47,988 nucleotides of DNA from assembly GCA_016223045.1 (NCBI GenBank), contig JACRPT010000030.1:1-47988 (forward strand). Direction: 5' to 3'. The position numbers and the translations under genes were made by a program. The notes under the pieces are model-generated. The model made no database searches. It had not been told where the DNA came from and worked only from the letters and a program-made list of their open reading frames with translations. Of this stretch, positions 1 through 47,988 are shown one piece after another. The DNA comes from Candidatus Eiseniibacteriota bacterium (GTDB lineage: Bacteria; Eisenbacteria; RBG-16-71-46). Within the stretch, counting starts at the first letter, position 1. Each line of letters opens with the position of its first letter.

Positions 1-81
1 GAAGCACGCCGCCCGCAGCGCTCACGCTCGCGCCCCGCGCCGCGCCCGCGCCGTGCGCGCGCGCCACGCCGCACGCGCCGC

Positions 82-2175
82 TCACGGCCGCGCCCCGGGC
101 CGCGCCAGCGCCGCGCGCGCCGCGGCCTCGGCCTCGCGGTCACCGAGAGCGTGGAAGAGCTCCGCCATGCGCAGCAGGGTAGCAGCATCGCGGGTCTCGG
201 ACACCACCGGCCGCCACAGCGCGGCGGCCTCCTCGGGACGGCCGGCGATGAGCCGCGCCCAGCCGCGGCCCGCGCGCGCCTCGACGTTCGCGGGCGCGAG
301 CGCCGAGGCGCGCGCGAAGGTCGCCTCGCCGCCGGCCGCGTCGTCCTGCTCGAGCGCCACCCGGCCGAGCGCCAGCAGCACCGCCACGTCGCCGGGCGCC
401 AGCGCCGCGGCGCGCTCGAGCGCATCGCGCGCGGGCTCGAGCCGGCCGCGCACGTGCTCGATCAACCCGAGGCCGTGGAGCGCCTGGACGTCGTTCCCGT
501 CCACCATCAGCCGCGCCCGCCGGGTGTGCAGCGCCATCAGTGTGTCGTTCGCCATCCACGCCGGCACCGTGCCGAAGCCGGGGCCGATCTCGTAGAGCAC
601 GGCCGGGTGCGGCGCGGTCACGTGCCGCGGCGCGAGGCCGGGCACCGCCGCCGTGGTGTCGAGCAGGAACCAGTACTGCGGGCGGGTCTCGCCCTCGGGC
701 CACGAGAAGTAGAGCCAGCGCGCGCCGCTGCTGCGCGCGTAGTCGGCCAGCGCCGGCAACCCGTTCGTGAACGGGAAGGGCACGGCCCTCACTCCGGCGT
801 GGAACGCGAGGTTGGGCTTGCGCGCGATCACCGCGTCACCCGGGCGCTTCAGCGCGCGCAGCGTCCCGGCGCATTCGAGCGCCTCGACCGGGAGCTGGTC
901 CATGGCGCGCGCCTGCACGCGCCACGAGGCCGTCGCCATCGCTCCGAGCGGGAGCAGCGCGAGTGCGCCCTTGAGCCACACGCGGCGGGTGCGCCCCGCC
1001 GCCAGCGCGAAGCGCGGCGAGGCGAAGGCGAGCCCGGCGAGCGCGGCGTAGGTCGGCAGCAGCGCGAGCGCGTAGCGCTCCGAGTAGAAGACGGGGACGA
1101 GCGCCAGGAAGAGCAGGGCCCAGGCGAGCCCGAGCGGCCACAGCCTGCGGAGCGTGCCGTCGGCCGCGCCCAGGACCATCCCGGCGAGCGCGCACAGCGC
1201 CGCGGGCCAGCCCAGCAGGCTCGCCGCGTCCTGGCGCAGGTGGTCGCCGACGTTGTGGAGCATGCGCGCGGCCACGGCGCCGGGGTCGCGACGGATCACG
1301 TCCCACAGGCCGTGGAACTGCGGCTGGAGGTTCTTCTGGTAGTCGTCCCAGGGGATGCCCTTCGCGCGGGCGAAGACCTCGTAGGCGATGTTGTGGTGGA
1401 GCTGCGAGGCGAAGCTCCCGCCGTGCGCGAGCGACCACAGCACCCAGGGCGCGACCGGGGCGAGGAAGCCCGCGGCGAAGAGCAGCGCCGCGCGGGCGCG
1501 GTGCGGATGCGGCGTGCCGCCCGCGAGCGCGGCGACGATCCCGGCCGGCAGCAGCGCCGCCGCGTTGTAGCGGGTGAGGAAGGCGAGCGCGGCGAACAGG
1601 CCGGCGGCCAGCGCCGCACGGCCGCTCGACCGCGCGAGCAGCGCGTAGAGCGCGGCGGTCTGGAGCGCCAGCGCCGGCGCGTCGGTGGTCGCCGAGTAGC
1701 CGTAGCGGAAGAAGGTGGCGTCGAAGGCCAGGAACAGCGCGGCCCAGAGCGCGAGCCGCGCGTCGGCGCGGCGCTCGAGCAGGTGGAACCACAGCAGCAG
1801 CGTCACCGCGGTCGCGGCGATCGAGAGCAGCTGCGCGGCGAGGAACAGGTCGCGCACCACCAGCCCGGCCAGCGCCAGCGCCGCCTCGTAGCCCGGTCCC
1901 ACGACGCCGTAGCGCGCGGGCAGCAGCCGGCCGTGCTGGATGAGCCGTGCGCCTTCCGCGTACTGGCCGTAGAAGTCGGTCTCGGTGAAGTAGTCGCCGA
2001 TCCGGTGCGGGCCGAAGGTGATCGCGAGCAGCGCGGCGGCGAGCAGCGCGGCCAGCGCCCAGGCCAGGCGCACGCAGCGGCGGCGCGCGGCATCGCTCAC
2101 CCCGGCCGGGGCGTGCAGGGCGAAGGGGCCCGCGGCGCGGGCCGGCCGCGCCGCTCGGGGCTGGCGCCGGCTCAT
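82..2175 (-). CDS. Membrane glycosyltransferase (GT39/ArnT/PMT-like) with C-terminal TPR-like repeats
   Basis: Multi-TM protein with N-terminal loop DYFTETDFYGQYAEGARLIQHGRLLPARYGVVGPGYE; C-terminal alanine-rich TPR pattern (ALHGLGLIEHVRGRLEPARDALERAAALAPGDVAVLLALGRVALEQDD). Confidence 0.75.
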   Translation of the reverse strand: MSRRQPRAARPARAAGPFALHAPAGVSDAARRRCVRLAWALAALLAAALLAITFGPHRIGDYFTETDFYGQYAEGARLIQHGRLLPARYGVVGPGYEAALALAGLVVRDLFLAAQLLSIAATAVTLLLWFHLLERRADARLALWAALFLAFDATFFRYGYSATTDAPALALQTAALYALLARSSGRAALAAGLFAALAFLTRYNAAALLPAGIVAALAGGTPHPHRARAALLFAAGFLAPVAPWVLWSLAHGGSFASQLHHNIAYEVFARAKGIPWDDYQKNLQPQFHGLWDVIRRDPGAVAARMLHNVGDHLRQDAASLLGWPAALCALAGMVLGAADGTLRRLWPLGLAWALLFLALVPVFYSERYALALLPTYAALAGLAFASPRFALAAGRTRRVWLKGALALLPLGAMATASWRVQARAMDQLPVEALECAGTLRALKRPGDAVIARKPNLAFHAGVRAVPFPFTNGLPALADYARSSGARWLYFSWPEGETRPQYWFLLDTTAAVPGLAPRHVTAPHPAVLYEIGPGFGTVPAWMANDTLMALHTRRARLMVDGNDVQALHGLGLIEHVRGRLEPARDALERAAALAPGDVAVLLALGRVALEQDDAAGGEATFARASALAPANVEARAGRGWARLIAGRPEEAAALWRPVVSETRDAATLLRMAELFHALGDREAEAAARAALARPGARP

Positions 2176-2318
2176 GCGCGGGCGGCCGACTGGTGAAGGC
2201 GGAGCATCGCGCCCGAGTCTAGCAGAGCGCCGCGGGTGACTCGGCGCGGGGGTCGCGGCCCCCGCGGCGTCGGCCGGCCGGGCGGCCGTGCGACCGGGCG
2301 AACGGGAGGAACGGCAGA

Positions 2319-2347
2319 ACGGCGGCGATTCGCTCGATCGCCGCCGT
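2319..2347 (-). terminator. Candidate intrinsic terminator hairpin downstream of the PEP-CTERM gene
   Basis: Perfect 11-bp stem acggcggcgat / atcgccgccgt with 7-nt loop between the 2408 gene end and the 2175 gene start. Confidence 0.5.
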
Positions 2348-2407
2348 CCTCGGGGGGCCTCCTGTCTCAGCTCAACGACCGGGGGATGTCAGGGGCTCCT
2401 GGGTTGC

Positions 2408-2707
2408 TCAGCGTCCGCGACGCCGGCGCGCGGCGGCGCCCAGCGCGATCAGGCCCATGGACGCCAGCGCCATGGTGCCGGGCTCGGGGACGGGGTTGGT
2501 CGGCTGGTCATCGCCGTCGCCGATGGCCGGGCCGCGCACGCCGATGCCCGGGTCGCCGTGGACGATGTTCTGGATCGGCGTCGCGCCGCCCTGGTCTCCC
2601 ACGCGCGTGGACGCCTTCTTGGCCTGGGGCAGCTGGCCGACCTGGACCGCCGAGGCGGCCGAGGCGAGCAGCGCGACCAGCAGGACTGCGAGGACCGAGG
2701 ACTTCAT
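2408..2707 (-). CDS. Short PEP-CTERM sorted secreted protein
   Basis: 99 aa; signal peptide MKSSVLAVLLVALLASAASA; C-terminus VPEPGTMALASMGLIALGAAARRRRGR = PEP motif, hydrophobic stretch, Arg cluster. Confidence 0.85.
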   Translation of the reverse strand: MKSSVLAVLLVALLASAASAVQVGQLPQAKKASTRVGDQGGATPIQNIVHGDPGIGVRGPAIGDGDDQPTNPVPEPGTMALASMGLIALGAAARRRRGR

Positions 2708-3108
2708 AGGCTATGACCTTCTTTCATACACTGGGGGCCCGTAGCAAGGGTGTCTGCCCGGGTAGTCGCAAGTCCCATACCGCGGATGCCCGAAGTGCGC
2801 GGAGGCTTGTGAAGAGAGGCTGAACGGGACGTGGAGGGTCGTTCGCGGGACCGGGGAGGCGTCCCGTCTCGGAAGAAGCGTCGTGTGTGCCGACACCGGC
2901 GTGAGCGAAACCCCGGAAGGGCGGGAGTCGTGGTGGTCGGGGGTGTCGGCAGGGTGGTCGGTGGCGAGCCCTCCACGCGGGGGTGCGCGGGACGCGCCGG
3001 GCGCGGAGGCGCGCGCCCGGCGCCGCCCGCGTCGCGTGGTGGCGCCGCGCGATCCGGGAACGGGGGGATTCCCCCACGCGCGCGGGCGAACGCGCGCAGG
3101 AAGGGCTG

Positions 3109-3315
3109 ATGGCGACGAGCTACGACCGGGTCGGCCTGTGCCGCGGCTGCCGCAACGCGCACCTCGTGAAGACGCCGCGCAGCGAGTTCTGGCTGTGCCG
3201 CCTCTCCGCGTCCGATGCGCGCTTCGAGAAGTACCCGCGCCTGCCGGTCAGGGAATGCTCCGGCTACGTGCCGGGAGGCAGCGGCGGGGACGAGGAGGCG
3301 GAAGGCGAGCGTTGA
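3109..3315 (+). CDS. Small Cys-rich protein of unknown function
   Basis: ATG at 3109 preceded by aggaaggg; MATSYDRVGLCRGCRNAHLVKTPRSEFWLCRLSASDARFEKYPRLPVRECSGYV, pattern CxxC...C...C. Confidence 0.65.
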   Translation: MATSYDRVGLCRGCRNAHLVKTPRSEFWLCRLSASDARFEKYPRLPVRECSGYVPGGSGGDEEAEGER

Positions 3316-3408
3316 GGTCGAGCGGCGGCCGGGGCGCGCCGGGCCGCGGATGGGCGAAGGGGCGGGACCAGCTCCCCGGTCCCTCGCGGTCCGACTGTCA
3401 CCCGGTCC

Positions 3409-5385
3409 CTACGGCAGCAGGACGACGCGCGCGGTGCGGGTGAGGCCAGGGGTGGCGAAGCGCGCGAAGTAGAGCCCGGCGCCCGGGCGCCCGGCGCCCG
3501 CGTCCCAGCGCACTTCGTGATGCCCGGCGTCCAGCTCGCCCGAGATCACGCTCGCCACGCGCCGGCCGGAGAGGTCGAACAGCTCGAGCGTGACCGGCGC
3601 GCGCCGCGTGAGGTCGAAGGCGAAGCGCACCGGGCCCGCCGCCGGATTGGGCTGCGGCGCATAGAAGCGCAGCGCCGTGGGCACGCCCGGGCCCGGCACG
3701 CCGGTGGCGGCCGAGATGGTGTAGGCGTGCAGCTGGACCACCAGGTCGCCCGCCGGCGCGGCTCCCGGCAGGGCCTCGTCGGCGCTGGTGAAGGTGAGCG
3801 TGGCGTCGTAGGCGGTGTCCTGCGAGGCGCCGGCATCGTCGAAGTGCACGTTCCAGGTGCGGCCGGTGCCGCCGAGCAGCGCGGGGCTGAACCCGCCCGC
3901 GATCGAGAAGCGCCCGTCGCCGCCGGTGACGACCGCACCGTTCACCGAGAGCCGCGCCTGCAGCGTGTCGTAACCCTGGTCGTGCAGGCGCACCGGCAGG
4001 TCGGCGAACGTGCCGGGCGCCTGCTCGCCCCAGTCGAGCGCGCTCTCGGTCACCACGGCCTGCGAGTCGAGCGAGGCCACGGCATGGCGCAGCACGCGTC
4101 CCGAGAGCTTCACGCTCTTCGACGAGGTGTCGGGGTCGTCGCTGGCGATGGCGAGCGTGCCGTTCTTCGCGCCCGCGGTCGCCGCGCTCATGCCGATCGT
4201 GTGGTTGTTGGCCGGGCCGCCGGCGGTGGCCGAGAACGAGCCCGCGGGCGCGGTGAAGCCGGCCGGGGCGGAGAGCGAGTAGTCGAGCGCGTCGGCCGGC
4301 GCCGTGCCGATGTTCGAGACCGCCAGGTTCTGCTCCTGCGCGGGGGCGCCGGCGATGACGCTGCCGAAGTCGAGCTGCGAGGCGGCGGAGACCTTGGACG
4401 GCAGCTGGAGCGTCATCAGGACCGGGAGGTGGTCCGAGACGTCGTGGAGCGCGGTGGCGATGGTGTAGCCGACCGCGAAGTTGAAGCCGTCGGCGTTGAT
4501 GTCCGTGTTGAAGTGCAGCCCGTCGTTGCCGTAGGCGAGGTAGCCGATGAGGTCGAGCCCCTGTCCGTCCTGCACGGAGTAGGAGGAGAAGAGCAGGTCG
4601 AAGCGGTCGTCCATGCCGCCGCCCGAGAACGTCACGCCGGGGTAGCTCGGGCAGGTCGCGCAGGCGCTCTGGGTGTGATAGGGCGCGTAGCCGGAGATCA
4701 CGTGCCACGAGCCCGGCATGGTCAGCGGGTCCTTCGAGCGGCCGTCGTTGTCGGCCTGCGATTCGGTGAGCCGGAGGTAGCCGCCCTCGTAGGCGCCGTA
4801 GAAGTTGGAGTCGCCGCCCAGCAGGAAGTTGGGGCCCACCCCGCCGATCGAGACGTTGTTGAGAGTGTTGCGGATGTTCGTGCACTCGATGCGGCGCGTG
4901 CCGGAGTCGGGCGTCGCCGGACCGCCGGCCTTGAGATGGATCGAGTAGAGCCGGAACCAGCCGGGGTTCGTGAGGTAGCCGACCGGCTTCACCAGGCACT
5001 GGAGCACGTCGCGCGGGCCGCCGTCCGCGAACGAGCCGACGTTGACGACCGCGACCTTCGCGGGTTTCCAGTAGACGGCGCTCTGCGTGCTGAGGATGAA
5101 CGTGCTCGCCTGCCACTGGCCGGGCTGCACCACATTCAGCACGTTGTCGAGGAACGAGTCACGCGCCGCCTGGGTGATGAGCTCCTGCACGATGAGCACG
5201 TCCGGGTCGAGGCCCGCCATCACCGTGCGGAAGGACGCCTGCCGTGGCGGGATCCCGCCGGTCGCGGTGTCGTAGGTGAGCAGGTTCCAGGTCGCGACCT
5301 TGAGCGCGTGCGCGGGCGCGGCGAGCGCGAGTGTCGCCGCGCACGCGACGACGAACCGCGCTCCGCGCCCGCGCACCGGTCCCAC
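3409..5385 (-). CDS. Secreted endonuclease/exonuclease/phosphatase-fold protein with Ig-like repeat and FlgD-like C-terminal domain
   Basis: LKVATWNLLTYD...DVLIVQELIT...LLGGDSNFYG...SDHLPVLM (EEP-fold motifs); C-terminal PNPAAGPVRFAFDL..LELFDLSGRRV...GAGLYFARF sorting-type domain; GTG start. Confidence 0.8.
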   Translation of the reverse strand: MGPVRGRGARFVVACAATLALAAPAHALKVATWNLLTYDTATGGIPPRQASFRTVMAGLDPDVLIVQELITQAARDSFLDNVLNVVQPGQWQASTFILSTQSAVYWKPAKVAVVNVGSFADGGPRDVLQCLVKPVGYLTNPGWFRLYSIHLKAGGPATPDSGTRRIECTNIRNTLNNVSIGGVGPNFLLGGDSNFYGAYEGGYLRLTESQADNDGRSKDPLTMPGSWHVISGYAPYHTQSACATCPSYPGVTFSGGGMDDRFDLLFSSYSVQDGQGLDLIGYLAYGNDGLHFNTDINADGFNFAVGYTIATALHDVSDHLPVLMTLQLPSKVSAASQLDFGSVIAGAPAQEQNLAVSNIGTAPADALDYSLSAPAGFTAPAGSFSATAGGPANNHTIGMSAATAGAKNGTLAIASDDPDTSSKSVKLSGRVLRHAVASLDSQAVVTESALDWGEQAPGTFADLPVRLHDQGYDTLQARLSVNGAVVTGGDGRFSIAGGFSPALLGGTGRTWNVHFDDAGASQDTAYDATLTFTSADEALPGAAPAGDLVVQLHAYTISAATGVPGPGVPTALRFYAPQPNPAAGPVRFAFDLTRRAPVTLELFDLSGRRVASVISGELDAGHHEVRWDAGAGRPGAGLYFARFATPGLTRTARVVLLP

Positions 5386-5387
5386 CC

Positions 5388-7364
5388 CTACCGCACCACC
5401 GCCAGTCGCGCGGTCTGGGCTGCCAGGCCCGCGGCGCTCAGGCGCACGAAGTAGAGGCCGGGGCCGACCGCGCTGCCGGCGTCGTCACGGCCGTCCCAGC
5501 GCAGGTTGTAGCGTCCGGGCTCGAAGGCGCGCGAGGCCAGGTCGGTGACGCGGCGGCCGGTGAGGTCGAAGACCTCGAGCCGCACGCTTGCGGCGCGCGC
5601 GAGGTCGAAGCGCACCAGGCTCGACCCGATGAGCGGATTCGGCATGGGCGGATAGAGCCGCGTGGCGGTCGGGAGCGGGGTCCCGCCGACCGCGACCGCG
5701 CCGCCCGTCAGCCGCGCGCGCAGGATGTAGCTCACGTCCGGCTGGGCCGCCGCGCCGGGCAGCGGCTCGTCGGCGCTCGTGAAGGTTAGCGTGGCCTGGT
5801 AGGTCGAGTCGGCCGTGGCGCCGGCGTCGGCGAACTGCACGTTCCAGCGTCCCGCGGTGCCCGCGACCAGGGTCGGGCTGAAGCCCGGGATCGAGAAGTG
5901 GCCGTCGCCGCCGGTGATGGTCGCGGCGCTGACCGAGAGCCGTGCGCGCAGGGCGTTGTAGCCGCGGTCGTGCACCGCCGCGACCAGCGTTCCGAATTCG
6001 CCGGCCGCGTGCTCGCCGAAGTCGAGCGTGTCGGCGGTGAGCGCCACCAGCGAATCCAGCGACGCCTGGGCGTGGTCGAGCACGGTGCCGGAGAGGCCCA
6101 CGAGCTTGGTGGGGTTGTCGGGAGCGTCCGAGGCGATCGAGAGCTGGCCCGCCAGGTTGCCCGCAGTGGCCGTGTTCATGCTGATGCCGGCGGGCGCGGA
6201 GGCGGTCGCGGCAAGCGCGAAGCCGCCGGAGGGCGCGCCGAAGCCCGCGGGCGCGGCGAACGAGTAGTTGAGCGAGTCGGCCGGGGCGGTCGCGGTGTTG
6301 GTGATCGTGAGGTTCTGCGCGGCCGCTGCGCCCACGATCACCGTGCCGTAGTCGATCGAGACCAGGTCCACGCCGATCTTGGACGGGAGCCGGAGGTCCA
6401 CGCGGATGGGCAGGTGATCGCTCGCGTTGAACAGCGCGTTGGCATAGCCGGCGCCCTCGGGGATGGTGGGCGCATCGATGATGTTGACGTTGTAGTGCAG
6501 GCCGTCGTTGCCGACCGGCACATAGGTGCCTGCGATCAGGTCGAGCCCCTGCCCGTCGTTCAGGACGTACGTGGGGAGGAACATGTCGAAGCGGTCGTCG
6601 AGCCCGCCGGTGGAGAAACCACCGGGACAGCCCGAGAGGCACGGTGACTGCGTGTGCTTGGTCGCCATGCCCACATTGTTCCAATTGCTGTACGGCGCGC
6701 CGAGCGGATCGTACATCCGGCCATCGTTGTCCACCTGGCTCTCCAGGAACTTCTGGAACGCCGGCTCGTTGCCGCCATAGATATTGAAGTCGCCCGCCAG
6801 GATGGCGTGAGTGCCGGGCGGCATCGCGTTCATGCTGTCGCGGATGCCCGTCGCCTCCGCCAGCCGCTGGGCCTCGTAGCCGGTCGAGGCCTTGAGGTGC
6901 TGCGAGTAGATCCGCAGCTCCGCGGCTCCCGCGGAATAGCCCACCGGCCTGAGCCGGTAGCAGTTCACCAGCCGCAGCAGGGAGGCCGGGTTCGGGTACC
7001 ACGCCCACTGCCCGAGGAAGTCCACCTTCGCGGGCTTGTAGAACAGCGCGTTGTCCGTGTCGTTCCCGTTGATGAACGGAGCCGAGGCCCACTGGCCGGG
7101 CTCGAGCACGTTCAGCACGTTGATGCGGAACGAGTCCACCCCGGCCTGGCTCGTCACCTCCTGGGAGACCACCACGTCCGCGCCGAGCGGGGCCATGATG
7201 GTGCGGAAGTGGGCGTTCCGGACGGTGACGGTGGTCCCCGGGTAGTTGAGGAGGTTGTAGTCCACGATGCGCAGCGCGTACGCGGGGGGAACCAGGAACA
7301 GCGCGGCGAGCGCAGCGGCCAGCAGCGCGCGCCGGGGGAACCCATACCTGCTTGGGGAGGCCAT
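5388..7364 (-). CDS. Secreted endonuclease/exonuclease/phosphatase-fold protein, tandem paralog of the preceding gene
   Basis: Start MASPSRYGFPRR at 7364 with upstream aggag; LRIVDYNLLNYPG...DVVVSQEVT...ILAGDFNIYG...SDHLPIRV; FlgD-like C-terminus. Same length (658 aa) as 3409..5385. Confidence 0.8.
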   Translation of the reverse strand: MASPSRYGFPRRALLAAALAALFLVPPAYALRIVDYNLLNYPGTTVTVRNAHFRTIMAPLGADVVVSQEVTSQAGVDSFRINVLNVLEPGQWASAPFINGNDTDNALFYKPAKVDFLGQWAWYPNPASLLRLVNCYRLRPVGYSAGAAELRIYSQHLKASTGYEAQRLAEATGIRDSMNAMPPGTHAILAGDFNIYGGNEPAFQKFLESQVDNDGRMYDPLGAPYSNWNNVGMATKHTQSPCLSGCPGGFSTGGLDDRFDMFLPTYVLNDGQGLDLIAGTYVPVGNDGLHYNVNIIDAPTIPEGAGYANALFNASDHLPIRVDLRLPSKIGVDLVSIDYGTVIVGAAAAQNLTITNTATAPADSLNYSFAAPAGFGAPSGGFALAATASAPAGISMNTATAGNLAGQLSIASDAPDNPTKLVGLSGTVLDHAQASLDSLVALTADTLDFGEHAAGEFGTLVAAVHDRGYNALRARLSVSAATITGGDGHFSIPGFSPTLVAGTAGRWNVQFADAGATADSTYQATLTFTSADEPLPGAAAQPDVSYILRARLTGGAVAVGGTPLPTATRLYPPMPNPLIGSSLVRFDLARAASVRLEVFDLTGRRVTDLASRAFEPGRYNLRWDGRDDAGSAVGPGLYFVRLSAAGLAAQTARLAVVR

Positions 7365-7542
7365 GGAGACTCCTGGGCTGAGTTGCGAACGGCCGGTGAG
7401 CGTTGAGGCCAGGGGCGGACCGCGCGGTCTCCCGGGACGACTGTGGTTGTGACTTGCCGGTGACGATTGTAGCGGTTTCGTGGCGCCGAACGCCAGCCCC
7501 GACAGGCCCGTCCGCGGGGTCCGTTGCGCCTTGCCTCGGGCC

Positions 7543-9012
7543 ATGCAAGATGCGAACGGACCGCGAAAATCGCGGTCGGGAGTGAATCCGGCTGCGGCGC
7601 GCGCCGATACCGGTGGCGTGAGTCCGACCTCCGACACCGCGGCCGCGGGGCCGGTCCGGCTCGCCGCCCTGCTCGCGGCGCTCTCGCCGGGCCTCGACCT
7701 CGCCGAGGGCCAGCCCCTCGGCCATGCCTGCCGCGCCTGCCTGATCGGCATGCGCCTGGGAGAACGGCTCGAGCTGCCGCTCCCCGACGCGCGCGACCTC
7801 TTCTTCACGCTGCTGCTCAAGGATGCCGGCGGCCCGGGCGCCGGGACCGCGCTGCTGGCGCGGCTGGGGGGCGACGACCGGCGCGCGCGCCGCGACCTGC
7901 GCCGCACCGACTGGGCCTGCGACCTGCAGGCGTTGCGCTGGGCCTTCCGGCACACGCCGGCGCGCGCGCCGCGGCTCTCCCGCGCGCGCCGCGTGGCGGC
8001 GCTCGCCCCGGCGGGGCGCTCGCTGCTCGCGGAGTGGTTCGCGGCGCGCGGCGCGGCCGCGGCACGGCTGGCCGAGTCGCTCGGCTTCGGGCCGCGCGTG
8101 GCGCAGGCGCTGCGTGCGCTCGACGAGCACGGGGACGGCAGCGGCGAGCCGCGCGGGCTGCGCGGCGACGCGATCCCGGTGGCCGCGCGCATCGCGGGGC
8201 TGGCGCAGGCGCTCGACGCGCTCGCCTGCGCGCTGGGGCCGGCGAGCGCGCTCGAGGTCGTGCGCGGCGCGCGCGCGCGCTGGTTCGACCCGGACGCGCT
8301 CGACGCGTGCGCCGGTCAGGAGGACTTCCTGGCGCGGCTGCGGCTGCTCGACGAGGACGCGTTGCAGGCCGAGGTGGCCGCGGCCGAGCCGGGCGTCGCC
8401 GCGGTGCTCGCGGGCCCGGTGCGCTTCGATCGCGTGGCCGAGGCGTATGCCGCCCTGTTCGACGCCGCGGCTCCCTCGCGCGCCGGGCGCACCGCGCGCG
8501 TCGCCGAGCTGGCCGCCGCGATCGCCGCGGGCCTGGGCTGGAGCATCGCCGCGGGCGCGACGCTCCGGCGCGTGGCGTGGCTGCACGACATCGGGATCCT
8601 GTCGGTGCCGAACCGCATCCTGGAGTCGCGCCATCCGCTCACGCCCGACGACTGGGACGTGGTGCGGCTCCATCCCTGGTATTCGCGCCGCATCCTCGAG
8701 CGCGTGCCCGGCTTCGGGGGTCTCGCGGCGGCCGCGGCGGCGCACCACGAGCGGCTCGACGGCCGCGGCTACCCGCAGGGGCTGCGCGGCGGGCAGGTGC
8801 CGCAGGTGGCGCGCGTGCTGGCGGCGGCCGACATCTACGAGGCGCTCACCGCGCTGCGCCCGTTCCGCGCAGCACTCACGCCGCGCGAAGCGCTGGCGCT
8901 GATGCGCCGCGACCGGGGCGTGGGGCTGGCGCCGGAGTGCGTGGACGCACTCGCCGCGGCGGTCGAGTCCGGCGCGCTCCCCGCCGGCCGCCCCGGCTGT
9001 CGCGCGGCGTAG
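7543..9012 (+). CDS. Tandem HD-GYP-type phosphohydrolase (degenerate N-terminal HD, intact C-terminal HD-GYP)
   Basis: C-terminal HDIG...HHERLDGRGYPQGL signature; N-terminal half carries a decayed counterpart (LLLKDAG...LDEHGDGSGEPRGL). Exact start uncertain (7480 or 7618 possible). Confidence 0.8.
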   Translation: MQDANGPRKSRSGVNPAAARADTGGVSPTSDTAAAGPVRLAALLAALSPGLDLAEGQPLGHACRACLIGMRLGERLELPLPDARDLFFTLLLKDAGGPGAGTALLARLGGDDRRARRDLRRTDWACDLQALRWAFRHTPARAPRLSRARRVAALAPAGRSLLAEWFAARGAAAARLAESLGFGPRVAQALRALDEHGDGSGEPRGLRGDAIPVAARIAGLAQALDALACALGPASALEVVRGARARWFDPDALDACAGQEDFLARLRLLDEDALQAEVAAAEPGVAAVLAGPVRFDRVAEAYAALFDAAAPSRAGRTARVAELAAAIAAGLGWSIAAGATLRRVAWLHDIGILSVPNRILESRHPLTPDDWDVVRLHPWYSRRILERVPGFGGLAAAAAAHHERLDGRGYPQGLRGGQVPQVARVLAAADIYEALTALRPFRAALTPREALALMRRDRGVGLAPECVDALAAAVESGALPAGRPGCRAA

Positions 9013-9113
9013 CGGCACGGCCTCCGGGTCGGCCGCGTCCAGGCCAGGTCCGTCGCGCGCGTGACATGAACGCCGGATCGCGCGCGGCGCCGGAGCCCGG
9101 CAACTGCCGTGGC

Positions 9114-9365
9114 TTACTCCGCCGCCACCTCGCGCACCAGCGCCTTCGCCGCCTCCCGGCTCAAGGACCCGTGCGGCAATTCGAGCACTTCGAGCGTGCG
9201 CGGCCGCCCGCCCGGCGCGAGCGTCACCCGGTCGCCGGCGCGGGTCTCGCGGCTCGGCTTCGCCCGCGCGCCGTTCAGGAGCGCATGGCCGGCGTGGATC
9301 GCGGCGGTCGCCTGCGAGCGGCTCTTGAACAGCCGCAGCTCGAAGAGGAGGACATCGAAGCGCAT
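9114..9365 (-). CDS. S4-domain RNA-binding protein (Hsp15/HslR-like)
   Basis: 83 aa: MRFDVLLFELRLFKSRSQATAAIHAGHALLNGARAKPSRETRAGDRVTL, classic S4 fold pattern. Confidence 0.8.
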   Translation of the reverse strand: MRFDVLLFELRLFKSRSQATAAIHAGHALLNGARAKPSRETRAGDRVTLAPGGRPRTLEVLELPHGSLSREAAKALVREVAAE

Positions 9366-9484
9366 GGCGGACGAAGCCTAGTCCTTCCGCACCCCGGGCG
9401 CACGGCCGGCGTGCGAGTGCGTCGGCCACGCCGCGGAGGAATGCCCGGCGCCGGCCGTGCTCCGGCGCCGCCGCCCTCCCGGCC

Positions 9485-10609
9485 TCACGGCAGGAAGTAG
9501 AACGCGATCCCCAGGATCAGGTAGACGGCGAGCAGCAGCGCGCCTTCCAGCCAGTTGGCCTCGCCGTCCTGCGCCACCAGGTTCACCACGCCCACGGCGA
9601 TCGCCACCGCCAGCACCTCGAAGGGCGTGAACACCAGGTCCATCGGGCCGCGGGCGAAGGCGTAGGAGAGGAACACCAGCGCCGGCGCGACGAACAGCGC
9701 GATCTGGATGCTCGACCCGGTCGCGATGTTGAGCGCGAGGTCCATCTGGTTCTTCATCGCCACCAGCACCGCGGTCGAGTGCTCGGCGGCGTTGCCGATG
9801 ACGGCGACCACGATCACGCCGACGAACACCGGCGTGAGCCCGAGCGCGTGCGAGGCCTCGCCCACCGCCCCCACCAGCAGCTCGCTCATCCACGCCACCA
9901 GCGCGGTGGCGATGAGCAGCGTGAGGGCGGCGCGCCCCACGCCGCCCGCCCCGGCACCGTGCGCGCCCGCGGCGCCGGCGTACAGGTGGCGGTGCGTGCG
10001 CAGGCTGAAGAGCAGGCTCAGCAGGTAGGCGGCGAACAGCACCACCGCGATCTCCAGCGAGAGCCCGCGCTCGAGCGCGGCCAGGCGCGCGGGCGCGAGG
10101 GCGCCGCTCGTCGCTTCGCGGCCCGCGAACAGGTGGAAGAGCGCGGGCACCACCAGCGCGACCGCGGCGAGCGCGAGCAGCGTCGAACCCGCGGCGGCGG
10201 CCGCGCGGTCGAAGCTGAGGCGCTCGCGGCGCGCGCCGCCCGCCACGATGGCGAGCCCCAGCACCAGCAGGGCGTTGCCGATGATGGACCCGGTGAGGCT
10301 CGCCTTGACCACCTCGAAGAGCCCCTGCCGGAGCGCCACGATGGCGATGATGAACTCCGCGGCGTTGCCGAACGTGGCGTTGAGGAGCCCGCCCACGCCC
10401 GCACCGAAGCGGCTCGCGATGCGCTCGGTGGACTCGCCCATCAGCCCCGCGAGCGGGACGATCGCGAGGCCGGCGAACGCGAACACCGCCATCCCGCCCC
10501 AGTGCGAGGCTTCGGCGAGCACGGCCAGCGGGATGAACAGCAGCAGCAGCTTCGGCAGGTGCCGGAAGACGAGAAGGGTGCTGCCGGTCCGTGCGGGCGC
10601 AGCGCTCAT
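9485..10609 (-). CDS. Calcium/proton exchanger (CaCA/Cax family)
   Basis: Two-fold repeated TM architecture with [16 protein letters not shown] and [35 protein letters not shown] motifs. Confidence 0.9.
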
Positions 10610-10811
10610 GGCCGCGCACTGTGCCCGAGGCGGGCTTCCCGCTCAAGCGGGTCCGGGATGCGCCGGGCCCGTGGCCGCAGGACCGGCGTCCTGTCGCCCG
10701 GACGCGGGCCGGGCCGCGGTGTGCGAGACCGGCATGCGAGATGGGGCGGGCACGCGCGGGGCGGCGGCGCGGAGCGCGCGTGCGACGACCCTGGCAGCCC
10801 GCGCGACCCGG

Positions 10812-11414
10812 CTACCTGTGGAAGTGCGCCCCCAGCGTGAGCAGCACGAACTTCGGGTCGTCGCCCTTCGCCCACACCTCGCCCTCCCCGGTGACCGCCT
10901 GCTCGTAGAGTGCGCCGACCCGCGCCTGCCAGTCCCCGGCCACCTCCAGCGAGAGCCCGCCGCCGGCGAGGAAGGAGAACGCGGTCTGCGACCGCGTCTC
11001 GGCGGCGCCCAGCCCCTTCGGGCGCAGCGTCGCCGCGGTCATGCCGAAGCCCGCCTCGCCGTACGCGCCGAACCGTGCACGGCGAGGGGTGTGGAGCTCG
11101 AAGACGGCGTGGACCGGGATGGCGGTGAGGTCGGCCGGGACGCGCGCGGGACCGACCAGGGCCTCGGCGTCGTCGAAGATGCCGGCGATGGCGATGCCCG
11201 CGCGCGCGGCGGGGGCGAGGTCGTAGAGCACTTCGGCCTTCAAGCCGAAACCGGTGTCCATCGCGTCCGCCGCGCTGCGCCCGCCCGCGAGCGTGCCGAC
11301 CGGGAAGGCGGCGAGCCCGTCCAGGCTGACGTGGAACGCCTCGGTGCCGGCGCGGACGGGCGCGGCGGCCAGCGACAGGGCGACGATCGGCGCGAGCAAC
11401 TCGAGCTTCCGCAA
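10812..11414 (-). CDS. Secreted/outer-membrane beta-barrel-like protein
   Basis: Signal peptide MRKLELLAPIVALSLAAAPVRA; alternating hydrophobic strands ending in LLTLGAHFHR. Confidence 0.55.
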   Translation of the reverse strand: MRKLELLAPIVALSLAAAPVRAGTEAFHVSLDGLAAFPVGTLAGGRSAADAMDTGFGLKAEVLYDLAPAARAGIAIAGIFDDAEALVGPARVPADLTAIPVHAVFELHTPRRARFGAYGEAGFGMTAATLRPKGLGAAETRSQTAFSFLAGGGLSLEVAGDWQARVGALYEQAVTGEGEVWAKGDDPKFVLLTLGAHFHR

Positions 11415-11692
11415 TGCGTCCTCCTCGAAGCGGCCGGAGCGGCAGACGCGGAGAGTGTGCTCCCGCGGGCGCTCGTCCTCAAGGACATCCCCGTGGCGCG
11501 CACCCGCCCGCGGGGCCAGCGCGCCCGCTGTGCATCAGCCCGCGGTACCTGCACGCCTGCGGCGCGCCGGTGCGCCGCGCCCCCCGGGTGGCGCGGGGGG
11601 AACGGCCTGCGGGGCCGAAGACGCGACGGGCGGAGCCTCGCGGCCCCGCCCGCCCTCGTTTCCCTATCGCGAGCGATAAGGAACTTCGTCCG

Positions 11693-14893
<3,201 letters not shown>

Positions 14894-15109
14894 GGACCTC
14901 CCTGGTCCTCCTCGCGAGCAAGGAACCCTTCCGAGAAGCCGAACCCCACCGGCGCTGCGATGAAACGGCCCGCGCCCGCGCGGTTCGACCCGCCTGGACT
15001 CTGTGCGCCCGTCCGACCCGAGTCGGCAGAGCGATCGTGTCTTGTGCGTGATTGGAAGGTGCTTCCCACTCGCACGCGAGGAGTCGGTTCACTGCGAGCG
15101 GTGCGGTGC

Positions 15110-15140
15110 TTTATACCACCGCGCGCGCCCGCCAGTGCAA
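15110..15140 (-). promoter_or_regulatory. Possible sigma-70-type promoter upstream of nrdJ
   Basis: Minus strand TTGCAC (15140-15135), 19-bp spacer, TATAAA (15115-15110). The spacer is longer than optimal. Confidence 0.3.
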
Positions 15141-15675
15141 GACCGAAGTTGATGGCGAAGAATGCGGGTGACGTGGACCCACCCCGATCCCATGCAGCAA
15201 CGATGCTGACGGGATGACGCGCGCGCGAGGCGAGGCGCTCGCGCGCACGTGCGCTCGCTCGTGACCTGCATGTGAACGAAAGTTCGATGGGACGAACCGG
15301 GCGCGCCCTGCTCGCGCGCCGAGTCGTCGCGCCACCCGGGCACGAGCGCGCTCCGTTCGCGCGACGTGTTCCGCGCGGGAGACGGTCCGCGCGGGGCGGC
15401 GGCGATGGAGCTGCTGAATCGCGCGACGGGATGAAGGGGACCGGCTCCCCGGCGAGGATCATGACGACACCTTTCGCTGCGCGCCGGGGGGCGCGTGGCG
15501 CGCGCGGTGGGACCGAGAGGGCCGGGACCGCCCCGGCCTCACGGGCGGGATCATAAGGCCCAGCGCCCCACTGCTCAAGTGTGCAGTTGGGGCCCGTGCG
15601 CCGCGAAGAGGAGCACGGCCTGCGGAGAGAACCTTCTGGCGGAGAACGGGTTGGCGAGCCGGAACTGGCCCGCTC

Positions 15676-16668
15676 TCAGGGGCGGTTCGAGACGCTCGGG
15701 AAGCGATCGATGAAGTACGGGTGGTTGAGCCCGGCGACCGGGAGGAGCTTCTGCTCCACCAGGTCATAGAGACGGATGTCGCCGGCCCCCTCGTCCTCCG
15801 AGGTGTAGGCGAGGTAGCGGCCATCCGGCGAGAGCGCCGGGTTGATCTCGGAGAGCGACGAGTTCGCTGCCGGCGTGGGGAGCAGCGACTCCGTCTGCCG
15901 GTCGTAGACGTAGACGTCGAACAGGCCCCGGCCGCCCGGGCGGTTGGAGTGGAACGCCAGGTAGCGGCCGTCGGCGCTGATCGAGACACCGGTCTCGCTG
16001 TACGGCGTGTCGAGCCCGGGCAGCGGGACCATCGAGTCCCCGGCGACCGAGTAGAGGAATACGCCGGAACCGCCGTCGCGGTTGGAGGTGAAGGCGATGA
16101 GCCTGCCATCCGCCGAGAGCGCCGGGTCCCACTCGCCGGCGCCCGGCATGTGGAGCCCGGGCACGGGCACCACGGTGTCGGCCTGGGCCGCGATCAGCGC
16201 CACCGACACGTCGAACAGGTTGCCGCCGGTGATGTAGTGGAACGCCAGGTAGCTGCCGTCGCCCGAGAGGGCGGGGTTCTGCGCGCCGTAGTAGGGGGCA
16301 GAGCCCGGGGTGTTGAGCAGCCGGGTCTCGCCGGTGAGGACGTTGTAGGTGAACATGGTGGCGAGCGTGCCGGTCAGGACCCGCGTCGAGTTGAACGCCA
16401 GCCAGCGCCCGTCGGCCGACAGCCCCATCGGCCCCTCGTCGTAGAACGTGTCGAGCCCGGGCGGCATGGCGGCGGAATCTCCCGTAGCCGCGTCGTAGAG
16501 GTAGATGTCGTTGCCGCCGATGGTGCTGGGCGGGCGGTTGCTCATGAACGCGATCACGATCGGGGGCCCGGTGGGGCGCGGGGCGATCACGCCCTGGTCC
16601 TTCGAGCACCCGGCCAGCAGGGCGAGCGTCGCGAGAGCCGCGGCGAGGCGGGCGGGCGGGCGCGTCAC
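15676..16668 (-). CDS. TolB/WD40-like beta-propeller lipoprotein
   Basis: Lipobox LALLAGC; repeated LSADGRWLAF, LSGDGSYLAF, LSADGRLIAF, LSPDGRYLAY blades. Confidence 0.8.
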   Translation of the reverse strand: MTRPPARLAAALATLALLAGCSKDQGVIAPRPTGPPIVIAFMSNRPPSTIGGNDIYLYDAATGDSAAMPPGLDTFYDEGPMGLSADGRWLAFNSTRVLTGTLATMFTYNVLTGETRLLNTPGSAPYYGAQNPALSGDGSYLAFHYITGGNLFDVSVALIAAQADTVVPVPGLHMPGAGEWDPALSADGRLIAFTSNRDGGSGVFLYSVAGDSMVPLPGLDTPYSETGVSISADGRYLAFHSNRPGGRGLFDVYVYDRQTESLLPTPAANSSLSEINPALSPDGRYLAYTSEDEGAGDIRLYDLVEQKLLPVAGLNHPYFIDRFPSVSNRP

Positions 16669-17657
16669 GGGTAGCGCAGCGAGGGGTGGAGGTCGCTTCC
16701 GGCGCTGGCGAGCGGGGCCGGGTTGGCCAGCAGGCTGCCGCTGCGCGAGTAGTAGAGCACGTCCCAGCCGGTGCCGCCGCGCGCGGTCTGGAAGGCGATG
16801 ACGTTCCCGTTCGGGCTGATGGACGGGCGGCGTTCATCGAAGGCGGAGTTGAGGTTGGGCAGCGCCACCAGGGTCCTGGTGGTGAGGTCGTAGAGGTAGA
16901 GGTCGTAGCCGCCATCCCCGCCCGCCCGGTTCGAGGCGAAGCACATCCAGTGGGCGTCGGGGGTGAGCGTGGGCTCGAGGTCGTCCGCCGGCGAGTTCAG
17001 GCCGGGGAGGCTGATCAGCGAGTCGCCCGAGCGGTCGTAGACGAAGATGTCCGGACCGCCATCCCGGTCCGAGACGAAGGCGATTGCCCCGCCGGTGCGG
17101 TCCGGCGCCGGCGACCAGTCGCTGGCGGTCGCGGTGGTGTCGAGCCCCGGGAGCGGCACGAAGCTGTAGTTCAGGTTCAGCCCGTTGATGAGCCGGATCT
17201 GGTGCCGGCCCAGGGTGTCGCGCACGAACGCCAGCCGCAGCCCGTCACCCGTGAACACCGGCTGGGTCTCGTCGCCGGAGGTGTTGACCCCCGGGATGGG
17301 GCTGACCGCGCAGCGGCTGCGGTCGTAGAGCCAGATATCGGCGCCCGAAGTGCCGCGCACGCTCACGAAGGCGATGAACAGGCCGTCGCTCGACAGCGCC
17401 GGGGTGGAGTCGGCGACGGCCGGGCCGTTCAGGTTCCGGAGCAGCCGGAAGCCGCTGCCGTCCATGTCGTAGAGGTAGATGTCGCACTGCCCGGCCGCCT
17501 GGTTGCGGTCGCTGGCGAAGGCGATCAGGTGGAGACCGCCGGTGTCGCAGGCCGATATGCCCGTGGTGCTGTTGGTCTTGCCACAGCCGATCCCGATGGC
17601 CGCGGCGAGCACGGCGACCAGCAGGGCGGCCCGGGACCGCGAACAGCGTGCGCCCAT
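16665..17657 (-). CDS. TolB/WD40-like beta-propeller lipoprotein, tandem paralog
   Basis: Lipobox AIGIGC; repeated LSSDGLFIAF, ISPNGNVIAF blades; 4-nt ATGA overlap with the next gene; same length (330 aa). Confidence 0.8.
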   Translation of the reverse strand: MGARCSRSRAALLVAVLAAAIGIGCGKTNSTTGISACDTGGLHLIAFASDRNQAAGQCDIYLYDMDGSGFRLLRNLNGPAVADSTPALSSDGLFIAFVSVRGTSGADIWLYDRSRCAVSPIPGVNTSGDETQPVFTGDGLRLAFVRDTLGRHQIRLINGLNLNYSFVPLPGLDTTATASDWSPAPDRTGGAIAFVSDRDGGPDIFVYDRSGDSLISLPGLNSPADDLEPTLTPDAHWMCFASNRAGGDGGYDLYLYDLTTRTLVALPNLNSAFDERRPSISPNGNVIAFQTARGGTGWDVLYYSRSGSLLANPAPLASAGSDLHPSLRYP

Positions 17658-17997
17658 GCGCGCGCCTCCTCTTCTTGTCAGGGTTGCGTCTCCTCAGGCG
17701 ATCACCGCGTGGCGACTCTAGCAGACCGCCGCGGCGGCGGGCCATCCCGGTACCTTCCTCCTACCCGTCCGGCCCCGATGGGGGTCCGGACTTGCGCTCC
17801 CGCCCGCCGCCGGGTCGGCGCCCCGGGCCTGGGACGGACGCGTGCGGGGGTCTTCCGCAGGCGCTTTCCGGGTTGCCTCGACGGGCGCGCGGTGCCATCT
17901 TACCCCCGGTCCGGCCACGCGAGTCGCGCGTGTGCCGAGCCGCCGCTCGATCTTGAGCGATGCTGGACCGCTTTCCACGGATGGAAAGGTGGCGAAG

Positions 17998-18342
17998 ATG
18001 AGTCACGTGATGATGTGTCATTGCCACGCGGCCGAGGCGCAGGCCCTCGTCGGCGAAGACGAGGTCGTGAGCTGCGACGACAGCGAGGCCATGCTCGGAG
18101 AGGTCGCGCTCCATCACCCGGACGTGGTGGTGTACGAGCTCCGGCCCGAGAGCAAGTCGGACCTCGCCATGCTCCGGCTGCTGCGGCGGATCGCGCCGCG
18201 CATGCCGCTCGTGGTGGTGGGCGACGAGGAGTCACTGCGGTGGGAGACCCCCGCGGACCTCGCGCCCCTCTACCGCGCCCCGCTCCCGGTGGTGGAGGAC
18301 GCGCTGCGCGGCGCCGTGCATTCGGCGCTCGAGCACCACTGA
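17998..18342 (+). CDS. Receiver-like (pseudo-receiver) protein
   Basis: HHPDVVVYELRPESKSDLAMLRLLRRIAPRMPLVVVGDEE resembles CheY beta3-alpha3-beta4 with E at the usual phospho-Asp position. Confidence 0.55.
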   Translation: MSHVMMCHCHAAEAQALVGEDEVVSCDDSEAMLGEVALHHPDVVVYELRPESKSDLAMLRLLRRIAPRMPLVVVGDEESLRWETPADLAPLYRAPLPVVEDALRGAVHSALEHH

Positions 18343-18826
18343 AGTGCGGTTCTCCCCGACGCGGACACCTGCGGTGGGTTCCCGCACCCCGCGGTGCCCG
18401 GAACGCGGAGCGTTTGCGCGTGCCCCGGCCGCTGCCCGCGCCACCACTCACGCGCACCGCGGCGCCCCAGGCGCCGGGCGTCTGCGCGTGCCCCGGGACG
18501 CCGTGTCGCCCGGGACCGGGCGTGCGGGCCCGCCTGCTGCGCTGCGCCGCGTCGCCGCGCCGTTCAGGGAATGTCCCGGCTGTCAGGGAACGTGTCAGCG
18601 CTGGCGGGCGGGTGCTTGCCACGGCGCGGGCAGCGGAACCTCCGCCGGTCGCGCCGGCCGGACTCAGCCGGTTGTGAGAGCGGCGGTTGCGAGCCCGGCG
18701 TCGCGCGCCCCGCCGCGTGGCATGCCCATTGCGGGCGTCAGGCAGCCCCGATTCGAAACCGCGGGACGCAGGCTCGGAGCGCCCGATCGACGGACCGACC
18801 GACCGAGCATGATGAAAGGAGAGCAC

Positions 18827-20101
18827 ATGAGAGTCTCTCGGTGGATCGTGACCGGCAGCCTCGCTCTTTCTGCGGCCGCCATGCTGCTGGCGCTCGCGCG
18901 CCCCGCCACGGCGATCCCGGCGTGGGGACGCAAGTACGAGGTGGACTGCACGAGCTGCCACGTGGCCGGGTTCAAGCTCAACCGCTTCGGCCAGAACTTC
19001 CTGCGCTCCGGCCACCAGACCGCGGGCTGGGAACAGAAGCAGGACATCGGCGGCCACCTGAGCGTGGCCCAGAAGAGCCGCTTCAACTGGGGCAAGACCG
19101 TGGTGGACGGGGACGTGAAGGCCGGCTCCAAGGTCAACAGCTTCGAGCAGCACGCCCTCTCGGTCTACATGGGCGGCCCGCTGGAGAAGGAATGGTCCTA
19201 CTTCGCCGAGCTGTACTGGCAGGAGAACTCGGGCAACACCAGCGGCGCCTCCGACCTGAACGACTACGGGCGCAGCAAGCTGGCCGACGCCTACCTCCAG
19301 TACATCCACCACGAGGGTGACGACCAGTACACCTCCGTGCGCTTCGGCCAGTTCTCGCCCTTCCTGCTGCACCTGCACGGGGTGGGGGCGCGGCTCTCGC
19401 AGGACCGCCCCTACGTCATCAACAGCGGCACCGTGGGCGACAACCCCTACAAGGCCTTCGTCCGCCAGTACGGGCTCGAGGTCGCGCAGTCGGTCAGGAG
19501 CTTCACCGCCACCGCGGCGGTCATGAACGGGACCGGAGCCAAGCTCTTCAACCGCGTGGACAACGACCTCAAGAAGGACGCCTACGGCACGCTCGACTAT
19601 GCCTTCGACGAGTTCGGCTCGATGCTCGGCGTCTACGGCTACTCCGGCCACTACCCGCTGCGCGCCGACAACGCGGTCAAGTACGCCACCTACGACGATT
19701 TCAACCAGCTCGGCGTGCTCGGCAACTTCACCCGCAAGCAGGGCGCGCTGGTCGGGGCGTTCTTCAGCGGCACCAACAAGTTCTCGCTGACCAACGAGGT
19801 GGCGGCGCCGGCCGACACCGCGGACACGGCGGTCGAGCAGAAGTCCATGGGCTACTACGCCGAGGCGCAGCTCTACATGCTCCACCCGCGCGTGCAGCCC
19901 TACCTGCGCTGGGACTTCTGGGATCCGAACACCGACGTGGACAACAACGAGGTGTCGGGCCCGCTCTTCGGCATCTCCTGGCGCGCGCTCGATGCCGGCC
20001 GGCTGGTGGCGCACTACCAGGTGCTGAAGACGAAGAAGGGCTCGACCACGCTGGACGAGACCAAGCACTCGGTGGTGTTCGAGGCCAACTTCATGTTCTA
20101 G
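18827..20101 (+). CDS. Fused monoheme cytochrome-porin (Cyc2-like outer-membrane protein)
   Basis: ATG preceded by aaaggagag; signal peptide then IPAWGRKYEVDCTSCHVAGFKLNRFGQNFLRSGHQ (single N-terminal CXXCH), followed by about 370 aa of beta-barrel-like sequence ending SVVFEANFMF (terminal Phe). Confidence 0.75.
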   Translation: MRVSRWIVTGSLALSAAAMLLALARPATAIPAWGRKYEVDCTSCHVAGFKLNRFGQNFLRSGHQTAGWEQKQDIGGHLSVAQKSRFNWGKTVVDGDVKAGSKVNSFEQHALSVYMGGPLEKEWSYFAELYWQENSGNTSGASDLNDYGRSKLADAYLQYIHHEGDDQYTSVRFGQFSPFLLHLHGVGARLSQDRPYVINSGTVGDNPYKAFVRQYGLEVAQSVRSFTATAAVMNGTGAKLFNRVDNDLKKDAYGTLDYAFDEFGSMLGVYGYSGHYPLRADNAVKYATYDDFNQLGVLGNFTRKQGALVGAFFSGTNKFSLTNEVAAPADTADTAVEQKSMGYYAEAQLYMLHPRVQPYLRWDFWDPNTDVDNNEVSGPLFGISWRALDAGRLVAHYQVLKTKKGSTTLDETKHSVVFEANFMF

Positions 20102-20110
20102 CGGTCGCGG

Positions 20111-20144
20111 CGGCGGGCGGCGGGCAAGCTCCCGCCGCCCGCCG
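20111..20144 (+). terminator. Candidate terminator/attenuator hairpin after the cytochrome-porin gene
   Basis: Perfect 14-bp stem cggcgggcggcggg / cccgccgcccgccg with 6-nt loop, 9 nt after the TAG stop; no clear U-tract. Confidence 0.5.
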
Positions 20145-20434
20145 ACCAGTGCCGGGCCCCCTGGTGTCGCGCGCGGCACGGGCGCGCGGTCCTGGTCCCA
20201 TAGGACACTCGCCATTCCGTTCGGAAGTGGTAGTCTGCGCGAGTCGGACCGACGGTGCCTTGCCCGTCGGCCCGACCCGTTGCTGCCGGGCGACCCGCTG
20301 CTCCCTCGCTTCGAGTCACCGCCCGGCGCGACCGCCGGGCAGCGCGCGCACCGCGCGGGCCGGCGGTCCTTGTCCAGCGTGACTGTGGGACTCGCGCCCG
20401 AGCCGCGGCGCGGATCCCCTCCGGGATCCCGACC

Positions 20435-20863
20435 ATGAAACGAAGAGACCTGCTGGGCTGGGCGATCAAGGCGATGGGGGCGACCCTCGGCGGATTCGTC
20501 CTCTATCCGCTCGCGCGCTACCTGGTGCCGCCCAGTATCCCCGAGGCGGTCACCCGGCGCGTGGTGGCCGCGAAGAAGGGCGACGTGCCGCCCGGCGGCT
20601 TCAAGACCTTCCCGTTCGGCGCCCAGCCCGGGATCCTCGTCCACACCGCCGACGACCGCTGGCTCGCGCTCTCCGCCGTGTGCACCCACCTCGGCTGCAC
20701 CGTGCAGTACAAGAACAGCGATCGCATGATCTGGTGCGCCTGCCACAACGGCTTCTACGACCTCGACGGCCGCAACGTCTCGGGGCCGCCGCCGCGGCCG
20801 CTCGAGCGCTACGTGGTCCATGTCGAGGGCGAGGACGTCATCGTCGAGAAGGCCAAGGCATGA
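20435..20863 (+). CDS. Rieske [2Fe-2S] protein (module A)
   Basis: CTHLGC ... CACHNGFYD ligand boxes; N-terminal KRRDLLGW Tat-like anchor. Confidence 0.9.
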
Positions 20864-20924
20864 GCCTCGCGATCTCCGGTCGGCGCGCGCCGGACCCCGG
20901 GCCGGCGGCGTGGAGCGCGCCGTG

Positions 20925-21998
20925 GTGAGCCGGCTGCGCGAATGGCTGCGGGACCGGCTCGGCCTCGAGGCGCTGGAGCACGTCGCCGACAAGAAGGACG
21001 TTCCGGTCCACCGCCACAGCTTCTGGTACTACTGGGGCGGGATGACCCTGTTCCTGTTCGGGATCCAGGTCGCCACCGGCATCCTGCTGCTCCTCTACTA
21101 CCGCGCCAGCGCCGACGAAGCCTACGAGAGCGTGCGCTTCATCATGACGCAGGTCTCGTTCGGCTGGCTCATCCGCTCCATCCACTCGTGGAGCGCGAAC
21201 CTGATGATCGGCGCGGTCATGGTGCACATGTTCAGCGCCTTCATGCTCAAGGCCTACCGCGCGCCGCGCGAGGCCACGTGGCTGTCGGGCATGGTGCTGC
21301 TCGGGCTGTCGCTGGCGTTCGGTTTCAGCGGCTACCTGCTGCCCTGGAACCAGCTCGCGTTCTTCGCCACCAAGGTGGGCACCGACATCACCGGCGCGGT
21401 GCCCGTGATCGGTCCGTTCATGCTGCGCTTCCTGCGCGGCGGCGAGCACATCACCGGCGGCACGCTCACGCGCTTCTTCGGCTTCCACGTGGCCATCCTC
21501 CCCGCGGTCGTCACCGTGATCCTGGGTGTGCACCTCTACCTGGTGACGCACCACGGCATGAGCGTGCCGCCCTCGGTGGAGGGCCGGACGCCGCCCCCGC
21601 CGCGCATGAAGTTCGTGCCGAACTTCCTGCTGCGCGACATGGTGGGGTGGCTCGCCGCCCTCGCGCTGCTGGCGCTGCTGGCGGCGCTCTTCCCCTGGGA
21701 GCTGGGCCTGAAGGCGGACCCCTACGCCTCGGCGCCCGCCGGCATCAAGCCCGAGTGGTACTTCGGCTGGATGTTCCAGACCCTGCGCATGCTGCCCTCG
21801 CACATCCTCGGCATCGAAGGCGAGCTGGTGGGCATCCTCGGCATCGGCCTGGGCGGCGTGGTGTGGCTGCTGGTGCCGTTCCTCGACGACCCGCGCGGCC
21901 AGGGCCCGCGCGCCCGCTTCTGGCGGGTGCTCGGCGCGGTCGCGATCGTCTACGTCGTGGTCTTCACCCTGCTGGTCTACCGCGGAGCGACGCCGTGA
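20925..21998 (+). CDS. Cytochrome b of a Rieske/cytb complex (module A)
   Basis: [15 protein letters not shown] and [16 protein letters not shown] bis-His helix pairs, PEWYFGW Qo motif; GTG start. Confidence 0.9.
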
Positions 21999-23269
21999 GA
22001 CTCCCGCGCATCCTGATCGCGCCGCTCGCCACGCTCGCGCTGCTCGCCGCGCTGCCGGCCGCCGCGTCCGCGGCGCGCGCGGGCGCGAATCCGCAGAACT
22101 CCTGCCTCGACTGCCACCGCGCGCTCGACGACGCGCGACTGGCCGCACCGGCGAAGGCGTTCGCCGAGGACGTCCACGGCGCGCACGGCCTGGGCTGCAT
22201 CGGCTGCCACGGCGGCGACCCGACCGACGCCGACATCACCTCGATGGACCCCGACAAGGGTTTCAAGGGGACGCCGGCGCGCAAGGACATCGCCGAGATG
22301 TGCGCCACGTGCCACGCCAGCGCGGAGTTCATGAAGCGCTACAACCCGCAGCCCTACATCTTCTCGATGGCCGAGTTCCGCACCAGCGTCCACTGCAAGA
22401 AGATCGCGGTGGGCGACCCGAAGGTCGCGACCTGCACCAACTGCCACGGCGTGCACGGCATGCTGTCGCGCAAGGACCCGCGCTCGCCGGTCAACCGGCG
22501 CAACGTCCCCGCCACCTGCTCGAAGTGCCACAATCCCGAGTACATGAAGGGCCGCACGGTGCCCACCAACCAGTACGCGCTTTACCGCGTCAGCGTGCAC
22601 GGGAAGGCGCTGCTCGAGAAGGGCGACCTTTCGGCCCCGGCCTGCAACAACTGCCACGGCAACCACGGCGCGGTGCCGCCCAACACGCGCGACATCTCGC
22701 TGGTGTGCGGCACCTGCCACGGGCGCGAGGGCGAGCTGTTCGCGAAGAGCAAGGTGAAGGCGGGGCTCGAGCTGGAAGGCAAGCGCGGCTGCGTGACCTG
22801 CCACGGCAACCACGGCGTCCAGCTCCCGACCGACGCGCTCATCGGCACCACCGGCGACGGCGTGTGCGGCCGCTGCCATGAGAGCGGCTCGGCCGGCGCG
22901 CGCGCCTCTGACGTGATCGTGCCCGCGTTCCATGCGCTCAAGGCGCGCATCGGGGACGCCGACAGCCTGCTCGCCGTGGCCGACCGGCTCGGCATGGAGG
23001 TGGAGGCCGGCCGCGAGCTCCTGAAGCAGGCCGACGATCAGCTCGTGAACGTGCGTGCGACGCTCCACGGCTTCGACACGAAGCAGATCACCGCGGTGCT
23101 CACCGAGGGTGACGGGCTCGCCGACAAGGCGATCGCCCAGGCGCGCGACGCGTTGCGCGACTGGCGCATCCGCCGCATCGGCATGGCGCTCTCGGTCGTC
23201 GTGATCCTGCTGATGGCCGGGCTGCTGGCGCTGAGGATCCGCCGGCTCGAGCGCGGGCCGGGCGCGTAG
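21995..23269 (+). CDS. Nine-heme c-type cytochrome with C-terminal TM helix (module A)
   Basis: 9 CXXCH (CLDCH, CIGCH, CATCH, CTNCH, CSKCH, CNNCH, CGTCH, CVTCH, CGRCH); C-terminal [22 protein letters not shown] overlap with cyt b. Confidence 0.9.
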
Positions 23270-23374
23270 CCCGTCTCTCGCCCCGGGGCCCCCGCCTCGC
23301 CGGCCGCAGACGGCTCCGGCGCGTCCCGCGGAGTCGCCGCGAGGCCAGGCCCGTGCCGCGACGCGGGGGCGCGC

Positions 23375-25594
23375 CTACGCCGGGTCTTCCGCCGCGGGCG
23401 GTGCGCCGCCGCCGGACCGCGCGCGCTCCGCCTCTTCCGCGGTCGCGCGCTCCGCGGCCACGATGCGCGCCCATTCGGCGTAGTGTTCGTGGCGCAGCTG
23501 CTCCTCGCCGATCTGCCCGCTGACCCAGGTCCAGTTCATCGGGTAGACATCGGGGTTCAGCACGTTCTGGTAGACGTGCCACACCAGAATGGCGAGGAAC
23601 GCCAGCCACGCCTCGTAGTAGTGGACCAGCGTGGCCAGGTCGAGCACCCACTTCGCCAGGACCCGCAGCGACTGGTTCTCGAACCACAGCACCAGGCCGG
23701 TCGCCGTCATCACCACGGTGCCCCACACCAGCGCCCAGTACTCGGCCTTCTCGATGTAGCCGAAGCGCTCGAACGCGGGCGGTGAGGGCCGCTTCCCGGC
23801 CAGATAGAGCAGGTTCGCGAACAGGTCCTTCACGTCCCGGAGCCGCGGCAGCAGCGCGAGCAGCGTGCCGCGCCCCCGCGTGGTGAGCGCGTAGCCGACG
23901 TGGAGCGCGGAGGCCGCCAGCATCACGATCGCGGCGCCGCGGTGGATCAGGCTGCGCCACGCATAGCCGCCCTCGAGCCGCGCCAGCCAGGCGAACGGCC
24001 ACGACTCGGGGAACTTGAGCGCGAAGCCGGTATAGACCAGCGTGAAGAAGCTGGTCAGCAGCAGCACGTGCTGGAGGCGCTCGAAGCGGGTCATGCGCAT
24101 GAACCAGCGCGGCGAGCCGTGATGCGCGGCGGGCGCGCCGAGGTGGCGCCGCCAGTGGGACTTGAGCTTCTTCGCGAAGTCCAGGCCGTTGTGCAGCACC
24201 ATGAAGCCGATGGTCCCGAAGATGAGGAACAGGTAGATCAGGCGCGCGTAGTAGAGGACGGGATTGTCCGGGGTGGCCATCGCCACGTGCACCGGCCCCA
24301 TCGCGAACTTCGTGCCGGCGCCGGGGTGGCACTTGCCGCAGGTCTCGGGCAGGCGCCGCGGGCTCACCGCCGAGCGCGGGTCGCTCGAGGGCAGCACGTC
24401 GTGGTAGCCGTGGCAGCTCGCGCAGTTTGCCACCGCGGGCGAGCCGCCGCGTGCCGCCAGCCCGTGGAAGCTGTCCTTGTAGGTGCTGAGCCGCCCGGCC
24501 GGGAGCCCGTAGGTCTCGCGGATCACGGTGGCCTCGTGGCAACGCGAGCAGGTCTCGGTGACATGCCCCGCCACCACCGGCGAGCCAGGATCGTGCGTCC
24601 CGCGGATGCGGTGCTCGCCGTGGCAGTCGGTGCACATCGGCGCGGCCGTCACTCCGGAGCGCAGCGCCGTGCCGTGGATGCCGGCGCGGTAGGCGGCGGT
24701 CTCCGGCGCGTGGCACTTGCCGCAGGTGGACGGGATGTTCGTGCGGTAGATCGAGGAGGCGGGGTCGGTCGCGCGCTTCAGCCGGTGGCTCTCGTGGCAG
24801 TCATTGCAGGTCGCTGCGCGCGGATTCGGCGAGCGTCCGTGCACGCTCTGGGAGTAGAGCGCGTAGGCCTCCGGGATGGTGATCTTGCGGCGCGCCATCA
24901 GCGCGCGGTCGGCGTGGCAGCGGGCGCAGGTCCTGGCCAGGTTGGCCCGGCTGACCGGCGCGGTGGGGTCGCGGTGTGACCGGAGGGAGTGGAACTCGCC
25001 ATGGCAGTCGCCGCAGGTCGAGGCCTCCGGGTCGCCCTTCGCGAGCGCCACGCCGTGCACGCTGCCGCCGTAGTCCTCGCTCTCGCGCGCGTGGCACGCG
25101 GCGCACGCCGCGGTGCCGGTCCTGGCTGCGGGGCGCACGCCGTGCGTGCCGTGGCAGCCGGTGCAGCTCGCCTGGGCCCGCGCCACCGCCGCGCCCGCGT
25201 GCACGCTCTGCCCGATCGCGCGGGCCTCGGCGGTGTGACAGGCGCCGCACCGCACCGCCGGGAGCTTCGGCTCGTGCGGGATGGCGGTGACGCCGCGGTG
25301 GCAGTCCACGCACGCCCGCTTCGCGTGCGGCGAGGCCGCGAGCTGCCCCAGGTCCACGGTGAGCGAGCCGGTGCGTCCCGGGCCGCTCCGCGCCAGCGTC
25401 CGGTCCGCGTGGCACGACATGCAGACGTCGTCGCTGATGACCTCGGCGCGCGCGCGGACGAAGCAGAGCGCGAGCAGGAATGCGGCGGCGAGGCCCGCGC
25501 GCCGGGCGCGCGACCACCCGGAACCCGGCCTTCCATGGGCGCCGCCGGGGGCCCGGCGCGCGCGGAAATGGAGGATGCCGCCTCTGGACTCCAT
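23375..25594 (-). CDS. 13-heme c-type cytochrome fused to b-type (b561/FdnI-like) membrane domain
   Basis: 13 CXXCH motifs, then FERLQHVLLLTSFFTLVYTGF ... HRGAAIVMLAASALHVGY ... HYYEAWLAFLAILVWHVY. Confidence 0.9.
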   Translation of the reverse strand: MESRGGILHFRARRAPGGAHGRPGSGWSRARRAGLAAAFLLALCFVRARAEVISDDVCMSCHADRTLARSGPGRTGSLTVDLGQLAASPHAKRACVDCHRGVTAIPHEPKLPAVRCGACHTAEARAIGQSVHAGAAVARAQASCTGCHGTHGVRPAARTGTAACAACHARESEDYGGSVHGVALAKGDPEASTCGDCHGEFHSLRSHRDPTAPVSRANLARTCARCHADRALMARRKITIPEAYALYSQSVHGRSPNPRAATCNDCHESHRLKRATDPASSIYRTNIPSTCGKCHAPETAAYRAGIHGTALRSGVTAAPMCTDCHGEHRIRGTHDPGSPVVAGHVTETCSRCHEATVIRETYGLPAGRLSTYKDSFHGLAARGGSPAVANCASCHGYHDVLPSSDPRSAVSPRRLPETCGKCHPGAGTKFAMGPVHVAMATPDNPVLYYARLIYLFLIFGTIGFMVLHNGLDFAKKLKSHWRRHLGAPAAHHGSPRWFMRMTRFERLQHVLLLTSFFTLVYTGFALKFPESWPFAWLARLEGGYAWRSLIHRGAAIVMLAASALHVGYALTTRGRGTLLALLPRLRDVKDLFANLLYLAGKRPSPPAFERFGYIEKAEYWALVWGTVVMTATGLVLWFENQSLRVLAKWVLDLATLVHYYEAWLAFLAILVWHVYQNVLNPDVYPMNWTWVSGQIGEEQLRHEHYAEWARIVAAERATAEEAERARSGGGAPPAAEDPA

Positions 25595-25761
25595 ACCGAC
25601 CCTGATCGGAGGGTGTGGACGAACCACGACACTCCGCAAACGCAAAGAGCGGACCATACAGCATTTCCGAAGCCCGGGGCCGGGGTCGGCTCTCCGTCCG
25701 CGACTTCCGCAGTCGCACCGGGAGGTATCCAAAGAGCGACCTCGACTTGTGGGGTGCCAAT

Positions 25762-25777
25762 TCAGTAAAAGTACTGA
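25762..25777. promoter_or_regulatory. Candidate operator: 16-bp inverted repeat in divergent cytochrome promoter region
   Basis: TCAGTA-aaag-TACTGA between divergent genes 23375..25594 (-) and 25998..26540 (+), in a locally AT-rich patch. Confidence 0.35.
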
Positions 25778-25997
25778 CAGGCGTGGCAGACTCCACCGGC
25801 GCCTGGTGCGTAGGATGGAGCGCCCCACGACTTCATTCCCGCGCAACTGCCGGCCTGCGTGCGCCGCGGGTGGTCCGGCCCGCTCCTTGCTGCCCCTGGG
25901 CATGGAACGGGTGAGGCGCCCGGCGGACCGCGCTCGTGATGCGAGCCGGGCAGGGATGGGTGATGGGCTTCGACTTCCACACTGCGGAGGAGGACCA

Positions 25998-26540
25998 ATG
26001 TTCAGAAGGATCCTGGCACTCGGAGTCGCGGCGGGCGTCACGTTCGCCCTCGCCGCCTACGCCGCCGATGCGGCGGGCCCCGAATACGTCGGCATGACCA
26101 AGTGCAAGATGTGTCACGCGAAGCAGTACAAGGCGTGGACCGAGACCAGGCACGCGAAGGCCTTCGCGGGCCTCAAGGCGGCCGACGAAGCGACCATCAA
26201 GAAGATGGCCGAGACCCTCAAGGCCGAGGTCAAGGACCATCCCGAGACCAGCGAGGCCTGCGTCGGCTGCCACGTCACCGGCTACAAGAAGCCGGGCGGC
26301 TACCCCGCGGCGGACAGCCTGAAGACCGCGGCGGTCACGAACGTGACCTGCGAGGCCTGCCACGGCCCGGGCAGCGTGCACGTCAAGTCCACGATGGCCG
26401 AGAAGAAGAAGACCATGGAGGCCGCCCTGCCGACCGCGGCCACCTGCCAGAAGTGCCACACCGCCGACATCAGCCCGAAGTTCGACTTCGACGCGATGAA
26501 GAAGGGTGTGCACCCGGTGGCGGCGGCGCCGGCGAAGTAG
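25998..26540 (+). CDS. Tetraheme cytochrome c554-like periplasmic protein
   Basis: RBS ggaggaggacc; signal peptide; EYVGMTKCKMCHAKQYKAWTETRHAKAF; 4 CXXCH (CKMCH, CVGCH, CEACH, CQKCH). Confidence 0.85.
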   Translation: MFRRILALGVAAGVTFALAAYAADAAGPEYVGMTKCKMCHAKQYKAWTETRHAKAFAGLKAADEATIKKMAETLKAEVKDHPETSEACVGCHVTGYKKPGGYPAADSLKTAAVTNVTCEACHGPGSVHVKSTMAEKKKTMEAALPTAATCQKCHTADISPKFDFDAMKKGVHPVAAAPAK

Positions 26541-26582
26541 CCGACATCCCGCGCCGGAGCCCGGCGCTCCTCGAGGCTGCGC

Positions 26583-29498
26583 ATGACCGGACGTGACGAA
26601 GGGGAGCGGGTGACTCGGGAGGCGCGAGAGCACAGGGGCGGGGTGGAGGGGCGCATCCGCGAGACGGACGCAGGATCTTCAGCCGCGGGCCGGACTGCAT
26701 CGCGCAGGCCGGCCCGCGGTCTCGTTCTTCCCGCGCTGGCGCTCGCCGCCCTGGTGGCGGCGCTGTCCGGCGCGGCCGGGGACTCGGCACCCGGGCCGCT
26801 GCCCGGCGCCGAGGAGTGCGGCGTCTGCCACGAAGCCGGGCCGCCGCTCGCCAGGCGCGCGCCCGACACGCCGCCGCGCTTCGACGCGGCCGGCTTGCGC
26901 GGCTCGCCCCACGCGGCGCTGGCGTGCGCGGCGTGCCACGCCGACCTCGAGGGCAAGGAGTTCCCGCACGAGCGGAAGCCCGCCCCGGTGTCGTGCGGCG
27001 GCTGCCACGCCGCCGAGCTCAAGCAGTTCAACGAGAGCCTGCACGGCCAGGCCGCCGCGCGCGGCGAGAAGCTCGCGCCGGGCTGCAAGGACTGCCACGG
27101 GCGCCACGACGTGCTGCGCGCGTCCGACATCCGCTCGGTCACCAACACGATGAGCGTCCCGGAGCTGTGCGGGCGCTGCCACCACGAGGGTTCTCCGGTC
27201 CAGCTGACCTACCACATCCCGCAGGACTCGATCCTCGCGAACTACTCGGAGTCCATCCACGGCGAGGGGCTCTACAAGAAGGGCCTGATGACGACTGCGG
27301 TGTGCACCAGCTGCCACACCGCGCACCACGTGCTGCCCCACACCGACCCGCGATCGAGCATCGCCCGCCGGAACGTGGCCGCGACCTGCATGAAGTGCCA
27401 CGTGCGCATCGAGACCGTGCACCGCAAGATCGTCAACGGCGTCCTGTGGGAGAGCCAGCCCAACGCCATCCCCGCGTGCGTCGAGTGCCACCAGCCGCAC
27501 CGCGTGCGCAAGGTGTTCTACACGCAGGGCATGGCGGACCGCGACTGCCTGGTCTGCCACGCGCGCCGCGACCTGAAGTCGCAGGACGGGCGCACGATGT
27601 TCGTGGACCACGCGGAACTGCTGGGCTCGCGCCACCAGAAGATCGCGTGCGCCCAGTGCCACAGCGGGGCGCAGCCCTCGAAGACGCGCGCGTGCGCCAC
27701 CATCACGCGCAGGGTGGACTGCTCGGTGTGCCACGCCGAGGTGGTGGACACCTACCGGAAGAGCACGCACGGCCAGCTCGCCGCTAAGGGCAGCCCGGAC
27801 GCGCCGGTGTGCCGCGACTGCCACGGCACGCACGGGACCCTCGGCCACCTGCAGTCGGACGCGCCCACCTACTCGCAGCACGTCCCCAACCTGTGCGGGC
27901 GCTGCCACCGCGCGGGCCAGAAGGCCGCGGTGCGCTACCGCGGGCCCGAGAAGCTGGTGGTGGAGCACTACGTCGAGAGCATCCACGGCAAGGGGCTGCT
28001 CGAGAGCGGCCTCACCGTGACCGCGACCTGCGTGGACTGCCACACCTCGCACGGCGAGCTGCCGCACCAGGACCCGGCCTCGAGCGTGAACCGGGCGAAC
28101 GTGGCGCGAACCTGCGCCCAGTGCCACCGCGGCATCTACGAGCTGTACGCGAACAGCGTGCACGCGCCGGGCGCCACCCGGACCAAGAAGCCGCTGCCGA
28201 CCTGCTCGGACTGCCACTCGGCGCACACCATCCGGCGCACCGACCGCGAGGATTTCCGCCTCAACATCATGACCCAGTGCGGGCGCTGCCACGAGGATCT
28301 GGCGAAGACCTACTTCGAGACCTATCACGGCAAGGTCTCGAAGCTCGGCTACCTCAAGACCGCGAAGTGCTACGACTGCCACGGCGCGCACGACATCCTG
28401 CCGAACTGGAATCCGAGGTCGCACCTGAGCCGCGCCAACATCGTGAAGACCTGCGGGCACTGCCACCCCGGCTCGAACCGCCGCTTCGCCGGCTACCTCA
28501 CGCACGCGACGCACCACGAGCCGCACCGCTACCCGGCGCTGTTCTGGGTGTTCTGGGGCATGACCGGGCTGCTGGTCGGCACCTTCACGCTGGCGGGCCT
28601 GCACACGCTGGCCTGGCTGCCGCGCTCGCTCCAGTACCGGCGCGAGCTGGAGCGCGAGCACGCCACCGAGAGCGCGCAGCACGTGCGGCGCTTCCCGCCG
28701 CTCTACCGCAACCTGCACCTGATGGTCATCGTCAGCTTCATCGGGCTGGCACTGACCGGCATGACGCTCAAGTTCTCGTACACGCCCTGGGCCTTCGTGC
28801 TGTCGCGCCTGCTCGGCGGCTTCGAGGCTGCGGGCTTCATCCACCGCGTGTGCGCGGTGATCACCTTCACCTACTTTTTCCTGCACGTGCGCGACATGCT
28901 GCGGCGCAAGAAGCAGGGCCGGATGTCGTGGAAGGCGTTCATCGCAGGCTCGAGCGGGATGCTCCCGGGCCGGACCGACCTCAGGGAGTTCTGGCAGTCG
29001 GTCAAGTGGTTCGCCGGCAGGGGCCCGCGACCGCGCTACGGACGCTGGACCTACTGGGAGAAGTTCGACTACTTCGCGGTGTTCTGGGGCGTGGCGATCA
29101 TCGGCTCGACCGGGCTGATGCTGTGGTTCCCGACCTTCTTCACGAAGCTGCTGCCGGGCTGGCTCATCAACGTCGCGACCATCATCCACAGCGACGAGGC
29201 GCTGCTCGCGGTGGGCTTCATCTTCACCGTGCACTTCTTCAACACGCACTTCCGCCCCGAGAAGTTCCCGATGGACACCGTGATCTTCACCGGCGGCGTG
29301 CCGCTCGACGAGTTCAGGAAGGACCGGCCGCGCGAGTACGAGGAGCTGGTGGCGAGCGGCCGGCTCGAGGAGCTGCTGATGGAGCCGCCGTCGCCGAAGC
29401 ACCTCCACGCCTGGCGCATCTTCGGCTTCATCGCGCTCTCGACCGGGATCCTGCTCATCCTCCTGATCGTCTACGCGGAGATCTTCGGATACCGGTAG
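26583..29498 (+). CDS. 19-heme c-type cytochrome fused to b-type membrane domain
   Basis: 19 CXXCH motifs over about 590 aa, then multi-TM domain with LYRNLHLMVIVSFIGLALTGM, FIHRVCAVITFTYFFLHV, IHSDEALLAVGFIFTVHFFNTHF. Confidence 0.9.
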   Translation: MTGRDEGERVTREAREHRGGVEGRIRETDAGSSAAGRTASRRPARGLVLPALALAALVAALSGAAGDSAPGPLPGAEECGVCHEAGPPLARRAPDTPPRFDAAGLRGSPHAALACAACHADLEGKEFPHERKPAPVSCGGCHAAELKQFNESLHGQAAARGEKLAPGCKDCHGRHDVLRASDIRSVTNTMSVPELCGRCHHEGSPVQLTYHIPQDSILANYSESIHGEGLYKKGLMTTAVCTSCHTAHHVLPHTDPRSSIARRNVAATCMKCHVRIETVHRKIVNGVLWESQPNAIPACVECHQPHRVRKVFYTQGMADRDCLVCHARRDLKSQDGRTMFVDHAELLGSRHQKIACAQCHSGAQPSKTRACATITRRVDCSVCHAEVVDTYRKSTHGQLAAKGSPDAPVCRDCHGTHGTLGHLQSDAPTYSQHVPNLCGRCHRAGQKAAVRYRGPEKLVVEHYVESIHGKGLLESGLTVTATCVDCHTSHGELPHQDPASSVNRANVARTCAQCHRGIYELYANSVHAPGATRTKKPLPTCSDCHSAHTIRRTDREDFRLNIMTQCGRCHEDLAKTYFETYHGKVSKLGYLKTAKCYDCHGAHDILPNWNPRSHLSRANIVKTCGHCHPGSNRRFAGYLTHATHHEPHRYPALFWVFWGMTGLLVGTFTLAGLHTLAWLPRSLQYRRELEREHATESAQHVRRFPPLYRNLHLMVIVSFIGLALTGMTLKFSYTPWAFVLSRLLGGFEAAGFIHRVCAVITFTYFFLHVRDMLRRKKQGRMSWKAFIAGSSGMLPGRTDLREFWQSVKWFAGRGPRPRYGRWTYWEKFDYFAVFWGVAIIGSTGLMLWFPTFFTKLLPGWLINVATIIHSDEALLAVGFIFTVHFFNTHFRPEKFPMDTVIFTGGVPLDEFRKDRPREYEELVASGRLEELLMEPPSPKHLHAWRIFGFIALSTGILLILLIVYAEIFGYR

Positions 29499-29758
29499 CG
29501 ACCGTGTCCGCCCGGGCCGGCCCGGCTCGGGCGGTCCCGCGGCCCGCTCCCCGGCGCGCTCCGCCCCGCCGGCGGCCGGCCGGGGTCGGGAACCCGGGGT
29601 GCGGGGCCGCGAGCGCGTTCGGCCCGCTTCCGCAGCGGGTGAAACGAGCGTCAAGGCCCTCACCGCTCCTGCCGAAACCACCGGGAAAGCCGGCCCGGCC
29701 GGGGGGCGACGCCGCCCTGCCTCGGACCCCGGGGACGGCCGCGCGCTGGAGGATTCCC

Positions 29759-30211
29759 ATGGAAGGCAACACCAGCAACCGAGTGGTCGTGCATTTCCTC
29801 GATGGCACGCTGAAGAAGGGCACGACGGTGGACTTCTTCCCGGACCGCCCGACCTTCCATCTGGTGGTCGGCGACTCCCGGCAGGAGGTCCGCTGCAAGG
29901 ACCTCAAGGCGATCTTCTTCGTCAAGGACCTGAAGGGCGATTCGCGGCGCCGCGATGCGATCGGCTTCGGCGTCGAGCCCCCGGGCGGAGGCAAGGGCAA
30001 GAAGATCGCGGTGCGCTTCAAGGACGGCGAGCTGCTGTGCGGCTACACGCTGGCGTTCTCGCGCGAGCGCGCCGGCTTCTTCGTCGTCCCGGCCGACCCG
30101 GCGAACAACAACCTGCGGGTCTACGTGCTGTCGCACGCGGTCACCGAGGTGGAGGCCGGGGCGGCGGCCGAGGCGCTGGCGCGACACAGCCCGAAGCCGA
30201 AAGCCGCCTGA
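29759..30211 (+). CDS. Conserved small cytoplasmic protein, possibly PilZ/beta-barrel-like
   Basis: MEGNTSNRVVVHFLDGTLKKGTTVDFFPDRPTFHLVVGDSRQEVRCKDLKAIFFVKDL. Confidence 0.6.
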   Translation: MEGNTSNRVVVHFLDGTLKKGTTVDFFPDRPTFHLVVGDSRQEVRCKDLKAIFFVKDLKGDSRRRDAIGFGVEPPGGGKGKKIAVRFKDGELLCGYTLAFSRERAGFFVVPADPANNNLRVYVLSHAVTEVEAGAAAEALARHSPKPKAA

Positions 30212-30279
30212 GCGCCGGGGTCGTCCGGCGCGGCGTGCGCGCCGCGCGTCGGCCGACCCCGCGCACGGCACCGACAGGA

Positions 30280-30307
30280 ACGCCCACCGGATCGCTCCGG
30301 TGGGCGT
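30280..30307. terminator. Candidate bidirectional terminator between convergent operons
   Basis: acgcccaccgg-atcgct-ccggtgggcgt: 11-bp perfect stem, 6-nt loop, between genes ending at 30211 (+) and 30353 (-). Confidence 0.6.
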
Positions 30308-30352
30308 CGGCGTTCGCGCGGCCAGGGGGAATCGGCCGCGCCGTCCGCTCCG

Positions 30353-31561
30353 CTACAGGACTTCCGGCAGCGGGTCCTGCAGACGCCGGGTGGGCAGGAT
30401 CCTGACCAGCACGGTCAGGATCACGAAGGGCAAAGCGAGGAGCACGAGCGCGGTGAGCAGCCCCTCCAACCCGGTCATCTCCATCTTGTAGGTCATCAGC
30501 CCGCGGAAGCTCTTTGAGAACAGCTGGCCGCCGATCACCACGTTCCAGCGCGTGCTGAAGATGCCCATCTGGATCAGGATGACGGCGGTGAAGTAGAGCA
30601 GCTTGCGCATGTCCTCGTTGAAGTGCCTGAGCCGCGCGATCACCAGGATCGCGAGCGGGATGAGCATCCCGAGCAGGATCTGGAGCACCACCAGGTTCAT
30701 GAACAGCTTGAGCGAGATGAGCTTGCCCAGGATCTTGACCGATTCCTCGCTCTGGTAGAGCCGGTGGATGAAATCGAGCGCTTCGAGCGAGAAGTCCACG
30801 ATCACCGCGTAGAACAGGAACGAGGCGATCCGGTCGAGGCAGCGCATGTCGATCCGCTCGTTCCGCATCGCGGTGATCACCATGTAGAGGAAGATCACCA
30901 TGGCGATGCCGGAGACGATCGCCGACATCAGGAACACGATCGGCATCAGCACGCTGCCCCACCACGGATTCGCCTTCACCGAGCCGAAGATGAATCCGAC
31001 GTAGCCGTGGAGCAGGAACGCCGACGGGATGCCGACGATGGTGATGGCCTTGATCGCCTTCTTGTCGAAGGCCACGGCCTGGTCGCTCACGTCCTTCGAG
31101 AACAGCGTGAGCACGCGGTGGATCCAGCGCAGCGGCCCGCGCTCCTGCCCCGCCAGCACGACCAGGTCGCGCCGGTACTCGAACCAGATCTCGAGCAGCA
31201 GCACGCCCATCAGGTACCAGGCGTAGACGAACCCGAACATCGCCATGGCCGAGGTCAGGTGCGGCGTGAGGAAGATCTCGAACGAGCGCTCGGGGTGGCC
31301 GAGGTGCAGCAGCAGCGGGAACGGCGCCACCAGCAGGAACGCGAGCGCGGTCAGCAGCGACAGCCGGTAGGTCGGCTGCACGTCCTTCACGTTAAAGACC
31401 TTGACCAGCGACGCGAGGATGAACGCGCCCGCCACCAGCCCGGTCACGTACGGGTAGACCACGATCAGGATCGACCAGTGGATCTCGATCTCGTTCGGGT
31501 AGATGTAGCCCGTCACCTGGCCCAGCAGCTCCGACAGGCCCTTCGGGATCTCGGCGATCAT
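30353..31561 (-). CDS. NrfD/polysulfide-reductase-type integral membrane quinone-interacting subunit
   Basis: EIEIHWSILIVVYPYVTGLVAGAFILASL...LHLGHPERSFEIFLTPHLTSAMAMFG. Confidence 0.9.
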   Translation of the reverse strand: MIAEIPKGLSELLGQVTGYIYPNEIEIHWSILIVVYPYVTGLVAGAFILASLVKVFNVKDVQPTYRLSLLTALAFLLVAPFPLLLHLGHPERSFEIFLTPHLTSAMAMFGFVYAWYLMGVLLLEIWFEYRRDLVVLAGQERGPLRWIHRVLTLFSKDVSDQAVAFDKKAIKAITIVGIPSAFLLHGYVGFIFGSVKANPWWGSVLMPIVFLMSAIVSGIAMVIFLYMVITAMRNERIDMRCLDRIASFLFYAVIVDFSLEALDFIHRLYQSEESVKILGKLISLKLFMNLVVLQILLGMLIPLAILVIARLRHFNEDMRKLLYFTAVILIQMGIFSTRWNVVIGGQLFSKSFRGLMTYKMEMTGLEGLLTALVLLALPFVILTVLVRILPTRRLQDPLPEVL

Positions 31562-32349
31562 CGCACCTCCCCGTCGAGCTGGGCGTAGTAGACCTTGGGC
31601 TCCGTGTTGAGCGCGGGCTTCAGCACGCCGATCTTGTTCATGCGCTGGAAGCGCACCAGCCGGCTCGCTTTGCTCCTGAGATCGCCGAAGATCCGCGCCT
31701 GCGTCGGACACACCTCGACGCACGCCGGCAGCAGGCCCCTGGTGATGCGGTGGTAGCAGAACGTGCACTTGTCCGCGGTGCTCGTGCGGTGGTCGAAGTA
31801 GCGCGCGCCGTACGGGCAGGCCTGGATGCAGTAGCGGCAGCCGATACAGCGGTCCTTGTCGATCAGCACCACGCCGTCCCGGGTCGAGAACGTGGCGCCC
31901 ACCGGGCAGACCTGGACGCACGGCGGATGCGCGCACTGGTTGCAGAGCTTCGGCACGAAGAACGTGCGCAGGACGTCCCGGTCTTCCTGCAGCTCGCCGC
32001 GCTGCTGCGGGTTGACGCTGATGCACTCGACCCGGGCCTCGCCGTCGTGCATCACGCGGTAGCGCTCGACCCAGGTGCGGAAGAAGAACGGCTCCTGCGG
32101 CACGTCGTTCTCGGCCTTGCAGGCCTCGGCGCAGCGATTGCAGCCGATGCACTTGTCGATCTCGATCCCCATCCCGTACCAGTGGTCGGCGGGCTGGTAG
32201 TCGCCCAGCCCCATGTCGGGCTCGGCATCCGGCTTCGCCGGCTTCGGCTTCCCGGGCCCGGCGGCCTCGGCCTGCCGGGCGAGCGTCTCCAGCAGCTGGC
32301 CGGCGGGAATGAACAGGATCATGCCCTTGAGGAACTGGCGCTTGTTCAT
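31558..32349 (-). CDS. Exported ferredoxin-like protein with four [4Fe-4S] clusters (HybA/NrfC/HmcB-type)
   Basis: CIGCNRCAEAC, CNQCAHPPCVQVC, CIGCRYCIQAC, CTFCYHRITRGLLPACVEVC; N-terminal KRQFLKGM Tat-like signal; ATGA overlap with nrfD-like gene. Confidence 0.9.
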   Translation of the reverse strand: MNKRQFLKGMILFIPAGQLLETLARQAEAAGPGKPKPAKPDAEPDMGLGDYQPADHWYGMGIEIDKCIGCNRCAEACKAENDVPQEPFFFRTWVERYRVMHDGEARVECISVNPQQRGELQEDRDVLRTFFVPKLCNQCAHPPCVQVCPVGATFSTRDGVVLIDKDRCIGCRYCIQACPYGARYFDHRTSTADKCTFCYHRITRGLLPACVEVCPTQARIFGDLRSKASRLVRFQRMNKIGVLKPALNTEPKVYYAQLDGEVR

Positions 32350-33080
32350 TCCATGCCCTCCGGCTGGTGCGGGTAGTGGCACTGCCAGCACAGGTAGGCG
32401 CCGCCGTGCGCGGCCAGGTCCACCTTTGGCGCGTCGGGGTTGGCGGCTCCGCTCGCGTGGCACTGCCCGCAGAACTCGCGGGTCTGTGGCTTGGTGGGGA
32501 GCGCGCTGCGCGGCGCGACCTTGTGCTGCTCGCTCGCGGTGTGGCAGGTCGTGCACTCGAGCAGCGCGTGGCTGGAGAGCGCCTTGGTGCGCGCGATCTG
32601 CGCGTGGCAGGCCGAGCACTCGTGAGGCACCTCGGGCGGCACCGGGTCGTGCGGGTTGTGGCAGGTGATGCAGGGCTTGAGCGGGTTGTGCGCGGTCGGG
32701 TTGATCTGCGGGAAGCCGGTCGGTCGGGCCGCGTCGTAGGCGTGGCACACCGGGCAGAACTTGCGGTCGCGCGGCGCGTACGGCTTCACCGTCATCGGGT
32801 CGTCGGCGTGTTTCGCCGAGGGGCCGTGGCAGGTCTCGCAGGCCACGTTCTTGTGGTAGCCGTGGCTCTTGGCGTCGAACTGCTCCTCGTGGCACTCGCG
32901 GCAGGCGAGGACGCCCGCGAAGCTCACCGGCCGCGCCACCTCGCGCTTGACCGCGTTGGCGCGGTGGAGCTTCGTCGAGAAGTAGGACGCCGGGATGACG
33001 ACGAAGCGGACGACGAGGACCGCCGCGAGCACCACGGCGGTCACCGCTGCGAGCCGGCGGACCTGCTCGGGGAACTTCAA
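32346..33080 (-). CDS. Octaheme c-type cytochrome, N-terminally membrane anchored
   Basis: 8 CXXCH (CRECH, CETCH, CPVCH, CITCH, CSACH, CTTCH, CGQCH, CWQCH); likely TTG start with aggaggt upstream. Confidence 0.85.
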   Translation of the reverse strand: MKFPEQVRRLAAVTAVVLAAVLVVRFVVIPASYFSTKLHRANAVKREVARPVSFAGVLACRECHEEQFDAKSHGYHKNVACETCHGPSAKHADDPMTVKPYAPRDRKFCPVCHAYDAARPTGFPQINPTAHNPLKPCITCHNPHDPVPPEVPHECSACHAQIARTKALSSHALLECTTCHTASEQHKVAPRSALPTKPQTREFCGQCHASGAANPDAPKVDLAAHGGAYLCWQCHYPHQPEGME

Positions 33081-33326
33081 CGGACCTCCTGTGCCCGAGG
33101 GATGAGCGGTGCTGCGGGAGGGCGGCGCGGCGCGAGGGTCCCGCCCGGCGCCCCATCGTGCTCGTGAGATGGAACGGTCGTCCAAGCTATCAGGGGTGGG
33201 GAGGCGCGGGAAGCACGGACCGCAGGGGCGGCATGCGCCGATGGTCCGCCACGCTCTGGTCCGATGGTCTACGTGGGCGCGGTGGACCGGGTCGCGGGCG
33301 TCACGCGCGGAAGCGCGACGCGTTGC

Positions 33327-35147
33327 TCAGTCGCTGCCGTGGCAGCCGGCGCAGGCCGCCTTCGCCGGCCGGAGCTGGCCGGCCTTCGGGTCGTGGCAGG
33401 CGCCGCACTCGGCGCCCATCTCGAGGTGCGCCCGGTGCGAGAACTCCCCGCGGAAGCTCGGGATCGTGCGCGTCGTCACGTCGGCGTGGCATCTGGTGCA
33501 CGCGCTCGCGGCGGTCTCGGCCTGCCGGTGATGGCAGGGCACGCAGCCCTCGCCGCCGAACCGCACCACCTCGCCGGGCGCGCGCTGGTCGTGCGGGCGG
33601 TGGCAGTCGCCACAGTCGAGCTTCGCGGTGGTGAGGTGCGGCGCGTGCGCGAACGCGTGGCCCGCGAACCCGCCCTTCTGCGATTCGACGCCCTGGTGGC
33701 AGAGCAGGCACTTCCCGGCGCCCACGGACACCATGGACCACGGGCGCTCGAGCGCCGCCAGACCCTTCGCGCGGCGTGCCGCGTTCATCTGCTGGTACGC
33801 CTGCTCGAGCAGCGCGTAGGCGAAGTTCACGTTGTGCACGCCCTTGCCCTGCTCGACCAGCTGGAAGTTGTGGCGCGCGTCGGTCCACGACTGCAGCGGC
33901 TCGAGGCCCATCGCGCCCACGCTGGACTCGAGCTCGCGGCGGAGCGCCGCGACGCGCTGCTCCATGCCCTGCTTCCACGCCTGGTAGATCCTCCCGTAGG
34001 CCGGGCCGTGGCACGACATGCAGCTCACCTCGTTGGCGCGCTGGATCACCGGCCCGAGCGGCCCCTTCGCGGCCTGCGCGATCATCAGACCCTGGTTGTG
34101 GCAGCCCTGGCAGGTCACGCCCGCCGCGAACATCGGCCCCGGCATGCGCGGCACGCCGCGGCCGCCGATGCCGGCGTAGAGGTCCTGCTGCGCCGAGTGC
34201 CCCGCGCCGTGGCACGACTCGCAGGCGCCGGCCGCGGCGCCCGCGGCGGCGGCCTCCGGCTTCGCCAGCCGCCCGTGCTCGATCTGCAGGTGGCAGGTCA
34301 TGCAGTCCACCTTGTGCTCGGTGACGTGCATGCGGTGCAGGTAGTCCCGGTCTCCGAACTTCGCCAGCCGGTCCGGCTGGTTGTGGCAGGTGACGCAGCG
34401 CTCGCGCGGCACGTTGCCCTCGCCGCGCACCACGCCCGAGTGGCACAGCCTGCAGTTCATGTCGAGGCGTGCGACCTGGCTGTGGTCGAACGCCACGCCC
34501 TCGACGGTGGTGACCTTGTCGGGGATCTGGTGGCAGTTCTGGCAGCGCCCGGAGCCGCCGTTGACCGGCTGGCCCTTGAAGTGGCACAACGCGCAGGTCG
34601 AGGAGGTCACGCTGATGTGGCTGCCCTGCACGATCTGCGAGTGGCACGAGGTGCAGCGGAGCTTCAGGCCGCGCCGGCTCTCGGTGAGGTGCGGCGTGTG
34701 GTCGAACAGCACGTTGTGGAAGACTTCCTTGCCTTCGAGCAGCCGGCGCTCGTGGCAGCGCAGGCAGGCCGCATCGTCCACCTCGGCCCACGGGTTGGTG
34801 CTGTAGGTGCCGGTGAAGTACTTCACCACCATCGAGAGCGCCTCGTACTTCTTGCGCAGCTCCGCGGTGATGCCCGGTGAGATGTGGCACTCGACGCAGG
34901 CGATCTGGTTGTGCTTCGAGTGCTTCCACGACTGGTAGTAGGGCTTCATGATGTGGCAGGTGCCGCAGAACGTCGGCGTCGAGGACACCTGCATCGCCAG
35001 CAGCATGGCGACGATCACCAGCCCGAGCGCGAGCCCGGCGCTCAGCGTGGCGATCCGGAGCCCGCGCGGCGTGAGCCGGCCGCCGCTGCTGCTCGCGACC
35101 CAGCGGCCGATCGGCGAATCGGGACCCAGGCCGGGGACCCGGGGCAT
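33327..35147 (-). CDS. 18-heme cytochrome with N-terminal NapC/NirT-like quinol dehydrogenase domain
   Basis: TM helix followed by PTFCGTCHIMKPYYQSWKHSKHNQIACVECHISPG (NapC/NrfH-like), 18 CXXCH in total. Upstream start at 35204 also possible. Confidence 0.88.
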   Translation of the reverse strand: MPRVPGLGPDSPIGRWVASSSGGRLTPRGLRIATLSAGLALGLVIVAMLLAMQVSSTPTFCGTCHIMKPYYQSWKHSKHNQIACVECHISPGITAELRKKYEALSMVVKYFTGTYSTNPWAEVDDAACLRCHERRLLEGKEVFHNVLFDHTPHLTESRRGLKLRCTSCHSQIVQGSHISVTSSTCALCHFKGQPVNGGSGRCQNCHQIPDKVTTVEGVAFDHSQVARLDMNCRLCHSGVVRGEGNVPRERCVTCHNQPDRLAKFGDRDYLHRMHVTEHKVDCMTCHLQIEHGRLAKPEAAAAGAAAGACESCHGAGHSAQQDLYAGIGGRGVPRMPGPMFAAGVTCQGCHNQGLMIAQAAKGPLGPVIQRANEVSCMSCHGPAYGRIYQAWKQGMEQRVAALRRELESSVGAMGLEPLQSWTDARHNFQLVEQGKGVHNVNFAYALLEQAYQQMNAARRAKGLAALERPWSMVSVGAGKCLLCHQGVESQKGGFAGHAFAHAPHLTTAKLDCGDCHRPHDQRAPGEVVRFGGEGCVPCHHRQAETAASACTRCHADVTTRTIPSFRGEFSHRAHLEMGAECGACHDPKAGQLRPAKAACAGCHGSD

Positions 35148-35310
35148 CAGTCCGGACCGGCCGTGGTCCGCGTCGCGAGAACGCGAGATGGCCGCGGGAT
35201 GCAAGGCGCGCCGCCCGCCCGCACCGCAGTCGGTGCCCTGGCCACCGTCGAGGAGCGGACGGGCAGCGCAACGTGGCAGACTGCGGCCAGATCGCGTTCG
35301 CAGCAGCGGG

Positions 35311-36645
35311 TCATGGCCGGTCCGGACTGCCCTTCCTCGCGCCCTGGTCGCGGTACCGCTTCAGGACGAGCAGCGTCAGCAGCAGGTAGAACCAGAACAG
35401 GATGAGGACGAACTTGCGCTGCCTCAGGTGCCCGAGCTTGCCGTAGATCTCGGACTGCACCTCGTGGCCCATCGAACGCGCGCGCGTGGTGAAGCCCGCG
35501 ACCACGTCCTCCTGGACCGCGTGCGCCGCAGGCAGGGCCTCGCGCAGGTAGGTGCGGGCCTCCTCGATGCGCGCGCGGTAGTCGTCGGTCTGGAGCGGGA
35601 CCGCGTCGGCCCGGGCGGTGAGCGCCGCCGCCTTCTCCACCTCGTCGGCGGCCGAGTGGTAGTCGGTCCAGATCCGCCGTCCCAGCGCCAGCGTCTTCGC
35701 GTCCTTCGCGTGGCACTGCGCGCACGAGCCGGCCAGCCGCTCGGGCTGAGCGGCCTGGACGGTGTGGGCCTCGTGGCAGGAGGCGCACTCGGGGCCGTCA
35801 TCGCCGCTCCTCGCGCGATAGTGTCCGCCGGCCATGAAGTAGCGGCGCTCGGCGGTGTGGCACTGGCCGCACACCTTGTCCACGTCGCCCAGCGCGGGGG
35901 GCGCGGCGCCGTGAACGCCGTGGCAGCTCACGCAGGTGGGCGCGCGCAGGTTGCCGCGGTCGTAGAGTTCGCGCGCGTGGACGCTTCCCATGTAGAGCCG
36001 GAACACGTCGGGCTTGCCGCGCTGTTTCATGAGCGTGCTGTCGCCGTGGCACGCGCCGCAGGTCCTGGGGATGTTGAGCGTGAACGTGCGGCTCGCCGGG
36101 TCCTTCGGCGGCAGGATGTCGTGAGCGCCGTGGCAGTCCGAGCACACCGCCACGCGCGTGTCGCCCCGCGCGAGCAGGCGGCCGTGCCCCGAGGTCTGGT
36201 AGAGCGCGTGCTGGTCCACCGGCAGGTTGTAGGGCCGCATGCGCGCCTCGCTCGAGTGGCACGAGGCGCACAGGGCGGGAACGTCCTTGCGCGCGGGCCG
36301 GCCCCTGAACCCGGCCCCGTGCGCGCTGGCGACCTCGAGGCTCCGGTCGTTGCCGCCGTGGCAGGAGGTGCAGCGCACGCCCTCCTCGGCGTGCTGGCTC
36401 TTCTCGAACTGGACGCGCTCGGTGGGATGGCACACGCCGCAGCGCCCGGAGCCGGGCGAGACCGCGGTGGGAGCGCTGGCGTCGGGGTTCGGGTTGCCGG
36501 GCTGGGCGAGCGCGAGCGCGGGCAGCAGCAGGAGGCCGGCCGCGAGCGACGCGAGCGCGGGCAGCGGCAGGAGGCCCGGCGCCAGCGCCCCACGCCGGCC
36601 ACCGCCGGCGTGCTCGATCGCAGGAGCGGAACGGGTCGCGGTCAT
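35311..36645 (-). CDS. Nine-heme c-type cytochrome with C-terminal TM helix (module B)
   Basis: 9 CXXCH (CGVCH, CTSCH, CASCH, CSDCH, CGACH, CVSCH, CGQCH, CASCH, CAQCH); C-terminal helical region and VLILFWFYLLLTLLVL; same architecture as 21995..23269. Confidence 0.9.
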   Translation of the reverse strand: MTATRSAPAIEHAGGGRRGALAPGLLPLPALASLAAGLLLLPALALAQPGNPNPDASAPTAVSPGSGRCGVCHPTERVQFEKSQHAEEGVRCTSCHGGNDRSLEVASAHGAGFRGRPARKDVPALCASCHSSEARMRPYNLPVDQHALYQTSGHGRLLARGDTRVAVCSDCHGAHDILPPKDPASRTFTLNIPRTCGACHGDSTLMKQRGKPDVFRLYMGSVHARELYDRGNLRAPTCVSCHGVHGAAPPALGDVDKVCGQCHTAERRYFMAGGHYRARSGDDGPECASCHEAHTVQAAQPERLAGSCAQCHAKDAKTLALGRRIWTDYHSAADEVEKAAALTARADAVPLQTDDYRARIEEARTYLREALPAAHAVQEDVVAGFTTRARSMGHEVQSEIYGKLGHLRQRKFVLILFWFYLLLTLLVLKRYRDQGARKGSPDRP

Positions 36646-36649
36646 GGCC

Positions 36650-36814
36650 TCACCTCCGCTCCAGCAGCGCGCCGGCGACGCTCAGCGCGACCCACACCGC
36701 GAGCACCGCGACGCCCGCCAGCCGGATGCGCCGGCGCGATCCCGGGCTGCCGTCGCCGCGCAGCAGCTGCGGCAGCAGCAGCACCGCGAAGGCGAGCGCC
36801 AGCAGCACCAGCCC
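36650..36814 (-). other. In-frame 3' continuation of the module B cytochrome b gene downstream of an amber codon
   Basis: Reading through TAG (36815-36817, minus strand) gives GLVLLALAFAVLLLPQLLRGDGSPGSRRRIRLAGVAVLAVWVALSVAGALLERR then TGA, ending 4 nt before the next ATG. Confidence 0.75.
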
Positions 36815-37783
36815 CTAGAGCCACGCCGGCACCGGCAGCCACTGGAGCGTCGCGTAGGGCGCGAGCATGTACCACGGCGGGCGGACCCCGCCCGGGGTCA
36901 CGTAGGGATCGGCCGCGGAAAGGAAGCGGAACGGCAGCACGGTCGCGAGCGTCACCAGCACGCCGAACAGGCCGACCGTGAGCATCAGCATGGTGTAGAG
37001 GTGGTCGCGGAACGTGGTGGTCGCCTCGGGCCGCCCCTCGGGCGCCGGGGAGAGGCCCACGCGCCGGAGCGTCGCGAAGGTGAAGTAGACGCACGCCGCG
37101 TAGAACGTGGGCAGCACCATCACGTGGAGCGCGTAGAAGCGGATCAGCACGTCGTCGTTCACCACCCGCCCGCCCAGCAGGAACGCCAGGATCGGCCCCG
37201 CGATCGGCAGCGCGAACACCACCTCCATGCCGCGCACGGTGGCCCAGTAGGAGTGCGCGTCCCAGGTGAGCAGCCGCCCGGTGAAGTCGAGCTGGAGCAC
37301 CAGCCACACCATCGCCACCGCGGTCCACCACAGCACCTCGCGCGGCGCGCGGTAGAGCCCGTCCCAGAACAGGCGCAGCAGCCGGATCACCACCACCGCC
37401 GCCAGCAGCCACGCGCCCCAGGCGTGCATCTGGTGCAGGAACCAGCCGGCCGGGAGGTCCCTCACGATGGTGCGCGTGCTCTCGAACGCGGCCTCGGGCG
37501 TCGGCTTGTAGTAGTAGGCGAGCAGCACGCCGGTGACCGCTTCGAGCGCGAACAGGATGGCGGTGAGCAACCCCAGCACGCGCGGGCCGCTCGCGTACTT
37601 CGGCACCGGCGTCTCGGCCACCTCGCGCAGCACCTCGCGCACCGGGCGGCTGGTGTCCACCGGCGTGATGACGAAGCCGAAGTGCGTGAGGAAGGAGAAG
37701 ATCTCGCTCAGGTTGATGCGGCGCTCGAGCCAGTCCACCCAGCTCGCGCGCCCGTTCGGGTCCGGCGGCCGCGTCGCGCTCAC
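36815..37783 (-). CDS. Divergent cytochrome b (module B), interrupted by in-frame amber stop
   Basis: HAWGAWLLAAVVVIRLLRLFWDGLYRAPRE, HVMVLPTFYAACVYFTFATL, PPWYMLAPY Qo motif; aligned with 20925..21998; GTG start overlapping the Rieske stop. Confidence 0.85.
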   Translation of the reverse strand: MSATRPPDPNGRASWVDWLERRINLSEIFSFLTHFGFVITPVDTSRPVREVLREVAETPVPKYASGPRVLGLLTAILFALEAVTGVLLAYYYKPTPEAAFESTRTIVRDLPAGWFLHQMHAWGAWLLAAVVVIRLLRLFWDGLYRAPREVLWWTAVAMVWLVLQLDFTGRLLTWDAHSYWATVRGMEVVFALPIAGPILAFLLGGRVVNDDVLIRFYALHVMVLPTFYAACVYFTFATLRRVGLSPAPEGRPEATTTFRDHLYTMLMLTVGLFGVLVTLATVLPFRFLSAADPYVTPGGVRPPWYMLAPYATLQWLPVPAWL

Positions 37784-38247
37784 AGGTGGACGAAGATCTC
37801 GCCGGCCCGCACCGACACGGCGTAGGTGGGGAGTGCGCGCGGTGGCGGCCCGGAGAGCACGTTGCCCGCGAGGTCGAAGCGCCCGTCATGGCACGGGCAC
37901 ACCAGCACGCGGCGCTCGCGGTCGAAGTCCACGATGCAGCGCACGTGCGTGCACACCGCGGAGAGCGCCACCACCCGCTCGGCGTCGAGGCGCACCACGT
38001 AGAACGGCGAGACCCCGTGCCGCACCAGGCGGCCCTCGCCGATCTTGAAGTCGTCGAGCAGGCCGGCGCTCACCAGGTGCCCGGCCACCTTCTCGCGGTG
38101 CTCGGGCGCGCGCAGGTAGGCGCCGACGACGCCCGCCGCGCCGAGGCCCCACAGGCCCAGGAAGGCGCGGGAGAGCCAGGTCAGGAAGCGGCGGCGGGTC
38201 GCGGGCTCGCCCGTCGCCGGTGCGGCGCGCTCCCTGGGTGCGGACAT
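37780..38247 (-). CDS. Rieske [2Fe-2S] protein (module B)
   Basis: CTHVRC ... CPCHDGRFD; N-terminal TRRRFLTWLSRAFLG Tat-like anchor; RBS agggagg. Confidence 0.88.
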   Translation of the reverse strand: MSAPRERAAPATGEPATRRRFLTWLSRAFLGLWGLGAAGVVGAYLRAPEHREKVAGHLVSAGLLDDFKIGEGRLVRHGVSPFYVVRLDAERVVALSAVCTHVRCIVDFDRERRVLVCPCHDGRFDLAGNVLSGPPPRALPTYAVSVRAGEIFVHL

Positions 38248-38261
38248 GAGGCCTCCCTGTG

Positions 38262-38289
38262 GCCGGTATCGGCCCGGGCCGATACCGGC
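38262..38289. promoter_or_regulatory. 28-bp perfect palindrome in the leader of the module B Rieske gene
   Basis: GCCGGTATCGGCCC|GGGCCGATACCGGC, 15 bp upstream of the Rieske start codon. Confidence 0.55.
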
Positions 38290-38640
38290 GGCTGCGGCGG
38301 CCGGCGGATGACCCGGGCTTGCGACGCGTGTCGGATCGTGGATGGGACGGGAATGGCGAGATGTCTTGCAACCAATATGCCGCCGGCCGCGGTGCGGGGC
38401 AACGGCGGATTCGCGGGCGCGAATCCCGCGGCGGGGCGTGCGCCGGCGCCGCGTGGGCTGCGGCCACGCGCACCCGGCGTGCGATCGGCGCCCGACAGGG
38501 CTGTCAGAGGCCTGCCACTCCGGGTCGGCGGCCCGCCTTTCGGTGGCCTTCCCCCGCGCGGTGCTCCCGGTGCCGGCGGTTCACCGTGCCGGCGGCTTTT
38601 CCTCGACGCGGGCGCGCGCCTGCGCTATCAACTCGGGTCC

Positions 38641-39963
38641 ATGCGACCGCGCGCCAGACTGGGGATGCTGCTCGCGGCGGTGGGGGCCACGGCCCTCGGC
38701 GCCGGGATCGCGCATGCGGACGCGGGCGGCCAGATGGCGGAGGTCCTGCCCATCCTCGAGGCGCTGGTGCTGGTGCTGCTCGGCGCGCGGCTCGGCGGCG
38801 CGCTGTTCGAGCGCTTCGGCCAGCCCGCGGTGCTGGGCGAGCTGGTGGCGGGGATCGTGATCGGCAATCTCGGGCTCGCGGGCTGGCACGGGCTCGATGG
38901 GATGCGCGCGCTGCCGGCGCTCGACCTGCTCGCCGAGATCGGAGTGCTGTTCCTGCTGTTCGAGGTCGGCCTCAAGTCCGACGTGCGCTCGATGATGGCG
39001 GTGGGCGGCTCCTCGTTCCTGGTCGCCACCCTCGGCGTGATCGCCCCGATCGGGCTCGGCTACCTGGCCTCGTCGTCGTTCTTCCCGTCGCACCATCCGC
39101 TCACCCACTGGTTCGTGGGGGCGACGCTGTGCGCCACCAGCGTGGGCATCACCGCGCGCGTGCTCTCCGACCTCGGCCGCGTGTCGAGCCCCGAGGGCCG
39201 CATCGTGCTCGGCGCCGCGGTGATCGACGACGTCATGGGGCTGCTGGTGCTGGCGGTGGTGACCGGCGTCATCGCGGCCGCCGACCGCGGGGTGGCGTTC
39301 GCGCCCGCGTCGCTGCTGTGGATCGTCGGGAAGTCCGTGCTGTTCCTGGGTGCAGCGCTGCTTGCGGGCGGCTGGCTCTCGCGCCACGCGTTCCGCATCG
39401 CCGCCAGGCTGCCGGGCGAGGGACTGCTGCTCTCGCTCGCGCTCGCGTTCTGCTTCGCGCTCGCGTGGCTCGCCGGGCGCGCCGGGCTCGCGCCCATCGT
39501 AGGCGCGTTCGCGGCCGGGCTGATCGTGGACGAGGCGCACTACCGCGAGCTGCGCACCCGCGACTCCGCCGACCGCTCGGTCGAGCAGCTGCTCCAGCCG
39601 CTCATGACCTTCCTGGTGCCGGTGTTCTTCGTCCTGATGGGGATGCGCGTGGACCTGGCGGTGTTCGGCGCGCCCGGCGTGATCGGCTTCGCCGCGGCGC
39701 TGTGCGTGGTCGCGGTGGTGAGCAAGCAGGCGTGCTCGCTGGGCGTGCTCGAGCGCGGCGTGGACCGGCTGGCGGTGGGGCTCGGCATGATCCCGCGCGG
39801 CGAGGTGGGACTCATCTTCGCCGGCATCGGCGCCACGCTCGCGATCAAGGGCGAGCGCGTGGTGGACCCGGTGGTGTTCTCGGCGGTGGTGGTGATGGTC
39901 GCGGCCACCACGCTCATCACGCCGCCGCTGCTGACGTGGCGGATGCGGCGCCGGCAAGCCTGA
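38641..39963 (+). CDS. CPA2-family (KefB-like) cation:proton antiporter
   Basis: GQPAVLGELVAGIVIGNLGL, EIGVLFLLFEVGL, ATLCATSVGITARVL, GLGMIPRGEVGLIFAGIG. Confidence 0.9.
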   Translation: MRPRARLGMLLAAVGATALGAGIAHADAGGQMAEVLPILEALVLVLLGARLGGALFERFGQPAVLGELVAGIVIGNLGLAGWHGLDGMRALPALDLLAEIGVLFLLFEVGLKSDVRSMMAVGGSSFLVATLGVIAPIGLGYLASSSFFPSHHPLTHWFVGATLCATSVGITARVLSDLGRVSSPEGRIVLGAAVIDDVMGLLVLAVVTGVIAAADRGVAFAPASLLWIVGKSVLFLGAALLAGGWLSRHAFRIAARLPGEGLLLSLALAFCFALAWLAGRAGLAPIVGAFAAGLIVDEAHYRELRTRDSADRSVEQLLQPLMTFLVPVFFVLMGMRVDLAVFGAPGVIGFAAALCVVAVVSKQACSLGVLERGVDRLAVGLGMIPRGEVGLIFAGIGATLAIKGERVVDPVVFSAVVVMVAATTLITPPLLTWRMRRRQA

Positions 39964-40171
39964 CGGGACCGCGCCGGGCTCGCGAGCGGCCGCCGAGTCC
40001 ACGCGCCTCGCGCAGGAAGCGCTGACCGCCGCCCCGCGCTGGTGGGCCGAAAGCGCGCGCTGGTCGCGGCCGCGCTGCTCGTGCGTCGAGCGACCTTGCG
40101 CCCTTCCCGGGGCGGACCTAACGTCCGCGCTTTCCCGCGCCGCCGCCGTTCCCCATCGCAGGAGTTCCTCG

Positions 40172-43100
40172 ATGCCCCACGTTCCCACGCTCCGCCGCGC
40201 GTTCCTCTTCGTCGCCCTCGTGCCGGTCCTGGGCGTGGCGCCCGCGGCGCCCGCGTCCGCCGCGACGCCGCGGGTGCACGCCATCGTCGGCGCGCGCATC
40301 GTGGTCGCGCCGGGGCAGGTGATCCCGCGTGGCACCATCGTCGTGCGCGACGGGCTGATCGTCGCGGTGGGCGCAGACGTGGCGGTGCCGGCCGACGCGC
40401 GGGTGTGGCCGGGCGACAGCCTCACCGTTTATCCGGGGCTCCTGGACGCGTTCGTGATGCCGGCGGAGGCTCCGGGCGCCCCCGGCGCGACGCCGTTCGG
40501 ACCGGGCCCGCGGCCGGGCGGAGCGCCCGCGCCATCCGCGCCCCAGCCGCCGCGCGGCGCGGCGCACGAGCTGGCCACGGTGCGGCCGGAAGCCCGCGTC
40601 GTCGAATCGCTGCCGCTGCCGCGGGATCAGATCGAGCCGCTGCGCGCCGCCGGCTTCGCGGCCGCGCAGGTCGCGCCGCGGCGCGGCATCGTGCGCGGGC
40701 AGAGCGCGGTGGTCGGCCTGGGCGACGGCGCGCCCAACGCGAACGTGGTCAGGGCCGACGCCGCGCAGGTCGTCGCGCTCGAGCCGGCCACCGACGGCTA
40801 CCCGGGCTCGCTGATGGGCGCGATCGCGGTGGTGCGCCAGGCGCTGCTCGACGCGAGGTGGTACCGCGAGGCGCACACGCTCTACGCGAAGAACCCGCAG
40901 GCGGCGGAGCGGCCGGTGGAGAACCTGTCGTGGGAGGCGCTGGCGCCCGTGGTCGCGGGATCACAGCCCGCACTGTTCGTGGCCGACGAGATGCTGGAGG
41001 TGCTGCGCGCGGCCGCGGTCGCCAGCGAGGCCGGGATCGTGGCGCAGGTGGTGGGGGCGGGCGACGAGTACAAGCGCGCGCGGGAGATCGCCGCGACCGG
41101 CGTGGCGCTGGTGGTGCCGGTCGCGTTCCCTGACCCGCCCGACGTGACGGACCCCGCCGACGCGCTCGAGGTCTCGACCGAGGAGCTGCGCCACTGGGAC
41201 GAGGCGGCCGGCAACCCGGCGGCGCTGGCGCGCGCCGGCGTCACGTTCGCGCTCACCGCGAACGGGCTCAAGGACCCGAAGAGCTTCCGCACGAACGTGG
41301 CGAAGGCGATCGGTCGCGGCCTCGCGCCCGAGCAGGCGCTGGCCGCGGTCACGACCGTGCCGGCGAAGCTGCTGGGCCTTTCCGACCGGCTCGGCACGCT
41401 CGCGCCCGGGAAGAACGCGAACCTCACCGTGACCCGCGGCGAGCTGTTCTCCGAGAAGGGGAAGGTGCGCGAAGTGTGGGTGGACGGGAACCGCTACGAG
41501 GTCGAGAAGCCGGACGAGACCGCGAAGGGCGACTGGAAGATCTGGTGGGGCGAGAGCGCGCACGCGCTCTCGGTCACCGTGGACCGGGACACGACGGTGA
41601 AGCTGGTGGTGGGTGCCGACACGCTCCGGGCGACCGGCGTCACGCTGGAGGGCGCGCGGCTGCGCTTCACGGTGCGGCGCGGGAGCGAGCCGCCCGAGCG
41701 CTTCGACCTCGCGGCGAAGGAGGACCGGCTCGCGGGCACGCTCTCGGTAGAAGGCGCGGGCGCGCACGCCGTGACCGGGGCGCGCGTCCCCGAGGCCGCG
41801 AAGTCCGCGAAGCAGGACCAGCCCGTGCCGGTGCCGGCGGTGATGGGGAACACCGAGGCCTGGCGCGCCGCGCCGCCCGCCGCGCCGGGCACGGTGCTGG
41901 TGAAGAACGCGACGATCTGGACCGCGGGCCCGCAGGGCACGCTCCAGAACGCGGATCTGCTGGTGAAGGACGGGAGGATCGCCGCGCTGGGCCGCAGCCT
42001 GGTGGCGCCGAAGGGCGCGCTGGTGGTGGACGGCACGGGCCGGCACGTGTCGCCCGGCATCGTTGATTGCCACAACCACTGGGCGATCCTGGGCAACGTC
42101 AACGAGTGCACCAACAGCGTGACCGCCGAGGTGCGTATCGAGGACGTCATCAACTCGGAGAGCATCAACATCTACCGCGAGCTGGCGGGCGGCGTGACCA
42201 TGACCCACCTGCTCCACGGTTCGTGCAACGCCATCGGCGGGCAGTGCGCGGTGGTCAAGCTCAAGTGGGGCGAGCCCCCCGACCGCCTGCGGTTCGCCCC
42301 CGCGCCGGGCACCATCAAGTTCGCGCTCGGCGAGAACCCCAAGCAGTCGAACTTCGGCGCGCGCGACCCGTTCGGCGGCGGGCGCTACCCGCAGACCCGC
42401 GGCGGGGTGGAACAGGTGATCCGCGACGCCTTCACCCGTGCGCGCGACTACCGCGAGGCGTGGGCCGAGTGGAAGGCGAAGCGGCGCCCGGTGCCGCCGC
42501 GGCGCGACCTCCAGCTCGACGCGCTCGCCGAGGTGCTGGAGGGGAAGCGTTTCGTCCACCCGCACTCCTACCGGCAGGACGAGATCCTCATGCTCATGCG
42601 GGTGGCCGAGGAGTTCGGCTTCCGCATCGCCACGTTCCAGCACGTGCTCGAGGGCTACAAGGTGGCCGACGAGATGGCCGCGCACGGCGCCGGCGGCAGC
42701 ACGTTCAGCGACTGGTGGGCCTACAAGTTCGAGGTCCTGGACGCGATCCCCTGGAACGGCTACCTGATGTGGGACCGCGGGGTGACCGTCTCCTACAACT
42801 CGGACGACGCCGAGCTGGCCCGCCGGCTCAACACCGAAGCCGCGAAGGCGGTGAAGTACGGCGGCGTGCCGCCCGCTGAGGCCATCAAGTTCGTCACGCT
42901 GAACCCGGCCCGGCAGCTCCACATCGCCGACCGCGTGGGCTCGCTCGAGCCGGGCAAGGACGCCGACTTCGCGATCTGGAGCGGCTCGCCGCTCTCGCCC
43001 TTCTCGCGCTGCGAGCAGACCTGGGTCGAGGGTCGGAAGTACTTCGACCGCGACGCCGACCTGGCCGGCCGCGAGGCGCTGGCGAAGGAGCGCGATGCGC

Positions 43101-43288
43101 TGGTCGCGAAGGCGCGCGCCGCGAAGAAGGAGGGCGGCGGCGGAGCGACGGCGGCGCGGGCCTGGCCGCCGCGCTACCTGGAGGAGACCGACATGAGCGG
43201 CAACGCGTGCGGCACGCACGGCGACGAGCACGCGTTCCTGTCCGAGACCGCGCGCCGCGCGCTCCAGAACGCGGGAGGCGGGCGATGA
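40172..43288 (+). CDS. Secreted two-domain amidohydrolase (N-terminal domain lacks HxH, C-terminal domain has it)
   Basis: N-terminal YPGLLDAFVMP lacks HxH; C-terminal SPGIVDCHNHWA; C-terminal LNPARQLHIADRVGSLEPGKDADFAIWSG. Confidence 0.85.
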   Translation: MPHVPTLRRAFLFVALVPVLGVAPAAPASAATPRVHAIVGARIVVAPGQVIPRGTIVVRDGLIVAVGADVAVPADARVWPGDSLTVYPGLLDAFVMPAEAPGAPGATPFGPGPRPGGAPAPSAPQPPRGAAHELATVRPEARVVESLPLPRDQIEPLRAAGFAAAQVAPRRGIVRGQSAVVGLGDGAPNANVVRADAAQVVALEPATDGYPGSLMGAIAVVRQALLDARWYREAHTLYAKNPQAAERPVENLSWEALAPVVAGSQPALFVADEMLEVLRAAAVASEAGIVAQVVGAGDEYKRAREIAATGVALVVPVAFPDPPDVTDPADALEVSTEELRHWDEAAGNPAALARAGVTFALTANGLKDPKSFRTNVAKAIGRGLAPEQALAAVTTVPAKLLGLSDRLGTLAPGKNANLTVTRGELFSEKGKVREVWVDGNRYEVEKPDETAKGDWKIWWGESAHALSVTVDRDTTVKLVVGADTLRATGVTLEGARLRFTVRRGSEPPERFDLAAKEDRLAGTLSVEGAGAHAVTGARVPEAAKSAKQDQPVPVPAVMGNTEAWRAAPPAAPGTVLVKNATIWTAGPQGTLQNADLLVKDGRIAALGRSLVAPKGALVVDGTGRHVSPGIVDCHNHWAILGNVNECTNSVTAEVRIEDVINSESINIYRELAGGVTMTHLLHGSCNAIGGQCAVVKLKWGEPPDRLRFAPAPGTIKFALGENPKQSNFGARDPFGGGRYPQTRGGVEQVIRDAFTRARDYREAWAEWKAKRRPVPPRRDLQLDALAEVLEGKRFVHPHSYRQDEILMLMRVAEEFGFRIATFQHVLEGYKVADEMAAHGAGGSTFSDWWAYKFEVLDAIPWNGYLMWDRGVTVSYNSDDAELARRLNTEAAKAVKYGGVPPAEAIKFVTLNPARQLHIADRVGSLEPGKDADFAIWSGSPLSPFSRCEQTWVEGRKYFDRDADLAGREALAKERDALVAKARAAKKEGGGGATAARAWPPRYLEETDMSGNACGTHGDEHAFLSETARRALQNAGGGR

Positions 43289-44595
43289 TCCGGCGCGCGC
43301 TGCTCTGCCTGCTCGCGGCCGCGCTGCCCGCGGCCGCCGCGCGGGCCGAATCCCTCGCGCTCACCGGCGCCACGGTGCACACGGTGAGCGGGCCGGTGCT
43401 GGAGAACGCCACCATCGTCATCGAGGAGGGCAGGATCGCGGCGGTCGGCGCCGACCTCACGCCGGTGCCGAACACCCGCGTGGTGTCGTGCGCCGGCAAA
43501 CACATCTACCCGGGGCTGGTCTCGGCGAACACCGTGCTCGGGCTCACCGAGGTCGCGAGCGTCGCGGGCACCAACGACTTCTCCGAGACCGGCACCACCA
43601 ACCCCAACATCCGCGCCGAGATCGGCATCAACCCGGAGAGCGACCTGCTCCCGGTGGCGCGCGTGAACGGCATCACCACCGCGCTGGTGGTGCCGCGCGG
43701 CGGGGCCATCAGCGGCACCTCCGCGCTCGTCCACCTGGACGGCTGGACCTTCGAGGACATGACGGTCCGCGCGCCGATCGGCCTGCACGTGCAGTGGCCG
43801 AACCTGACGCCGGTGCGGGGCTGGTTCGAGGTCCGCAGCGACGAGGAGCAGAAGAAGGCCCGCGACCAGGCGCTCGCGGGCATCCGGCAGGCGTTCGACG
43901 ACGCGCGCGCCTACTGGACCGCGCGCGCCGCCGAGGGGAAGGCGGGCATCCCACGCCACGACCGCGACGTGAAGTGGGACGCGATGGGACGGGCGCTGCG
44001 CGGCGAGATCCCGGTGTTCTTCCACGCCGCCGCGCTCAACCAGATCAAGGCGGCGCTCCGGTTCGCGGACGAGCAGAAGCTCACGAACGTCGTGCTGGTG
44101 GGTGGCGGTGACGCCTGGCGCGTGGCCGACGAGCTGAAGGCCCGCAACATCGCGGTGGTCGCCGGACCCACGCTGGCGCTGCCGCGCCGCGGCTACGAGC
44201 CTTACGACGAGGCGTTCACCGGGCCGGCGAAGCTGTGGCAGGCCGGCGTGCGGTTCTGCATCGGCGACGGCGGCTCGCCGTTCGGCGCGATGAACGCGAG
44301 GAACCTGGCCTACCACGCCGCCATGGCCGCGGCGTTCGGGCTGCCGCGGGACGAGGCCCTGAAGAGCGTGACGCTGTACCCCGCGCAGATCCTGGGCGTG
44401 GCGGACATGGTGGGCTCGATCGAGTCGGGCAAGCTCGCCGACCTGATCGTGACCGACGGCGACCCGCTCGAGATCACCACCCGCGTCGAGCAGGTCTGGA
44501 GCGCCGGCCGCCCGGTCTCGATGGAGACGCGGCAGACCGGGCTGTTCCGCAAGTACGACGCGAGGCCGCGCGGGGCGCAGGCGCGGGGGAGGTAG
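43285..44595 (+). CDS. Secreted amidohydrolase-fold protein lacking the canonical HxH motif
   Basis: IYPGLVSANTVLGLTEVAS; C-terminal ILGVADMVGSIESGKLADLIVTDGDPLE; ATGA overlap with previous gene. Confidence 0.85.
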   Translation: MIRRALLCLLAAALPAAAARAESLALTGATVHTVSGPVLENATIVIEEGRIAAVGADLTPVPNTRVVSCAGKHIYPGLVSANTVLGLTEVASVAGTNDFSETGTTNPNIRAEIGINPESDLLPVARVNGITTALVVPRGGAISGTSALVHLDGWTFEDMTVRAPIGLHVQWPNLTPVRGWFEVRSDEEQKKARDQALAGIRQAFDDARAYWTARAAEGKAGIPRHDRDVKWDAMGRALRGEIPVFFHAAALNQIKAALRFADEQKLTNVVLVGGGDAWRVADELKARNIAVVAGPTLALPRRGYEPYDEAFTGPAKLWQAGVRFCIGDGGSPFGAMNARNLAYHAAMAAAFGLPRDEALKSVTLYPAQILGVADMVGSIESGKLADLIVTDGDPLEITTRVEQVWSAGRPVSMETRQTGLFRKYDARPRGAQARGR

Positions 44596-45453
44596 GCCGC
44601 GGGGTCCGGCAAGCCCGACCCCGAAGGCGTTGCGGCCGCGCGGCGGTACTTGCGCGGCCGGGAGGCGAGCGCCTACTTAGCGCGAGCGGTCCGGGGCCAT
44701 AGCCCGGGCCGTTTCGCGTTGCAGGCGACGCTCGGCGGAAATCAACCCGCCGGAGCCGACGGCATTGCCTTCGCCGAGGGCTGGATGCACGCGATCGGTC
44801 TCGTAGCCACGAGGGGCGCGTCGTGAGAGGAATCCGGCCGTTTCGGAGTCCTGATCCTCTGCTCCAACCCCCACTGTGGCCAGTGGCCCCGAAAGTCGTC
44901 GAGGAAGCGCGAGGAGAGCGGGTCGGGCGCGCAGGGATTGCTGTCGAGCACTGGCACGTCCTCACGGCCTGCGCTCCCGGGTCCCGGGACCCCTCGCGGG
45001 GGAGAGCCTACCGCCGGCCGACCCCGGAGTGAACGTCCTCTCTCCAGCTCTCGGTCCGAGGCCGCCGACCGGCCATCCGCGGGGCAGAGCCGATGTCGTC
45101 AAGGCCAGGATCGGTGCCAAGTCAGGGGGACCGTTGGCACCGCCTGCCCGCCACTCGCCCCGTACGCACCGAGGGAGACGAAGGGATTATATCTCTGTCG
45201 GGGACCTCGGGTGTTCTACTTCCCCGGTCACCGGCATCGCAGCGATGCATCGGGGATGCCGCATGTCCGACCGCAGATCCAACCCTCGCCATGCTCCGCC
45301 GCACCCATCCTTCCCCGCGGCGACTACCCGGTCGTGTCTTGAGGCAGCTATCGGTCGCCCATAGCAGCTCCACGCGGCGGGCGATCCGTGCGTGGTGTTC
45401 AGTCCGGCAGTGCACTCCGGCGCGCAGGGAAGCGCCCGACAAGGAGGCCGAGC

Positions 45454-46197
45454 ATGAGAGCCCCACTTCCGTTGATGGTTCTTCTGGTTGGAACGGTGAC
45501 CCTGGCGGCGGAAGCCACGGCAGCGGGCGTCAACTTCTCCTGGGACGCTTGCACCGCAGAAGGTGGGGTGCAGAGCAAGACGTTCGCCTGTAACACGAAT
45601 GCCGGTTCCCGGGCGGCGTGGGGCTCGTTCATGGTCGCCGCGGACCAGGACAGCTTCGTCGGGGTCGAGATCATCGTCGCTGTGCAGGCCCAGAGCGACA
45701 CGCTCCCCGACTGGTGGCAGTTCTTCAACTCCGGGGCCTGTCGCCAGACCGCGCTCTCGACATCCTTCGACTTCACCTCCGCTCCCGGGACCGCCTGCAC
45801 CGATCCATGGTTCGGCCAGGCCGCTGGTGGCCTGGCCGCATATCACACGATCAACACCGTGCCGCCGGTGCCGAGCGGGCTGGCCAATGCCGCCGAGATC
45901 AAGATCGGTGCCGCCGTGGCGAACCCGCTCACCCTCTCAGCCGGCACGGAGTACTACTGCTTCAGGCTGGGCATCACCAACGTGAAGACGGTCGGTAGCG
46001 GCGCCTGTTCCGGGTGCGATGTGCCGGTCTGCCTCACGCTCTCGCAGGTCAAGGTGGCGCAGGTTGGCGGGACGTCCGAGTACCTGACGAACCCGATCGC
46101 GTCCAACGTCGTGCTCTGGCAGACGGACACTCCCTGCAGCGGTGCGAGCGCACCCCAGAACGTCACCTGGGGGCAAATTCGGAGCATCCTCCGATGA
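45454..46197 (+). CDS. Secreted protein of unknown function
   Basis: RBS aaggagg; signal peptide MRAPLPLMVLLVGTVTLAAEATA; FSWDACTAEGGVQSKTFACNTNAGSRAAWGSFM. Confidence 0.75.
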   Translation: MRAPLPLMVLLVGTVTLAAEATAAGVNFSWDACTAEGGVQSKTFACNTNAGSRAAWGSFMVAADQDSFVGVEIIVAVQAQSDTLPDWWQFFNSGACRQTALSTSFDFTSAPGTACTDPWFGQAAGGLAAYHTINTVPPVPSGLANAAEIKIGAAVANPLTLSAGTEYYCFRLGITNVKTVGSGACSGCDVPVCLTLSQVKVAQVGGTSEYLTNPIASNVVLWQTDTPCSGASAPQNVTWGQIRSILR

Positions 46198-46274
46198 GCG
46201 CCCTCGACCTCTTCACTCCGCCCGCGGCTGAGTGCCGCACACGAGTTGTCTCATCTGCCTCGTGGAGGCCACAG

Positions 46275-47915
46275 ATGACCCGCACGATCTGGGCGCTCAT
46301 CCTCTCCTTCTTCCTGCTTCCCGAGACCGCGCAAGCAGTGCAACTCACGTGGGCCTCAGGGAGGTCGAACTTGAAGTTCACGTCGGCTCGCCTGTGCACC
46401 CTCATGGTGCAGACCGGTGCCGCCGAGCCGCTTCCGTCGGAATGGCACCTCCTCTGGGTGGCCAAGAGCACGGCTGGCCAGGCGTTCGGCGTCCTCTCCG
46501 AACCGGCGGCCGTGGCCGACACGGCCCGCATCCGCAGCCTAGCCCTACCGAGCGGGCCAGTCGAAGGTGAGTCGAACCAGTCCACGGCCGATCTGTACGT
46601 CAGCGGCCCGAGTGCTCCGCATGTCGCTCGCTACGTTCTGGATGTCTCGGCCGGCGCAGTCGTCAAGTTCGATCTCGTGGCGTACAGAGCCACCGGCACG
46701 AACTCGTTTGACGTCCTCCGCTCGCCTCAGGCAACCCTCAACGGCGGATTGGCTGCCGCCTATCCGCCGTCCTTGCTCCATGTCTTGTCCACGCACGACG
46801 GCCCGGACCTCCTGATTCGTGCGGCTGGTACGGGTCTGGGTGGGGTGCGCTCTGCCCGGCTCACGGGAGCAGATACTTCCTGGAGCGTGTCGCTGACGAT
46901 TCTCAAGCAGACGGATACGACTCTCGTGGCGACCGCCTCGGTCGCGGCGAGATTGCCCGCCTGCCAGCTGGAAGTGTTCACGCCGGAAGACCAAGCCGCT
47001 ACGGCGTCGCTGCCGGCCGATGGCCTCATGGCACCACTGAGCGCGCCGGCATATTCGTCGTATCTCGACCTGAGCGGATACATCCGCCCGAAGGACTTTG
47101 CGTTCTTCTACGACGGGATGGGGAAGTTCCATCTCATCTACATCCGACACAACACGCAGCTGAGTGACTGCACTCAACCCGATCTGAACGAAAAGAGCTT
47201 CGCGCACGTCTCTGGCGACATCCTAAGCTGGTCGAGCCAGGGCTCGTCCTTCAGGGTTAGCGCGCACGGCTGGGACAAGCTCCACGTGTGGGCGCCGACC
47301 ATCGTCCAGAACGGCAGCGACTACTTCGTGTTCTACACCGGCGTAGATTCCATCGGCGACCAGCGGATCGGCTATGCCAAGACAACCGACCTCAACACCC
47401 CGATGAGCACGTGGACGCGGTACACGACGTGGGTGTTCGGCGCCGACAGCACATTCAACCACTGGGCGCTGAACTCCCATCCCCAGGCGTGTCGCGACCC
47501 GTACGTGGTCAAGGACCCGACTGACGCGACGCGATGGCTGATGTACTACACGGCCATCCCGAGTTCGGAGCCGACGTGGCAATCCGTCGGGGTAGCCCGT
47601 TCGTTTCCGAATAGCCTGACGCGGTGGCAAGACATCGGGCCGCTGTATATGTCCGACTACCGCTGGGACTTCAGTCTCAAGACCGAGTCGCCGCATCTGA
47701 TTCCGCACGTCAACGCCGACGCCAGCACCTCGTGGTATGTCTTCTTTACGTCGGACTTCTCGATCATGTGGGCGCGGAACGAATACAGCCCGTACGATAC
47801 GGCCCAGGTCTACTCAGCGACGCGTTGGGATCAGGTCAGCAAGCGACGAGTCAAGCCCATTCTTAGTTGGCAAACGAGGCGGCTCATGTTGAACATTCAT
47901 GCGGCCTTCTGCTGA
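46275..47915 (+). CDS. Secreted five-bladed beta-propeller (GH43/GH32-like) protein, C-terminus apparently truncated
   Basis: Signal peptide MTRTIWALILSFFLLPETAQA; IRPKDFAFFYDGMGKFHLIYIRH, HVWAPTIVQNGSDYFVFYTG, CRDPYVVKDPTDATRWLMYYTA; abrupt terminal SKRRVKPILSWQTRRLMLNIHAAFC. Confidence 0.6.
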   Translation: MTRTIWALILSFFLLPETAQAVQLTWASGRSNLKFTSARLCTLMVQTGAAEPLPSEWHLLWVAKSTAGQAFGVLSEPAAVADTARIRSLALPSGPVEGESNQSTADLYVSGPSAPHVARYVLDVSAGAVVKFDLVAYRATGTNSFDVLRSPQATLNGGLAAAYPPSLLHVLSTHDGPDLLIRAAGTGLGGVRSARLTGADTSWSVSLTILKQTDTTLVATASVAARLPACQLEVFTPEDQAATASLPADGLMAPLSAPAYSSYLDLSGYIRPKDFAFFYDGMGKFHLIYIRHNTQLSDCTQPDLNEKSFAHVSGDILSWSSQGSSFRVSAHGWDKLHVWAPTIVQNGSDYFVFYTGVDSIGDQRIGYAKTTDLNTPMSTWTRYTTWVFGADSTFNHWALNSHPQACRDPYVVKDPTDATRWLMYYTAIPSSEPTWQSVGVARSFPNSLTRWQDIGPLYMSDYRWDFSLKTESPHLIPHVNADASTSWYVFFTSDFSIMWARNEYSPYDTAQVYSATRWDQVSKRRVKPILSWQTRRLMLNIHAAFC

Positions 47916-47986
47916 CGAACGGTCTCGGCCTTGATCTTCAGCATGCGAGCGAGCGCGGCCTCGAGCTTGGGCAGATGCTGGTAGCC
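47897..47986 (-). CDS. 3' end of an ORF entering from the right edge (possible mobile-element gene)
   Basis: Reverse strand reads GYQHLPKLEAALARMLKIKAETVRQQKAA-stop with coding-like character; overlaps the tail of the GH43-like ORF. Confidence 0.4.
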   Translation of the reverse strand, partial: GYQHLPKLEAALARMLKIKAETVRQQKAA

Positions 47987-47988
47987 CC

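Follow-up and report, generated by a model that had tools for sequence, protein, structure and literature searches.

Does the gene for a small haem-carrying porin that lies beside a set of multihaem cytochrome genes in an Eisenbacteria genome encode Cyc2, and if not, what would the protein do there? Cyc2 ranks among the principal marker genes of iron oxidation by microbes. The gene in question occupies positions 18827..20101 (+) of the 47,988-nucleotide stretch of DNA that we analysed, here called the window. A preliminary description had read it as a Cyc2-like fused monohaem cytochrome-porin that heads a multihaem cluster. On the basis of homology, tree, AlphaFold2 model and profile, we assign it to the W-type clade of fused monohaem cytochrome-porins, which is defined below.

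The open reading frame of 424 amino acids starts with ATG behind a good Shine-Dalgarno sequence (AAAGGAG). According to sequence and model, the N-terminus is signal-peptide-like, with a hydrophobic helix at residues 3-23 and ATA ahead of IPAW. The signal peptide (about 1-29) is followed by a haem domain (about 30-63), which holds the single CXXCH of the protein (C41-C44-H45), and by a barrel (77-423); the final residue is Phe. The N-terminus IPAWGRKYEVDCTSCHVAGFKLNRFGQNFLRSGHQ had been quoted correctly; the residues preceding RKY, however, are W-G, not the F-x of the consensus to which it had been likened. Searches of Pfam, NCBIfam and PDB with the sequence yielded zero matches, PF11854 (MtrB/PioB) included.

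Given 40 aligned family members as input, AlphaFold2 produced a model with a mean pLDDT of 80.6 and a pTM of 0.80. In it, the haem motif is surrounded by a small helical domain, which precedes exactly 16 strands (77-423); confidence is low near residues 27-30. A 16-strand barrel with a haem plug had been named beforehand as the fold to look for, and 16 strands behind a helical haem domain are what the model contains; the barrel-like remainder ending in Phe had also been described correctly. The Elusimicrobiota orthologue L045 is likewise predicted to have 16 strands. Foldseek matched the window model to PorB (E 5e-12), OprP (2o4v, 9e-11), OprO (4rjw, 5e-9) and OmpF. PorB, OprP and OprO have the 16-strand barrel in common with the window porin, but lack the haem domain and are only 10-14% identical to it in sequence. 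OprP and OprO are the published fold templates for Cyc2 of Mariprofundus PV-1 (PMC8406198).

The family is large and widely scattered. In tblastn, the window porin hit two Elusimicrobiota proteins with E values of 3e-79 and 1e-79. A genome scan with the window protein alone found zero relatives; a degenerate pattern did recover them from GTDB genomes, 391 in many phyla, of which 80 were kept. As this pattern itself picks the N-terminal motif, conservation in that region is in part built in. In a plasmid collection, the only finds were weak strict-motif relatives of two kinds; the window protein had none there. A left-out profile, built from 60 strict-motif cytochrome-porins with the window protein and its clade excluded, scores the window porin at 157 bits over its full length and the barrel alone at 96-98 bits; the controls, 20 shuffles and one MtrB protein, reach at most 5.7 bits and 2 bits, respectively. 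Because both the full-length and the barrel-only scores are high, the homology spans haem domain and barrel. The claim of a fused monohaem cytochrome-porin is thus borne out by one CXXCH, the barrel model and full-length profile homology. Judged by its sequence, the window porin belongs to a fused cytochrome-porin superfamily that is wider than Cyc2 and includes it.

In a tree of 92 rows, the window porin, two Elusimicrobiota proteins and one of the Chthonomonadaceae (Armatimonadota) stand together with a support of 100/98. A search of the phylum Elusimicrobiota (5 of 249 genomes) added four further proteins, and in the extended tree the eight W-type rows again form one clade (100/98). They are 33-45% identical to the window porin, have 66 invariant positions and share the motif A-x-x-A-W-[AGS]-R-[KR]-Y-x3-CxxCH, continuing CxxCHxxG..KL; the motif proline is missing in four Elusimicrobiota members. 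The haem-proximal H45 is the sole invariant His of these rows and an internal invariant Met is absent, hence no conserved His/Met candidate for the sixth haem ligand was found besides H45. Every row has C41, C44 and H45, although barrel identity falls to about 20%. A recent foreign import of the gene was ruled out on base composition, its GC3 of 0.967 being similar to that of the neighbouring genes.

Is it Cyc2, then? The published signature comprises AXPXFAR[Q/K][T/Y] before the CXXCH, PXL after it and a minimum of 365 amino acids (PMC8406198). The window porin does have a single CXXCH near the N-terminus after a signal peptide and a length of at least 365 amino acids. The first motif, present in 60 of the 92 family rows, is broken to AIPAWGRKY, with W in place of F and G in place of A. 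So is the second, which is expected about 4 residues past CXXCH and present in 81 of 92 rows; here it is replaced by VAGFKL. In the tree, the window porin groups away from the FARQT strict-motif plasmid proteins L042 and L043, the sole reference-like ones present, and a profile comparison of W-type barrels with these two gave no match (E 0.31). Since both signature parts fail, we do not file the protein as Cyc2. By the published motif it stands outside Cyc2, as a related fused cytochrome-porin of the W type. The label “Cyc2-like” therefore stands as far as architecture, fold and homology are concerned; it does not stand for either part of the motif, nor for a grouping with the FARQT proteins.

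Cyc2 proper (Mariprofundus ferrooxydans PV-1, clusters 1-3; PMC8406198, PMC7029218) resembles the window porin in signal peptide, CXXCH and length. The PV-1 type has a 16-strand OprP/OprO-like barrel, and its haem domain and barrel are homologous to those of the window porin. The latter differs in AIPAWGRKY and FKL, in its separate clade and in its Rieske-cytochrome b and multihaem neighbours. Among studied proteins, PV-1 Cyc2 is the nearest one; it oxidises Fe(II), its haem being at +208 mV, and cluster 3 is the most divergent cluster of the Cyc2 family, its function being called most uncertain (PMC8406198). Leptospirillum Cyt572 and further proteins of cluster 3 (Acidobacteriota, Nitrospirota) are fused cytochrome-porins like the window porin, which lies far from Nitrospira L071 and L074 in the 92-row tree. 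Cyc2 homologues have already been reported in Eisenbacteria MAGs (PMC9769843). The general kind is therefore known from this phylum; the accessible part of that report describes neither a W-type clade nor a Rieske-linked cluster. The window's genome itself holds two further cytochrome-porins. P0002 has the core motif save the leading A and adjoins a Rieske-cytochrome b-8-haem set; P0003 reads AIPAFSRKY (one change) and adjoins a molybdopterin-FeS-NrfD-multihaem set.

In the window, the porin gene is the first of a plus-strand run. It is followed by genes for a Rieske [2Fe-2S] protein (20435..20863, +; PF00355, 1.4e-12; 67% identical in G010, the nearest relative, of the same family), a bc-type cytochrome b (20922..21998, +, GTG start estimated; PF00033, 1.9e-48; 77% in G010) and a 9-haem cytochrome c with a C-terminal membrane anchor (21995..23269, +; 60% in G010), the start of which overlaps the cytochrome b stop. 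Next come a CbcL-like fusion of a 13-haem cytochrome with cytochrome b561 (23375..26041, -, as listed), whose true start probably lies further in, a c554-like cytochrome with 4 CXXCH (25281..26540, +, the longest frame, with its real start at about 26000; PF13435, 2.7e-19) and a 19-haem cytochrome with a C-terminal b-type membrane part (26583..29498, +). The minus strand then encodes an NrfD-type quinone membrane subunit (30353..31612, -; PF03916, 1e-35; 82% in G010), a 4Fe-4S ferredoxin subunit (31558..32238, -), an 8-haem cytochrome c (32346..33185, -; 75% in G010) and an 18-haem cytochrome with a NapC/NirT N-terminus (33327..35204, -; PF03264, 5.1e-12). A second bc-like module consists of a 9-haem cytochrome c (35311..36645, -), a cytochrome b (36815..37783, -) and a Rieske-type protein (37780..38247, -), which was named from sequence and similarity and matches Rieske proteins at other loci. 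The frame of this second cytochrome b (36695-37783, -) is interrupted by an in-frame TAG after ...WLPVPAWL, beyond which cytochrome b-like sequence continues; the G010 homologue is unbroken and lacks the TAG. A mutation, an assembly error or a split gene would account for it. FeoB was not recognised near the porin in the window.

The genome (3.88 Mb, 97.6% complete; the window is its contig 19) has one haem-copper oxidase and yielded no match to the MtrB/PioB barrel (PF11854) or to RuBisCO. With the latter match absent, iron-fed CO2 fixation via RuBisCO is unlikely. The earlier idea of a trans-envelope path without MtrAB is plausible, as the MtrB/PioB barrel was not found in the genome, and the postulated link to inner-membrane quinone and multihaem modules is seen in the window and repeated in other phyla.

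The porin may nevertheless be transcribed on its own. A GC-rich hairpin directly 3' of its stop (20101..20153, +) was found by folding energy, which amounts to -49.8 kcal/mol for 20098-20170 (z -2.8); it is a possible terminator despite the absence of a T run. Porin and Rieske gene are 333 bp apart, and this gap, with the strong hairpin inside it, suggests a transcript separate from the Rieske gene. Upstream, a tentative sigma-54-like site (TGGCAT-N5-TTGC, 1 mismatch; 18718..18732, +) lies 95-109 bp 5' of the porin start. It is the only match in the window at up to 1 mismatch, where 3 would be expected by chance, and its position hints at a promoter. Also 5' of the porin, a small receiver-like frame of 114 amino acids (18000-18342, +) has no Pfam match; an unrelated STAS-like gene on the opposite strand takes its place in G010. 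Two adjoining TolB-like beta-propeller frames of lipoprotein type, 330 amino acids each (15676-17657, -), are probably a tandem duplication.

How firmly the porin is tied to its neighbours can be judged from other Eisenbacteria. G010 retains the Rieske, cytochrome b, 9-haem, NrfD, FeS, 8-, 18- and 9-haem genes at 60-83% identity. The W-type porin was not found in this stretch of G010, nor were the three genes that span 23.4 to 29.5 kb in the window, and upstream the DNA similarity between the two starts only within the Rieske gene. As G010 keeps the cluster without the porin, the cluster is independent of it. The porin thus heads the cluster in the sense that it is first in the plus-strand run, but the cluster persists without it in G010 and the hairpin gap separates the two. 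Of 47 Eisenbacteria genomes, 14, with the window's among them, match the cytochrome b better than E 1e-60, and the protein is 53-64% identical in nine Eisenbacteria genomes besides G010. In G030 and G017, genes for a multihaem protein of MtrA type and for an MtrB_PioB barrel (4e-77 and 4e-63) form the start of the same Rieske-cytochrome b operon; they sit 43-46 bp before the Rieske gene, at the position of the porin in the window. MtrB occurs in 11 of the 47 genomes and was not found in the window's or in G010; the genomes compared are draft MAGs, which makes such absences soft. The outer-membrane part ahead of the Rieske-cytochrome b operon hence varies: it is MtrAB in some relatives and the W-type porin in the window. 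This may be a functional exchange. A plain replacement of MtrAB by the porin is weakened by the Elusimicrobiota locus L169, where both adjoin. Another Eisenbacteria cytochrome-porin lineage (G005:C80 / L038, L036, L032) is marked by LPLFARKYxMQCTxCHxAFPRLN and GMQFRQNGYR, and no respiratory neighbours were seen in the stretches examined.

In other phyla, the association recurs. Rieske-cytochrome b adjoins four of the eight W-type genes, i.e., that of the window and those of Elusimicrobiota L170, L171 and L172; if MtrAB is counted too, five of eight. L170 and L171 have porin, Rieske, cytochrome b and a cytochrome b-c fusion together, and L170 then continues into FeoB and a FeoA/iron-repressor protein (12984-15662). 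In L172, ResB/CcsA haem-attachment genes (named from sequence) are followed by the porin, a NapC-type multihaem protein, another multihaem protein, Rieske and cytochrome b; its NapC-type protein is the orthologue of the 18-haem protein of the window (34% over 574 amino acids, E 2e-99). L169 combines the porin with a monohaem cytochrome, a 10-haem protein and MtrB_PioB (1.3e-100). At L045 (12455-15791), MntP, FeoB and a FeoA/iron-repressor fusion lie beside the porin. The iron genes at L045 and L170 hint at an iron-regulated use of W-type porins. Multihaem or Rieske neighbours were not found at L044 and L046, nor was a bc-type cytochrome b match in the Elusimicrobiota genome E14. The first two Elusimicrobiota loci, which lack multihaem neighbours, had made a case against a respiratory role; the four further loci reversed it. 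In the wider family, Rieske-cytochrome b lies within the flanks examined at 16 of 77 loci, and Omnitrophota L083 has the order of the window: porin, Rieske (50%), cytochrome b (54%), multihaem. One to a few cytochrome b genes per genome would put one into about 1% of 20-kb stretches; with this estimate, the association is not due to chance. It is meaningful but loose.

We therefore read the window porin, with a probability of about 0.6, as a single-polypeptide, one-haem outer-membrane conduit for dissolved iron that feeds the multihaem-quinone module. Electrons would probably pass through it between the cell and metal dissolved in the surroundings. The 16-stranded porin would sit in the outer membrane, with one attached haem plugging its N-terminal, periplasmic end. 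Metal ions in solution, with Fe(II)/Fe(III) as the likeliest ones, would enter the barrel from outside and swap one electron with this haem, which alone would have to span the membrane. The haem would swap the electron with periplasmic multihaem cytochromes as putative partners, and these would communicate with the quinone pool via the Rieske-cytochrome b and NapC/CbcL/NrfD-type modules encoded nearby. As to direction, we lean slightly to Fe(II) oxidation, with about an even chance, because Cyc2 of PV-1 oxidises Fe(II) and iron genes border two members of the clade. Export to dissolved Fe(III)/Mn is kept in play as a minority view, since the modules look like quinol oxidases: modules like ImcH and CbcL are more familiar from metal reducers (PMC6295460).

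A true Cyc2 would be an Fe(II) oxidase that feeds the oxidase and, uphill, the quinone via the bc complex. Architecture, fold class and haem domain are the same, homologues are reported in Eisenbacteria MAGs (PMC9769843), FeoB and iron-repressor genes are neighbours at L045 and L170, and the genome has its one haem-copper oxidase. With both defining motif parts failing, the grouping apart from the FARQT proteins, the barrel comparison without a match and no RuBisCO match in the genome, we nevertheless regard this as unlikely. Tentative, and somewhat doubtful, is an anaerobic exit, in which the Rieske-cytochrome b, CbcL-, NapC-like and NrfD modules oxidise quinol, and soluble Fe(III), Mn or a shuttle accepts the electrons from the porin haem. 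The 13-haem-b561 fusion, the NapC-18-haem and the NrfD-FeS proteins do resemble the quinol oxidases of metal reducers, and in G030 and G017 the Rieske-cytochrome b operon has MtrAB, known as an exporter, at its head. Yet those fused cytochrome-porins that have been characterised oxidise Fe(II) (PMC8406198), solid oxides would be out of reach for a single haem inside a narrow barrel, and an extracellular multihaem partner of the window gene would be hypothetical.

Distinctly improbable is a role in metal supply or sensing, with the haem porin reducing Fe(III) chelates for FeoB uptake and the genes of extracellular electron transfer lying nearby by chance. FeoB, FeoA/iron repressor and MntP at L045, FeoB and repressor at L170, L044 and L046 without respiratory neighbours and the own hairpin and gap in the window would suit it; Rieske-cytochrome b or MtrAB beside five of the eight clade members and the lack of a recognised FeoB near the window porin would not. 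That the protein is a non-conductive porin, its CXXCH being structural or never loaded with haem, is very improbable: the missing conserved sixth ligand and the low model confidence around residues 27-30 can be cited in favour, but C41, C44 and H45 stay invariant in all rows while the barrel drifts to about 20% identity, and the neighbours are c-type cytochromes, at L172 even together with ResB/CcsA. The conduit for dissolved iron, which we prefer, has its own burdens: G010 without the porin, the hairpin gap, L044 and L046 without multihaem or Rieske neighbours, E14 without a bc-type cytochrome b match, the lack of a conserved sixth ligand, the RuBisCO not found and the likeness of the modules to those of metal reducers.

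With MtrAB, MtoAB and PioAB the window porin would share the function of an outer-membrane electron conduit. It differs from them as one protein with one haem, 16 strands and no PF11854 match; in L169, an MtrB barrel and a W-type porin lie side by side. More generally, it is a little short of an even bet that the W-type lineage serves a Rieske-cytochrome b and NapC-multihaem quinone module as its partner in the outer membrane in Eisenbacteria and Elusimicrobiota, in the place of MtrAB. If true, both phyla would have a complete trans-envelope electron route that current Cyc2/MtrB searches may miss; the published Cyc2 motif would miss the W-type clade. If W-type porins conduct electrons, iron or extracellular electron metabolism reaches lineages where it is not looked for. 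The exchange of MtrAB and porin would also let one compare one haem in a small barrel with a ten-haem, 26-strand conduit. In the searchable literature, the W-type clade, its departure from the Cyc2 motif, the Rieske-cytochrome b/NapC link in at least two phyla and the exchange with MtrAB appear to be new.

The loci of the wider family show further recurrent genes. A monohaem cytochrome with CxxCHxLARPIN and no Pfam match recurs near cytochrome-porins of Elusimicrobiota, Eisenbacteria and Acidobacteriota (L169 4222-4734, L170 3098-3691, L171 10881-11462, L172 13044-13628, L024 10878-11513, L117 11342-11698). It is a candidate periplasmic partner; as a universal one it was rejected, the window's genome having no match. 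A MauG/peroxidase-type dihaem gene lies directly 5' of NDFGQRFRDNGY-type cytochrome-porins at 21 of 77 loci in many phyla (among them L023, L025, L026, L048, L049, L055 and L081), a conserved two-gene system. Finally, a cassette of cytochrome-porin, FeS-flavin oxidoreductase, Rieske, split cytochrome b, 8-haem and monohaem cytochrome is found across phyla (L029 283-8593; L051, L059, L065, L100, L107, L111 and others), and a copy of this kind is present on contig 133 of the window's genome.

Follow-up and report, generated by a model that had tools for sequence, protein, structure and literature searches.

The window, by which we mean the whole stretch of DNA analysed, spans 47,988 nucleotides of contig JACRPT010000030.1 from a Candidatus Eiseniibacteriota bacterium. 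It encodes a canonical Rieske/cytochrome b gene set, module A, which served for comparison, and a second set, module B, in which the cytochrome b lacks the axial ligands of heme bH (bN). The genes are as follows.

20255 to 23269, plus strand: module A, the canonical paralog, with Rieske protein, cytochrome b (four His, PEWY) and nine-heme cytochrome (Pfam matches, alignment)
30356 to 31564, minus strand: NrfD-like membrane subunit, accessory (PF03916, E 9e-36)
31561 to 32386, minus strand: NrfC/DsrO/TtrB-like 4Fe-4S protein, accessory
32349 to 33185, minus strand: eight-heme cytochrome c, accessory (also at loci L034 and L085)
33330 to 35204, minus strand: 18-heme cytochrome c with NrfH/NapC-like N-terminus and transmembrane (TM) anchor (PF03264, E 5e-12; TIGR03153, E 1e-15, below its cut-off)
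35314 to 36645, minus strand: nine-heme cytochrome c with C-terminal TM anchor (nine CxxCH; c3/c7 Pfam matches)
36650 to 36817, minus strand: in-frame TAG (36815-36817) and the homologous C-terminal continuation of cytochrome b, two hydrophobic helices, to a TGA at 36650-36652 (open in six same-family orthologs)
36815 to 37783, minus strand: module-B cytochrome b lacking bH ligands, the open reading frame (ORF) as called, to the in-frame TAG (PF00033, E 7e-32, with alignment and tree)
37783 to 38247, minus strand: Rieske [2Fe-2S] subunit with TM anchor, CTHVRC...CPCHDGRF (PF00355, E 4e-12)

The module-B cassette and its neighbours

The order Rieske, cytochrome b, nine-heme and 18-heme cytochrome is found in the window and at every locus long enough, from Eisenbacteria to Acidobacteriota and genome G253. 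The two Cys and two His ligands of the Rieske cluster (CTHxxC, CPCH) are complete in the window and in 10 of the 11 aligned orthologs. A Rieske ORF of the same family at locus L038 (1269-1739, plus strand) reads CPCD for CPCH, and one cluster His ligand appears lost. The module-B Rieske protein has Gly and Phe in place of the Ser and Tyr that raise the potential of the bc1 protein; this would be expected for a menaquinone system, and the host genome carries menaquinone biosynthesis genes (PF02621).

The nine-heme and 18-heme proteins together hold 27 conserved c-heme sites. All nine motifs of the former align in 11 genuine sequences, the twelfth row of that alignment (L040, whose contig stops after cytochrome b) being a different multiheme protein. 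In the 18-heme protein, 16 of the 18 motifs align in 11/11 sequences and two in 10/11, where the exception is cut by a contig end, and C-x-x-C-H-x-M is present at the first heme in all but variants. Its match to PF03264 (NapC/NirT) scores 46.3 bits against a cut-off of 24.1. The N-terminus, matching both NapC/NirT and NrfH profiles, resembles NrfH, NapC and CymA, from which the subunit differs by many added c7/c3-like heme modules and by being encoded with a Rieske/cytochrome b pair.

The eight-heme, NrfC-like and NrfD-like genes lie downstream of the cassette in the window, at L034 and in genome G003. We considered them as part of the unit and set them aside as accessory, because they are absent beside the cassette in most other carriers. 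Proteins with 13, 19 or 42 hemes adjoin the cassette in several genomes. In the window, ORFs at 23378-26041 (minus strand) and 26583-29495 (plus strand) encode cytochromes c with 13 and 19 hemes that are joined to membrane domains resembling cytochrome b561, an arrangement that recalls CbcL-type quinol oxidases; elsewhere, a 42-heme cytochrome c lies upstream of the cassette (L035, 3875-7129; L036, 4107-7310; L037, 6289-9531). Beside module A, an ORF at 18470-20098 (plus strand) has a single CxxCH and no Pfam match, and is possibly a one-heme outer-membrane barrel.

Carriers in the window's class encode COX1 in 12/12 genomes and ActD of alternative complex III in 10/12. The module-B cytochrome b is the sole PF00033 protein found in genomes G003 and G018, which are 98% and 96% complete. 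This setting is compatible with a role of module B beside alternative complex III, as an exit of electrons to multiheme chains.

Heme ligand positions

The module-B ORF at 36815-37783 matches the cytochrome b fold above the PF00033 cut-off and also matches PF13631 (E 4e-28). Following established knowledge of bc complexes, we assign the first of the two His in helix B, and likewise in helix D, to heme bL and the second to heme bH. Clade counts below refer to 16 orthologs, and canonical counts to a small comparison set of 22 other cytochromes b.

37424 to 37426, minus strand: His120 codon, helix B, bL ligand, kept in 16/16
37382 to 37384, minus strand: Arg134 codon, helix B, bH ligand position; Arg in 16/16 of the clade, His in 22/22 canonical cytochromes b
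37124 to 37126, minus strand: His220 codon, helix D, bL ligand, kept in 16/16
37079 to 37081, minus strand: Thr235 codon, helix D, bH ligand position; Thr in 7, Asn in 1 and His in 8 of the clade

An initial annotation of this DNA had aligned helices B and D of the two modules without gaps and reported the second His replaced by Arg and Thr, with the bL pair kept. Translation of 36815-37783 (minus strand) and realignment reproduce those letters, the gapless pairing, both substitutions (Arg134, Thr235) and the retained pair (His120, His220). Arg134 and Thr235 fall on the bH positions, and His120 and His220 on the bL positions, without gaps both in an alignment with 30 relatives and when aligned by hidden Markov model to cytochrome b6 chains of known structure, 1q90 among them. 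Misaligned helices are ruled out by this gapless match to solved cytochrome b6 and in three alignments of this analysis. The cytochrome b of module A (20820-21998, plus strand) has four His and PEWY. A third cytochrome b of this genome, the short ORF L001 (contig C133, 4754-5290; 251 aa), also has the four His.

A replacement bH ligand was sought and none is evident: apart from the known ligands, no His, Met, Cys or Lys reaches conservation in 13 or more of the 16 clade cytochromes b, and the aligned TM anchors of the partner proteins share no conserved His.

Distribution and history of the ligand loss

Among 59 relatives searched, six from the window's own family encode an ortholog with 56-77% identity, and a second family of the class contributes five more at 42-45%. 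A scan of GTDB genomes yielded ortholog records named Candidatus Eisenbacteria, three Acidobacteriota (one Thermoanaerobaculia) and one Latescibacterota, the last with a sequence resembling the f5 member G041; a 385-genome sample contained one more, G253, from a lineage outside the window's phylum. The 16 distinct sequences, all from metagenome-assembled genomes (MAGs), represent Eisenbacteria families f1 and f5, Acidobacteriota and one further lineage. Carriers thus belong to at least two phyla (Eisenbacteria and Acidobacteriota) and probably three, as names and genome handles are only partly matchable.

None of the 16 orthologs retains both bH histidines, a combination that the initial annotation had associated with lineage-specific decay. 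The check that it proposed, whether the Arg/Thr substitutions are conserved among homologs, comes out positive for Arg, and the contrast at this position (16/16 against 22/22) is beyond chance; Thr is confined to 7/16, which are all of family f1 and include the window, while eight orthologs keep His and one Acidobacteriota sequence (L039) has Asn. In a tree computed with the trait columns removed, a branch supported at 100/100 separates the 16 orthologs from the rest, and this tree requires one change at helix B and two at helix D. The helix-B ligand was lost once and the helix-D ligand probably twice later. Such an order suggests that the heme was perhaps already missing or loosely bound when the second His drifted, and the persistence of His in half of the clade indicates that the helix-D residue may still have a role.

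The Qo site and other clade signatures

Further positions set the clade apart, within the membrane and at the Qo site.

37319 to 37321, minus strand: Ala155 codon, helix-C glycine position beside heme bH; Ala in 14/16, Gly in 22/22 canonical sequences
37286 to 37288, minus strand: Asp166 codon, inside helix C; Asp in 14, Glu in 1 and Ser in 1, Gly in 22/22 canonical sequences
37232 to 37234, minus strand: Arg184 codon, Qo region; Arg in 16/16, Val in 22/22 canonical sequences
36875 to 36877, minus strand: Pro303 codon, replacing the acidic residue of the PEWY Qo motif; Pro and no acid in 16/16

The Asp166 position is acidic in 15/16 of the clade; four remoter cytochromes b carry Ser, Asn, Ser and Leu at it. 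Residue 184 presumably lies in the cd region of the Qo pocket. Tyr at 233 is also clade-specific. Conserved besides the bL His pair are the two glycines of helix A and the helix-C glycine on the bL side. The Qo motif reads PPWY (as in the window), APWY or MPWY in all 16 orthologs, against the acidic second residue of PEWY or PDWY, and it is variable across the Rieske/cytochrome b family. As some working bc complexes have no acid in their PEWY motif (PMC10583091), the Qo changes are no proof of lost bifurcation.

An in-frame stop codon in the window copy

The window cytochrome b carries a TAG at codon 323, behind which 54 homologous residues follow in frame up to a native end. In relatives this codon specifies Ser, Leu, Pro, Phe, Val or Arg. 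Identity to L034 is 72% over 53 residues behind the TAG and 76% before it. NG86 dN/dS, a rough measure at this GC content, is about 0.25-0.42 across pairs. Over the 53 codons behind the TAG it is 0.81, compared with 0.37 before, codons too few to conclude from.

Discussion

On the evidence of alignment and tree, the bH ligands have genuinely been lost; the loss is ancient, has been conserved and is not local decay. We consider it somewhat better than an even chance that module B is a derived menaquinol:multiheme-cytochrome-c oxidoreductase that holds only heme bL and does not run a canonical Q-cycle. The initial annotation had proposed a non-bifurcating quinol oxidase feeding multiheme cytochromes, which would also be our best reading; it did not mention the changes at the Qo site, the NrfH/NapC-like protein with 18 hemes, the TAG or the helix-D His that half of the clade keeps.

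Menaquinol would be oxidised at a remodelled Qo site, with the first electron passing through the Rieske protein to the nine-heme subunit, which would stand in for cytochrome c1/f. With no bH to reach the cytoplasmic side, the second electron would also leave on the periplasmic side, by a route that we can only conjecture: either a second Rieske turnover or a transfer from bL to a c-heme close to the membrane. Electrons could then be carried outward by the 18-heme NrfH/NapC-like subunit. Protons would be released outside and little or no charge would cross the membrane, leaving energy coupling to other complexes such as alternative complex III. Delivery of both quinol electrons to periplasmic c-hemes appears to be the most economical reading; we infer the absence of heme bH, the direction of electron flow and the absence of charge translocation from sequence comparison. 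Rhodobacter H212N, a bH knockout, has its bH/Qi branch cut but still reduces bL (PMC4330944, PMC4807273), and it is this site that the natural enzymes have lost.

The initial annotation had also offered a decaying complex, which finds no support for the clade as a whole: six same-family orthologs are full length, open at the TAG position and carry the same Arg/Thr, dN/dS across pairs stays at the values given above, and the partner heme motifs are conserved. Decay confined to the window lineage would fit a TAG that takes away two C-terminal helices and the higher, if weakly estimated, dN/dS behind it, but other pairs lie at 0.25-0.40, the partner proteins are intact and the TAG may have arisen recently or reflect a MAG error; we hold such decay to be highly improbable. 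Reverse flow, in which extracellular donors would reduce quinone through the multiheme cytochromes, is conceivable in that multiheme chains are bidirectional in principle and 13-, 19- and 42-heme proteins lie nearby. However, no sequence feature favours that direction and, without bH, there is no known use of the membrane potential for uphill reduction, making this very unlikely.

It is quite unlikely that heme bH is still bound through unusual ligation, five-coordinate via the helix-D His or by an unrecognised ligand, with the Q-cycle running. The helix-D His in 8/16 and the bH-side helix-A glycine kept in all agree with such a heme, and, as His is kept in half of the clade, a five-coordinate heme at bH may exist in that half; but Thr or Asn in the other 8/16 are unlikely ligands, no other candidate ligand is conserved, and we know of no established case of Arg as an axial heme ligand. 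In Rhodobacter, Lys can substitute for His 212 (PMC4807273), whereas Asn there abolishes bH function. The bH region might instead be emptied and hold a quinone, bound by Arg134 and reduced directly by bL in a modified Q-cycle with a single b heme, which we judge unlikely. An abandoned position would not be expected to stay invariant as Arg134 does (16/16), the membrane Asp166 and Tyr 233 are clade-specific, and the helix-D His in half of the clade could be a quinone ligand; yet the Qo site is altered too, and the Gly to Ala change and bulky Tyr would fill a pocket rather than open one. That the quinone replaces heme bH itself, bound by the invariant intramembrane Arg and shortening the transmembrane electron path in a Q-cycle with one b heme, is rather unlikely. 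Arg134 could still have a role at a relocated quinone site.

Module B shares with bc1 and b6f complexes the Rieske protein, the cytochrome b fold, bis-His bL, the PxWY position and a c-type cytochrome encoded alongside. It differs from them in having no bis-His bH and no Qo acid, in the Arg of the Qo region and in nine-heme and 18-heme cytochromes in place of c1/f. A cassette of family f53, from another phylum (G088 and G366; L083 and L084), is similar in its homologous nine-heme, 18-heme-like (11 CxxCH) and Rieske proteins and in the N-terminal extension of its cytochrome b, and NrfC/NrfD-like genes adjoin it in G088. In contrast, its cytochrome b is split into b6 and subunit IV and has four His and PEWY. 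L083 and L084 also have the Cys of FCFGG, as in cytochrome b6, which we take to be the heme ci binding position; at this position no Cys is conserved among the module-B orthologs. Sisterhood of the f53 and module-B cytochromes b is neither shown nor rejected (AU p 0.35). As this homologous cassette keeps four His, the multiheme partnership is not tied to bH loss.

Judged by its published description only, the Geobacter GSU2930-2937 cluster is comparable in encoding a Rieske protein and cytochrome b with multiheme cytochromes (2, 10, 12 and 5 hemes), a proposed site of quinol oxidation (PMC2825233). Rieske/cytochrome b complexes of anammox bacteria (Kuenenia) likewise have c-type subunits with several hemes, and for them too an unusual electron route has been proposed, via heme bN to an NAD(P) reductase, with an additional heme predicted (PMC12954380); unlike module B, they keep bN. 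Rhodobacter capsulatus H212N resembles L039 in having Asn at the helix-D bH ligand, but it is an impaired laboratory mutant, whereas the natural clade consists of conserved enzymes with Arg on helix B too.

A literature search of open papers found no description of a natural bH-ligand loss or of such a clade. To our knowledge, all bc-type complexes are regarded as built around the two-heme transmembrane path. With a conserved clade that naturally lacks bH ligands, and four-His relatives that have homologous multiheme partners, a ready comparison is at hand for asking whether heme bH serves bifurcation, proton coupling or the Qi reaction only.
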